From: Bolinopsis microptera
Taxonomy: Eukaryota > Ctenophora > Tentaculata > Lobata > Bolinopsidae
Assembly (NCBI RefSeq): GCF_026151205.1
Contig: NC_087080.1
Location: forward strand, 15,571,337 to 15,635,336
Direction of reading: 5' to 3'
Length of the DNA: 64,000 nt
In this document: in pieces, positions 1 through 64,000 of the stretch
Numbering within the stretch: the stretch's first letter is position 1
Layout: every line of letters starts with the position of its first letter
The notes under the pieces: generated by a model
What the model saw: only the letters and a program-made list of their open reading frames with translations
What the model was told of the DNA's origin: nothing
Databases searched by the model: none
Position numbers and translations under genes: made by a program

Positions 1-420
1 TAACGCCTTACTCTTGATCAGATTGGGTAACGAGATTACTGTTTGAGTACAGAGATCACTGATATGACTGAGTGCTCGGATCACGTATCCGATGGATTTT
101 GAAATGGTCATAACTCAGCCAAATTTTGATCAATGAACTTGAAACTTTGGGAAAGGTTTTAAATTAGCAAGTCAAATGTGTGCAAAAATTTTGATTTTTA
201 GCTTAAAGCGTTTTCATTTTATGAAGATAATAGTGAAAAACAGGGAGTGTCACTCCACGCCCACTGTAATTGGGCGTGGCTTACGAAACTTTCAGGAAAT
301 CTAAGTTTGACCCATATCTATAATCTCTGAAATTTACGTGAGTTATTAAGAGGTTGCGTGTGGGTAGTCACTTTTGGGCCACCCTGTATATATAAAGCGA
401 GACGATATATATATATCACA
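1..420. other. Non-coding, unassigned
   Basis: No supported open reading frame or RNA gene. The end (about 375-400) carries the phrase CCACCCTGTATA, which looks like the outer tip of a mariner-type inverted repeat, but I could not find its partner inside the window. Confidence 0.4.
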
Positions 421-1440
421 ATGCTGGCAAGCATTACCGTCGCCCTTATATTCACAATACTATTTACCCCCTATACTAATGTAGCCTACATTTAAGTGTC
501 CGTAGATTCGAAAGTATAAACGATACAGTCATCTCGAACCACAGGTTTTAAAGATAATTGTTTAAGCTTTAGTTTACATTGTATTGAAAAATAATTTAAC
601 GTCATCATCATCACTTGATGACGTCATCAAATTAAGTGTTTTTAAAACTTGATTTTTGACAAAGTAAGAACTTTTCAAATCGATTTTAAACCATTAAGGA
701 GTAATTTTATTCAAAATCTGAGGACATTTTTACCTTAGATAATTGTTCAATCATTCCGAAAATCTACCGGAAAAGTTTTCTACCTTGCTCCTTCATAAAG
801 ATATTTGCTATTGAAGTTAGTGCTTTTTTGAAGAATAATTTTATGAAAACACAAAAGTTGTGAATTAGTATTCTCTGGTGTTGGGCCATCCCTTGGGTTG
901 TGGAGCTCAATTTTGCTTCTTAAAGGTGCAAATTGTGTTAAGTTAAAAATCGAAAAGTTGCACACGTGGGGACACGCCCAAATTGATTTAAAATAGCTAA
1001 AATCACTAAAAATTTTGATTTTCACGATTTTTATCAACTTTGGAGTCCCGTTGTGATCCAAGTTCTTTTTATAATCTTCTGAAACTTTGCATGCTTATCA
1101 AACTATATATTAAATACCACTATGCAAAAATTTACGGTGATTCAATATTGTATGCGCACGCAACGTCCGCTCAAAGTTTGCACGTGCGAAAGGTGAGAAT
1201 TTTGCTCATTCGTGATTTCGAATATATTCTGCTTTCCACGATATTTAAATGGCATTATATATGAATTTAATGCCAACTTGAATGAGTAAAAAGTGCCATA
1301 TTCAGTCGGTTATCGACAGATATACCTACCTAAACACAAGGAAACGTTTTCAAAGGCAGAATTTCGAAATTACCTCCTTATTAATGAAGTTTCGACTTTG
1401 TAAATTATCCTGACATTATAATCAAAAAGAGATGATATTT
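421..1440. repeat. Dispersed repeat family R2, copy 1
   Basis: From about 481 this matches 14,634-16,020 over its length with scattered substitutions and small indels; for example both copies carry GTGTCCGTAGATTC near the start and CCTAAACACAAGGAAA near the end. The first part (421-480) matches a different segment found at 12,290-12,350 and 13,915-13,980 (GCTGGCAAGCATTACCGT and variants). No coding capacity is conserved between the copies, so short ORFs here are taken as chance. A perfect 16-bp palindrome centred on a CRE-like TGACGTCA lies near 613-628. Confidence 0.75.
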
Positions 1441-1674
1441 GACCAAAACCCATAATCATGGGTAGAGTGAACCGCTGCCAGTGTCTCTCTTTTCCAAACA
1501 AAAGGAAATGATATTAATTTGAGGAACCGTCCGCAAATGCAAATTGATACCGAGAATGAAATCGGTCGCTCGCTTTTCCCATTTAATAAGCTTTATTACA
1601 ATTCGTAAGCCGTGAATGACAGCCGTGAATGGCAGCGGTTCACTCTACCCATGATAATGGGTTTTGGTCAAATA
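1436..1674. mobile_element. MITE with 45-bp terminal inverted repeats
   Basis: The first and last about 45 bp are inverted repeats of each other with one mismatch (outer tip TATTTGACCAAAACCCAT). The 239-bp body contains the block GAGAATGAAATCGGTCGCTC, also present in the R1 repeats at 8,594, 11,320 and 13,095, so the R1 copies hold relatives of this element. It sits at the end of R2 copy 1. A related copy at 16.0-16.4 kb is split by a further insertion. No transposase is encoded. Confidence 0.85.
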
Positions 1675-1680
1675 GTATAT

Positions 1681-1966
1681 ATAGAAATTAGAAATTAGAA
1701 ATTAGAAATTAGAAATTAGAAATTAGAAATTAGAAATTAGAAATTAGAAATTAGAAATTAGAAATTAGAAATTAGAAATTAGAAATTAGAAATTAGAAAT
1801 TAGAAATTAGAAATTAGAAATTAGAAATTAGAAATTAGAAATTAGAAATTAGAAATTAGAAATCAGAAATTAGAAATCAGAAATTAGAAAATAGAAATTA
1901 GAAATTAGAAATTAGAAATTAGAAATTAGAAATTAGAAATTAGAAATTAGAAATTAGAAATTAAAA
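1681..1966. repeat. Microsatellite, 7-bp unit AAATTAG
   Basis: About 40 consecutive copies of a 7-bp unit, with a few C or A substitutions around 1,860-1,890. It directly abuts the MITE. Confidence 0.97.
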
Positions 1967-2450
1967 AGATCATTACAAAATTACATGTATCAGATTCAAA
2001 TCAATTAAATGAAAATTATTCAACCAAACAATTATAAACATAATATCATAAGTAAAGAAATGGTTTCAAAGTGTGGACGGGATATGGATACAAAGTCACA
2101 GCTTACTTTTAGGAAATATTTCACGAAATAAATTATAAACAAAATTTCTAGTCTCAAGAATCAATGCTGTTAAATACGTAGCGTTTCAAGCAAACGTATG
2201 CACACGCAAACGTATTTGTCGCCGAAAATTCACATATTTCGATTTCCACTGTGGAGCAACATAAAAATAACATGGACACTGGACAACTCTAAAACTGTAA
2301 AATATTTATTGTAAAAAATCGTTCTTAGCTCCATGTTATTTTTATGTTGATTTAAACTACCAATGCAAATAAATTGTATTACTTTTACTGAATTTGACAC
2401 CAGCAATCAACGTGATAGGTGGTGATTTGGTGCTATGAGACTTTCAAATT
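1967..2450. other. Non-coding, unassigned
   Basis: AT-rich sequence with no supported gene. The words CATGGACACTGG and CTCCATGTTATTTTTATGTTG form a weak local inverted pair (about 2,255-2,350), possibly a decayed foldback. Confidence 0.35.
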
Positions 2451-2625
2451 TTGGGGGAATTTACTGGGCGTCGCTCAGCCTGTAATTCCGCCGAATCTTT
2501 ATTCGGCATGTTTATGAACATAATAGCCTGGGTCCCCAGGTAAGGGGGAACCAACGCCTGCTATCATGATCAGGCCTGTTCTCCATTTTCTGCTGCTTTG
2601 AGTTTTAAAAACTTAATTCACTAAA
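2450..2625. repeat. Dispersed repeat fragment shared with 15.65-15.81 and 17.05-17.11 kb
   Basis: The phrase GAACATAATAGCCT followed by GGGTCCC recurs at about 17,075-17,095. The hairpin ATTCCGCCGAATCTTTATTCGGC and the nearby GCTCAGCCTG resemble the inverted sequence at 15,660-15,800. No gene. Confidence 0.5.
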
Positions 2626-2897
2626 AGGAGCTGGCACGGTAAATTCCTTTGACTTTTTGTAAGTTATAATAGGTGAAAATGCATTTGAATCGAGTCTCAG
2701 GGGACAGCCACTAGATTTATCCAACGCGAATTTTGATTTATTTCTTTAACGCTCAGAAAATTCAACTGTCAACGAATTCAAAATGTGCGGCATTAATTTG
2801 CTCTAGGTTTCTTCGCTCAACGAAAGCATGACGAACAATCTGTGGTGAGTTTTTTCTGTCAAGGAGGACGAGCCTGTTGTGAAAGTCAAAAAGGAGC

Positions 2898-3670
2898 TTA
2901 GTGCTTACTCAGCTGTATTCCAAGGGGATATCTTCCTAGTGTGTCTCCCCATATCGGGATATTTGAAGTTCTCTTGTTGATCCCGGTCGTCCATTTTAGC
3001 AGCGAGAGATGCAAGCACTCGATGCTGTCATTCGCTAATTGTATGAGTGTGTCTTTGTCGGACTGTGTTTTCTTCTGAAAGATGTTGCAGAGAATGTTGG
3101 TATAAGGCAGCCACACCTGACTACCGTATGAGACGACAGGAAGTATAAGGGCATCGAAGAGTTTGAACACAGCCTCTTAGAAATTAAGGAGAGCTCAACC
3201 GTCTTTTTCAGGATGTATGCTTGAAGGAAGTATGCAGGAAGTATGCAGGAAGTATTCAGGAAGTATTCAGGAAGTATGCATGAAGTATGCTCGAAGTCCT
3301 TTGATCCTGAGCTGCTCTTGGTTAAGCTTCATACTGCCACTTATTGTGAAATGAATACCTAGGTAGCAGTAGCTTTTGACCGAGGGGATTACAATATTTC
3401 TGCCGTAGGTGAATGTTTTACTTAACAATCAATCCCCAGTCAGTGCAAAATGAGTGGAGTTGGTCAATCATTAGCTTAAGACTGTCCTTTTTAAGGGCTA
3501 GCAGGACCAGATTGCCCACCCAAAGCAAGTGAGTAATCTGTTGGTTGTTGAGTTATGGACTTTCCACTCCGGGTAGGGCGTTAATCTGGAAGGAGAGTTC
3601 GTAGATATAGCATTTGAAGAGTTCTGGGCTCAAGGGGTGGCCCTGTTCTGTTCCTGCATTAACGTCAAAT
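2898..3670 (-). pseudogene. Decayed non-LTR (LINE) reverse transcriptase, C-terminal part
   Basis: Read on the minus strand from about 3,670 downward, three blocks of a LINE reverse transcriptase are visible in different frames. First is GTEQGHPLSPELFKCYI (RT motif B, QGxPLSPxLF). Next is a damaged catalytic box LWVGNLVLLA where LWADDLVLLA would be expected, then DWGLIV. Last is a C-terminal segment with YLGIHFTISGSMK and ALILPVVSYGSQVW. The final ORF (2,898-3,170) is only the tail of the domain. Stop codons, frameshifts and loss of the catalytic Asp pair make it non-functional. A short run of GGAAGTATGCA repeats (about 3,225-3,290) has expanded inside it. The LINE clade cannot be settled by eye. 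Confidence 0.8.
3220..3295. repeat. Short tandem repeat, unit about 11 bp (GGAAGTATGCA)
   Basis: About six imperfect copies lie between two blocks of the decayed LINE on the minus strand, an expansion within dead coding sequence. Confidence 0.85.
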
Positions 3671-3779
3671 CAAGCTGAGAGCTTTTTAATCATTTTTAGC
3701 CTTGCTTTTGAGTTTCTGTACATGTATACAGTTTCTCATAAGAAGCTACTTCATAAAATGGAAAGGTAGGGTATCACCT

Positions 3780-4470
3780 GAATGGCAGCTAGGATTGTAG
3801 AAAACTTTCTCACCGACAGACAATTCAGAGTGAGGGTTGAGGAAGCTTTTCTTCACCTCGAAAAGTGACATCAGGTGTTCCACAAGGATCAGTTCTTGGT
3901 CCACTAATGTTCTTGATATTTATCAATGATATTCCGAATGGCATAACAGGATACATCTCGTATGCAGCACACTGGATAAGACTTTTGCACAAAGTGATCT
4001 AGATACACTGGATGAGTGGCAAAAGAAATGGCAATTGAGTTTCAACACAAAGGATAAAATAAAGAAATGCAAAATTCTCCCATATGTTGGTAAGAAAAAT
4101 CCGCAGAATGAGTATATCATTTCTGGAACTCCTCTTCCGTCAACTGAGAGCGAAAAGGACCTTGGAGTTATGATCAACGAAAGACTGGAGTGGAAAGAAC
4201 AAATATTGAAGTGCGTTAAAAAGGCAAAATCGATGGTTGGTTGGAAAACTAGAATTAGAACAGTCATTACAAGAGAAAAAGAAGTGCTCCTCAATATTTA
4301 CAATAGTCTGGTACGTCCTCACCTGGAATATTGTACGCAACTCTGGAACCCGTCAGCTGAGCATGGCAACTGAAAAGTTATCATGGATATCGAGCAAGTT
4401 CAACGAGACTTTACAAGGCTAGTCAAAGATCTTATTATTCTCGAGAATAAATGAGGATTCTCGTGCAATC
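3780..4470 (+). pseudogene. Decayed CR1/L2-like LINE reverse transcriptase fragment
   Basis: Conceptual reading in shifting frames gives [13 protein letters not shown], then [20 protein letters not shown] (RT motif B region), then the longest open segment 4,035-4,373 with KKCKILPYVGKKNPQ, EKDLGVMINERLEWK and YNSLVRPHLEYCTQLW. This is the usual order of palm and thumb motifs in CR1, L2 and Jockey-type LINEs. The catalytic FADD box is missing: the frame breaks between YISYA and TLDKTF, exactly where it should be. Both ends are truncated and the 3' end decays after LEYCTQLWNPS. It lies opposite in strand to the LINE remnant at 2.9-3.7 kb and is a different family. Confidence 0.85.
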
Positions 4471-4534
4471 TATGTTTCGTATCTTGTTGAAAATCCCAGT
4501 GCAATGCATCGTAAAAATATAACATGTTCTCAAT

Positions 4535-5266
4535 AATTACCGGTTCCAAATTGTGTTGAATACAGTTGATTCAAAATATGTTTTAAAAAACAAATGCAAA
4601 ATGTAGTGTGTTGAAACTGATTTGAGCCTGTCCGCCAAGAGTTGAGTTTGTAAAGAGTTGTCTAGTTGACAAAACAAATTATTATATCGGGTCTGAATAA
4701 GACTAAAAGGTCTCGACTGTCTAGGCATCAAACCTTGGAAATCGGTAACTTTCCTCTGGCCCGGAGTCAGCTGACCCTAGGGACCAGAGGATGAAGGCGT
4801 AGAGACTGTGTGTATCTACAAAAGTGGTTGTTTTTACAAGAGACAGGGCTTGCAACGCAAGGGAAGAAAAACGGGAGAAACCATCACAAAGTGCTTATTA
4901 TATGATTTAGCAAATAGGAATTCAAACAATCCTACACTACAATAAATGTTTATTACATAATTATAATTTGTTGTATAAACAATAAACAGGGCTTGCAGGG
5001 CAAGAGATGGGACACACAAGAGCTGGCCACGAGTGTATAACTATAATACAGTAATTCAGCAAACACCTATTACTAATACTGAATTCTGAACCACAAATTA
5101 CCACAATAAATACAAGAATAAACAAAATACTAAACACAATGTTTATACAAGAAACAGGGTTTGCAGAGCAAGGGAAGAAAAACAAGAGAAACAACTGCAA
5201 CAATTGTATATCACATAGTCTAGAAGATAATCATTACACAAATCTGAGCCTATTTTCAATACAGTA
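4535..5266. repeat. AT-rich repeat block with three diverged about 150-bp units
   Basis: The phrase ACAGGGCTTGCA..GCAAG followed by a GGGAAGAAAAAC-like word occurs at about 4,843, 4,986 and 5,154, so an AT-rich unit of about 150-165 bp is repeated three times. The words GGTCTCGACTG and CTAGGCATCAAACCTTGG occur just before (about 4,710-4,738) and again after the next element (about 6,671-6,700), suggesting that element landed inside a larger repeat. No coding potential. Confidence 0.65.
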
Positions 5267-6364
5267 TAGGGGAAAGATGCCTCGAACGGACCACCCTAAG
5301 CTTTTGGTATAATATCTTATTCTGTAATGCGTGATGATGCTAATTATTAAGCCAGTTATTGTTCTCTGGTTCATTTGAGCATTATGTACAACCTAGACAA
5401 CCATAATAACCGTTATTTTATGCGATACAACGAAAGTCCATTTGACCCTCAGTGACAAATTTCTCAACAGCACTTCTACTAAACGGACCACCTCAAAAAT
5501 TGGGTCAAACGGACTGGTCCATTTGACCCATTCAGTGGTCCATTTTGACCTAAATAGACATCGAAAACAACTTATTTTGACATAACAAAAATAAATCAAC
5601 AAATTGGTGTGAAACCACTAAATAGGTCCTTGGGAAATGCAATACGAGAGGATACTCGATCTGTTCCCTCAGTTGTAGATAGTAATTGGTAAAACTATCT
5701 TTACCGCAGACACTTTGTGCTTCATGATATCCTCCTCCTCGGGATAAACAAATTGTAAAATGTCCTCCCTCTTTGTTGTTTTTCTGCGCAGAAACCGTGT
5801 TCTACATTTAATTAGACAAGCACGACACCAAAATTATTAAGCTGTATGCCTTTTTGATGGTTAATGACTTAATAGTTCAGAGATAGTTAGGATTCAGTAC
5901 AGATTATTCATTATAAGGTCAAACGGACCACCTTTTTGGGCCAAACGGACCAGTCCATTTTGCAAATATTTCAATGGTCCATTTGGCGAAAACGTGGTAA
6001 GTTTTGAAATGGTGCAAAAAGTAAGTTCTAACCAAACACTATGCCTTAAATTGTGCTGAACAGGGCTTCAAAACGTCTAATGCAAAATTGCCGCTTGAAA
6101 GTGAGAGAGAAAAACAAAATGCCTTGCAACAACCATCAATCAAACTGGGACCTCACATAGTAGGAACTGAAATTACTTGGAACAAGATTTTCTAATTTTG
6201 GTGATCACATCAAAGAAAGAATTCCGGGAAGTGAGTGATACGTGTTTCAATGATACACAGATGTGTATACGCTAAAGTATGATAGCCATATCACAGTAGA
6301 AGTTGAATTATTGAAAAAGTCCATTAATTGACCCTAATGGTCCATTTGAGGCGTCTTTCCCCTA
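5267..6364. mobile_element. 1.1-kb non-autonomous DNA transposon with TIRs
   Basis: The ends are inverted repeats of about 27 bp with three mismatches (tip TAGGGGAAAGA[T/C]GCCTC). The terminal word GGTCCATTTGA or its complement TCAAACGGACCA recurs inside at about 5,480-5,560 and 5,920-6,000, the arrangement expected of subterminal transposase-binding sites. No intact ORF of transposase size is present. The same design is seen, with a different motif, at 29,655-30,741. Confidence 0.8.
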
Positions 6365-6587
6365 CTTAATAAATACATAAACCTTCCGATATTTACATTG
6401 ATATGAGTTAAAAGTTGTATAAACAAGAGGAACAGGACCAGGCAAAAATTGTATATTACAGTAAAAAATAAACTAAAAGAAAACATACAGTGTATTAAAC
6501 ACTCAATTAAATGTCCAAGACAATCCTGAGAATTCTGGCTGATCCAAGCAGTTAGCAGAGCTGTCTTCTGATTCTTCTATTTATTAT

Positions 6588-6670
6588 ATCAGGTCTCAAT
6601 ACATAATAAGAGGTCTCAATATATAATAAGAGGTCTCAATATATAATAAGAGGTCTCAATATATAATAAG
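6588..6670. repeat. Tandem repeat, 20-bp unit x4
   Basis: AGGTCTCAATATATAATAAG is repeated about four times with one variant in the first unit. Confidence 0.95.
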
Positions 6671-6708
6671 AGGTCTCGACTGCCTAGGCATCAAACCTTG
6701 GCAATCTG

Positions 6709-6759
6709 CTGTTTTGCTCAACCTGAGTCAGTCCGACAGACTCAGGTTGAGCAAAACAG
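6709..6759. repeat. Perfect 21-bp inverted repeat (cruciform or hairpin)
   Basis: CTGTTTTGCTCAACCTGAGT begins the left arm and the right arm is its exact complement, with a 9-bp spacer. Followed by AT-rich sequence; no terminator-like role is implied. Confidence 0.95.
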
Positions 6760-6769
6760 TGACTCAGAC

Positions 6770-7740
6770 GATAAATTTATTCAGCTATACAAGCCATAAA
6801 AATGCTTAAAAAGTTAAAACAGTAACACAATGGTATGAAAACCTAACATCAAACTAACTTTCATTGGAGCATTTGAATCAATTGATCATTTTGTTATATC
6901 ATTATATCAATGAAATAATATTAATAATATTAATGATTATATTATTTAATTAATTGATAACACGAACTAGATAAACTGCTGCTCGATATCACAAGCTCTC
7001 CAGTCTGAAGACTTTGAAACCATGCTCTATTCCACTCAATCTGAAGATTTTGACCATTTCAATGCCCAAGATGAGCGTTTAACTCCAATCAGAAGCTGAG
7101 ATATCTTGAAATAAGTGCATCAATCGCTATAACTCGCGAGAGCGTAAAAATGGGATCTGACCTAATAACTCAACAACCTGAAGTCTGAAGACTTTAAAAC
7201 CACTAGCAGGAACCCGTATAACCCTAAAGTGGTGTCAAGACTCAAGGGACTAAAATAACTATTACCTATTTAATTCGCGTCCAGATTCTACTAAGTATAG
7301 TAATATTGATCCAGCGCTTTCCTAAATATACCATGTCAGTGTGACATGACAAAAGCGTCATCTTTGTTTTAGACAAAGTGTTTTACCTTGATCAGATTAT
7401 AATCTCCTCGGATCGCAATCTTATTAGGGAGAAATCAGCACGTGTCAGGTATAGTTATATACGGTAAAGTTGATCGAATCAAACCAATATCGCGAGAAGA
7501 GGTCACGTCAGGATGCCTCAGGACTCAGGAGATAACTATGAGTTCAAGAAGGAAAGTGACAGTTCCAGCTTGAACCTAGCAGGGCCGGTTTACTAATCAG
7601 CACTATCAGTTAGATATTTCGTTCCACTGATTCTGCAAAAGGAGTATTGAGAAGCCAGGAGTGTTCCGCAGAAGCAATATTAAGAGGTGCAAGGATCACA
7701 AAGGATCAACGTTTAATCGAGTTCCACAATCAAAAGGTGA
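6770..7740. other. Non-coding, unassigned
   Basis: No gene recognised. AT-rich at 6,890-6,960 with short TTAATAAT runs; words such as CAGTCTGAAGACTTTGAAACCA recur in part at about 7,000 and 7,180, indicating a diverged internal duplication of about 180 bp. Confidence 0.35.
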
Positions 7741-7744
7741 ATTT

Positions 7745-9130
7745 GCAAGTCATTCTGGACGAGTTATAGGATTATATAGTCTTAGTCCTACAGACTGGTA
7801 ATCTAATTGTCCAGGAAACACAAATTCCAACTGCTCTGATCTACTTGATAAATAAACGTACTACAATTCGGATTCAATCTACTGATGATTCTTTCAAAGA
7901 AATTTCTAATAAAACAGTAAACTCAGTGCCAACAATTTAAAATGAAATTAAATAAACCGCGTTACGACATTTGATTGTTAATTGTCCCGAGAAATCAATT
8001 TGATATTTGAAAAAAACCCATACTCATGTGTAAAGTGGACCGCTGCCAAGTTGTTTCACACTTCATATTTCATCATTTTATTACTAGGTGGAGGTGACGT
8101 TATTGAGACTTTGGGCGGCCATAAACCTCGTGTTTTAAAAGTTGTCCTCTGTACTTGTTTCACTGACCCACGCTTTATAGCATTTATACATTTCGGCCCA
8201 TTTTATATGTTTGTTCGATTTGCTGTACATTTGTATATTTGCTATTTTGTAAAAGTTTCAAATCAAATCAGTGTCTCTCCTTCCCAAATAAAAGGAAATG
8301 ATATTAATTTGCATATTAAGAAACTGTTTACACCATTAAAATATTCAAAACCCCTAAAAGAAATCAAGTCATCCTAAAATGGTGATCAGTACAGATCAAG
8401 ACAGCTAGAGTTAAAATTTGTTTCTCCAAGCAACTCTATCATCGGCTAATATCTTAAGCTTATTAAGATCATTCAAAGAGTTAAGTTTTAAACCTCTACG
8501 GGTCAAATCATTCACAATAATCTTGAACAAATTCTTACGATGCGCACCAACGCGCCCTTTACAGTTTGAATAACCGTCCGCAAATGCAAAATGATACCGA
8601 GAATGAAATCGGTCGCTCGCTTTTCTCATTCATTTACAATTGTGATAGATTAAGAAGAACGACCCGAAGGCAGCTGTACTCGGCAATAAAGATTCAATAA
8701 ACATCAGCTTATAATTGGACACTATAACTACCACCCTTATCCCGAAATACTAGGTATCGACCCGAAAGCAACCCAAAAAGATTTTTACATCATGTGATTG
8801 ATGCAATTAATCGACAATTATTACAATTCGTAAGCCGTAATCAGCTGAGGGGGAGGGGCCGGGGGTTTCCAAATGATTATGCTAGTGTAAATATTTCCAA
8901 ACATTGATAATTATGACCGATAAGAGGTAAGTTGCATGATTTAAGTTTACACTTAAATATTTAAGTGCGACTTTTATTTGGGAGTCGAACTTAATGTGCA
9001 TTTATTACCACAGTTGTACCCAATATTGAAATCCCCCCATTATAATATTAATAAAAGTAGACTTTATTCAATCAAAAATCGTACGATCATAACGATTGAT
9101 GCATACTGCAAATCTACGATCAAGAATGGT
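7745..9130. repeat. Dispersed repeat family R1, copy A
   Basis: Matches copies B (from about 10,930) and C (from about 12,620) over most of its length: the shared order is CTACAGACTGGTAATC, TTGTCCCGAGAAATC, ACCGCTGCCA, ATGAAATCGGTCGCTCGC, CAGCTGAGGGGGAGG, and a tail with CGTACGATCATAACGATTG. Copy A has an extra about 230 bp between the ACCGCTGCCA and GTGTCTCTCC blocks (about 8,043-8,270) and another insertion of about 250 bp near 8,310-8,570, which create longer ORFs not shared by B and C. Confidence 0.85.
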
Positions 9131-9543
9131 ACAGTTAAAAATGGGAGGGGATAGTGTGGTACGTGGTAGATATTTATAAAGCGTACTTCACAATCTAGAT
9201 CTATAAAACGGAGTACGAGTTATCACGTTAGTCTTTTATCTCTCCGCTAAGTCTACAATTCTGCTAGCCAACAATTAAATTATGAGTATGACTATGAGGA
9301 CAATTAAATGTTTATAGATATGGATTATAGAGATTACATTCACACATAATTGAACAGCATGAGACTAGTGAAAAACAAACAAACGAATAGATAACAAGCT
9401 CGTAAAGGATCGTTGCTTGAGATCGGAGATTTCAAAACTCTAGTTCGACAGTCAAAGTTATCTTGTCGAACTTTAGTACGTACGTCGAACTTGAGTCCAG
9501 GTAGCGCGCTTTGGTTCGACTCTGTCGAACCTTATACAGCTCC
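9131..9543. other. Non-coding, unassigned
   Basis: No gene recognised. The words TCGACAGT, GTCGAAC and GTTCGAC recur at 9,440-9,530 in both orientations, so some local inverted structure is present, just outside the long inverted repeat that starts at 9,544. Confidence 0.35.
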
Positions 9544-10856
9544 AGTAGCAGGCAGGGGTTGAGTGTGCACTTCGCTGCATAGAGTTTTTTGCTACTGAAT
9601 CGGGTTAAATAGGTCATTGGTAACTCAAATCACCGAGGGGCACATTTTGTATCGCTAGTCCCAGTCCTACAGGGCGAAATTTCTAAATTGCCCTCAGTCG
9701 CAAATTTGGGATTTTTGTATCTCGGCTTCTAAAAGACTTAGAGACTTGAATATTGGCTTAAAATAACCGCAATACCCTTATTTATATACAAGTTATGAAG
9801 CAATATAAGGTCTCAAGTGCCTAGTTTTAAAGATATTCACAAAAAACTGTTTTTTGGCTCATCGCAGCCTGAATAACCGGATTATTTTTGTATCTCGAGC
9901 TATAAATGTCGTAGAAACTTCTCCGATACTGAAAAATATTTGCAATGAGCACATTTATATAAGACTTATGAATCATTATATGCTCTAAAATGCTTCTTTG
10001 TAGAGATATTAGCAAAAATCGGTAATTTTGGCTACACCAATACAAAAGGAACTTAAAAAAGAGCTATGTTAAGCAAAAAATCAGCATTACTATGTGCAAT
10101 GTGCATTACCAGTACTCCAGCATTACCAGTGATCTGGGGGCCAATATTTTGGGACAGTAGGACTGAAAACTTACAAACTTGCTTGCTGAACACAATTAGT
10201 AGCGAAACCAGATATTGCTAAATCTAGAGATATTGCTGGACTGAAGTCCCTCATTACACCTGTACAGTTGAACAGAAGCGAAATGACTGAACTTGAAGTA
10301 ATAATGAATCTCAAAGAGACAGGTGGACACTGGACAGGCAGATGATATCTATATCATCTGATATAGATATAGATATATCTATATCTAACTTCTATAGAAG
10401 TTATAAACCTGATTGATGATACTAACGAAGAGCCAATTTAAGCCAAGAGTACGAATGCCCTTGTCTCTGAGGCCCAAAGTCATTGTGATTTGCGGCTTAT
10501 GATCGATAAGGCCCACTGTCACTCAGGCGTGAGGTTCTGGGGCACATCACCTGAGCTACAAATGGATCAGAAGTTTTACTCAACGTTCAATACTGGTTTA
10601 AGATGTCCGTTCAATACTGGTTTAAGATTGCGGTTATTTTAAGCCAATATTCAAGTCTCTAAGTCTTTTAGAAGCCGAGATACAAAAATCCCAAATTTGC
10701 GACTGAGGGCAATTTAGAAATTTCACCCTGTAGGACTGGGACTAGCGATACAAAATGTGCCCTTCGGTGATTTGAGTTACCAATGACCTATTTAACCCGA
10801 TTCAGTAGCAAAAAACTCTATGCAGCGAAGTGCACACTCAACCCTTGCCTGCTACT
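9544..10856. mobile_element. Foldback element with about 227-bp inverted repeat arms
   Basis: The left arm (about 9,544-9,774) reappears as its reverse complement at about 10,630-10,856, with only a few mismatches over roughly 225 bp (both carry TCGCTAGTCCCAGTCCTACA and TTGGCTTAAAATAACCGCAA, one per strand). The about 860-bp centre contains a shorter direct repeat (ATACTGGTTTAAGAT twice near 10,590-10,627) and an AT palindrome (10,343-10,400) and has no transposase ORF. It lies against R1 copy B. Confidence 0.85.
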
Positions 10857-10857
10857 G

Positions 10858-12475
10858 CTATAACGGTTGGAAGATGAATAATTAAAATTCCAACAGCCTT
10901 GAGTCATAGTAAAGGTATTTGTTATTTACCTTTACAATTAAGTTACCTGCAGTCTGTACGAGTTATAGAATTATATTGTCCTAGTCCTACAGACTGGTAA
11001 TCTAATTGTCCAGGAAACACAAATTCCAACTGCTCTGATCTACTTGATAAATACACGTACTACAATTCGGATTCAAACTACTGATGATTCTTTCAAAGAA
11101 ATTTCTAATAAAACAGTAAACTCAGTGCCAACAATTTAAAATGAAATTAAATAAACCACGTTACGACATTTGATTGTTAATTGTCCCGAGAAATCGATTG
11201 GGTATTTGAACGAAACCCATACTCATGGGTAAAGTGGACCGCTGCCAGTGTCTCTCCTTCCCAAATAAAAGGAAATGATATTAATTGGAATAACCGTCCG
11301 CAAATGCAAAATGATACCGAGAATGAAATCGGTCGCTCGCTTTTCCCATTCATTTACAATTGTGATAGATTAAGAAGAACTTTCTGAAGGCAGCTGTACT
11401 CGGCAATAAAGATTCGTTAAACATCAGCTAATTGGACACTAACTATAGTTATACCACCCTTATCCCGAAATACTAGGTATCGACCCGAAAGCAACCCAAA
11501 GAGATTTTTACATCATGTGATTGATGCAATTAATCGACAAGTATTACACTTCGTAAGCCGTAATCAGCTGAGGGGGAGGGGCCGGGGGTTTCCAAATCAT
11601 TATGCTAGTGTAAATATTTCCAAACATTGATAATTATGACCGATAAGAGGTAAGTTGCATGATTTAAGTTTACACTTAAATATTTAAGTGCGACTTTTAT
11701 TTGGGAGTCAAACTTAATGTGCACTTATTACCATGCAGTTGCACCCAATATTGAAATCCCCTCCCCCCATTATATTTATAATAAAAGTAGACTTTATTCA
11801 ATCAAAAATCGTACGATCATAACGATTGATGCATACTGCAAAGCTACGAAGAATGGTACACATTAAGATGGGACGGGATAGTCTTTATCCTATAACACTA
11901 AGTGAGTTATCGAGGATAATATGGATGAAATATTGAATTAGAATATATAATGCATTCTTTAGGGCGGACTGTAAGGGTGTCTGAGGTTGAATTCGTGAAT
12001 GCTTTTGTTAAGGATTGGATTGCAAAGCAACGGCCAGCTACGCGATCTGAAAACTGGAAGAGTTGACATCTTCAATCTACCATTATTTCTTTTGATTGGT
12101 CGGCGTCGACAGTAAGCTTTCCTCACGGTGGCTTTCACAACGCGTCCCCATTCTCCAAGTCCTGCTGCCGGAAAGAGAGAGACTCCCAAATTATATACCA
12201 TAAATATATTAAACCATTATCAATGTTGTTAATAATTTAAATGACAAATATAATTGGCGTATTGATTGAAATTTCCAACCCTTGTATCACAATGCTGGCA
12301 AGCATTACCGTTGCCATTATATTCACAATACTATTTACCCCCTATACTATTATATCCCCTTTATTGTTTTTCAGGCATTAAGACTCATCGAAAGTACTTC
12401 AGCAACTATATTTAAGTTCAAAACAGTCGAATTCAATGTTAAAGATGACAGGAATAAGACATATAGTTAATAGTA
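10858..12475. repeat. Dispersed repeat family R1, copy B
   Basis: Shares its whole length with copy C, from TTGGAAGATGAATAATTAAA to the GACAGGAATAAGACAT tail. Relative to C it has an extra about 130 bp at about 12,065-12,210 (around GGTCGGCGTCGACAG) and lacks two insertions present in C. The short ORF at 11,181-11,387 is conserved only because the repeat is. Confidence 0.85.
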
Positions 12476-12644
12476 ATGTGGTGGTTTTTAAGAAATTTGC
12501 GCAAAATACACGCCAGCATATTTAGGGACTATAACGATTGGAAGATGAATAATTAAAATTCCAACAGCCTTGAGTCATAGCAAAGGTATGTGTTATTTAC
12601 CTTTGCAATTAAGTTACCTGCAGTCTGTAGGAGTTATAGGATTA

Positions 12645-12732
12645 ATTGTGGGTGGCGTCGTCAGCTTACAGTGCTCAATCGGCAAGCCGAGAGCTAGATA
12701 CAAAATGAAACGACCGGTTGAGTCAGACAAAT
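12645..12732. mobile_element. 88-bp insertion with 15-bp target-site duplication
   Basis: GGAGTTATAGGATTA occurs on both sides (12,630-12,644 and 12,733-12,747). Copies A and B carry a single, slightly diverged version of that site, so the 88 bp between is a later insertion. A 15-bp target-site duplication is typical of target-primed (LINE-mobilised) insertion. The insert has no poly-A tail and I do not recognise it. Confidence 0.8.
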
Positions 12733-14001
12733 GGAGTTATAGGATTATATAGTTTTAGTCCTACAGACTGGTAATCTAATTGTCCAGGAAACACAAATTC
12801 CAACTGCTCTGATCTACTTGATAAATACACGTACTACAATTCGGATTCAAACTACTGATGATTCTTTCAAAGAAATTTCTAATAAAACAGTAAACTCAGT
12901 GCCAACAATTTAAAATGAAATTAAATAAACCGCGTTACGACATTTGATTGTTAATTGTCCCGAGAAATCGATTGGGTATTTGAACGAAACCCATACTCAT
13001 GGGTAAAGTGGACCGCTGCCAGTGTCTCTCCTTCCCAAATAAAAGGAAATGATATTAATTGGAATAACCGTCCGCAAATGCAAAATGATACCGAGAATGA
13101 AATCGGTCGCTCGCTTTTCCCATTCATTTACAATTGTGATAGATTAAGAAGGACTACCCGAAGGCAGCTGTACTCGGCAATAAAGATTCAATAAACATCA
13201 GCTAATTGGACACTAACTACCACCCTTATCCCGAAATACTAGGAATCGACCCGAAAGCAACCCAAAGAGATTTTTACATCATGTGATTGATGCAATTAAT
13301 CGACAATTATTACAATTCGTAAGCCGTAATCAGCTGAGGGGGAGGGTTGGGGGTTTTCCAAATGATTACGCTAGTGTAAATATTTCCAAACATTGATAAT
13401 TATGACCGATAAGAGGTAAGTTGCATGATTTAAGTTTACACTTAAATATTTAAGTGCGACTTTTATTTGGGAGTCAAACTTAATGTGCACTTATTACCAT
13501 GCAGTTGCACCCAATATTGAAATCCCCTCCCCCCATTATATTTATAATAAAAGTAGACTTTATTCAATCAAAAATCGTACGATCATAACGATTGATGCAT
13601 ACTGCAAAGCTACGAATAATGATACAGATTAAGATGGGACGGGATAGTCTTTATCCTATAACACTAAGTGAGTTATCGAGGATAATATGGATGAAATATT
13701 GAATTAGAATATATGCATTCTTTAGGGCGGACTGTAAGGGTGTCTGAGGTTGAATTCGTGAATGCTTTTGTTAAGGATTGTTTTGCAAATCAACGGCCAG
13801 CTACGCGATCTGAAAACTGGAAGAGTTGACATTGTCAATCAACCATTAACAATGTTGTTAATAATTTAAATGACCAATAAATTCGGCGTATTGATTGAAA
13901 TTTCCAACCCTTGTATCACAATGCTGGCGAGCATTACTGTTGCCATTATATTCACAATACTATTTACCCCCTATACTAATTACTATTATATCCCCTTTAT
14001 T

Positions 14002-14247
14002 TTAATACTTTCAACACTACTATATAACAAATAATTTGAGATGATTCATCGATCCTGTTGATGGCGGTAAGCCGAAACTAGTCGAGACTCTGCGGATCAT
14101 CCCGAGATACGTTGTATCACTGCTTATGCTCAATGATATCTAAAAAATCTTAAGATCCTAACGTATTTTATCTTGGGAGGATTGCAGCTAATTAACACCC
14201 TTGCTGGACAATCTCTACTTTCCTTAACGTCAGCGAAAGCTTTATCA
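14002..14247. mobile_element. 246-bp SINE-like insertion with 14-bp target-site duplication
   Basis: ATATCCCCTTTATT flanks it at 13,988-14,001 and 14,248-14,261; copy B has the site once (about 12,350-12,365), proving an insertion. It contains CTGTTGA, a GGC/GCC stem, then GAAAC and TAGTC (about 14,056-14,084), which resembles a degenerate hammerhead ribozyme core, but one core base differs and one extra base sits before the stem. No ORF. Confidence 0.7.
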
Positions 14248-14629
14248 ATATCCCCTTTATTGTTTTTCAGGCATTAAGACTCATCGAAAGTATTTCAGCA
14301 GCTATATTTAAGTTCAAAACAGTCGAATTCAATGTTAAAGATGACAGGAATAAGACATTTAGTTAATAGTTATGTGGAGGTTTTTAAGAAATTTGCGCAA
14401 AATACGCGCCAGCATGTTATACGAAATTCGGTAAAAAACCCAAAATCGCCATAAACCATGTTTAAATTGAGTTAGAGATTTGAAATTTTGCAGGGCGTCT
14501 AGACGTTGACCAAATCGACTGTAAACAAAATTTCATGTTTCAGGAGTATCGGGAAGTGGGTATTCTGGAACCCCTGTTTTACAACAGATTGTCTATATAT
14601 ATAGACGCTTTGGCAGTCAGTTACAGTCA

Positions 14630-16435
14630 ATTGTGGCCTACATTCAAGTGTCCGTAGATTCAAAAGCTTTAAAGATACAGCCATTTCAGACCACAGGTCT
14701 TGAAAATAATTGTTTAGACTTAAGTTTACGGTATATAAAAAAATTCAACGTCAACATTACCACTTGATGACGTGGTTAACCATTTAAAAAACTAGATTTT
14801 TGACAAAATAACAACTTTTAAAATCGATTTTACAACATTAAGGAGTAATTTTATTCAAAATTTGAGGAACATATTGAAGTTAGATAATTGTTCAAGCATT
14901 CTGAAAATCTACCGGAAAGTTTTCATACCTTGCTCAATGCTCCTTTATAAAGATATTTGCTATTGAAGTTAGTGCTTTTTTAAAGAATAATTTTATAAAA
15001 ATACAATAGTTGTGATTTAGTATTTTCTGGTGTTGGGGCATGCCTTGGGTTGTGGAGCTCAGTTCTGCTTTTTATAGATCTATATTGTGCATTAGGCTGC
15101 TTTTTTGAAGAATTAATTTATAAAAACGTCAATTTTGCGATTTAGTATTCTCTGGTGTTGGGCCATACCAGCATACCTTGGGTGTTGTTGAGCCCAGTTC
15201 TGCTTCCTATAGGTCTATATTGTGCATTAGGCTACTTTTAAAGTTGAAAATCGAAAAATTGCATACGTGGGGACACGCCCAAATTGATAGAAAATTGCTA
15301 AAATCACTGAAAATTGCTATTTTCGCCATTTTCTGTCAACTTTGGAGTCTCGTTGTGATCTAAGTCCTATGTGAAATCTTTTGAAACTTTGCATGCTTAT
15401 CAAACAATACATAATACACCAACATGCAAAAATTTACGGCGATTCAATATTGCATGCGCACGCAACGTCCGCTCAAATTTTGCACGTGCGCAAGGTGAGT
15501 ATTTTGCTCATTCGTCATGTTCGTGATTTCGAACAAATTTTGCAATCACATGACAGTTAAATGGCATTATAAATATATATGAATTAAATGCCAACTTGAA
15601 TGAGTAAAGATGCCATATTCAGTCATAGTTATTGACTTGACATACGTTGCATGCCACTTTTCGTGGCCGAAGGCGGAATAATATTATCTCTGATATTTGT
15701 GATACGTAACATGTATTTAGTTTTACCTGAGGACCTCAGGCTATCATTGATCATGTTCATAAACATAGAGATTAGGCGGAATGGCAGGCTGAGCGCGGCC
15801 CAGTAAAACATGTATCAATCATCGACATATTATATATATATTATATATATATATATTATATATGTGCCTACCTAAACACAAGGAAATGTTTTCAAAGGTA
15901 AAATTTCGAAATCGTTGAAATGACCTCCTTATTAGTGAAGTTATGAGTTTACATTTCGACTTTGTACCCAGACATTATAATCAAAAAGAGATGATATTTG
16001 AGCGCCAAAACCCATAATCATCCCAGGAAAAGTTACCGGCTGGTGGTGGTACTAGAGTTGGTTTAATTTAAACAGACGGCATGACCTCGCGCGCGACAAC
16101 AAGCATGATTTGCACGCGTGGCGTATTCCAATATATGTTCAGGCAGCTACCACGTGACACAATTCAGCCAACCAGAGTACAGGAATCCGCAAAGTTAAAG
16201 TTGCAAACTTTTGATCGGCCCGAAAGGGGACTTTTCTGGAGATTTTGAGATAACTCAACAATTACGTTGTCTTGCATTTTCCTCCTGGAGACTGGAAAGG
16301 TAACGTTACTTTTAAAAGAGGAACATGTTACAAAAAACCGAAAGTCTCCAACTCTTTTACTTTCAAAGTTAAGCCCCATCCGGTCAGGGTTCCTGGGATG
16401 GGTAGAGTGGACCGCTGCCAATAGGTAGTGCGCCA
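14630..16435. repeat. Dispersed repeat family R2, copy 2, with MITE remnant
   Basis: Diverged copy of 481-1,480. It carries an internal duplication of about 150 bp (the TAGTATTCTCTGGTGTTGGG segment appears at about 15,020 and 15,143) and an extra block at 15,635-15,860 that includes an AT-dinucleotide run. It ends with the MITE seen at 1,436, here split by another insertion. Confidence 0.8.
16021..16397. mobile_element. About 377-bp TIR element inserted into a MITE
   Basis: The left tip CCCAGGAAAAGTTACCGG and the complement of the right tip (CCCAGGAACCCTGACCGG) match at 14 of 18 positions. The flanks AACCCATAATCAT and ATGGGTAGAG join to recreate the MITE sequence of 1,450-1,475, with only AT duplicated at the site. 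Its interior (CGCGTGGCGTATTCC to TTTTCTGGAGATTTTGAG) is repeated at 17,466-17,610 and 18,050. Confidence 0.75.
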
Positions 16436-16635
16436 TCGACAGTGAGCCGCGCGTGCCGACTGTAGGATGGTTTTTAAGCGCTAATTTCGGCCAGCACAAA
16501 ATTCTTGAAACAAATGCATATTAAGTAACCTTCCCTCAATCCAATTTTAACCAAAATTGGTTAGCTTACTTATATGTCATAGACTTACAAGAAAAGTTCA
16601 CCTAACCATGTGCTTTCGCGCCACTGCAGGCGCGC

Positions 16636-17073
16636 TTGTTTCACAAGTCAAGAACCGCCGTGAGGCGGGCGCGCGCTACTGCAAGCGCAAGGGCTCTGGA
16701 TAGAGCAACAAGAAAAGTGTCCGAAAATTTAAAGCATATCCAACCATTGACGGATGTTACTCGTCTAAATTTCTTCGAAGTAGTAGCCCGATGGCAAGAG
16801 CTACGAAGTAGCGCGCGCCGGGTCATTAACAATGGTCAAATCCAACCATCAAACATTATGTTACAGCTAAAAGCAGCGTATTTTGCCCCATTTTCATCAC
16901 TATATCAACTCCGATATCCACTAAAATTTTCGGACAGTTGTGAAAGCCTAAATGCGCGACGCGACCCAGTAGTGCATCGCGCTACAAATTATTTAATTGT
17001 AAAATTGCATAAACACGCCTACTTGCGCGTTTGTGGTTTGAGAGGGTTCAATTACGCCAGGCTATGTTCATGA
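16636..17073 (+). other. 145-codon ORF of unknown status inside repeats
   Basis: An Arg-rich open frame with no domain I recognise. It is rich in GCGCG words compared with its surroundings and lies between repeats shared with 17.1-18.2 kb (for example CGCTACTGCAAGCG recurs near 17,150). It is probably non-coding repeat; a real protein cannot be excluded. Confidence 0.15.
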
Positions 17074-17286
17074 ACATAATAGCCTAGGGTCCCAAGGTAA
17101 ACATAGCCATGCAGAGTCTACGCGTACATATACGTACTGCGTGACGCGCGCTACTGCAAGCGAGAGGGCTCTGGTTAGAGCAAACTACCCCTTTAGAGTT
17201 TCTACGATACAGGGGAGCCGCGCCCTCGTGCGCGGCGGGTCATACAACGTATGAAAAATATGATATATATTATATGGTGTATCATG

Positions 17287-17433
17287 TTGTAAGTTTATAA
17301 CCTACCAGGACGCGCGCCGAGTTGGACTCGTCGACTTCAATTAACGGATGGTACTCGAAAAATATTTGTTCCATATATTGGACCGTCGACGAGTCCAACT
17401 CGGCGCGCGTCCTGGTAGGTTGTAAACCTACAA
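17287..17433. repeat. Long hairpin: perfect 35-bp arms within about 49-bp arms
   Basis: 17,301-17,335 and 17,385-17,419 are exact reverse complements (starting CCTACCAGGACGCGCGCCGA); pairing continues outward with two mismatches for about 14 bp more on each side. The 49-bp loop and both outer flanks contain CGACTTCAATTAAC, suggesting a small foldback transposon. Confidence 0.92.
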
Positions 17434-17459
17434 CGACTTCAATTAACCACGAGCGACAT

Positions 17460-18480
17460 TAAGTTTGATTTGCACGCGTGGCGCATTCCAATGTCCATGT
17501 CCAAGCAGCTAGCACGTGACACAATTTGGCCAATCAGACGACAAAAATCTGCAAAGTTAAAGTTGCAAACTTTTAATCGGCCCAAAATGACACTTTTCTG
17601 GAGACAGAGGGGCGAGAAAGAACTTTTTCAATATAGACAGTTTAGATTTCAATATGGAGCCACAAGGCCAAGGTTAACAGTTAAATAGGTGTGACATACT
17701 ATTATATTCTTATAATTATATCATATGAATTGATTGCACTGCTAATAAATAAAATACTTTGTTTTACTAAAATACTTTGTTTTACTAATATTCAAATGTT
17801 TCTCCCAATATTTGAGATAGGGAATATATTGATTTTTGAAGGGTTGTTTTTATATAGGGTTATTGTGCATGACAATTATGTGCATATTGTTTGAATAATT
17901 TTACTATTGGTGAATATAGACAGTTTAGATTTGAACTTGGAGCCGCAAGGCCAAGGGTGATTTTCAAAATATTGAGTTTTTGAAGGGCTATTTTTATATA
18001 GGGTCATTGTGACATGATGTGTATACTGTTTGAAACATTTTATACTCCTTTTCTGGAGATTTTGAGATAACTCAAAATCTACAATGTCCCTAATTTTCCT
18101 CCTGGGGAGGTAACCTTAGTTTTACGAAACGAACATTTTGTTGAAAACCAGACGTTTCTATCTCTTTAATTTTCGAAGTTAGGCCCCTACCAGTAAAGTT
18201 TTCTGGGAGTGATTTCTCTCCGGGGAAACTTTGTTAATACAGATAGTCTAGATTTGAACTCGAAGCCACAAGGTCAAGGGTGATTTTCAAACGTTTCTCT
18301 CAATATTTGAGATATGGAATATAATAATTTTTAAAAGGTTGGTTTTATATAGGGTCATTGTGACATTATATATATACTAGTGTAACTGTAACCCGGCCTT
18401 CGGCCGGGATTTCACTGCCGCAGTTAAAAAGGGTAGGAGTAATTACCCGCTGAGTCAAAACACGCATTAGGTGACCCAAT
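17460..18480. repeat. Dispersed repeat related to 16.05-16.35 kb, with internal duplications
   Basis: GCAAAGTTAAAGTTGCAAACTT and GGAGATTTTGAGATAACTCA are shared with the element at 16.0-16.4 kb. The phrase ATAGACAGTTTAGATTT..GGAGCC.CAAGGCCAAGG occurs at about 17,630, 17,915 and 18,240, giving about three diverged units. A small GC palindrome (CCCGGCCTTCGGCCGGG) lies at about 18,392. No gene. Confidence 0.6.
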
Positions 18481-18916
18481 AGCAGGGATCGACCGGGGAC
18501 GAAATTTAGCCGGGGCCGGGACCAAGTTGAATCAGCCGGGGCCGGGATTAACCGGGATTTTGAAATGTTGCCAGGGCCGGGGCCGGGATTGGCTAAAATA
18601 TGCCGGGGCCGGGGCTGGGGCCGGGATTGTTTTAATCTAATTTTGAACCTTTTTGAAAGTTTCCGAAACTCGTATCAACTTAACCGGAAACGAGTAGTCA
18701 TCTATGATCTGATGACTATCATCATCATCTGCATTGAGTCGGCCTCACTCTCTACTGTTTTTAAAGAAAAATATGTCAAACAGTATATATATACATTCAA
18801 TTAAATCAAGTGATGCAATTGGCAGAGCACAATCAAATTTTAAGTGTTGCAATTGGCAGAGCACAATTCATTGCTACTAATAATTTTTTCAAAAACATTT
18901 TAACAAAACACATGAT

Positions 18917-21190
18917 CTACTCCATTATAGGGGCAGGGATGAGGTTGTATGAAACTTCTGATAGCTGAATCTCACGTTTGGTGTCCACCTTCTTTCCTCG
19001 GTACCCTCGTAGAGCAATAAGAGTTGTTCTCAACATTGCAAATCTTATCCTAGTTCTCACGTGTCTTACTACATCGCAGTACCTTTCCTTCCTTTTTCTT
19101 GCAATGAGGTCTGCTACTCTGTTGACGAACTGCTTACACTCTTTAGACATTCCTCCAGATGTGAGGAATACAGCCGGGGTGAAGGTAGCCTTCTCCACAT
19201 TCAACACTCTCTCCAAGTACTCGTCCTTCTTCTCTTTCTCGTTCTCTTCGTATACTTCTTGAAGAGTTTTTGTCCTGTTTGATAAGCAATTGGGGTGTGA
19301 AACCCTTATGAGTATTGCTGGAAGCACAGTATAAGGCCTACACGGACCGCCTCTAACTAGCCAATCCCTGTTTACATGCCGTGTAGCAGGGGACTAGAAA
19401 GAGCTAAACTAGTAAGCGGGGCATAGCCAATACACTATACTTCCATCATTGAGTATATTACCAACCAAAGGAAAAATTTCCTTGTGTTTGGAATCTACCA
19501 AGACGAAAGTTGTACAATCCAGCGAAATTCCGAAGAATCATTCCAGTAGACTAGGCGCATTGCAACCACAGCCACGGAAATACTTATGAGTATTGCTGAA
19601 AGCACAGTATAAGGCCTACACGGACCGCCTCTAACTAGCCAATCCTTATGTCAAGAAAGGTCTTATCAAATGGAGTCCAAACTCCTTTAGCAGATACATC
19701 AAGCCGAGCTTGGTCACCTGTTATAGTCTTGGGGTTGAGGCAGTCACCCTCATTCACCTTCTGTAGCTGGGGTTCAACTTTTACATCATGACATACCTCA
19801 CGAAGTAGATTTGCCATTGTGTCTCTGATGTTGTTGTGGGTCATTATCACGTAGCCCCCTAGCTTACAGGTGAGAAGGTGGTCAAGATCACTTGTTTTCC
19901 CACATCCACAGGTGATGGGAGTGTTTGGTATCCACCAACTGTAGCGTAAGCAGACACTGTCTCGAAACTCCTCTTTGTTCAGAGTGTAGCCATACTGCTG
20001 AAGTGGCAATGTGTTAAGCCAACTGGACGCTCCCTTTTCTCTTGCTGTTAGTAGTGCTCTCTTAGAGGAGGTGCCACATCTTTCAGCTATAGCGTTAAAC
20101 TTGGCTTGGAGCTCGGAATTCTTCAAATTTTTTATCATTTCTTTCCCTGATTTGGTGAGGTTACTGGATGCAGTGTAAACTTCCTGTTGGTCCACTATTG
20201 CCTTTGTAAGCTCGGTGGTGAGTAGCTTGGAAGCTGTGTACTCAGACTGGCATTCCTCGTGGGGTTTACCAATGCCCAATCCTCCCAATCTTATTGGTAG
20301 ACTTAACACGTTCCTCTCTAAGTCTGAAATCTCCCTGCCCAGCATCTTTGGCAGAAGCTTTTGTCTTATTTCATGTTCTAGCGGCTCCATGGCTTCAGAG
20401 ATATGAGGAACAGTCCTTTGAACAAACTTCCATCGGTGTTGTATGCCAGAGATGTAGGCTGAATAGGCTGCTTGAGGCTCAGATTCTGCAATATCAGCTA
20501 GCATCTTGATGTCTTCGCACCACCCTTGGACCTTATCGGCAATGTACTGATCTTTGACACCTGTATTGCCAAGTACTGCACCAAGATGCCTTGTGCCTGA
20601 TGTTATTTGCATATTGAACTCTCCAAACAATGCCTTGGCCTGGTCAATCATCTGAGGGTCCTTCACTACTAGAATGCTTTTAGATGGGTTAGGAAAATAA
20701 CCATACTTAGGTCCAACTTGGAGCAACTCCTTCCACCACTTATACACTGCCTCCAATTTCCCTCCAGCAGCACTATCATCGGCAAACCACACCTGTTTGA
20801 TGATGTTTCTCAGGCGGTCGATAAGTGGCTTGGTGCTAAGAGCATATCCACCAGTGGCAATATTGTCTCCTTGAGTGAAACCTTCGCAGCTCTTGATGAT
20901 CACTCCCTTGCTGTTTGCCACATAAAGGTCTGTTGGTTCTCTGTAGGTGTTCTCAAAATATTTAGCAAGTGGTGGGCAAACATACTGCATGTTGTTGGTA
21001 GCAGCAGTCCTATTGAGAGCGTTGAATGCGTTGGAAGCATCCACTAACAAAATGGCTTCCGTGTCCTCATCATCGTGCACCTCTGCCATAGCATGTATTG
21101 CTGCCTCGATCCCCCCTTCATGGCCTGCACATGTTTGAAGTGGTCCAGCATTCTTCTGAACTGTTTTTTGCTCCTGAACTGAATTGTTTG
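18917..21190 (-). pseudogene. Reverse transcriptase with C-terminal nuclease-like domain, interrupted
   Basis: Minus-strand gene. The open frame extends upstream of the first Met at 21,089 (QTCAGHEGGIEAAIHAMAEV) to about 21,185, where it is truncated. RT motif A is LLVDASNAFNALNR, motif B region EGFTQGDNIATGGYAL, motif C VWFADDSAAGG (FADD box intact), then a thumb region with GTRHLGAVLG. The C-terminal part has a zinc-binding-like CGCGK..DLDHLLTC and a nuclease-like ARLDVSA...FDKTFLDIRI. The frame stops at 19,635 because of a 341-bp insertion and resumes at about 19,310 with RVSHPNC, then NEKEKKDEYLERVLNVEKAT and an ending at 18,917. The spaced D...D and later E/K residues suggest a PD-(D/E)XK fold (inference). 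It would copy and insert an element RNA; here it is broken once but otherwise well preserved, so the break is recent. Confidence 0.85.
19305..19645. mobile_element. 341-bp TRIM-like insertion with 63-bp direct terminal repeats
   Basis: The same 63 bp (starting CTTATGAGTATTGCTG) occurs at 19,305-19,367 and 19,583-19,645 with one difference. Removing the unit rejoins FLDIR to VSHPNC of the host gene, so it inserted into an intact coding sequence; CTTATG is shared by the junctions as a likely target duplication. The interior (TTTACATGCCGTGTAGCAGG ... GGGGCATAGCC) resembles the interior of the repeat pair at 21,871-22,247, so both are one family. No ORF. Confidence 0.8.
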
Positions 21191-21670
21191 ACGTTTGTAC
21201 TAGTTATATGAAAGAAAACGGTACACAAACACATGACTTTACTCAAACTTTTTAATCAACCTCAAACTTTTTTAACAAACATTAATATTTTACATTCTTT
21301 GTAAATTCAAAGTTGAAATTTTCTGAATATCAAACTGGAATGATGTCAAGTCCTCGTATTTATATTTTTCACTCGATCTCATGTTACCGAAAATTTTGTG
21401 TTTAATTTAAGTCTAAAAATCAAGATAAATTCTGATAATCTATCGGTTTAAATTGAGGCAGAAAATACGAGAAATCCCGGCAAAAATTGACAAAAACAGC
21501 CGGGCCGGGGCCGGGATTGGGGGCCGGGATTGGGGGCCTCTGGCCGGGGCCTCTGGCCGGGGCCGGGATTTTGAAAATTATTTTGCCGGGGCCGGGCTGG
21601 GGAAAAAACACAAATCCCGGCCGTATCCGGGGCCGGGGCCGGGATCCCATCGATCACTGCCCAATAGTAT

Positions 21671-22430
21671 CTTAAACAATAATTCGATAATCAGTTCTTT
21701 CTCGTAGAAAATTAAGTCATTATTAGGCACCACATTCCATGATCATAAGGTCCAAACACTGACTATTACACCTCATCCGTTCACTCCCGTCTTGAATTTG
21801 AACCGCTTTCCATTTTTATTTAAATCGTTTTAGAAATTAACCCTTGTTAACTCCGCACCACAACCGCCTATTATAAATCAAGAGGCTTGCATATAATGAA
21901 CATATTGACATGGGTGCAGAGTTGAGTCTGTACGGAACCTAGTAGTTTCAGTTCCTTGTTTAACTTGCCGTACAGCAAGGACATCCACTACTTTAGCCCG
22001 GCGAGGCACATAGCTCACTCTACAACTCCGTGTCAAATGTTTCATATATAATACTAGCCAATTTCACAAGATATATCCTTATGTTTGAGAAGCGCTCGTT
22101 AGAACTGCTTCCTTTCCCTTCAGTATCCCACAGTCTCTCGAGTTTCGTAACTGCCAGAGAGCTCTCTTAAACAATTACTAGACCCGGTGATTATAAATCA
22201 AGAGGCTTGCATATAATGAACATATTGACATGGGTGCAGAGTTGAGTTATATTTGAAAACACGCATAACATTGTCTTATGAAAGTATGAACTCTCTCTCT
22301 GCAGTCCAAACAGACCCTAAACACTAACAGTGCCCCCTCCCCTAATAAGCTTATGGTATAACATTACAGCGAATCTTACTGGGCTAACCCAATTATGACA
22401 CTACTTATGCAGTAAAAATTTATTCATACT
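21671..22430. repeat. Second TRIM-like unit and flanking non-coding sequence
   Basis: A 57-bp direct repeat (starting TTATAAATCAAGAGGC) lies at 21,871-21,927 and 22,191-22,247, with an interior (TTTAACTTGCCGTACAGCAAGG ... GGCGAGGCACATAGC in part) like that of the unit at 19.3-19.6 kb. The rest holds no gene. Confidence 0.65.
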
Positions 22431-24600
22431 ACCCAGTGGCGTAACGTTGCCTGTTGGCGCTCCCCCCGCCGAAAACGCGCCCCCCTGTTGGCGCCCCCTC
22501 CCCTTTTGGTGCCCCTTCCTAAAATTGAACAGATTAGGTGATTTTAGAGGATACACCGGTAAAATCTCTAAAAAAGTGTGTTTCTAGGGCAAAACGTGTA
22601 GTTTTGCTAGTACCTCAGTCAAGTCTTCCAAAATTGTCCCACGTTCAAACGACAATTTTGCGCCCCCCTAAGATGGCGCCCCCGCACAGCGGGGTCAGCG
22701 GGGCCCTTCGTTAGGGCCCAGCTGCAGGAGAATGAATATTCAGGAGAATAAATATTCATAAAGCATTTCATTGGCAGGATGAAACTAAAATTATTATTAT
22801 TCTTCTTTTTATTTTCAATTTCATTACCTATATAATAATTATCAGAAAAACTTCTATTAATACTTCCCGGCAAGAGAAGTGATGGTGCTCAATGCATATC
22901 TTGTTATCGTAGTAGGGCCCTTTTTAGCAATGCAGTTGTGCTCTGGTATTGAAGCACAAATTCGTAATAATTCATAATTCAATAGATTTTTCAGTACGCT
23001 CCAATGTAACTGATTGAATAAATATTAGATCAATGTTCCTCTAAATTTGTACTAAAGGATGTCCTTTCATGATACATGCACTTTTAAGTGCATGTATGCC
23101 CCATCTAAGGCCTGATGTGTAGCTTCATTCACACACACAAAATGATATATCATAACTTTCTAAATATAAAAATATCATAACATTAGATTAAATCAGAATA
23201 AGTAAGTTAAGGCCACGGGGGGATCGAGGCTTCAAAAAATGCAAAAAATATTATGCTTTGAATCAATATATATTTTTCTGGTGGATACTTTGCCACCACT
23301 CATTTGTCTGTAGCTATTTTACTTTTTTTAATAAATGAGGTTAACCTATTCTTCCTTAACGTCATTTTTTTGATAAATCGATAATGGAGGGCAGAAATAT
23401 TGATGCCATTACAACTGAAAACTACAATAAGCTTTGTTTTTATTGTTTTTGTGTTATTTCAGCAGTTAAACTTTGAAAAATATACAAATAAAGGCAAAAT
23501 ACTCAAAAATCACATAACATAAAAAACAGTTTTTTGCCTCTCCTGAAAACCTCGAATTTTTGACTTCAAAATCTATCTTCTCCTAGAGTTTTTATCCATT
23601 TCACCTCAAATTTGGAACTTATGTTCCTGGAAATATATTAATGCCATAGCTTGACCTGTTGGCATCATTTTCTAATGTTGCGAAATATTTGTCGCACGTG
23701 TTGAATTTAGTTTTATAATAACTTTGCAGCGGCGCAAATCGGAGTTTTAGAATTGCGCGGGAAATTGCGCGGGAGATCTATCAGTTTATTTGGGTCAGTT
23801 CGTTTTATGACGTGTCGACTACGTTTACTTAGTATACTTTATCCCTACCGTTTTATTACATTTTTTACTTTATTTACCTATCACTATACAGTATACATAT
23901 TTAATCTTAAATTATCATTTTAGTGGAACTATGTAAAAGGGGATCGTTGCTAGCGTCAAAACTGTTTTAACCCTGCCTTAGTCAGTTGAAAGTCTGATAG
24001 CATATGTTCCGTTTGATTTGACCAAACTAATGCCTTTCATTGCTTTATAAATTTAAAAGTTTGTTATGTAACGATTGTTGTAATTTTGCTCCTAACTCTT
24101 TTTATGAGGTTAACCATTTTAAATTTTGTAACCTGCACTCATGGTTAACCTCATATCTCAGCTTTGGAGCAAGATATCATAAATCGTTACATAACAAAAA
24201 CTCAAAATACCTTGAAGAACACTGTTTTGCAAAGTTACAAGGTTCTAAGTCATAAACTGAAAAAGAAGATAGATTTTGAACACGATTTCATTTAAAGTTT
24301 TCATTTACAATAGAATTACAGGTAAACCTCAAAATTCAACGAGCGATATCTTCAAATAGGAAACTTTGTTTTCGGTTAGGACAAAAGCATTTGAAAATGT
24401 AGATCGAGGTCTACAACATATCTCAAAATCTCAAAATCGACCTCAGACCCCCCCCCCCCCCTGTGGCCTTAAAATACATAATACACATTCAGGGAATTTG
24501 AAATATTTCGTAAACGCTCAGGCATTTACATGATGTTATGCTTGTGGTGATTTTTTACATGCCTACTTTTAACACTTTTCAATATATAATCTCCAGGTAA
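22431..24600. other. Non-coding region upstream of the Kelch gene
   Basis: No exon recognised. 22,435-22,690 has several GGCGCCCC words in a decayed repeat. A small inverted pair (TGCACTTTTAAGTGCA, about 23,087-23,102) and a 12-C run (about 24,450-24,461) are present. A pair of diverged inverted words, GAGGTTAACC and GGTTAACCTC, lies at 24,104-24,150. The Kelch promoter presumably lies in the last few hundred bases, but no defined element is visible. Confidence 0.4.
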
Positions 24601-24627
24601 CTAGTTAACTCTCCTTACTTTGTAGAC

Positions 24628-26870
24628 ATGGGTAATGAGCAGGGAACTGTCCTTAACAGGGAGCCTCTTAAGTCACCCTGTGAAGTGAAATGGAACAAAG
24701 GTCTTGATGTTCAGATTCAAGGCAAGGAAGGGCATTCTTCAGTTGCTTTGAATAATAAGGTAAAAATGTTCAGTTCTCCAAAATTTGACATCAAGTTTTT
24801 GTTCATTTAAACTGAAAACTTAAATTTAAACCTCCCCTCGGAAAATTGTTTAATAAGAAGTTCATTGTTGTGACTGTGGTTTCAAATTTATCCATTCAGA
24901 TCTACTGTTATGGTGGGCTAGGACTGGATGAACGGTTATTTGGTCTTGCAGTTTTTGATACTGGTATTTATGAATCAGCAATTTTGTTTTCCTATATTTT
25001 ATGTACAATTACAAGTCTCTAAACTATTGCAAGGTATCATTTATCTAATGTAACAACAACTGCAACAATGTCATAGATTACAGCATCAGAATTTTGATTT
25101 CAAATGTAGGTAAACGAATTAAACTCTAATTTGACTCCCCACTCGTGAATGAACTTTGTTTATCAATTGGGAAATATATCATAAATTCTAATATTTTTCA
25201 GTGAAACAGTATCATTAAGGCATAACAATTTAACTTCAGAAAAGAATACACTGAGAGAAATCCAAGTAACTGGTGAAAAGCCTGGCCCACTTTGCAATGC
25301 GAGCTTGAACTGTGTTGGAACAAAATTATATCTCTTTGGTGGACTGAATAGGGAAACAGGATGGAATAATGACATGTGGTCATTTGATACTGGTAAGATT
25401 GTACAATTAAAATCGTTTCATTGAAGATATTTTACATCCATCTCATTGATTGACACATTTGAATTTGATAAAAGTGTCAAATCGAAATCATTTTGCAGTA
25501 ACAGAAAAATGGGAGAAGCTGGCGATTACTGGAATCAAGCCTTCACCCAGAGACAAACACACATCAGTCATATGGGAAGGGAGAATAGTTATATTTGGTG
25601 GGTTTGGTCCAGCTACTGGTGTAGAGGATAGTGAAGATGACGATGATCAAAGTGCTAATTTCACATGGTACAACGATGTCTTTCTTTTTGATCCTAAAAA
25701 TAATTCATGGGATGCACCAAATGTTTCCATGATTGGAGGCCCTGTCCCCAGGGCTGCACATTCTGCAAACATCTACAAAAATAAAATGACGATATTTGGG
25801 GGAAAAGATAGTAAAGCCAGAAATCAGGTAAGTTTATTTAGTATTATCAGTGTCATGAAACTTGTGAAGGAACATTGATAATAGGTTGTATTCTTGTATT
25901 GTAACAGCACTGGACAGCTAGTTTGCTGGAGAGCTAGTTTGCTGCAGATATACTGATAATTTTCCACTGCATCTGCAAAATATTCAACCCACAGGATTTG
26001 TTTACCTTAGATCTTTCAACGTTGGAGTGGAGCTCTTTTGAAGATGCTGGAGCCAGACCTGCTCCAACCTCATTTCACAGCTCTGCCCAATTTGGCCAGT
26101 TCATGCTAACATATGGAGGCAGATTTAATGACAACTCCCACAGTGATCAACTCAATGTTTTAGGTATACCAGCGTTTTCATGTTATTCTGATGAAATGTC
26201 ACTAAATACTTATTTCCTAGTTGGGCTGATTTCAACGTTGTCTCGAATTTTATAGTCTCGGCTTTGTCTTTCACATAAATCTATATTAAAATATTATATC
26301 ATAAACATTCAACATTAAAGGGTGTACAGTAAAAACCAATTTTGATACATTAACTTGATGTTTTGCAGATTGTGAGACAGGGGGCTGGTATTCTCCAGTA
26401 GTGGAAGCTATGCCTTCTCCTCGGGGACAAAGCACCTTGTTAGTATTGGGGGACGGTACTTTGGTTATGTTTGGAGGATCTAACAAGTTTGATATGATCC
26501 AACAGTGCTGTCAGGTCGGTTTAATATCAATTATAAATATGTGCTAGTTACAGCTCTAATGAAAGTTCATAAATACGTGAAAGATTGAACAGATAATTGT
26601 TGATGTCAGTGAGTCAGAGCTTCCACAATAGTTGGAAAACTGGATGCAGCACCTGTTTTAGATTTCCACTAAGCTATGACAAGGGAATATTTTCAGGAGT
26701 TTGACACAGGTGTATATCGATTGGATTGTAATCTTCTTAAGAGTGTAGAAATACCTCCTCCAGTCGTAGAGGAAACTGAAGATATTGTCAGTGATCCTAG
26801 TGCTGTAGGAGATTGTAATATGGCAGATGACTCTAATGAAACTCCCAGTGATAAGCTTGCTGGGGTATGA
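24628..26870 (+). CDS. Kelch-repeat protein, seven coding exons, 398 aa
   Basis: Exons: 24,628-24,759; 24,900-24,963; 25,210-25,392; 25,499-25,827; 25,995-26,163; 26,369-26,514; 26,697-26,870. All introns are GT-AG and the exons sum to 399 codons including the TGA. Six Kelch blades are visible by their strand-GG cores: IYCYGG (45-50), LYLFGG (105-110), IVIFGG (156-161), MTIFGG (223-228), MLTYGG (273-278) and LVMFGG (324-329), the last five mostly preceded by the typical Trp and Pro-rich loops. That is a single six-bladed beta-propeller with no BTB, F-box or membrane segment, so a protein-protein interaction module. An acidic, serine-rich tail (about 355-398) ends it. I do not recognise the orthologue. 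The start ATG follows a pyrimidine-rich stretch and begins MGNEQG, which could be N-myristoylated (Gly2). WDR11 begins 445 bp downstream on the same strand. Confidence 0.88.
25200..25209 (+). promoter_or_regulatory. Tandem 3' splice acceptors of Kelch exon 3
   Basis: Two AGs, at 25,200-25,201 and 25,208-25,209, compete. Only the second keeps the frame (DT-VSLRHNN). The first follows the better pyrimidine tract but gives an immediate TAA. Use of the first would produce a nonsense-mediated-decay substrate. Confidence 0.7.
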
Positions 26871-27143
26871 ATTTAGGTATTTGTACTGGATCTTCTATGA
26901 TCTTTTTAACAGCTTATAGCCGACTAGAAATTAGAATTAATGAATGTTTAAACTGAATTATTTTTAGCTCCTATTTTATCCAGTTTTCCAGAATTGTTAG
27001 GAAATCTAAATTTTTATTTGTATGCTTTGTTTTATTTATTTTGCACATTCTACTGACATAACATGATTATGTACTATATTTATAATATTTCTAATTCAGA
27101 CTTACAATGCATTTCCTTGTTTACTGATTTGAATGCAAAGCAG

Positions 27144-27149
27144 AATAAA
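27144..27149 (+). terminator. Polyadenylation signal AATAAA of the Kelch gene
   Basis: AATAAA lies 274 bp after the stop codon and 167 bp before the WDR11 start codon, so the two genes are separate but close. Confidence 0.6.
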
Positions 27150-27315
27150 CTTTAAAAACGTGTTCATCTTCAATCTATCTTTTGCCTCGACATCTCACAT
27201 GATCAATTAATACTTATTGGTTGCTAAAATGTTCAATAATAAGTTCCACGTAATCATATACTCACACCAACAATCAGCACAGTAATAGGATGTAAATACC
27301 CTAACCCCCTAAAAG

Positions 27316-30300
27316 ATGAGGTTGAGCCCCAGGTCCATACCGGGTCCTCTCTCTGCACAAAATACAGGTGCTCTCGACTGGGGCCCACAAGGTCTCATCG
27401 CGTATGGGTCTCACAACTCCGTGGCGGTGGTTCATGTTGAGTCTCTTCAGTTGCTCCAGGTCCTAGCTGCTCACAACTTCAATGTCTCTACTGTAAGTTG
27501 TGTTGATAGTCGGTGTTATCTTTTTGATTTTATTAGTTTATGTGTCATGTAAACTATAACTCTATAACGTCATATTTTAAATCTAAGTGAGGAACTTTCA
27601 CAATATTTTTCCTTATCTTGATTCTTGAGTAGTGTTCAAAGGAAGTATGTACAGATATTAAATATTAGATACATAACGATATAATATGAGATTCTGTACC
27701 CTCACTACCCAGGTGAAATGGTGTGGACACAATCCCTACCACAACTTGCTTGTACCTGTCTCCCTGCTGTTAGCATCCGGTGACAAGTCTGGCAGAGTCA
27801 TTGTGTGGGAGGTCAGTAATTCCTCTTGATAACATCTTTATAATATCTTCTTACCCTTGTTCAACTTATTACCCTTGTTCTACTATTAATCAAGATTTAT
27901 GTTTAAAGAGCTCAACTTTTTCAAATTTTCAAACACTATCTAGATCGAATATCTTATTAAATAGGGGGGGTCCAACTACAAAAAATACGAACGCACCCCT
28001 AAAATTTCAAATTCGTATTCGTATTTTTTCGTATTTTTTCGTATTTTTTCGTATTTTTTACAAATCGTCATTTTGATAAATAGAAGATCACACATCTTCG
28101 TAATTAATCAGATCTAAGCTCAATTTAGCAGTGAAGAAACATTAAAATAATATGTAAACCATCATGTATCATACATAATACCTGGGGGTGCAACAACAAA
28201 AACGATGAACCCACACAAAATTTTGAAATTCGCTCCCTTTTTATCGTTTTTTAAATTAAAATTTGGGATATATTGTGATCCATTTTATGTTTTATTGGAA
28301 ATTGTTCCTTTAAACTGGGGGAGGGGGGGTCCAACCCGATTTCCGATATGAGGGTTGATGAGGCCAAAATCGGAATCAGAAAAATCGGAAAATTGAGAAA
28401 TTTACAGAATCGATCTCTAAAACCTCTCAGAAGTTTTATAATTCAACCAGAACCCCTACATAATACGACAATACGTATGTTATATATTGTGATGAGAAAA
28501 CGAACCAATTGGACATTCCATTAGTATGTTTTATGTGTTTTTCCACTGCAGGGGCTAGTATGCTCACTACTAGTTGGAGTTATCATGTACTCCCAGACCC
28601 GAGTGCTTTCGCCTCTTGTGAAATCCATTGTTTCTGCTCATTGATTTTATCCCTGTTACTTGTTATTATGTATTAGTACAACACTAGGTACCGGGTTATA
28701 TTTTGTGGTCCGGTCTTTAAACATACCATAATATCACTATAGCTGTACACTGCACCTTAAATTTATAGTCAAGTACATTTGTATCGTGACACATGCTTAT
28801 TATTGGCTTGAGTCCTCCTCCACAGTCCTGCTCCTCCTCCTCCTCATTCTAGGTAGGCATCATGTAGCCGGTGGGCCCGACTTGATACGACACACCTCGA
28901 CACGTCGGGGTTTTGTCGGGGTTTGTCGGGGTTTGTCAGGGTTTGTCGGGGTTTGTCGGGGTTTGTCGGGGTTTGTCAGGGTTTGTCGGGGTTTGTCGGG
29001 GTGTGTCGGGGTTTGTCGGGGTTTGTCGGGGTTTGTCGGGGTTTGTCAGGATTCGTTAATAAGGCATCATGTAGCCGGTGGGCCCGACTTGATACGACAC
29101 ACCTCGACACGTCGGGGTTTTGTCGGGGTTTGTCGGGGTTTGTCAGGGTTTGTCGGGGTTTGTCGGGGTTTGTCGGGGTTTGTCAGGGTTTGTCGGGGTT
29201 TGTCGGGGTGTGTCGGGGTTTGTCGGGGTTTGTCGGGGTTTGTCGGGGGTTTGTCAGGATTCGTTAATAATGGATGAAAAGTGATTGGAAGTTGCCTAAA
29301 GAAGATTGATCAATGGCAGTATAATGGCGCAGGAGGGTCAACCTGAAAAAAACAGTGCTTGACCCTCCTGCCCCACACATGGATCAGGAGGCTCATTCCA
29401 GAAAAAGAGTGCTTGACCCTCCTGCCCCGCACATGGATTACAGGGGTCATTGAAAGCCACAAGACCATGTGCACGTATTACTACAGCGCGCGATAAGTAC
29501 GCGCGTGATTACATAAAATCTTACCGCGCCCTACGCCAAGTAGACGAAAAAGCTTGGACGAAGAGCGAGAGTTGGTACAATGTGGCACACGAGTCACGTC
29601 GGGCAGTAGTTGATAAAGTTTTTAAAGTTGTTTTTAAAATATTGAATTATTTAGTACGGGTATATGCCTCACAGAATGGCCAAAAAAAAGGAAGGTCTCT
29701 CAAAATCACAAAACACACTTTATTCCAGTTTTTATCTCATAAGAAGCTAAGTTGACACTCATATTTTTCTTCCCGGGGGTTGATTTAATCTCATGACCAT
29801 TTTTTCTTTGAGAAAAATTGGCCGGAAAATCTTCCTCCAAAAAAACATGCCTCACAGAATGGCCAAATCTGAATTTCTATAATTTTTTGATGGAGATACT
29901 TTTTAAATTTCTATCACCACACGTTGTTAGAAAACCTATTAAGGAATAGGGTAATAACCTAAAACTCACGAAAAAACTGAGCTGTGAAAAATTATTTCAC
30001 AAAAAAGAAAAAATGCCTCACAAAATGGCCAAAAAAAAAAGAAAACGAGAAAATTGTATTTTTCTAAAACCTTTGGCTCTTGTTTCAGGCATGCTGCTGG
30101 TATTAATATGCCTTGTTAACACCCCCATATAGGTGAAAATTCTTAGAACTGAATAAAAAGGACATAATTTCCTACACCAAAAATGGCCATTTTGTGTGGC
30201 GTTGTTCATATTCCCTGATTTCATGATTTATAACCTTCATTCGGCTGTAAAAACACTCCATCTGGGGTGTTATTGTATGATAAATAGCTTGTGAATACTT

Positions 30301-33300
30301 TAGACTTATTGTTTCATTGAATAAAAGGAGTTTTAAATTTTGGCCATTTTGTGAGGCATATTTTGGCCATTTTGTGAGGCGTTTAGCCATTTTAGCATTT
30401 TTTTTCTTCCTATATTTAACAATGTTCGTTTTGTTTGATGAATACTATTCTTTAAACATCTTCTGTCATACTGGTGCCAGAAGTTCTCACCAAAATGCAA
30501 ACTTAGTTCAAAAATTTGAAAACAAATTTTCAGTGCTCAAAATTTCTACATAAACAGTCATATTTATGCCAGAAAATGTGGTCCTAGTTAATGATTTCAC
30601 CACAGGAAGTGTTGCCAGAAGACTTTTGTTTCATATGGTATCCACAAAACCTACCAGTCTTATATAAAAAATTAGTTACAAAAACATTTACAAATTTGGC
30701 CATTCTGTGAGGCTAGCCATTCTGTGAGGCATTTACCCGTACATTGAATTATGTAGTAGTGTCAAATTACCTGGGAACTGTTTGATACTTTGATGCTGAA
30801 ATATTGTTATTTTATTTCTAAAAACATCAAGTTCTTGTTTTGGGAACTAAGATTTCTCTCGAATTGATCTTTTTTGGACATTGATTCATTGTACTTTAGA
30901 AGGCATTGTGATTGATTTGGAGAGTTTTGTAAGGTTTCATAATTTTCATGTAAGTTTTGTTTTGAAATTTTTTGAACGATGGATCCCAAAAGTTCCAAAC
31001 TTGTCTTAACTGTCCAATCTCCACTCCTTCCCGCCCTTTACTCCTTTACCGCGCTCTCTGATTACGACGATCAGCGGTGCTTAGTGAATGTTCACTTCGG
31101 TACGTAATGAGCGGATCTATGTTAATATACTGGCCAGTACATTACCAATTATCATATTTTGATATCATTATAATTGTGATGCTATATAATAGATATTACA
31201 TTGTTTTTATTATTTTAACAATAACAAAAGGCTACACGTTAAATCTTCTTACAATGGGTTGTAGTTTTTAGAGTTCGACACATGTAGAAAATTATCATTG
31301 ATAATTAAGAATATTTGTTTAAATTTTACAAATTGCATGATATTTTGGCCTTTGGGATACGTGTACTTCTAAGTTGTATAATGCCTTGTAAAGTACATTT
31401 TAAAAGTTACTCTTAGTATTAGTAATACTTTTGAAACTTTCAATAACTTTTATACGTATGTATGTTATTTAAAATACATGATACAAATTTTGTTGTTTTT
31501 ATTCAGCATCGCTTGTTTCATTGAATTGGATTTAGGCAAGTATTGGTAAGTATATATAAGTATATATTAGGGTAGTATATACTGCTGCAATAATAGGGGT
31601 ATAATTCTTAGGGCAACGTCTTCTAAGGTTCTTCAAATGGTTCTTCTTAAGAGGCTGGATGTTGGAATGGAGTGTCTTCTTAGGGAAAATCAGTGTGGGT
31701 TCAGACGGAACCGCTCATGTATTGATCAGATTTATTCCATCCGCACCATTATTCACAACTGCATTGAGTTTAACATTCCACTTTATGTTAATTTCATTGA
31801 TTTTAAGGCAGCGTTTGATTCCATCAGAAGAGAGTTTATTTGGTCAAGCATGAGACACTATGGACTTCCTGAGAAATATGTTAGAATCTTTCAGGCATTC
31901 TTCAACGGAACCATGAGTGCTGTCAGGGTTAATGGTGAAATGTCTGATTGGTTCTCTGTTAATTCGTGCACTGGACAGGGTGATATCCAGGGCCCTCCTG
32001 TATTTAATTTATGTCTGAACTTTGGAATCTTTTTGGCCGAGGTTCACAAGGCAATCAGTCATGGTGCTGTACTGCAAAAGGAACTAAAGGGTGCAGATGA
32101 AAAAGTTATCATGGATAGTGACTACGCTGATGATCTGGCAGTGATGGACAATACTGAAGAAGGGCTGCAAGAGTCCACTGATCTTATAGCTTATTACACC
32201 TCTTATGCTGGGTTGAAGATCAACGCTAAAAAGACACAATGCATGGCGATCAGCAAGTGTGCGTCCCAGCGACCTTACACCGAAAGAGACAGTATAAAGC
32301 TAACAGTGGAGGGAGAACCTGTTGAACAGGTCAGCAACTTTGTTTATCTTGGTGCCAACATCAGTGGGGATGGTACCATTGACCGAGATCTTGACATCAG
32401 GATCCAGCGTGCTAATGGTGCGTTCCATCAGCTTTGGAAGATATGGAACAGTCGAACTATAACAACGCCCACCAAGATCCATATCTACAAGGCTGCTGTT
32501 ATTACTATTCTGTTATATGGAGCTGAAGTGTGGAACACAACAAAGAAGCAGATGAAACGGTTTGAGGTCTTCCATCTGACCTCCCTGAGAAGAATCTTGA
32601 AGATAAAGTGGTTCTTCCATGTCTCCAATGAAGAAGTTCTCAGGCGTGCTGGAATTAAGTCTATCGAAACTTTCATCGGTGCGGCTAGACTTAGGTGGTA
32701 CGGACATGTTGTCAGAATGCCAGAGACGCGGTTCCCCAATTTCTTACTGGATTGGAAACCAAACTATGGAAAGAGACTGAGAGGACGACCCCGCAAAGGC
32801 TGGATGGCCTGTGTACTCGAGGATGCGGCTGAATTTACAGGTGTCGATAACATCAGCAGAGATGCAGTAAAACAGTTGGCTCTAAAGCGAGTGGAATGGA
32901 GGAACATGTTACGCCGTAGAAGAGATGTGTGTGATGCAGGCCACTCCAACGACTAGGAGGAGACCTCTTCATGTAGCATGTATGTATTGGTAAGGAAGTG
33001 AACCGATGCGGCGAAGCAAAGCCTGACGCAACACTCCTTTCTTTTCATCCTGTGGCTCTTACTGTCTCCCACTCTTGCTCTTTTGGTCTCTTGCGCTGCG
33101 CTCTTGCTTTCTCACAATCTTGCAGTCCCGTCCGGTATAGTATAATACTCTTCTCTCGTGCTCATAGCTTCATAGTGCGTATTAGATTATTATTATACTG
33201 AGTGCACAGTTTTAACAAGAATTGCGCCCGTTGTTTCGTTTTGGCGGACGCTAGATTTCCATTCACTATAACTATAAATATAAGCTCTAATCAGCTCACT

Positions 33301-36300
33301 TTATAATAATAATATACACAGAGTACATTATACTACGCATGCCATGTACAAATTGGGCTTATTACCTAATACTGTACATAACATAGCATACATTAAAATA
33401 CACTCGCGCCGCGCATTCATTGACATGCTAGCTATATAATATACATTAAATCTCTGCAAGCAATACTCGCGCGCTGCACTGCGCGCTAGTTGTCATGGTA
33501 ACTTACGGAAGGAAGGAAGGACTGACGACATATTTATAGCCACTTACCTCGTTCTCCAAAATCCACGTTTTTCTGCTAAAACGTCCATTCGTAACCTTTC
33601 ACTATTAGTATTGTCTTTCTACAAAAGAGTGCGAACGGAAAAAATTATATTATGAGAGCTCCAGAGTATTATTTTCGTCAATTTGATACCGAAATTATTG
33701 GGCAAACTGACATAATCCGACATACCCTGACATATCTCGACACGTCGGGATATGTCGGGGTTTGTCGGGGTTTGTCGGGGTCTGTCGGGGTTTGTCGGGG
33801 TTTGTCAGGATATGTCGGGGTTTGTCGGGGTTTGTCGGGGTGTGTCGGGGTTTGTCGGGGTTTGTCGAGCCTGGAGGCTACATGATGCCTCTAGGTCTTC
33901 TTCCTCCTGAGTCTTCCTCCTCCTCCTTCTTCTCCTCCTAAGTCTTCTACCTCCTGAGTCCTCTGAGTCCTCCTCCTCCTTCTCATCAGTCCTCCTTCTC
34001 CTCCTCTTAAGTATTCCTCCTCCTCCTGAGTCCTCCTCCTCATCCTCCTCCTCCCCAGTCCTCATCCTCCTCCTCCTTCTCCTCTTCCTTCTCCTCCTCA
34101 TCAGTACTCCTCCTCAGTCCTCTTCATAGTCGTCCTCGTTCTCGTCCTTAGTCCTCCTCCTCCTCCTCCTCCTCCTCCTCCTCAGTCCTCCTCCTGAGTC
34201 CTCCTCCTCATCCTCCTCCACAGTCCTCTTCCTCCTCCTCAGTCCTCCCCCAGTCCTCCAACTCAATCCTCATCAGTCCTCCCCCAGTCCTCCTCCTCCT
34301 CCTCCTCAGACCTCCTCCTCCTTCCTCAGTCCTCCTCCTCCTCCTCAGTCCTCCCCCAGTCCTCCTCCTTCTCCTCAGCCTCCTTCCCCTCCTCCTCCTC
34401 CTCCTCCTACTCCTCAGTCATCCTCCTCCTCCTGAGTCCTCCTCCTCCTCCTCCTCCTGAGTCCTCCCCCAGACCTCCTACTCCTCAGTCATCCTCCTCC
34501 TCCTGAGTCCTCCTCCTCCTCCTCCTCCTGAGTCCTCCCCCAGACCTCCTCCTCATCAGTCCTTCCCCAGTCCTCCTCATCCTCCTCCTTCTTCTTCTTA
34601 TCAGTCGGCCTCCTCCTCGTCCAGTCGTCCTCGCTCTCGTCCTCAGTCCTCAGTCCTCCTCGTCCTTAGTTCTCATCCTTTTACTCTTGCTCCTCCTCCT
34701 CAGTCCTCCTCAGTCATCCCCCCAGTTCTCCACCCCCTCCTCAGTCCTCGTCCTCAGTCCTCCTCATAGCCGTCCTCCTCGTCCTCGTCTTCCTTCTCAG
34801 TCCTCCTCGTCCCCGTCTTCCTTCTCAGTCCTCCTCGTCCTCAGTCCTCCTCGTCTTTAGACCTCCTTCTCATCAGTCCTTCCCCAGTCATCCTCCTCCT
34901 CCTCCTCCTTCTCCTCCTCCTAAGTCTTCTTCCTCCTGAGTCCTCCTCCTGAGTCCTCCTCCTCCTTCTCATCAGTCCTCCTTCTCCTCCTCTTAAGTAT
35001 TCCTCCTCTTCCTGAGTCCTCCTCCTCCTCCTCCTCCTCCCAAGTCCTCATCCTCCTCCTCCTTCTCCTCCTCCTTCTCCTCTTCTTCTCCTCCTCATCA
35101 GTCCTCCTCCTCAGTCCTCTTCATAGTTGTCCTCGTTCTCGTCCTTAGTGATTAGTCCTCCTCCTCCTCCTCCTCCTCCTCCTCCTCCTCAGTCCTCCTC
35201 CTGAGTTCTCCTCCGCAGTCCTCTTCCTCCTCCTCAGTCCTCCCCCAGTCCTCCTCCTCCTCCTCCTCCTCCTCCTCCTCCTCCTCCTCCTCCTCCTCCT
35301 CAGTCCTCCTCCTGAGTTCTCCTCCACACTCCTCTTCCTCCTCCTCAGTCCTCCCCCAGTCCTCCTCCTCATCAGTCCTCCCCCAGTCCTCCTCCTCCTC
35401 CTCCTCCTCCTCAGTCCTCTTCCTCCTTCCTCAGTCCTCCTCCTCATCAGTCCTCCCCCAGTCCTCCTCCTCAGTGTCCTCCCCCTCCTCCTTCTCCTCC
35501 TCAGTCCTCCTCCTCCTCAGTCCTCCTCCTCCTCCTACTCCTCAGTCATCCTCCTCCTCCTCAGTCCTCCCCCAGACCTCCTCCTCATCAGTCCTTCCCC
35601 AGTCCTCCTCCTCCTCCTCCTTTTCCGTCTTATCAGTCGGCCTCCTCCTCGTCTTCGCTCTCGTCCTCAGTCCTCAGTCCTCCTCGTCCTTAGTCCGCAT
35701 CCTTTTACTTCTCCTCCTCCTCCTCAGTCGTCCTCAGTCCTTCTCCTCCTCAGCCATCCCCCCAGTTCTCCTCCCCTCCTCAGTCCTCGTCCTCGGTCCT
35801 CCTCATGGTCGTCCTCCTCGTCCTTGTCCTCGTCTTCCTTCTCAGTCCTCCTCCTCCTCCTCCTCCTTCTCCTCCTCCCCTTCCTCCTCAGTCCTCCTCC
35901 TCTTCCTTTTCCTCTTCCTCCTCAGTCATCCTCCTCCTCTTCAGGGAATCATGTTTGCGAAAAGTGGAAGGTTAAAGGTAAACACTTTATCACGGCTCCA
36001 ACGTTCCAGGACCTTATAACTGGCCTTGAAGGGATGGTTCATTATCTAGTCCAATGTGCAACTAAGTACAAGGACTGTGATATTGCTCCCTGGCATTTTG
36101 TTTCCGACTCTTGTGAACAATTGTTTGCTTTCCTTCGCACTGGCTTCCACAAAGGACGCCAGACGAACCTATCGAGTGCTTCGGTTGTGCACGGGGCAGC
36201 AAGGAAAAATCGGTGCCTTGAGCTTGATGCGAAAGGCAGCCATCTTGTTGCAAATGACGTTGCACACACTCGGGGGAAGACACTGATTCCCAATCCCAAC

Positions 36301-39300
36301 CAAAAACGGGTGTACAAGGGCAGAGACACCAGCCTCAAGAAACTTAGGAAAGCACTCAGGGAAGGCATCGACATGGGGAAGGATATGATTCGTGCTCACA
36401 CAAAGCTGTCCGGGTGCGAACTCAATATACCTACTGAACCCGACTGTTACACTCTAGTTGATGATGATGACAGGGAAGAGGCTGAGCTTGAGGCTCCCAA
36501 TGATGATGATGATGAAATGGAGATTTATAACCAGTCAACTGGAGTTCTCACAACCGACGGCCGTTGGTACCATGTTGATACTGCTGCTGAGAAGTTCATG
36601 AACGACGGTCGGTCATCAATAGCAGGTCATACACGCCAAAGGAGAATCAAAGGCTACAGTATCGCCAGTGTGTCACTTTCTCGGCCATGTGAATCGCTTG
36701 GAAAAGACTGTAAACGTGTATCAGTATCTGTTGGTGACAAGGGCTGGTTCGACAAGAAAAATTCAAGCAAGCTGTCAAGTTCCGCGGGCAGGCTCTGTTC
36801 ATGTCAACATCGCATATATTCAGCAAGGCTGACACGTCTGTCTGCCGTGTATCCACTAACTCCTTTTGTTCTACCCATCAGAACTATCATGTTTGGGTGA
36901 AGTCTAATGTAGATGGTAAGATTTCGGGGGGGGGATCAGGTACCAAGTGCCGGACATCACGTCGACTAAGTGTAGTTTTGGATATGTTTCACTAGACCCA
37001 CCCACCCCCTTTGCGGTACTAACTGTTTTTTTGGATAATACGTAAGACACCCACCCCTTTTGCCGCCTTTTGCGGTACTAACTGTCGAAAAATCGTGGTA
37101 CTAACTGTTTTTTGGTATATAGAATAAGATACCCACCCAGAAATTGCTTTTTTTTTAAAAGAGCTCAATTAAATTTTAAAGGAAGACTTTACAAAATTTT
37201 AAAAATAAAAAAAAAAACCCAAAAAAAAACTTTAAAAAACCTCAAAACCCATTCCCAAAATTGAAATTTGAGGTAAAATGGGTTTTTTTTTGGGTTAGAC
37301 ACCCCCTTTAGTACCATGTACTAACTGTTTTTCTGGAAAATGGGCAGTAGACCCACCAGTTAGTACCATGTACTAACTGTGTTTTTAGAAGAAAAAATGA
37401 CCCACCCACCAACGTGATGTCCGGTACTAAGTGTATGATCTCCCCCCGAAGATTTACCTATCAAAAGAAGTTTTGAAGATCACAAAGAGAATTTGAAGTT
37501 TTTCTCTATTTTTAATCCTAAGGAATTTAAGCTGTTACTATAACCATAACTACTTTGTGTAATAAGTTTATCTAAAGAAAGATCTGATAGAATATTAATA
37601 TGAATGTGCCATATATAGTCTATATATTATAATATATAATAATGGGTTCAGCCGAAGCTGATTAAATTTCGTTTTAGGGACCCAACTTACCAGATTTTGA
37701 AAGTATGCGAATTTGGCAATAATATTATGTGATGTAGCATTCAAAGACCTTTATAAATCACAATTAATACATCATAATATCTGAATTGTGATAATATCCC
37801 AGTGATTTTGACATTTACGCTTACGTGAGATTGACAAGCAGCTAAACTCCAATTATTAATTAATAGGTAATCGTAGTATTGTATTTTTATTTGTTCACCA
37901 GTTTTGCTGCGTCTTATTTATCTTCTCTGATGTCATACAGTGTAATATACAAAGATACAACGGTGAATACCAATGGATTTATAGATCCATTTCTCTGGGA
38001 TATTTCGTTATTTCTAGAGTAAAAAAATGTTGGTAAAAAATACGAAAAAATACGAAAAAATACGAACGCACCCCTAAAATTTGAAATTCGTATTCGTATT
38101 TTTTGTAGTTGGACCCCCCCCCTAAATATATGGTGTATTATTGAGTTAAATATATAGTGTATTACTGTATCCAATCTATCCAGGCACTAAGCGGTCGGAA
38201 GGTGAACGAGTTGATAGAAGCCACTAGAACATCAGGCAACGTAACAATGAGCTGGGTCCCCAACACATTCTTCCTGATCGTTTTACTGCCTCCCCACAAC
38301 GTAGTCCTGTGGAATGCTGCTTCCGGAACTAGGATCTGGAAACAAACTTTTGTAGATCCTATGTACTCCTTCTCTTTAGGTATTTAAATTCTCAAAGAAT
38401 AGCGGTTAAATATTTCATTGCCTTTTTTATTGTGGTGACTGGTGGAAGAAAGATCATGATTATCTGAATTTCCATTGGATAACTGGATCAATTTTGATAG
38501 TTTATCATTGTCACAATTTAATGACCATGTACCGTTCCATAATCTTCCTTATATTTAATCTCACCACCAAATCATACCAACCTCAGACCCGTTTGACGAA
38601 AGTAGGCTAGTGCTGGTTAGCGACAACTCCCTGATCTTTGTAAATGATCTAGACCTCTGTAAAACCCCAAACAGCCACCCTAAGAAATACCAACTAGCTC
38701 TGGGTAACAAAGGAAGATCTGACTCCCTGCAACCCAGTATTACCGGGGACTACCACCCTCATTCCAACAGCATGCAGGTTCTGTTACAACCTATTCAATA
38801 CCTAATAATACACCAAAATTGGGGATATTAAAATACAAAATTCCTTTCTCTTTGGATCTCTTGTTCCTTCTTCTTCACCTTCTTACATCAGCTATAATAT
38901 ATATATAACAATTAATAATCTTAAAACTCATATATTATAACAGGTTCTAATTCATTACTTGGTTATCCGTCAAAAATCTAAGAACACCCATTGAAGTTAA
39001 AATTGTTGGGGGCATCCACCGCTCCTCTTATAGTTATTTTTGTTATATTCATAATGCTTACTTAGTATGCCTGTAAAAACATATGAACTTAATATACTAT
39101 AATCGTCAGGGTTTAATAAAAGTGGTGCACTCGCCCTACTGTAGAAACAAGCTGCTACTCCTCTACCCAAGACAGATCACTATAATAGATCTGGAGCTCA
39201 TGCACGCTACTGGATACATTCTACAGGTATACATTCTACAGGTATACATTCTACAGGTATACATTCTACAGGTATACTTTCTACAGGTATACATTCTACA

Positions 39301-42300
39301 GGTACTTGATGCTTTTGCAAATTGTCAAACTTAGGACTGCTGCTATGTCAGTACACGACCATACCAGGTCCAAAAGTTTCAAAAAATGGAAAGTAAATAA
39401 ACGGAAAATCATCGAAATATAAAAAGAGATTTTTGATGATTTTTTAATAGAAGCTTTTCTGCGGCCGTCTCCTTGTCCTTGACCCAAATTTCGCAGTTTT
39501 GACTGAATTTTTGACCAGTGACCAATCAGTGAGGTCGGTGAGAGTTTTGAAAATGTCCTACCGGTAGGACATTTTCAAATTTTAGCTTTCCGCGACCCAA
39601 ATTTCACTGTATTGACTAAATTTTTCTTGAATGACCATCTAGCAAGGTTCTGATATGTTAACAAAGATAACACCATACATTGCCCCCGTCTACTTCCCAC
39701 CACCCAGGACCGGGGTTCGTCACAGTTCATAGACATGTATGTGTGTACGAGTGATAACATTATCTACTGCCTACATGATAGTGGTGCTATATCAATAAGG
39801 AGGTTCAGCGATAATGAGACTTATAAACAGGTTACTACACTCTTTATTCTTTAATGTAACTCAATTATAAACTTTTATTATATTAATGCTTTTCAAACAA
39901 ACTTACAACGAATTCTTCATGTAGTGCATCCTGGGTTTCGACAGGATATGCCCGTTTAAAATATTGCCATCACGTTACATTACATAATTATCAATAAATG
40001 TATATTAGATTTGTAGTGTTGTAATTAGTTTAAATTAATATAACTATACACTATACAGGGTGTTTCGTAGGAAGTGTGATTATTGTCCACTTTCATAAGT
40101 TTAAGAGTCTTGTAACTTAGTGTGTACAAATTCCAAACATATTTCAACACCATTAGAGCTTTTCATTTAAAACTAGAAAGCTAGAAGTGAACAAATCATT
40201 TTATGTGAAAGACCCTGTATTAGTCTAGAATTGACTGGCTGAAGCGTTTTACATAGTTAAATAGATCTTAATTTCCCAGGAGAGCTGTTATCAGTGTTTG
40301 GTGGTATCGGAGGCAATGAGGCTGTGTAAGAACGCAAAGCTGATAGGCTTGCAGGTAAATGACGTTCAATTAAACATTTCAGTATTTTTAATGGAACTCT
40401 TAGAATGTGGTACATAGTTAAAATGCCACTGCTTGATGGAACTCTTAGAATGTAGTACATAGTTAAAATACCACTGCTTGATGGAACTCTTAGAATGTAG
40501 TACATAGTTAGATATATTTATATGTTCTATCTAGAGGAGTTATATAGGTATATAGCCTCAATATTTCAATTAAATTACTATAATAACATTTTAATTACAT
40601 AACCTTGACTCCCTAATCCCGCAGGCGAAGCCGTTCACAGAGGAAAAGCTATTGTTCATGTTGACAGACGGGAGGATTGTTGGTTGGAGACTCTTTGACT
40701 GTGATGGTCCTGTTGACTTTCTCAGTGAGGTAATGCTCATTAAATTTAGGCTTTATTTTATAAATACAGTATTTGATATTCAAAGAAAGGTTAGTGAGGT
40801 CTGATCGTCATCTTCTAATACAGCGTTCGATCTCTGTGTGAAAGTGAAATTAAGCGCTTTTAACTACCGTTCACCAGACCTTGACTGCGGCTTTGTTAAC
40901 AAGGTTTGGCCAGTGGAGGGTCCACAGTAGTCCCATCGCCTTAGTATTGCTGTACAAATACTACAAAGAAAGGTTATTAAAATATAAAATGGTCTCGCAA
41001 TATATTAACATAACATGACAATGCGATGATAAACAATCATTGGTTACTAATTCTCTTATAAAATCTAATAAATTCGGTAAAAAATCATTTAAACAAGTTT
41101 AAAGATCTTAATATAAATAATTATCAATGTACCAATCATTAATTTGAGAAACTAGTAGATACAAATAGTCTTGAATATATATGTATTTTTTAATATAAAA
41201 AAACGTCGAAAAATGAGAGGTTTTGTAAATATCAGTGTATTGATAAGTTGACATAACTGTTCAGCTCTTCAGCTCTACCTCAATCGAGTAGATACAGTAA
41301 AGTTATAAAATTACCATAAAAGTACTACAACATCCCCCTGCCCCAGGTGCAATGGGAAGAGGAAGTGAGACTGGTAATGATACACAACACTGGGAGTAAC
41401 AGTTCGCCTCCCTACTCAGCTAAAGTCTGCCCACCTCTCTCCACTAAAAACAGCCATTTCTACCGCCCACTACTCGCTTTAGGTAAGTCTGTCCACCTCT
41501 CTCCACTAAAAACAGTCATTTCTACCGCCCACTACTCGCTTTAGGTAAGTCTGCCCACCTCTCGAGCCACTAAAAACAGTCATTTCTACCGCCCACTACT
41601 CGCTTTAGGTAAGTCTGCCCACCTCTCTCCACTAAAAACAGTCATTTCTACCGCCCACTACTCGCTTTAGGTAAGTCTGCCCACCTCTCTCAACTAAAAA
41701 CAGTCATTTCTACCACCCACTACTTGCTTTAGGTAAGTCTGTCCACCTCTCTCCACTAAAAACAGTCATTTCTACCGCCCACTACTCGCTTTAGGTAAGT
41801 CTGCCCACCTCTCTCCACTAAAAACAGTCATTTCTACCGCCCACTACTTGCTTTAGGTAAGTCTGCCCACCTCTCTCTCCACTAAAAACAGCCATTTCTA
41901 CCGCCCACTACTCGCTTTAGGTAAGTCTGCCCACCTCTCTCCACTAAAAACAGTCATTTCTACCGCCCACTACTCGCTTTAGGTAAGTCTGCCCACCTCT
42001 CTCTCCACTAAAAACAGCCATTTCTACCGCCCACTACTTGCTTTAGGTAAGTCTGCCCACCTCTCTCTCCACTAAAAACAGTCATTTCTACCGCCAACTA
42101 CTCGCTTTAGGTAAGTCTGCCCACCTCTCTCCACTAAAAACAGTCATTTCTACCGCCCACTACTCGCTTTAGGTAAGTCTGCCCACCTCTCTCCACTAAA
42201 AACAGTCATTTCTACCGCCCACTACTCGCTTTAGGTAAGTCTGCCCACCTCTCTCCACTAAAAACAGCCATTTCTACCGCCCACTACTTGCTTTAGGTAA

Positions 42301-45300
42301 GTCTGCCCACCTCTCTCCACTAAAAACAGCCATTTCTACCGCCCACTACTCGCTTTAGGTAAGTCTGCCCACCTCTCTCCACTAAAAACAGTCATTTCTA
42401 CCGCCCACTACTCGCTTTAGGTAAGTCTGCCCACCTCTCGAGCCACTAAAAACAGTCATTTCTACCGCCCACTACTCGCTTTAGGTAAGTCTGCCCACCT
42501 CTCTCCACTAAAAACAGTCATTTCTACCGCCCACTACTCGCTTTAGGTAAGTCTGCCCACCTCTCTCCACTAAAAACAGTCATTTCTACCGCCCACTACT
42601 CGCTTTAGGTAAGTCTGCCCACCTCTCTCCACTAAAAACAGTCATTTCTACCGCCCACTACTCGCTTTAGGTAAGTCTGCCCACCTCTCTCCACTAAAAA
42701 CAGTCATTTCTACCGCCCACTACTCGCTTTAGGTAAGTCTGCCCACCTCTCTCCACTAAAAACAGTCATTTCTACCGCCCACTACTCGCTTTAGGTAAGT
42801 CTGCCCACCTCTCGAGCCACTAAAAACAGCCATTTCTACCGCCCACTACTCGCTTTAGGTAAGTCTGCCCACCTCTCTCCACTAAAAACAGTCATTTCTA
42901 CCGCCCACTACTCGCTTTAGGTAAGTCTGCCCACCTCTCTCCACTAAAAACAGTCATTTCTACCGCCCACTACTCGCTTTAGGTAAGTCTGCCCACCTCT
43001 CTCCACTAAAAACAGTCATTTCTACCGCCCACTACTCGCTTTAGGTAAGTCTGCCACCTCTCGAGCCACTAAAAACAGTCATTTCTACCGCCCACTACTA
43101 GCTTTAGGTAAGTCTGCCCACCTCTCTCTCCACTAAAAACAGTCATTTCTACCGCCACTACTCGCTTTAGTAAGTCTGCCCACCTCTCTCCACTAATAAC
43201 AGTCATTTCTACCGCCCATTACCTACTCGCTTTAGGTAAGTCTGCCCACCTCTCTCCACTAAAAACAGTCAATTCTACCGCCCACTACTCGCTTTAGGTA
43301 AGTCTGCCCACTCTCGAGCCACTAATAACAGTCATTTCTACGCCCACTACTCGCTTAGGTAAGTCTGCTCACCTCTCTCCACTAAAAACAGCCATTCTAA
43401 CCGCCCACTACTCGCTTTAGGTAACGTCTGCCCACCTCTCTCCACTAAAAACAGTCATTTCTACCGCCCCACTACTCGCTTTAGGTAAGTCTGCCCACCT
43501 CTCGAGCCACTAAAAACAGTCATTCTACGCCCACTACTCGCTTTAGGTAAGTCTGCCACCTCTCTCCACTAATAACAGCCATTTCTACGCCCCTACTCGC
43601 TTTTAGGTAAGTCTGCCCACCTCTCTCCACTAAAAACAGTCATTTCTACCCGCCCACTACTCGCTTTAGGTAAGTCTGCCCACCTCTCTCCCACTAATAA
43701 CAGACATTTCTACCGCCCTCTACTCGCTTTAGTAGTCTGGCCCACCTCTCTCCCACTAATAACAGTCATTTCTACCGCCCCACTACTCGCCTTTAGGTAA
43801 GTCTGCCCACCTCTCTCCACTAAAAACAGTCATTTCTACCGCCCACTACTCGCTTTAGGTAAGTCTGCCCACCTCTCTCCAATAAAAACAGTCATTTTCT
43901 ACCGACCCCACTACTCGCTTTAGGTAAGTCTGCCCACCTCTCTCCACTAATAACAGTCATTTCTACCGCCCACTACTCGCTTTAGGTAAGTCTGCCCACC
44001 TCTCTCCACTAATAACAGTCATTTCTACCGCCCACTACTCGCTTTAGGTAAGTCTGCCCACCTCTCTCCACTAAAACAGCCATTTCTACCACCCACTACT
44101 CGCTTTAGGTAAGTCTGCCCCACCTCTCTCCACTAATAACAGGCATTTCTACCACCCACTACTCGCTTTAGGTAAAGTCTGCCCACCTCTCGAGCCACTA
44201 AAAACAGTCATTTCTACCGCCCACTACTCGCTTTAGGTAAGTCTGCCCACCTCTCTCCACTAAAAACAGTCATTTCTACCGCCCACTACTCGCTTTAGGT
44301 AAGTCTGCCCCACCTCTACGAGCCACTAAAAACAGTCATTTCTACCGCCCACTACTCGCTTTAGGTAAGTCTGCCCACCTCTCGAGCCACTAAAAACAGT
44401 CATTTCTACCGCCCACTACTTGCTTTAGGTAAGTCTGCTCACCTCTCTCCACTAATAACAGGCATTTCTACCACCCACTACTCGCTTTAGGTAAGTCTGC
44501 CCACCTCTCTCCACTAAAAACAGCCATTTCTACCACCCACTACTCGCTTTAGGTAAGTCTGCCCACCTCTCTCCACTAATAACAGGCATTTCTACCACCC
44601 ACTACTCGCTTTAGGTAAGTCTGCCCACCTCTCTCCACTAAAAACAGCCATTTCTACCACCCACTACTCGCTTTAGGTAAGTCTGCCCACCTCTCTCCAC
44701 TAATAACAGGCATTTCTACCACCCACTACTCGCTTTAGGTAAGTCTGCCCACCTCTCGAGCCACTAAAAACAGGCATTTCTACCGCCCACTACTCGCTTT
44801 AGGTAAGTCTGCCCACCTCTCTCCACTAAAAACAGTCATTTCTACCGCCCACTACTCGCTTTAGGTAAGTCTGCCCACCTCTCTCCACTAAAAACAGTCA
44901 TTTCTACCGCCCACTACTCGCTTTAGGTAAGTCTGCCCACCTCTCGAGCCACTAAAAACAGCCATTTCTACCGCCCACTACTCGCTTTAGGTAAGTCTGC
45001 CCACCTCTCTCCACTAAAAACAGCATTTCTACCGCCCACTACTCGCTTTAGGTAAGTCTGCCCACCTCTCTCCACTAAAAACAGTCATTTCTACCGCCCA
45101 CTACTCGCTTTAGGTAAGTCTGCCCACCTCTCGAGCCACTAAAAACAGTCATTTCTACCGCCCACTACTCGCTTTAGGTAAGTCTGCCCACCTCTCTCCA
45201 CTAAAAACAGTCATTTCTACCGCCCACTACTCGCTTTAGGTAAGTCTGCCCACCTCTCTCCACTAAAAACAGCCATTTCTACCGCCCACTACTCGCTTTA

Positions 45301-48300
45301 GGTAAGTCTGCCCACCTCTCGAGCCACTAAAAACAGTCATTTCTACCGCCCACTACTCGCTTTAGGTAAGTCTGCCCACCTCTCTCCACTAAAAACAGTC
45401 ATTTCTACCGCCCACTACTCGCTTTAGGTAAGTCTGCCCACCTCTCGAGCCACTAAAAACAGTCATTTCTACCGCCCACTACTCGCTTTAGGTAAGTCTG
45501 CCCACCTCTCTCCACTAAAAACAGGCATTTCTACCGCCCACTACTCGCTTTAGGTAAGTCTGCCCACCTCTCTCCACTAAAAACAGTCATTTCTACCGCC
45601 CACTACTCGCTTTAGGTAAGTCTGCCCACCTCTCTCCACTAAAAACAGTCATTTCTACCGCCCACTACTCGCTTTAGGTAAGTCTGCCACCTCTCTCCAC
45701 TAAAAACAGTCATTTCTACCGCCCACTACTCGCTTTAGGTAAGTCTGCCCACCTCTCTCCACTAAAAACAGTCATTTCTACCGCCCACTACTCGCTTTAG
45801 GTAAGTCTGCCCACCTCTCTCCACTAAAAACAGTCATTTCTACCGCCCACTACTCGCTTTAGGTAAGTCTGCCCACCTCTCGAGCCACTAAAAACAGTCA
45901 TTTCTACCGCCCACTACTCGCTTTAGGTAAGTCTGCCCACCTCTCTAGCCACTAAAAACAGTCATTTTCTACCGCCCACTACTCGCTTTAGGTAAGTCTG
46001 CCCACCTCTCTCCACTAAAAACAGTCATTTCTACCGCCCACTACTCGCTTTAGGTAAGTCTGCCCACCTCTCTCCGCTAAAAAACAGCCATTTCTACCGC
46101 CCACTACTCGCTTTAGGTAAGTCTGCCCACCTCTCTCCACTAAAAACAGTCATTTCTACCGCCCACTACTCGCTTTAGGTAAGTCTGCTCACCTCTCGTG
46201 CCACTAAAAACAGTCATTTCTACCGCCCACTACTCGCTTTAGGTAAGTCTGCCCACCTCTCGAGCCACTAAAAACAGTCATTTCTACCGCCCACTACTCG
46301 CTTTAGGTAAGTCTGCCCACCTCTCGCCACTAAAAACAGTCATTTCTACCGCCCACTACTCGCTTTAGGTAAGTCTGCCCACCTCTCTCCACTAAAAACA
46401 GTCATTTCTACCGCCCACTACTCGCTTTAGGTAAGTCTGCCCACCTCTCGAGCCACTAAAAACAGTCATTTCTACCGCCCACTACTCGCTTTAGGTAAGT
46501 CTGCCCACCTCTCTCCACTAAAAACAGTCATTTCTACCGCCCACTACTCGCTTTAGGTAAGTCTGCCCACCTCTCTCCACTAAAAACAGTCATTTCTACC
46601 GCCCACTACTCGCTTTAGGTAAGTCTGCCCACCTCTCGAGCCACTAAAAACAGTCATTTCTACCGCCCACTACTCGCTTTAGGTAAGTCTGCCCACCTCT
46701 CGAGCCACTAAAAACAGCCATTTCTACCGCCCACTACTCGCTTTAGGTAAGTCTGCCCACCTCTCAGCCACTAAAAACAGTCATTTCTACCGCCCACTAC
46801 TCGCTTTAGGTAAGTCTGCCCACCTCTCGACCACTAAAAACAGTCATTTCTACCGCCCACTACTCGCTTTAGGTAAGTCTGCCCACCTCTCTCCACTAAA
46901 AACAGTCATTTCTACCGCCCACTACTCGCTTTAGGTAAGTCTGCCCACCTCTCTCCACTAAAAACAGTCATTTCTACCGCCCACTACTCGCTTTAGGTAA
47001 GTCTGCCCACCTCTCTCCACTAAAAACAGTCATTTCTACCGCCCACTACTCGCTTTAGGTAAGTCTGCCCACCTCTCGAGCCACTAAAAACAGTCATTTC
47101 TACCGCCCACTACTCGCTTTAGGTAAGTCTGCCCACCTCTCTCCACTAAAAACAGTCATTTCTACCGCCCACTACTCGCTTTAGGTAAGTCTGCCCACCT
47201 CTCGCCACTAAAAACAGTCATTTCTACCGCCCACTACTCGCTTTAGGTAAGTCTGCCCACCTCTCTCCACTAAAAACAGTCATTTCTACCGCCCACTACT
47301 CGCTTTAGGTAAGTCTGCCCACCTCTCTCCACTAAAAACAGTCATTTCTACCGCCCACTACTCGCTTTAGGTAAGTCTGCCCACCTCTCTCCACTAAAAA
47401 CAGTCATTTCTACCGCCCACTACTCGCTTTAGGTAAGTCTGCCCACCTCTCGAGCCACTAAAAACAGTCATTTCTACCGCCCACTACTCGCTTTAGGTAA
47501 GTCTGCCCACCTCTCGAGCCACTAAAAACAGTCATTTCTACCGCCCACTACTCGCTTTAGGTAAGTCTGCCCACCTCTCTCCACTAAAAACAGTCATTTC
47601 TACCGCCCACTACTCGCTTTAGGTAAGTCTGCCCACCTCTCGAGCCACTAAAAACAGTCATTTCTACCGCCCACTACTCGCTTTAGGTAAGTCTGCCCAC
47701 CTCTCTCCACTAAAAACAGTCATTTCTAACCGCCCACTACTCGCTTTAGGTAAGTCTGCCCACCTCTCTAGCCACTAAAAACAGTCATTTCTACCGCCCC
47801 ACTACTCGCTTTAGGTAAGTCTGCCCCCCACCTCTCTCCACTAAAAACAGTCATTTCTACCGCCCACTACTCGGCTTTTAGGTAAGTCTGCCCACCTCTC
47901 GCCACTAAAAAAGTCATTTCTACCGCCCACTACTCGCTTTAGGTAAGTCTGCTCCACTCTCGAGCCACTAAAAACAGTCATTTCTACCGCCCACTACTCG
48001 CTTTAGGTAAGTCTGCCCACCTCTCGAGCCACTAAAAACAGTCATTTCTCCGCCCACTACTCGCTTTAGGTAAGTCTGCCCACCTCTCGAGCCACTAAAA
48101 ACAGTCATTTCTACCGCCCACTACTCGCTTTAGGTAAGTCTGCCCACCTCTCTCCACTAAAAAACAGTCATTTCTACCGCCCACTACTCGCTTTAGGTAA
48201 GTCTGCCCACCTCTCGCCACTAAAAACAGTCATTTCCGCCCACTACTCGCTTTAGGTAAGTCTGCCCACCTCTATCCACTAAAAACAGTCATTTCTACCG

Positions 48301-51300
48301 CCCACTACTCGCTTTAGGTAAGTCTGCCCCACCTCTCGAGCCACTAAAAAACAGTCATTTCTACCGCCCACTACTCGCTTTAGGTAAGTCTGCCCACCTC
48401 TCTCCACTAAAAACAGTCATTTCTACCGCCCACTACTCGCTTTAGGTAAGTCTGCCTCACCTCTCGGCCACTAAAAACAGCCATTTCTACCGCCCACTAC
48501 TCGCTTTAGGTAAGTCTGCCCACCTCTCTCCACTAAAAACAGTCATTTCTACCGCCCACTACTTGCTTTAGGTAAGTCTGCTCACCTCTCGAGCCACTAA
48601 AAACAGCCATTTCTACCGCCCACTACTCGCTTTAGGTAAGTCTGCCCACCTCTCTCCACTAAAAACAGTCATTTCTACCGCCCACTACTGCTTTAGGTAA
48701 GTCTGCTCACCTCTCGAGCCACTTAAAACAGCCCATTTCTACCGCCCACTAATCGCTTTAGGTAAGGTCTTGGCCCACCTCTTCTCCACTAAAAAACAGT
48801 CATTCTAATTCTTTCTTACCGCACACTACTCTCTTTAGTTAAGTCTGCTCCCAACTCGCTCCACATAAACATCCATTACTACCCCCAGCCTACACGCTTA
48901 AGGTAAGTCTGCCCACCTCCTCCACTAAAAACAGCCATTTCTTTCTATCGCGCCACTACGTGCTTAGGTTAAGCTGTGCCCTCACTCTCCACATGAAAAA
49001 CAGCGCCATGCAGACCAGCCCACTACGCCGTTATAAGTGAAGGATATGTTATACTCGTCTGACTGTGCCCACCTCTCTCCACATAAAAAACAGCCTTTTC
49101 TACGCCCACTACGCGCTTATAGAATCTGGAATCTGGGTGCCCTCGCTCTCTCCACTAAAAAACAGCCAGTTCGACCAGCCCCGACTCGAATTTAGTAATC
49201 TGGCCTGACCCACCGTTCGCCTCTAAAAACTGTCATTTCTACCGCCCAACCCTGTTACTTCGCACTTCCTTAGGTTAGTCGGCCCACCTCCCTCCACTAA
49301 AAAACAGCCCATTTTCTCCCGCCACTACTGTGGGGGCGCTTTAATAATCTGCCCACCGCTTCTCCTCTAAAAACAGCCTTTACTACCGCCCACCCTACGT
49401 CGCTTAGGTAAGTCTGCTGTGGCCCACTCTCTCCACTAAAAACATTCATTTCTACTCCCACTACTACTCGCTTTTATAATTTCTGCTGCCCGACCTCTCA
49501 TCTCACTAACAAACAGTCATTCAAACCGCTCCACTAGACTCGAGTTAGGTGAAGTCTGCCCACCACTCTCCACTAAAAACAGAACTCATTTCCTACCGCC
49601 CACTACCGCTTCGGTAAGTCCGGTGTCACCCCCCTCTCACCACTAATAACATCCCGTTCTACCGCCCCACTTATTTCTTAGTAAGTCTGCGAGGCCCACC
49701 TCTCTCCACTAAAAAACATCCATTTCCTTCGTACACGCCCACTACTCGCTTTAGGCGTAATCCTGTTTCTGGCCGCACCCTCTCTCCACTAAAGAACAGT
49801 CCATTTCTTTTTCTATCTAACCGCCACTATACGCTTAGTATGTACTGCCCACGCTCTCCCTCCGACTAAAAACCATCATTTCTTCTACCGCCCACTACTC
49901 GCTTTAGGTAAGTCTGCCCACCTCTCTCCACTAATAACAGCTATTCTACCGCCCACTACTCGCTTTAGTAAGGTCTGCCCACCTCTCTCCACTAAATAAC
50001 AGTCATTTCTACCGCCCACTACTCGCTTTAGGTTAGTCTGTCCCACCTCTCTCCACTAAAAACAGTCATTTCTACTAATTCTACCGCCCACTACTCGCTT
50101 TAGGTAAGTCTGCCCAACCTCTCTCCGCTAAAAACAGCCAGTTCTACCGCCACTGCACTACTCGGCTTTAGGGTAAGTCTGTGCCCACCTCTCCACTACT
50201 AACAGCATTTCTACCGCCCACAACTCTCGTTTATGTAAAGTCGTCTGCCCACCTCTCTCCACCTAAACAACACCAAAGCACACACCTACTTCTACGCCCA
50301 CTACTCGGACTTTCACGGAAATGACTGCCCACCTCTCGAGCCACTACCAAACAGTCATTTCTACCGCCCACTACTCGCTTTCGGTACGTCTGCCCACCTC
50401 TCTCCACAAATAAATTAACAGGCATTTACTACCACCCACTCACTCCGCTTTAGGTAGTACTTGCTCACCTCTCTCCACTAAAAACAGTCATTTCTACCGC
50501 CCACTACTCGCTTTAGGTAAGTCTGCCCACCTCTCGAGCCACTAAAAACAGTCATTTCTACCGCCCACTACTCGCTTTAGGTAAGTCTGCCCACCTCTCG
50601 AGCCACTAAAAACAGTCATTTCTACCGCCCACTACTCGCTTTAGGTAAGTCTGCCCACCTCTCGAGCCACTAAAAACAGCCATTTCTACCGCCCACTACT
50701 CGCTTTAGGTAAGTCTGCCCACCTCTCTCCACTAAAAACAGTCATTTCTACCGCCCACTACTCGCTTTAGGTAAGTCTGCCCACCTCTCGAGCCACTAAA
50801 AACAGTCATTTCTACCGCCCACTACTCGCTTTAGGTAAGTCTGCCCACCTCTCGAGCCACTAAAAACAGTCATTTCTACCGCCCACTACTCGCTTTAGGT
50901 AAGTCTGCCCACCTCTCGAGCCACTAAAAACAGTCATTTCTACCGCCCACTACTCGCTTTAGGTAAGTCTGCCCACCTCTCTCCACTAAAAACAGTCATT
51001 TCTACCGCCCACTACTCGCTTTAGGTAAGTCTGCCCACCTCTCTAGCCACTAAAAACAGTCATTTCTACCGCCCACTACTCGCTTTAGGTAAGTCTGCCC
51101 ACCTCTCTCCACTAAAAACAGTCATTTCTACCGCCCACTACTTGCTTTAGGTAAGTCTGCCCACCTCTCGAGCCACTAAAAACAGTCATTTCTACCGCCC
51201 ACTACTCGCTTTAGGTAAGTCTGCCCACCTCTCTCCACTAAAAACAGTCATTTCTACCGCCCACTACTCGCTTTAGGTAAGTCTGCCCACCTCTCTCCAC

Positions 51301-53576
51301 TAAAAACAGTCATTTCTACCGCCCACTACTCGCTTTAGGTAAGTCTGCCCACCTCTCGCCACTAAAAACAGTCATTTCTACCGCCCACTACTCGCTTTAG
51401 GTAAGTCTGCCCACCTCTCTCCACTAAAAACAGTCATTTCTACCGCCCACTACTCGCTTTAGGTAAGTCTGCCCACCTCTCGAGCCACTAAAAACAGTCA
51501 TTTCTACCGCCCACTACTCGCTTTAGGTAAGTCTGCCCACCTCTCTCCACTAAAAACAGTCATTTCTACCGCCCACTACTCGCTTTAGGTAAGTCTGCCC
51601 ACCTCTCTCCACTAAAAACAGTCATTTCTACCGCCCACTACTCGCTTTAGGTAAGTCTGCCCACCTCTCTCCACTAAAAACAGTCATTTCTACCGCCCAC
51701 TACTCGCTTTAGGTAAGTCTGCCCACCTCTCGAGCCACTAAAAACAGTCATTTCTACCGCCCACTACTCGCTTTAGGTAAGTCTGCCCACCTCTCTAGCC
51801 ACTAAAAACAGTCATTTCTACCGCCCACTACTCGCTTTAGGTAAGTCTGCCCACCTCTCGCCACTAAAAACAGTCATTTCTACCGCCCACTACTCGCTTT
51901 AGGTAAGTCTGCCCACCTCTCTCCACTAAAAACAGTCATTTCTACCGCCCACTACTCGCTTTAGGTAAGTCTGCCCACCTCTCTCCACTAAAAACAGTCA
52001 TTTCTACCGCCCACTACTCGCTTTAGGTAAGTCTGCCCACCTCTCTCCACTAAAAACAGTCATTTCTACCGCCCACTACTCGCTTTAGGTAAGTCTGCCC
52101 ACCTCTCTCCACTAAAAACAGTCATTTCTACCGCCCACTACTCGCTTTAGGTAAGTCTGCCCACCTCTCGCCACTAAAAACAGTCATTTCTACCGCCCAC
52201 TACTCGCTTTAGGTAAGTCTGCCCACCTCTCGAGCCACTAAAAACAGTCATTTCTACCGCCCACTACTCGCTTTAGGTAAGTCTGCCCACCTCTCTCCAC
52301 TAAAAACAGTCATTTCTACCGCCCACTACTCGCTTTAGGTAAGTCTGCCCACCTCTCGAGCCACTAAAAACAGTCATTTCTACCGCCCACTACTCGCTTT
52401 AGGTAAGTCTGCCCACCTCTCGAGCCACTAAAAACAGCCATTTCTACCGCCCACTACTCGCTTTAGGTAAGTCTGCCCACCTCTCTCCACTAAAAACAGT
52501 CATTTCTACCGCCCACTACTCGCTTTAGGTAAGTCTGCCCACCTCTCTCCACTAAAAACAGTCATTTCTACCGCCCACTACTCGCTTTAGGTAAGTCTGC
52601 CCACCTCTCTCCACTAAAAACAGTCATTTCTACCGCCCACTACTCGCTTTAGGTAAGTCTGCCCACCTCTCGAGCCACTAAAAACAGTCATTTCTACCGC
52701 CCACTACTCGCTTTAGGTAAGTCTGCCCACCTCTCTCCACTAAAAACAGCCATTTCTACCGCCCACTACTCGCTTTAGGTAAGTCTGCCCACCTCTCTCC
52801 ACTAAAAACAGTCATTTCTACCGCCCACTACTCGCTTTAGGTAAGTCTGCCCACCTCTCTCCACTAAAAACAGTCATTTCTACCGCCCACTACTCGCTTT
52901 AGGTAAGTCTGCCCACCTCTCTCCACTAAAAACAGTCATTTCTACCGCCCACTACTCGCTTTAGGTAAGTCTGCCCACCTCTCTCCACTAAAAACAGTCA
53001 TTTCTACCGCCCACTACTCGCTTTAGGTAAGTCTGCCCACCTCTCTCCACTAAAAACAGTCATTTCTACCGCCCACTACTCGCTTTAGGTAAGTCTGCCC
53101 ACCTCTCTCCACTAAAAACAGCCATTTCTACCGCCCACTACTCGCTTTAGGTAAGTCTGCCCACCTCTCTCCACTAAAAGCAGTCATTTCTACCACCCAC
53201 TATAACTACTCGCTTTAGGTAAACTTTATTTGAACATTCTCTTAATCTTGCTCTACAGTTGCAGTAATATCATAATCTAGTTTTCACTTTTCAGTCTTGG
53301 GCTACCTTTTTTAAAAGATGCTGAAATCATTTGAATTTATCTGATTTTATGATACGTACATCAAAATTATCCTATTTTCTCGATCTTATCAATGTGCTAA
53401 CTAAAACCCACTAATCTAAAACTGTCCAGGCTCCCACTCAGGATCTATACTGATAGTTGACCTGACGACAACTAAAACAATAAAAGAGTTCACATTACAC
53501 ACCTCACCTGTCTGTGGTATTGAGTGGGTCGCTAACAGACGGATCATATCTTACAGCAACAATATCGGTGGTTCTG
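27316..53576 (+). CDS. wdr11: WDR11 orthologue, exons 1-10 (N-terminal 455 codons)
   Basis: Exons: 27,316-27,492; 27,713-27,811; 38,184-38,379; 38,587-38,777; 39,110-39,226; 39,708-39,830; 40,280-40,354; 40,625-40,729; 41,347-41,482; 53,430-53,576, all GT-AG and all joining in frame. The reading follows animal WDR11 in order: ALDWGPQGLIAYG (19-31), LLASGDKSGRVIVWE (78-92), PHNVVLWNAASGTRIWK (about 130-147), SFSLGDPFD across the exon 3/4 joint, NKLLLLYPRQITIIDLEL (exon 5), IIYCLHDSGAISIR (exon 6), LLFMLTDGRIVGW (exon 8), VCPPLSTKN..YRPLLALG (exon 9) and GSILIVDLTTTKTIKEFTLH (exon 10). WDR11 is a WD40 beta-propeller scaffold that, with FAM91A1, tethers endosome-derived vesicles at the trans-Golgi, and is linked to Hedgehog signalling in vertebrates (established). 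It normally has about 1,200 residues; the second half is not found before the window ends. Introns 2 and 9 (10.4 and 11.9 kb) are filled with repeats while the others are 200-620 bp. Exons 5 and 9 end in tandemly amplified donors. Confidence 0.93.
27962..28065. repeat. Left half of a 10-kb-spaced inverted repeat in WDR11 intron 2
   Basis: TAGGGGGGG then TCCAACTAC and several CGTATTTTTT units. The reverse complement of the same pattern ends the intron at 38,031-38,124. The central ACGCACCCCTAAAATTT block is inverted between the two ends. Confidence 0.8.
28180..28440. repeat. Two further GGGGG-tipped AT-rich elements
   Basis: At about 28,182 (CTGGGGGTGCAACAACAAAAAC) and 28,316 (GGGGGAGGGGGGGTCCAACCCG) the same plan as 27,962 recurs: a G run, a CAAC word, then short AT-rich units. 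Diverged relatives; no gene. Confidence 0.5.
28856..29268. repeat. G-rich minisatellite, 10-bp unit TTTGTCGGGG, in two about 207-bp copies
   Basis: A 207-bp block (GGCATCATGTAGCCGGTGGG leader, then about 15 units of TTTGTCGGGG with CAGGG and GTGTC variants, then ATTCGTTAATAA) is tandemly duplicated at 28,856 and 29,063. The same 10-bp unit forms another array at 33,738-33,868. Runs of four G every 10 bp could form G-quadruplexes on the + strand. The ORFs across it (for example GFVGVCRGLS repeats) are by-products. Confidence 0.95.
29335..29450. repeat. Tandem duplication of about 70 bp
   Basis: GTGCTTGACCCTCCTGCCCC occurs at about 29,354 and 29,410, each followed by CACATGGAT, so a short unit is present about twice. 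Confidence 0.85.
29655..30741. mobile_element. 1.09-kb non-autonomous DNA transposon with 27-bp TIRs
   Basis: The ends are 27-bp inverted repeats with one mismatch (tip TACGGGTA then TGCCTCACAGAATGGCC). The core word TGCCTCACA[G/A]AATGGCC occurs about three times near the left end (29,672; 29,849; 30,013) and its complement about four to five times near the right (30,183 to 30,728), so the subterminal sites point inward. A 14-bp near-identical flank (ATTGAATTATTTAG / ATTGAATTATGTAG) lies on each side. No intact transposase ORF. I do not recognise the superfamily. Confidence 0.85.
30757..31570. other. Intronic, unassigned
   Basis: AT-rich WDR11 intron 2 sequence without recognised exons. It runs up to the truncated 5' end of the LINE that follows. 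Confidence 0.4.
31571..32956 (+). CDS. 5'-truncated LINE reverse transcriptase (open frame)
   Basis: The frame is open from 31,571, before the first Met at 31,637 (GIILRATSSKVLQMVLLKRL), and ends at 32,956, so the first exon-like start is only the truncation point. RT motifs are complete: GFRRNRSCIDQI, motif A FIDFKAAFDSI, motif B GQGDIQGPPVFNL, catalytic box YADDLAVM, then GLKINAKKTQ and YLGANIS, and a C-terminal region with YGAEVWNTT, RLRWYGHVVRMP and GRPRKGW. This C-terminal signature fits the RTE-type or related LINEs; the N-terminal endonuclease is absent. No stop or frameshift in 439 codons, so the insertion is young. It sits in the sense orientation in WDR11 intron 2. Dead-on-arrival copy by truncation. 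Confidence 0.93.
   Translation, partial: GSIYCCNNRGIILRATSSKVLQMVLLKRLDVGMECLLRENQCGFRRNRSCIDQIYSIRTIIHNCIEFNIPLYVNFIDFKAAFDSIRREFIWSSMRHYGLPEKYVRIFQAFFNGTMSAVRVNGEMSDWFSVNSCTGQGDIQGPPVFNLCLNFGIFLAEVHKAISHGAVLQKELKGADEKVIMDSDYADDLAVMDNTEEGLQESTDLIAYYTSYAGLKINAKKTQCMAISKCASQRPYTERDSIKLTVEGEPVEQVSNFVYLGANISGDGTIDRDLDIRIQRANGAFHQLWKIWNSRTITTPTKIHIYKAAVITILLYGAEVWNTTKKQMKRFEVFHLTSLRRILKIKWFFHVSNEEVLRRAGIKSIETFIGAARLRWYGHVVRMPETRFPNFLLDWKPNYGKRLRGRPRKGWMACVLEDAAEFTGVDNISRDAVKQLALKRVEWRNMLRRRRDVCDAGHSND
32957..33725. other. LINE 3' region and non-coding flank
   Basis: Immediately after the LINE stop comes GAGGAGACCTCTTCATGTAG and a CATGTATGTATTGG end, a probable 3' UTR; no clear poly-A tail is seen. 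Downstream sequence has CGCGC-rich words (33,405-33,500) and no exon. Confidence 0.45.
33738..33870. repeat. Second TGTCGGGGTT minisatellite
   Basis: About 12 units of TTTGTCGGGG with ATATG and TCTG variants, introduced by CTCGACACGTCGGG as at 28,900. It is followed by GGCTACATGATGCC, the reverse complement of the leader found at 28,858-28,872. Confidence 0.93.
33889..35945. repeat. 2-kb polypyrimidine tract, (CCT)n with CAGT interruptions
   Basis: Nearly pure C/T on the + strand, built of CCTCCT runs with regular CAGTCC or GAGTCC interruptions and larger internal duplications (for example the GTCCTCGTTCTCGTCC segments near 34,136 and 35,128). Long Ser-, Pro- or Arg-rich ORFs on both strands are consequences of the repeat. 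Such homopurine-homopyrimidine DNA can form triplex (H-DNA). Confidence 0.95.
35943..37496 (+). pseudogene. Broken transposase-like gene, unclassified
   Basis: After the polypyrimidine tract a non-repetitive frame starts with GNHVCEKWKVKGKHF and continues to about 36,757. Visible are HFVSDSCEQLFAFLRTGF and GRQTNLSSASVVHGAARKN, a spacing that recalls the C-terminal part of some DNA-transposon transposases, then an acidic stretch (DDDDREEAELEAPNDDDDEME) and KGYSIASVSL. At the A-run in GACAAGAAAAATTC (about 36,752-36,765) the frame shifts by one: the conserved-looking continuation is FKQAVKFRGQALFMSTSHIF and VWVKSNVDGK. A 524-bp MITE then interrupts it; beyond it IYLSKEVLKITKRI ends at 37,496. 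The N-terminus is missing or replaced by the repeat. I cannot name the family; the transposase call is inference. Confidence 0.6.
36925..37448. mobile_element. 524-bp MITE inserted in the transposase-like gene
   Basis: AAGATTT flanks it (36,918-36,924 and 37,449-37,455), a 7-bp target-site duplication. The TIRs begin CGGGGGG..GATCA and continue with CCGGACATCACGT on both ends. The interior has repeated phrases GTACTAACTGTTTTT and CCCACCC and A/T runs. Excision restores the reading frame DGKIYLSKE. Confidence 0.88.
37500..38030. other. Intronic, unassigned
   Basis: AT-rich WDR11 intron 2 sequence, no recognised gene. Confidence 0.35.
38031..38124. repeat. Right half of the 10-kb-spaced inverted repeat
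   Basis: Reverse complement of the 27,962 pattern: AAATACGAAAA units, then GTAGTTGGACCCCCCCCC and TA. It ends 59 bp before WDR11 exon 3. Confidence 0.8.
39211..39306 (+). repeat. 15-bp exon-end/donor tandem repeat at WDR11 exon 5
   Basis: Exon 5 ends ATACATTCTACAG (to 39,226). Five further copies of GTATACATTCTACAG follow (39,227-39,301; one has CTTTC), then GTACTTG. Each copy begins with a usable donor (CAG|GTATAC), and because the unit is 15 bp each later donor adds VYILQ in frame. The junction to exon 6 is in frame from any of them. Confidence 0.95.
40056..40217. mobile_element. 162-bp mariner-type MITE
   Basis: Flanked by TA; the tips CAGGGTGTTTC and, on the other strand, CAGGGTCTTTC match at 10 of 11 bases. 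Inside WDR11 intron 6. Confidence 0.75.
40385..40510. repeat. Tandem repeat, about 47-bp unit, nearly 3 copies
   Basis: TGGAACTCTTAGAATGT then GTACATAGTTA and CACTGCTTGA recur in WDR11 intron 7. Confidence 0.92.
41478..41488 (+). promoter_or_regulatory. Presumed 5' splice site of WDR11 exon 9
   Basis: TTTAG|GTAAGT at 41,482/41,483 is the first donor and the only one that leaves exon 9 at its conserved length and joins in frame (phase 1) to exon 10 at 53,430. Nearly 190 equivalent donors follow. Confidence 0.75.
48760..50465. repeat. Highly degraded segment of the minisatellite
   Basis: Here nearly every unit has scattered single-base insertions, deletions and substitutions, while units on both sides are almost identical to the consensus. 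Milder damage is seen at about 43,050-44,200 and 47,720-48,350. The pattern (random indels, sharp borders) is like uncorrected long-read sequence and may not be biological. Confidence 0.8.
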
Positions 53577-54381
53577 GTTAGTATCATTGCTGTTATCATA
53601 GATTATTTATTCGTTATTACAGATTTGTAAAGTTTATTGGAGCATATTATGTATATTTAGGTCCACAGGCGTATTTTTGCTCCTAGTATATCAGTATATT
53701 CAAAGCCGTTTTTAAACGTCAATTTTTGTCTTAGTATTATCTTATGATTTTATTTTTGATTGTTTGAAAAGATCAAGAAAAATATTATATTTGAATAACA
53801 AAAATTCGAAACATCTCGAGGTTCCCTAGCAATTAATTAATGCCGGCAAGAATACCGTAAGGGCCGATAAAGTTTGATAGAGTTGGTTTTAATTAAATTG
53901 TGGCGTAGACTTCTGTTCAGAGATAAATAAGGCTGCCAACAAAATTGGCGTTATCTAATTCTAACTCTTTGTTAATTCAATATTTATTGTTTTTATTGAT
54001 ATCACCCGCAGGCGGTTAAAGGTTATAGAAAACAATTTAGCAGGATTAGCACTCCGTCGTAGCAGTAAATTTAAGAGGCCAGAACCACATACAAACTTTT
54101 CATTAAGATCCATAATCAAAAGTTCGTTTGTGACAATTAATCTGTTAGTACTCCCTCATCGGAACGAAGATTTCTTGCAATATTGTTTTCTGCAGATAAA
54201 ATTAATGTTCAATAATTAATGACCGGCGGTGCTCTTCTTTTGCTTTTTTATCTTATTACGTGTGACCGTCAAAATTAACAGAATATTACTTATTGCCGCA
54301 CATCTGCTCATTCATGTCCTCAATCAAACCAAATATTATCAAACAACAATAACAATTGTACCAAAGTATTTCTAAAAACCA
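53577..54381. other. Start of WDR11 intron 10, unassigned
   Basis: Begins with the donor GTTAGT at 53,577. No further WDR11 exon is recognised. Its end is the 3' flank of the K2P gene on the other strand. Confidence 0.5.
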
Positions 54382-55455
54382 TTACTCTGCAATTATCGCA
54401 GGAGTTTCTTGTTCCGTACTTCCATTACCGTTTCTAGGTCCTTTCCGTCTGATACTATAACTGGAAGTGTACGTTACATGAGTGTCACATTTCACCGTTT
54501 GGTATGTTTTCTCCTGGATCTTCTTTTCCAGTGAACGATCAAAGTACTTCCTCATAGCCTCAAAGCCCAGTTCCATTAATGCTACAGCTACAATCAAGAG
54601 AAGCATTTGAAACAACATGCTTAAAAATCTTGGGCCCGGATTTTCATAGCCTGGTCCAAAAATGTGCTGTTCTCCGAATCCGATCGTTGTCATGCCATTT
54701 ATGATATAGCAGTAGATCCCCTCTGTGAGACTCCATACTCTAGAATACCCCACTTTTGTATACTTTTTCTTGGTTGCATCGTCAGTACTGTACTGGTATA
54801 CCATTTTTGTCGAAATATATCCTTGAAGGACTATGTACACCACTCCCAATTTAATGGCTAGCGCAGCAACAATCTTATAGTTTCCAAACCACTTCTTTAC
54901 GAAAGCTGAAGTTCTGCGAATTCGTTTGTTAGATTTCGTAATCCTGACGACCAGCCCGATCAAGGCAGAGACGAGTGGTAGTCCAATCATGGCATAGACT
55001 ATGGTAAAACTCTTATACAGTATAGATGTAGGTTTCCGTAATCCCCATCCAGTGGTGGATATTATACTGAAACTGTAAAGCATAGTGTCCATAAACTTCA
55101 TGCTGTTCCATCCATACAAATCAAGTTTAGCAAGTTTACATTCTAAGTCCGCTTTTCTAAAGATGCGATTGTAAAACTGTCCGTAATCCTCCATTGATTT
55201 GTTCGCAATATTTGATTTATTAAATTCTGCTTGTTCAATGAACAATTCATAATTGATTACTTTAGCGTTGTTACCCTCAATTCCTGAAAACACCAAGGCT
55301 CCGAACATTAAGAAGATGGCTAGGGCTTGAACAATCCAAGTAGTTTTATTAAAGAAATATGCCGATAAAGATTCTCGCATTATCATGAACCACTCCTCGT
55401 GCAGTGAGCTATTGCTAGTTTCCTTCTCTTCTTCTAGTACAATGTTTTCTTCCAT
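54382..55455 (-). CDS. Two-pore-domain (K2P) potassium channel A, intronless, 357 aa
   Basis: Topology is that of K2P leak channels: TM1 (about 41-57), a long extracellular cap region with several potential N-glycosylation sites (NKS), pore helix and filter 1 (STTGWG, 133-138), TM2 (149-171), TM3 (196-216), pore 2 (TTIGFG, 256-261), TM4 (277-300). K2P dimers pass background K+ current across the plasma membrane. Filter 1 has GWG, with Thr in place of the usual Ile before it, where GYG (rarely GFG) is standard, and Leu follows where K2Ps have a polar residue; filter 2 is canonical followed by Glu. C-terminal tail is short, basic then Ser/Thr/Glu-rich. The gene is one exon; ATG at 55,455 gives the acidic N-terminus MEENIVLEEE. 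Subfamily cannot be assigned. It lies antisense to WDR11, possibly within its intron 10, and is a diverged paralogue of the gene at 62,465. Confidence 0.92.
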   Translation of the reverse strand: MEENIVLEEEKETSNSSLHEEWFMIMRESLSAYFFNKTTWIVQALAIFLMFGALVFSGIEGNNAKVINYELFIEQAEFNKSNIANKSMEDYGQFYNRIFRKADLECKLAKLDLYGWNSMKFMDTMLYSFSIISTTGWGLRKPTSILYKSFTIVYAMIGLPLVSALIGLVVRITKSNKRIRRTSAFVKKWFGNYKIVAALAIKLGVVYIVLQGYISTKMVYQYSTDDATKKKYTKVGYSRVWSLTEGIYCYIINGMTTIGFGEQHIFGPGYENPGPRFLSMLFQMLLLIVAVALMELGFEAMRKYFDRSLEKKIQEKTYQTVKCDTHVTYTSSYSIRRKGPRNGNGSTEQETPAIIAE

Positions 55456-58400
55456 TATGTTTTGACTTCCTTGGTTGTGAGGATTTCGGTTATTCTTTAC
55501 ACGATTTGAAAATTTATTTTTGTATAGTAATATAAAAAAGTGAATAATAAAAATGAAAATAAGAATTTTCCACGCTTTGACAGTCCAGTTGGTGATAGAA
55601 CTTACGGTAGAACTAGAGGAAGCGATAGCTCACCGCGACCGGTCACCGCTGGTAAATTAATATTGCGACGGTGAACTTTTATGAGATCTCTGAATAGACA
55701 TGGTATTTAAAGAACTAGTTGAGGTAGAAAACAGACACTATACGGCGACCTGAAAGACGAAGGCGAAAAAGCAATGAATGAAAGCAATGGACAGGAAGCA
55801 ACAGGAGTAAGAACTGCAAACCTAGCAATTACAAAATATTTTAACCTTAAATAAATAATAGGTAAATAATGTAGAGAATAGGGCCAAGTCTAGCATTATG
55901 TCATTATTTAAATAATCGCCTCCAAAAAAGTTTAAACGGTAACATTAATGCTGCCTAATTGTTTTTTAAAGTCTCACAAAAAATAACTCTCAAGCCCACA
56001 GACACTCAAATAATGTCCTCCGAACATGTTAATGTCACTCCCTAGTTGAGCATTAATATTCAATTATTAGGACACAACAATATTCTTATATTAGAACATG
56101 GGGACCATTCCGGAAATGCTCGATTAAAATCGAAACAGGGTGGTGCTCGATTTTAAGTGCTCGATTTAAGTGCTCGATTTTATCCGGGTATTTCCGGTAT
56201 GGTGACAAACAAAAAAGGGAAAGTCGACGCCATTAAATAAGGAATATCGATATGAGAATGGCATAAATGTTCAGAAATTGCTCCCGACAGGTTTACCGTA
56301 CAGATTTCGACAGCGGTAATAGCAAAAAATTATAACCAATTCTATTTAAGGCTATTTCTGCATTATAATATATCCCACAAAAATGAGTAGTACAGTAAAA
56401 CGTTCAAATGGTCAGAATCATGAAATCACAAATTTGGGATATTATGAAATTAAAAGGCAAGGGGAAAAGTTAGAAAATACTGAAGACATCAAAATCAATT
56501 TAAAATAGGAAAAAGCAGTTGTTGGTAGTATAAAAGAAGCCCGACCATTCCGCGTTGAACGAAGTCCGTATACCTAAGCACTAAGCACTAAGCACTAAGC
56601 ACTGAGCGGGTGCCTGTTAGTATAAAACGATGCACACTTAAGAATGTGGGTTCGTACAATTAAACGTGGTAGGTATAAACATGAACGTTCGAAATGAAAT
56701 CGACTATCATAGGAAATACAACCGATACCGAGAGGGAAATTGCAGTGGGTACCCGAATATGCTTTCTTCTAGCCTGTCCCCACGACAATGGGAAATTGCA
56801 GTGGGTACCCGAATATGCTTTCTCCTAGCCTGCCCCCACGACAATAAAGGAACCGATACACTGATATCATTATCAGAGATTTGAAGCAGAAAAAAAACGG
56901 CATTTTACCAAAGAGCTGAATATTCATATTACTATTAATCTAATACAATGCATTATATAATAACCAATACAGGAAAAGTCTCTCAACACAACAGTGCAGC
57001 GGTTTACATTAGTTTCCCACAATATTCTCAATTTCCGTCATCAGCGATGAAAGCCACTCAACAGTCAACACAACTGAAGTAAACTGAAGTACCGGAATGA
57101 ATCTACAAAAAAATATCAATTATCACCATTCAAAAGTGCGATGTGAAACATATTGGATCATAAACTTCCAAACGATATATAATATGACACGATTGCACCT
57201 ATTCATCAATCATCTTCAAAGAAATAAAATTACAGACTTGACGGACGAGTGTGTGATTATCGTATATTAGTATATATAATCGCTAAGTCATTAACGAAGA
57301 GTAACTGAATAAGCCAAAGAGGCCTAATGATCAAGCTATTATTATTGCAGCCAGATTTCTTACGCAAATCATATTCTGTGCGGAAATAGGAAGCATGGCC
57401 AAGAGACGATGCAAAATATAGAGCAATCTTAACTACCACAGCGCTGTAAGTTGTATACTTGTATAGCCCTGTCCCTTTGTGTTAATGTTAGTACTTTTCA
57501 ATCATATCAAGTTCAAATAAAGTTTATTTTCTTGCAGTTTTTATATTATTGAAAGTAGATTGTCCGTGAGAGGCGTGGATAATTACAATGTGGCAAATTT
57601 ACACCTCTATTGTAACTAAATCGATTATATTTTGAAGAAATTTGTCGAATTGAAGAATCAGTTTGAGATAACAAAACACAATTTGTTAAAATAATACAAA
57701 ATTAAAATAAATAAAAATAAAATTAACAAGACGAAGTATGCGAAAATGGGACGTAAAAAGACAAATAAAAACTTTCGAGTGTTTATAAAATTCTAAAGTG
57801 GACTGATAATTCGATTATTTGATCACTTTGATTCTAATAATACACACATCATTCGTTCTAAATATAGAAATCAAACGATACCGTCCTCACCAAGTAGCTG
57901 AATATCTTATTGTAATAATTTTAGATATGCGGCAGTCAAGCTATTACGTTATCTCCAGGGTTTTGCACAAACCTGCTGATAATATGAAAGTACGGACATT
58001 CTAATAAAAATTGAAAAAACACAAAAGAGAATGAAAACGGCGGCCGACGAATATGATTCACAAGCACATACAATTTCATAAGCACGATATTGAAAATTAT
58101 GAAATTGTTACTCAATCTCATAATCATGGTAATGCCAAATAGTGAAAATATGCTTAATCTCGGTCTAGAAGACTAAGTTATAGAGGCAGAGTTTAAAGAG
58201 CTGGTAGCGGGAAATCTTACCAACTTCCAGCCGTTCAATTTGAAAGTCGGAATTATCTTGCTGCACTCGGATCGTTCTGATTATATACTCTTGAACAGTT
58301 GCTTTTAATAGCTACCACCGAATATCACTCAATACAGTTGTATCAATAATTTGCCGTTCCTCATATTTGATTCTTAGTTGTATAGTTAAGGTGAGAGGTA

Positions 58401-58890
58401 CCTGTGGAATTGACTTGGGTTGTGTGGTGTGTTTTCCCCAAGAAAACAATAAATGAATACTTCCTAAACCACCAAGTATGGGTATTACATACCAGACAAA
58501 GCTGTTGCAACAAATAGGTACTTGAGGATCTGCTCAACTACAAGCAACTTGCTAGAGTTGATGAGAGTGATGAGATTCGACCTCCCCTAAGCAAACTCTG
58601 CTCCTTCATCATACATGAAATGGCTCATTTCTTGCCAGTATAGGTCATGTTGCAGTTTGCCGATTGGTTCACTTAGACCTGCGCTGCCCAGGACCTGAAC
58701 AAGGTAATTTACCTAGATGAGTTATTCCTTACGATTATACTACTCGGCCTGCTTTCATCATGTGCATAATGCATTGTGCATAGATAGAGCATCATTTGGT
58801 GGTGACAAAAGAAGCTACTCCACATCTCGCAAAAGTTAATTAGTAATTACTCATCTAGTTGCCTCATTGCCTAATTACTCATCTAGGTGC
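55456..58890. other. Non-coding region between the K2P genes, proximal part
   Basis: No gene recognised. It includes AAGCACT repeats (56,576-56,604), a 58-bp direct duplication (GGGAAATTGCAGTGGGTACC at 56,737 and 56,790) and an inverted cluster of GTGCTCGATTT words with CCGGAAAT/ATTTCCGG tips (about 56,112-56,192), a probable small TIR element. The K2P A promoter should lie at about 55,460-55,700 but no defined element is visible. Confidence 0.4.
56112..56194. mobile_element. Very short TIR element (about 83 bp)
   Basis: Left tip CCGGAAATGCTCGATT and right tip with GGGTATTTCCGG, with inner TGCTCGATTTTAAG words in both orientations. Possibly a deletion derivative of a larger MITE. Confidence 0.45.
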
Positions 58891-58909
58891 CTCATTGCTT
58901 TGCTAAGAT

Positions 58910-61900
58910 TAGACCCTTTGGCAATAAGGTGCGGCAATAAGGTGCCGCGTCCTTATACGACTTTGTGCAAGCACTAGAAATCACTAACTGTCCCCGACAG
59001 TGAACAACAGACAAATGATTACCCTGCTTTATCAAACAATCCTCTGATTTGGTATGATAATATGTGCGAACATGTGAAATACGGATACCCCGCACATTTG
59101 GAAGCTAATATATCGTATATTTAGCACATTATATATTTAGGGAGTTACGTGTAATTTTATGGTTATTTGCATCTTTCAGGGCCATTTTTCTTGCACAAGT
59201 TCTGCGTGGAATGTAATCGTGTGACAGAGTTATGAAGGTATTACCCATGTTAACATACAGACCACACAATGGTATCTTTTGAATAGAAATATAACCACGA
59301 TTATTCGCCCACGTGCTTTTGATCTAACATGACCTTGGAATTGATAATCGTGACTGTATGGCAATGACTGGCAATCATCATACCTACGACATAGATTGGA
59401 ATTCATATTGTGTGCTGAACAAAGACATGTATTGTGTATCAATTCTCTCGTCTTTTAGTCTAAATCTGTGGTCAAATTTTTCTTATTGTTCTGCTTTTTG
59501 ATTTTCTCTCGTGTAGATTGTGAGCGAGATGTATCTATCTAGATGTATCAGTATGTAATCGTGTGATTCAGTAACTATTTTAAGGCCTGCACGATATTCT
59601 GGCTGTTTCATTAATAATATTTTGAAGCAGTGCTCAACTGTGCAACAGATTCTCGTGATCTGATCTTACGAACGATGTGGTGACCGATCAACAATTGCTT
59701 TTTACACCCAAAACTGTGCGAAAAAGCGTGGCAAACTACTAACAGTACAAACATGCACAACAAATGGCAAATAGTGTGATTTTGCCCCACCGCGTTTTTA
59801 TAGGGTTTCTAACAATGTTGACAGATGAAACAAGTCGTAGCTATTAAGGAGAACTTAAAACCTCGTCCAGTCTTGACCAAGGGCCGGGGGGGGGGGGGTT
59901 TCCGATTGTGAAAATTGTGAAATTTTACAATTTGGAAACTCAATTCACCATCTAAATCATGCACCATTTTCACCATTTTTCACCATTGGATACCCCCCTG
60001 ACCAAGCGGCAATAAGGTGCCGCGTCCTCGGACGACTTTGTGCGAGCACAATAAATCACTAACTGTCCCCGACAGTGAACAACAGACAAATTATTACCCT
60101 GCTTTATCAAACAATCCTCTGATTTGGTATGATAATATGTGCGAACATGTGAAATACGGATACCCCGCACATTTGGAAGCTAATATATCGTATATTTAGC
60201 ACATTATATATTTAGGGAGTTACGTGTAATTTTATGGTTATTTGCATCTTTCAGGGCCATTTTTCTTGCACAAGTTCTGCGTGGAATGTAATCGTGTGAC
60301 AGAGTTATGAAGGTATTACCCATGTTAACATACAGACCACACAATGGTATCTTTTGAATAGAAATATAACCACGATTATTCGCCCACGTGCTTTTGATCT
60401 AACATGACCTTGGAATTGATAATCGTGACTGTATGGCAATGACTGGCAATCATCATACCTACGACATAGATTGGAATTCATATTGTGTGCTGAACAAAGA
60501 CATGTATTGTGTATCAATTCTCTCGTCTTTTAGTCTAAATCGGTGGTCAAATGTTTCTTATTGTTCTGCTTTTTGATTTTCTCTCGTGTAGATTGTGAGC
60601 GAGATGTAACTATCTAGATGTATCAGTATGTAATCGTGTGATTCAGTAACTATTTTAAGGCCTGCACGATATTCTGGCTGTTTCATTAATAATATTTTGA
60701 AGCAGTGCTCAACTGTGCAACAGATTCTCGTGATCTGATCTTACGAACGATGTGGTGACCGATCAACAATTGCTTTTTACACCCAAAACTGTGCGAAAAA
60801 GCGTGGCAAACTACTAACAGTACAAACATGCACAACAAATGGCAAATAGTGTGATTCTGCCCCACCGCGTTTTTATAGGGTTTCTAACAATTTTGACAGA
60901 TGAAACAAGTCGTAGCTATTAAGGAGAACTTAAAACCTCGTCCAGTCTTGACCAAGGGCCGGGGGGTTTCCGATTGTGAAAATTGTGAAATTTTACAATT
61001 TGGAAACTCAATTCACCATCTAAATCATGCACCATTTTCACCATTTTTCACCATTGGATACCCCCCTGACCAAGCGGCAATAAGGTGCCGCGTCCTCGGA
61101 CGACTTTGTGCGAGCACAATAAATCACTAACTGTCCCCGACAGTGAACAACAGACAAATTATTACCCTGCTTTATCAAACAATCCTCTGATTTGGTATGA
61201 TAATATGTGCGAACATGTGAAATACGGATACCCCGCACATTTGGAAGCTAATATATCGTATATTTAGCACATTATATATTTAGGGCTTTACGTGTAATTT
61301 TATGGTTATTTGCATCTTTCAGGGCCATTTTTCTTGCACAAGTTCTGCGTGGAATGTAATGGTGTGACAGAGTTATGAAGGTATTACCCATGTTAACATA
61401 CAGACCACACAATGGTATCTTTTGAATAGAAATATAACCACGATTATTCGCCCACGTGCTTTTGATCTAACATGACCTTGGAATTGATAATCGTGACTGT
61501 ATGGCAATGACTGGCAATCATCATACCTACGACATAGATTGGAATTCATATTGTGTGCTGAACAAAGACATGTATTGTGTACCAATTCCATCGTCTTTTA
61601 GTCTAAATCTGTGGTCAAATTTTTCTTATTGTTCTGCTTTTTGATTTTCTCTCGTGTAGATTGTGAGCGAGATGTAACTATCTAGATGTATCAGTATGTA
61701 ATCGTGTGATTCAGTAACTATTTTAAGTCCTGCACGATATTCTGGCTGTTTAATTAATGATATTTTGAAGCAGATCAAGTGCTCAACTGTGCAACAGATT
61801 CTCGTGATCTGATCTTACGAACGATGTGGTGACCGATCAAGAATTGCTTTTTACACCCAAAACTGTGCGAAAAAGCGTGGCAAACTACTAACAGTACACA

Positions 61901-62160
61901 CATGCACAACAAATGGCAAATAGTGTGATTTTGCCCCACCGCGTTTTTATAGGGTTTCTAACAATGTTGACAGATGAAACAAGTCGTAGCTATTAAGGAG
62001 AACTTAAAACCTCGTCCAGTCTTGACCAAGGGCCGGGGGGGGGGGGGGGGGGGGGGTTCCGATTGTGAAAATTGTGAAATTTTATAATTTGGAAACTCAA
62101 TTCACCATCTAAATCATGCACCATTTTCACCATTTTTCACCATTGGATACCCCCCTGACC
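58910..62160. repeat. Three tandem copies of a 1.07-kb unit
   Basis: Units begin at about 58,935, 60,010 and 61,078 with CAATAAGGTGCCGCGTCCT and end with CACCATTGGATACCCCCCTGACCAAG; identity is very high (a handful of differences per kb). Each has a poly-G run after GGGCC of different length (about 12 in the first, 6 in the second, over 20 in the third). Small ORFs of 60-72 codons repeat with the unit but no protein family is recognised. A CACGTG box occurs in each (GCCCACGTGCTTTTG). Confidence 0.95.
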
Positions 62161-62313
62161 AAGCTTGTCGACATAGCAAACTCTAATTATATACATTCTA
62201 TAATCTATATGCAGTGTTAAATATATAATAGTGTTAAAATGACTAATAGGTACTGGTTTTACATGTAGTTTTAAAGTATCATGTTGTCTCTGCTCTGGCG
62301 GAATATAGTACGT

Positions 62314-62372
62314 CTGTTTTGTCACGTGACAGTCTGTTTTGTCACGTGACAGTTTGTTTGGTCACGTGACAG
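62314..62372 (+). promoter_or_regulatory. Triple GTCACGTGAC E-box upstream of K2P B
   Basis: The palindrome GTCACGTGAC occurs at 62,321-62,330, 62,341-62,350 and 62,361-62,370, exactly 20 bp apart, within 20-bp repeats containing CTGTTTT or TTGTTTG. It ends 95 bp before the K2P B start codon. CACGTG with GT/AC flanks is the site of bHLH-zip factors (USF, MITF/TFE); function here is inference. Confidence 0.6.
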
Positions 62373-62464
62373 CTGTTTACCAATTACCTGAGAAAACACA
62401 AAAGTGTTAGCAGTTTTCAGAGTTTAAAACGTAGTGGCAGCAAGTTTCAAACTTCAGTTAAAGA

Positions 62465-63646
62465 ATGCGAAAGTTCAACTGTATAAAGCATGCGTCAACT
62501 AATCCGAAAAAAGTTATTTTGGAAGAAGAAATAATTCAGGAAGAAAGAAAATCCCTGTATTTAGTATCAGAAAATGAAGAAGAATCAGAAAATAGGAAGC
62601 TGGAAGTATCTTCTACCTTATATTCTTTCATGAAATCTACGTGTATACTTCAAGCTGTTGTTTATTTCGTTCTCTTTGGAACTCTGGTATTCTCTGGAAT
62701 CGAAGGTAACAACGCAAAAGTCCGGAATTATGAATTATTCATCCAACAAGGAAAATTCAACAAATCAAATCTTGTAAATAAATCGATGGAGGATCACGCA
62801 ATGTTCTACAATCGCAGCCTCAGAAGAGCGGATCTAGAATGTAAAGTGGCTAAACTTGATCTGTACGGATGGAACAACATGTCTTTTATGGATACCATGC
62901 TTTACAGCTACAGCATTATTTCCACTATAGGATGGGGTTTGCGTTTCCCTAAATCAATACTGTGCAAGGCTTTTACTCTGGTCTATGCAATAATCGGAAT
63001 CCCGATTGTCTCTTTCTTAATCGGATGTATCGTGAAGCTGATGAAATCTGACGAGAGAGGACTCAAATATTCAGCTTTTGTAAGAAGGCGGTTTGGTAAT
63101 TATAAAATGTTTGCTGCCTTTTGCGTCAAATTAGGAGCCGTATACACAGTCCTCCAAGGTTACCTCGCAACTAAAATGGTGTATGAGTACAGTGATGATG
63201 AAGATACCAAGAATATATATACGAAAGTGGGGTATTCTAGAGTCTGGAGTCTCACAGAGGGGATCTACTGCTATATCATAAATGGCATGACAACGATAGG
63301 ATTCGGAGAACAGCACATTTTTGGACCAGGCTCAAAGTATGCGGGCCGAAGATTTCTAAGCATGTTATTTCAAATCTTTCTCCTGGTATTAGCGATCGCA
63401 TTAATGGAACTGGGGTTTGAGGTTGTAACAAATTATTTTGATCGTTCGCTTGAAAAGAAGATGGAGAAAACATACCAAAAGGTGGATAGTATCAATCCCA
63501 TAACCTACAGTGCAACCAATGGGGGGAATGGAGCCGCTAACTGTAACGGTAGTGCCATCAAGGCAGAGAAAGTTATGATTCAGGGTAGAGTGGTGATTAG
63601 AAAGTCAAGCAAAAGCTGGCTTAACTTGGTGTTGAGGCCGAGATAA
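62465..63646 (+). CDS. Two-pore-domain (K2P) potassium channel B, intronless, 393 aa
   Basis: Paralogue of K2P A with the same plan: TM1 (about 60-77), cap, filter 1 STIGWG (153-158), TM2 (168-190), TM3 (214-236), filter 2 TTIGFG (276-281), TM4 (297-320). Shared blocks include FSGIEGNNAKV, NKSMED, ADLECK.AKLDLYGWN, VGYSRVWSLTEG and IYCYIINGMTTIGFGEQHIF. It keeps Ile in TIGWG where A has Thr, so GWG is common to both and is not a sequencing error. The N-terminus is about 20 residues longer and acidic; the basic C-terminus differs. The start at 62,465 is the first ATG after an in-frame stop. It is transcribed divergently from K2P A, 7.0 kb apart, with E-boxes just upstream. Confidence 0.93.
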   Translation: MRKFNCIKHASTNPKKVILEEEIIQEERKSLYLVSENEEESENRKLEVSSTLYSFMKSTCILQAVVYFVLFGTLVFSGIEGNNAKVRNYELFIQQGKFNKSNLVNKSMEDHAMFYNRSLRRADLECKVAKLDLYGWNNMSFMDTMLYSYSIISTIGWGLRFPKSILCKAFTLVYAIIGIPIVSFLIGCIVKLMKSDERGLKYSAFVRRRFGNYKMFAAFCVKLGAVYTVLQGYLATKMVYEYSDDEDTKNIYTKVGYSRVWSLTEGIYCYIINGMTTIGFGEQHIFGPGSKYAGRRFLSMLFQIFLLVLAIALMELGFEVVTNYFDRSLEKKMEKTYQKVDSINPITYSATNGGNGAANCNGSAIKAEKVMIQGRVVIRKSSKSWLNLVLRPR

Positions 63647-64000
63647 TTACACAAATGTATGGATGGACAGTTACAGTATCATTTCAAACACTGGTTGGGA
63701 CATACATAGCAATTAACTATTAACCAAGTTTAGGATACACTACAGTGTGTAATTTGTTATTCTTAGGATTCAAATTCCCCAGTATCTCTTATTGGTTTTT
63801 TCGTTAATATCATGAGAACAGACGAAAAGAACATGAGACCTATAATAAAATATACGTTCGTATCAAAATGGTAATATTTAACTATTTTTAGACTTCTGCG
63901 GAGGGTGGGCTAGATTATTTGCAGTATTTGCGAGGGTTATCTTATAAAACCAACTTTTTAATAGTACTTAAGTAATGTCCAAGACAGATTGACTAATGTG
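63647..64000. other. 3' flank of K2P B, unassigned
   Basis: AT-rich. AATAAAATATA at about 63,843-63,853 could serve as the polyadenylation signal (ATAATAAAAT). No further gene. Confidence 0.4.

Follow-up and report, generated by a model that had tools for sequence, protein, structure and literature searches.

In the ctenophore Bolinopsis microptera (order Lobata), most of WDR11 intron 9 consists of a tandem array whose unit combines the end of exon 9 with a splice donor. The array is an extreme, anatomically clean case of the exon-boundary minisatellites known from amphioxus as mirages, and on balance we favour the reading that its units are self-removable. The cell can probably take the array out by many routes and yet make the same message.

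WDR11 intron 9 contains an array that repeats the end of exon 9

The window, by which we mean the whole stretch of 64,000 nt that was analysed (C9:15571337-15635336), lies inside a single-haplotype assembly of 264.65 Mb in 232 contigs. From P0004, the public protein model NCBI Bolinopsis microptera WDR11-like isoform X2, 21 coding exons were placed by tblastn and GT/AG boundaries; they extend from position 27316 of the window to position 71725 once the downstream sequence is joined on. When assembled, these first 21 coding exons translate into 905 amino acids identical to residues 1-905 of P0004. A search with the peptide of exons 8-10 gave a single match at E <= 0.001 among 30 candidates, again P0004, with 100% identity over the aligned 75% of the query. 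The gene and exon named in the original prediction are likewise borne out by the stretch spanning exons 9 and 10, which aligns without gaps to human WDR11 (8xfb_D 464-534) and is identical in P0004. In this public isoform X2 model the two exons are joined with one unit's coding text, and the repeated block appears once (...CPPLSTKNSHFYRPLLALG|SHSGSILIVDL...). Intron 9 measures 11,947 nt and the remaining 19 introns between 102 and 10,909 nt. The array and its surroundings comprise the following features:

41347..41482, + strand: WDR11 exon 9 (136 nt), with a gapless human WDR11 alignment across the joint with exon 10, identical to P0004
41423-41482, + strand: 3′-terminal 60 nt of exon 9, the copy of the repeat unit that lies in the exon
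41483..53218, + strand: 184 tandem units of ~62 nt, consensus GTAAGTCTG...CGCTTTAG, from TRF, alignment and splice-site scores
48762..50516, strand not applicable: insertion-rich block (units 117-141), by its error profile probably poorly polished long-read sequence
53219..53429, + strand: what presumably remains of the ancestral intron 9 (211 nt), from its old donor GTAAAC to the acceptor of exon 10
53430..53576, + strand: WDR11 exon 10, from the human WDR11 alignment and identical to the P0004 model

TRF places the array at 41423-53202, and wrap-around (cyclic) alignment of 41483-53218 to the 62-nt consensus resolves 184 units, each a GT...AG segment reading GTAAGT...CGCTTTAG. The intron 9 region holds TTTAGGTAA 160 times and perfect AGGTAAGT 159 times. 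TRF, the alignment and these junction counts together confirm the array as assembled, and the roughly 190 units first claimed come down to 184. The array alignment and the gene model also uphold the proposed composition of exon end plus donor, a repeat unit that lies across the exon-intron boundary as in a mirage. The first donor has its G at 41483. GTAAAC follows directly on the end of the last unit at 53218, so the old donor is indeed present at the far edge of the array, and position 53576, where the originally delimited interval stops, is the end of exon 10. Extra inserted bases near the 3′ end of the terminal unit are as expected for a minisatellite edge. The 211-nt remnant is most simply the ancestral intron, its size being usual for the gene.

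An exact 22-nt junction probe found 144 matches in the whole 264.65-Mb assembly, none in reverse and none with a reversed control. All 144 fall in the window's array, and by this one exact probe the array is present at the WDR11 locus only. Introner elements are dispersed intron-making repeats; the probe shows no such dispersal among genes.

We infer that a short tandem duplication captured the last 60 nt of exon 9 together with the first bases of the donor. Their join would have placed GTAAGT, a hybrid donor stronger than the old one, right behind the TTTAG with which the exon ends. Slippage between TAAA in the exon and TAAA in the old donor, as first written, is rejected, for it predicts GGTAAAGTCTG at the join, one A too many, whereas the units read GGTAAGTCTG. 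Judged by these letters, the join would fit an AA register (2 nt) shared by GGTAAAC of the old donor and CTAAAGTCTG of the exon, or TAAA slippage followed by the loss of one A.

Unit junctions combine a strong donor with a credible acceptor

Splice sites were scored with position weight matrices from 23 reference introns, 19 from WDR11 and four from a neighbouring kelch gene (24.6-26.9 kb). Two of the six kelch junctions were omitted (no solution; 8 mismatches), and of the four retained one shows 3 mismatches; the four kelch introns in the dual-site array test and the branch-site search described below were not quite the same, the one with 8 mismatches being among them. The array donor reaches 11.3 bits, above all 23 reference donors (23/23), and the old GTAAAC donor 6.8 bits, above nine of the 23. 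With the WDR11 introns alone the scores are 11.4 versus 5.5 bits, above 17 and three of the 19 donors, respectively, and both sets bear out the claim that the hybrid donor is stronger than the old one. The acceptor at the unit end scores 7.1 bits and exceeds 12 of the 23 reference acceptors (12 of 20 in WDR11 alone). Every other GT or AG in the rest of the unit scores 0 or less, the best donor and the best acceptor both lying at the junction, and in a 200-kb genomic sample only two of the 728 AGGT sites found on the + strand reach both unit scores. The junction thus has the make-up of a recursive splice site, a juxtaposed acceptor and donor of real strength around AG|GT. Enrichment of 5- and 6-mers over 24 introns was uninterpretable as to a branch-site motif, none being derivable from so few introns.

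The original prediction was right about the gene, the unit and the old and hybrid donors and wrong about the letters of the slippage. Its reading of the array as a series of repeated donors holds as far as it goes but is incomplete: it missed the credible acceptor that coincides with the unit boundary.

Outside the noisy block (159 units), GT is intact in 159 units, AG in 157 and GTAAGT in 156. Substitutions were analysed in 158 units, with units 117-141 and 184 left out, and in a stricter set of 113 well-resolved units. The larger set contains 21 distinct substitution alleles at 17 positions, GTAAGT and TTTAG being free of them (P = 0.013 for the 11 core positions); the stricter set has 11 alleles and gives P = 0.11 for the same positions. 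GCTTTAG|GTAAGTCTG, at 16 nt, is the longest substitution-free run of the unit (P = 0.055, 158 units). Constraint at the splice junction positions is weak and suggestive only.

Many removal routes would converge on one mRNA

As the exon's TTTAG end is also a passable 3′ splice site, each unit would run from a strong GT to an AG, and intact junctions read AG|GTAAGT. Splicing of any donor to any later acceptor would restore an identical junction with fewer units left, and the first donor would therefore need no special recognition. Since the junctions are recursive-type sites, splice order should matter little. Direct, stepwise (recursive) and out-of-order routes would all converge on one mRNA if the last unit can be removed, and a unit could act either as an intron or as a cryptic exon, with identical donors competing. 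Such convergence would hide the array from selection and make it nearly neutral, letting the intron expand from 211 nt to ~12 kb. A narrower proposal, which we offer tentatively and at somewhat less than an even chance, is that recursive splicing takes intron 9 out stochastically and in no fixed order, through scores of identical AG|GTAAGT sites. The array would then be a natural path-independent substrate, on which routes may differ from molecule to molecule and a fraction of molecules may strand one 62-nt unit with its stop.

These routes were followed in a toy path model with uniformly random donor and acceptor choices, a set minimum intron length and the old GTAAAC donor included. With a 60-nt minimum, the correct mRNA resulted in 300/300 cases on an ideal array and in 286/300 on the assembled array. 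Minima of 70 and 100 nt gave 163/300 and 172/300 correct products on the ideal array, with exactly one unit kept in 137/300 and 128/300 (43-46%), and 155/300 and 178/300 correct products on the assembled array. An earlier simulation that ignored the old GTAAAC donor (160/200 correct at 60 nt, 113/200 at 100 nt) is superseded by this one. The shortest among the 23 other introns has 102 nt, so a 62-nt unit may be too short to excise, which makes the stranded unit a real possibility, as an outcome of the model rather than an observation. Retention of one to seven consensus units brings a stop after 426 residues in 7/7 cases, within the first retained unit each time, and the idea that a retained unit serves as coding sequence was rejected on this ground. 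That retention would bring a stop, and yet the public P0004 model lacks an extra unit, speaks for a mirage of self-removable units; against it stands the TAG acceptor of the units, 19 of the 20 WDR11 acceptors being CAG.

If the internal junctions are used, the locus offers a natural experiment on splice-site choice, with ~184 near-identical intron units in series, in which the sequence tags of the units (58 types among 158 units) could show which donor and which acceptor were used. It bears on the course of recursive splicing, on the shortest intron that a ctenophore can remove and on harmless intron growth.

Comparison with known repeat introns and recursive splice sites

Amphioxus mirages are described as minisatellite-like duplications of exon-intron boundaries, on either side, in Adh3, the globins BflGb6 and BflGb9 and troponin C, with similar repeats in PGBD5; in these accounts, regular splicing is undisturbed though many repeats hold AG/GT (PMC3087553, PMC3902484). 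The WDR11 array is like them in that the unit spans the exon-intron boundary, many units carry AG/GT and the edge copies escape homogenisation (PMC3087553, PMC3902484). It is unlike them in copy number, BflGb6 having 3 and 6 units in the two haplotypes reported (PMC3087553, PMC3902484) and WDR11 184, in that nearly all units outside the noisy block start with GTAAGT (156/159), and in that the WDR11 duplication itself would have made the strong donor, in a different phylum. What WDR11 adds to the amphioxus cases is its scale, a hybrid donor of greater strength, another phylum and three further arrays at exon edges of this gene. A ctenophore thereby joins amphioxus as a host of exon-boundary minisatellites, and one of its genes has four such arrays. 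Among the papers listed in the literature searches none describes a ctenophore case, which does not prove absence from print.

Intron gain by tandem duplication of AGGT (the Rogers model; ATP2A1) likewise involves GT...AG units whose removal restores the peptide, as outlined in PMC4974935. The WDR11 duplication differs in that it took in a donor already present and lengthened an intron already in place. It opened no new intron position, the 211-nt remnant having its own donor and acceptor. Fission-yeast introns built of 24-nt repeats (SPOG_01682, SOCG_00815) are similar in being exon-derived and in containing proto-splice sites (PMC3629103); the repeat site is AGGC according to PMC3629103 and AGGT according to PMC4974935. 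These introns of exonic origin have few repeats, across four and two duplicates (PMC4974935).

In Drosophila, a recursive site consists of a 3′ and a 5′ splice site set side by side around AG/GT (PMC6110457) and is said to need a cryptic exon of ~50 nt with a downstream donor (PMC8605326). Like such ratchet points, each 62-nt WDR11 unit would supply a juxtaposed AG|GT and a downstream donor. Fly ratchet points are few per very long intron, whereas the candidate sites in WDR11 recur every 62 nt with identical donors.

Exon-edge arrays recur in WDR11

Four exons of WDR11 (5, 9, 14 and 20) have an array at their edge. Those other than exon 9 are the following:

39110-39226, + strand: WDR11 exon 5, whose donor is spanned by a 15-nt array
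39214..39304, + strand: donor-side array of exon 5, 15-nt unit GTATACATTCTACAG, ~6 copies, 6 matches to ACAGGTA
L009 4343-4922 (C9:15639679-15640258): acceptor-side array of exon 14, 73-nt unit, 8 matches to TTTAGGTACC
L009 6819-7447 (C9:15642155-15642783): donor-side arrays of exon 20, 86-nt and then 14-nt units, 28 exact matches to TGTTAGGTAC

All three are phased AG|GT, and P0004 contains the coding text of each once. The units at exon 14 repeat TTTATTTAG|GTACCGTG with eight junctions; at exon 20, 86-bp units with long G runs precede ~29 copies of the 14-bp GTACATTCTGTTAG. By permutation, four of 19 arrays hold an exon boundary versus 2.6 expected (p 0.21-0.23), and three of 18 when the 12-kb array is left out (p 0.21), the 14-nt array of exon 20 being counted on its own, as an array without the boundary. 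As these values are not significant and AG|GT is expected at most donors, we claim recurrence of exon-edge arrays in WDR11 and not an attraction of arrays to exon edges. No exon-edge array was seen in the neighbouring kelch gene in a comparison by eye.

Minisatellites are abundant in this genome: 200 kb (20 loci of 10 kb, from C1 and C2 only) contain 124 arrays with a period of 8 or more. AGGT/ACCT occurs in 30 of the units of this sample versus 23.7 expected, a ratio of 1.26 and the fifth highest among 4-mers. Good AG|GT dual sites were found in four arrays; the reversed control had seven, and shuffles averaged 3.7. A genome-wide process favouring AG|GT arrays is unsupported by this C1/C2 sample. 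In the 104 kb around WDR11 (59 arrays), dual sites numbered three versus none reversed and 0.8 in shuffles, or, with a looser threshold, eight versus one and 1.8. One of the three, in L010, is of TTCTTC type and is not known to lie at an exon edge. The same applies to an 8-bp array, CCAG|GTAA, with 5.4 copies in AG|GT phase at L009 9649-9691.

Assembly, direct splicing and function as alternative explanations

Per kb, units 117-141 show 147 insertions, 73 substitutions and 16 deletions, as against 8-11 substitutions and 2-4 insertions in units 1-25, 54-99 and 142-184 (common GA variant uncounted); error rates are intermediate in units 26-53 and 100-116. The account in PMC10232365 gives wtdbg, then gap closing with TGS-GapCloser and polishing with Pilon for the B. 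microptera assembly, and PacBio CLR or HiFi libraries for three species; presumably the input was CLR and the present assembly is the published one. From the error profile and this pipeline we infer that the block is poorly polished long-read sequence. The copy number is therefore uncertain, 184 being an assembly estimate, and both the unit number and the internal variation should be read with the noisy middle in mind. One could go further and suppose that the array is real but far shorter, and that the assembler and gap filling inflated or mis-joined it. The raw-read-like, insertion-biased errors, the pipeline and the lack of a second haplotype copy by exact probe in the whole assembly would all agree with such a mainly technical origin, but the noisy block is itself 1.75 kb of array and is flanked by 116 and 43 units. 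The 158 units outside it, terminal unit excluded, are diverse (58 types), and alleles cluster locally there, 27T occurring only in units 28-52 and 44A being confined to unit 4 and units 42-52. We consider this origin improbable.

A mirage of the assembled size might still be passive, with donor 41483 spliced to the exon 10 acceptor in one step and the internal AG|GT sites idle. Regular splicing of amphioxus mirages is reported to stay intact despite AG/GT repeats (PMC3087553), TAG acceptors are rare in WDR11 (1/20), and the gene has introns of 10.4 and 10.9 kb that contain no exon-edge array. However, the intact donors do not differ from one another and rank with the best references, so that many equal competitors lie between the first donor and exon 10, and, if an internal donor were used first, a correct mRNA would demand internal acceptors. 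Splicing in one step only is possible but rather unlikely in our estimation. Far less probable is a selected function of the array as a splicing-rate timer, a regulated source of poison exons or a local U1 sink. U1 is very abundant, and a single locus is therefore unlikely to titrate it. The absence of substitutions at the splice-junction positions outside the noisy block would suit a function, as would the stop brought in by a retained unit, which a regulated non-productive isoform would also show. Minisatellites are common in the genome, though, the 200-kb sample shows no enrichment of AG|GT dual sites, and mild constraint at the junctions is expected from the need for correct removal alone.

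Further sequence features in the WDR11 region

Several other elements lie within or near WDR11. Long open frames at 31571-32956 (+), in intron 2, and at 19635-21203 (-) resemble by eye the reverse transcriptase of non-LTR elements. Intron 2 also contains, at 33921-35944, ~2 kb of a degenerate TCC-rich tandem repeat, several consensus units of which have CCAG and CTCAG ends. Arrays of the decamer GTCGGGGTTT occupy 28855-29270 and 33744-33867 of the window, including a near-perfect duplication of 207 bp. Nested in intron 10 on opposite strands are two related, intronless-looking open frames (54382-55629, -; 62462-63646, +), potassium-channel-like by eye; database relatives of the former (92%, 92% and 67% identity) carry PF07885.
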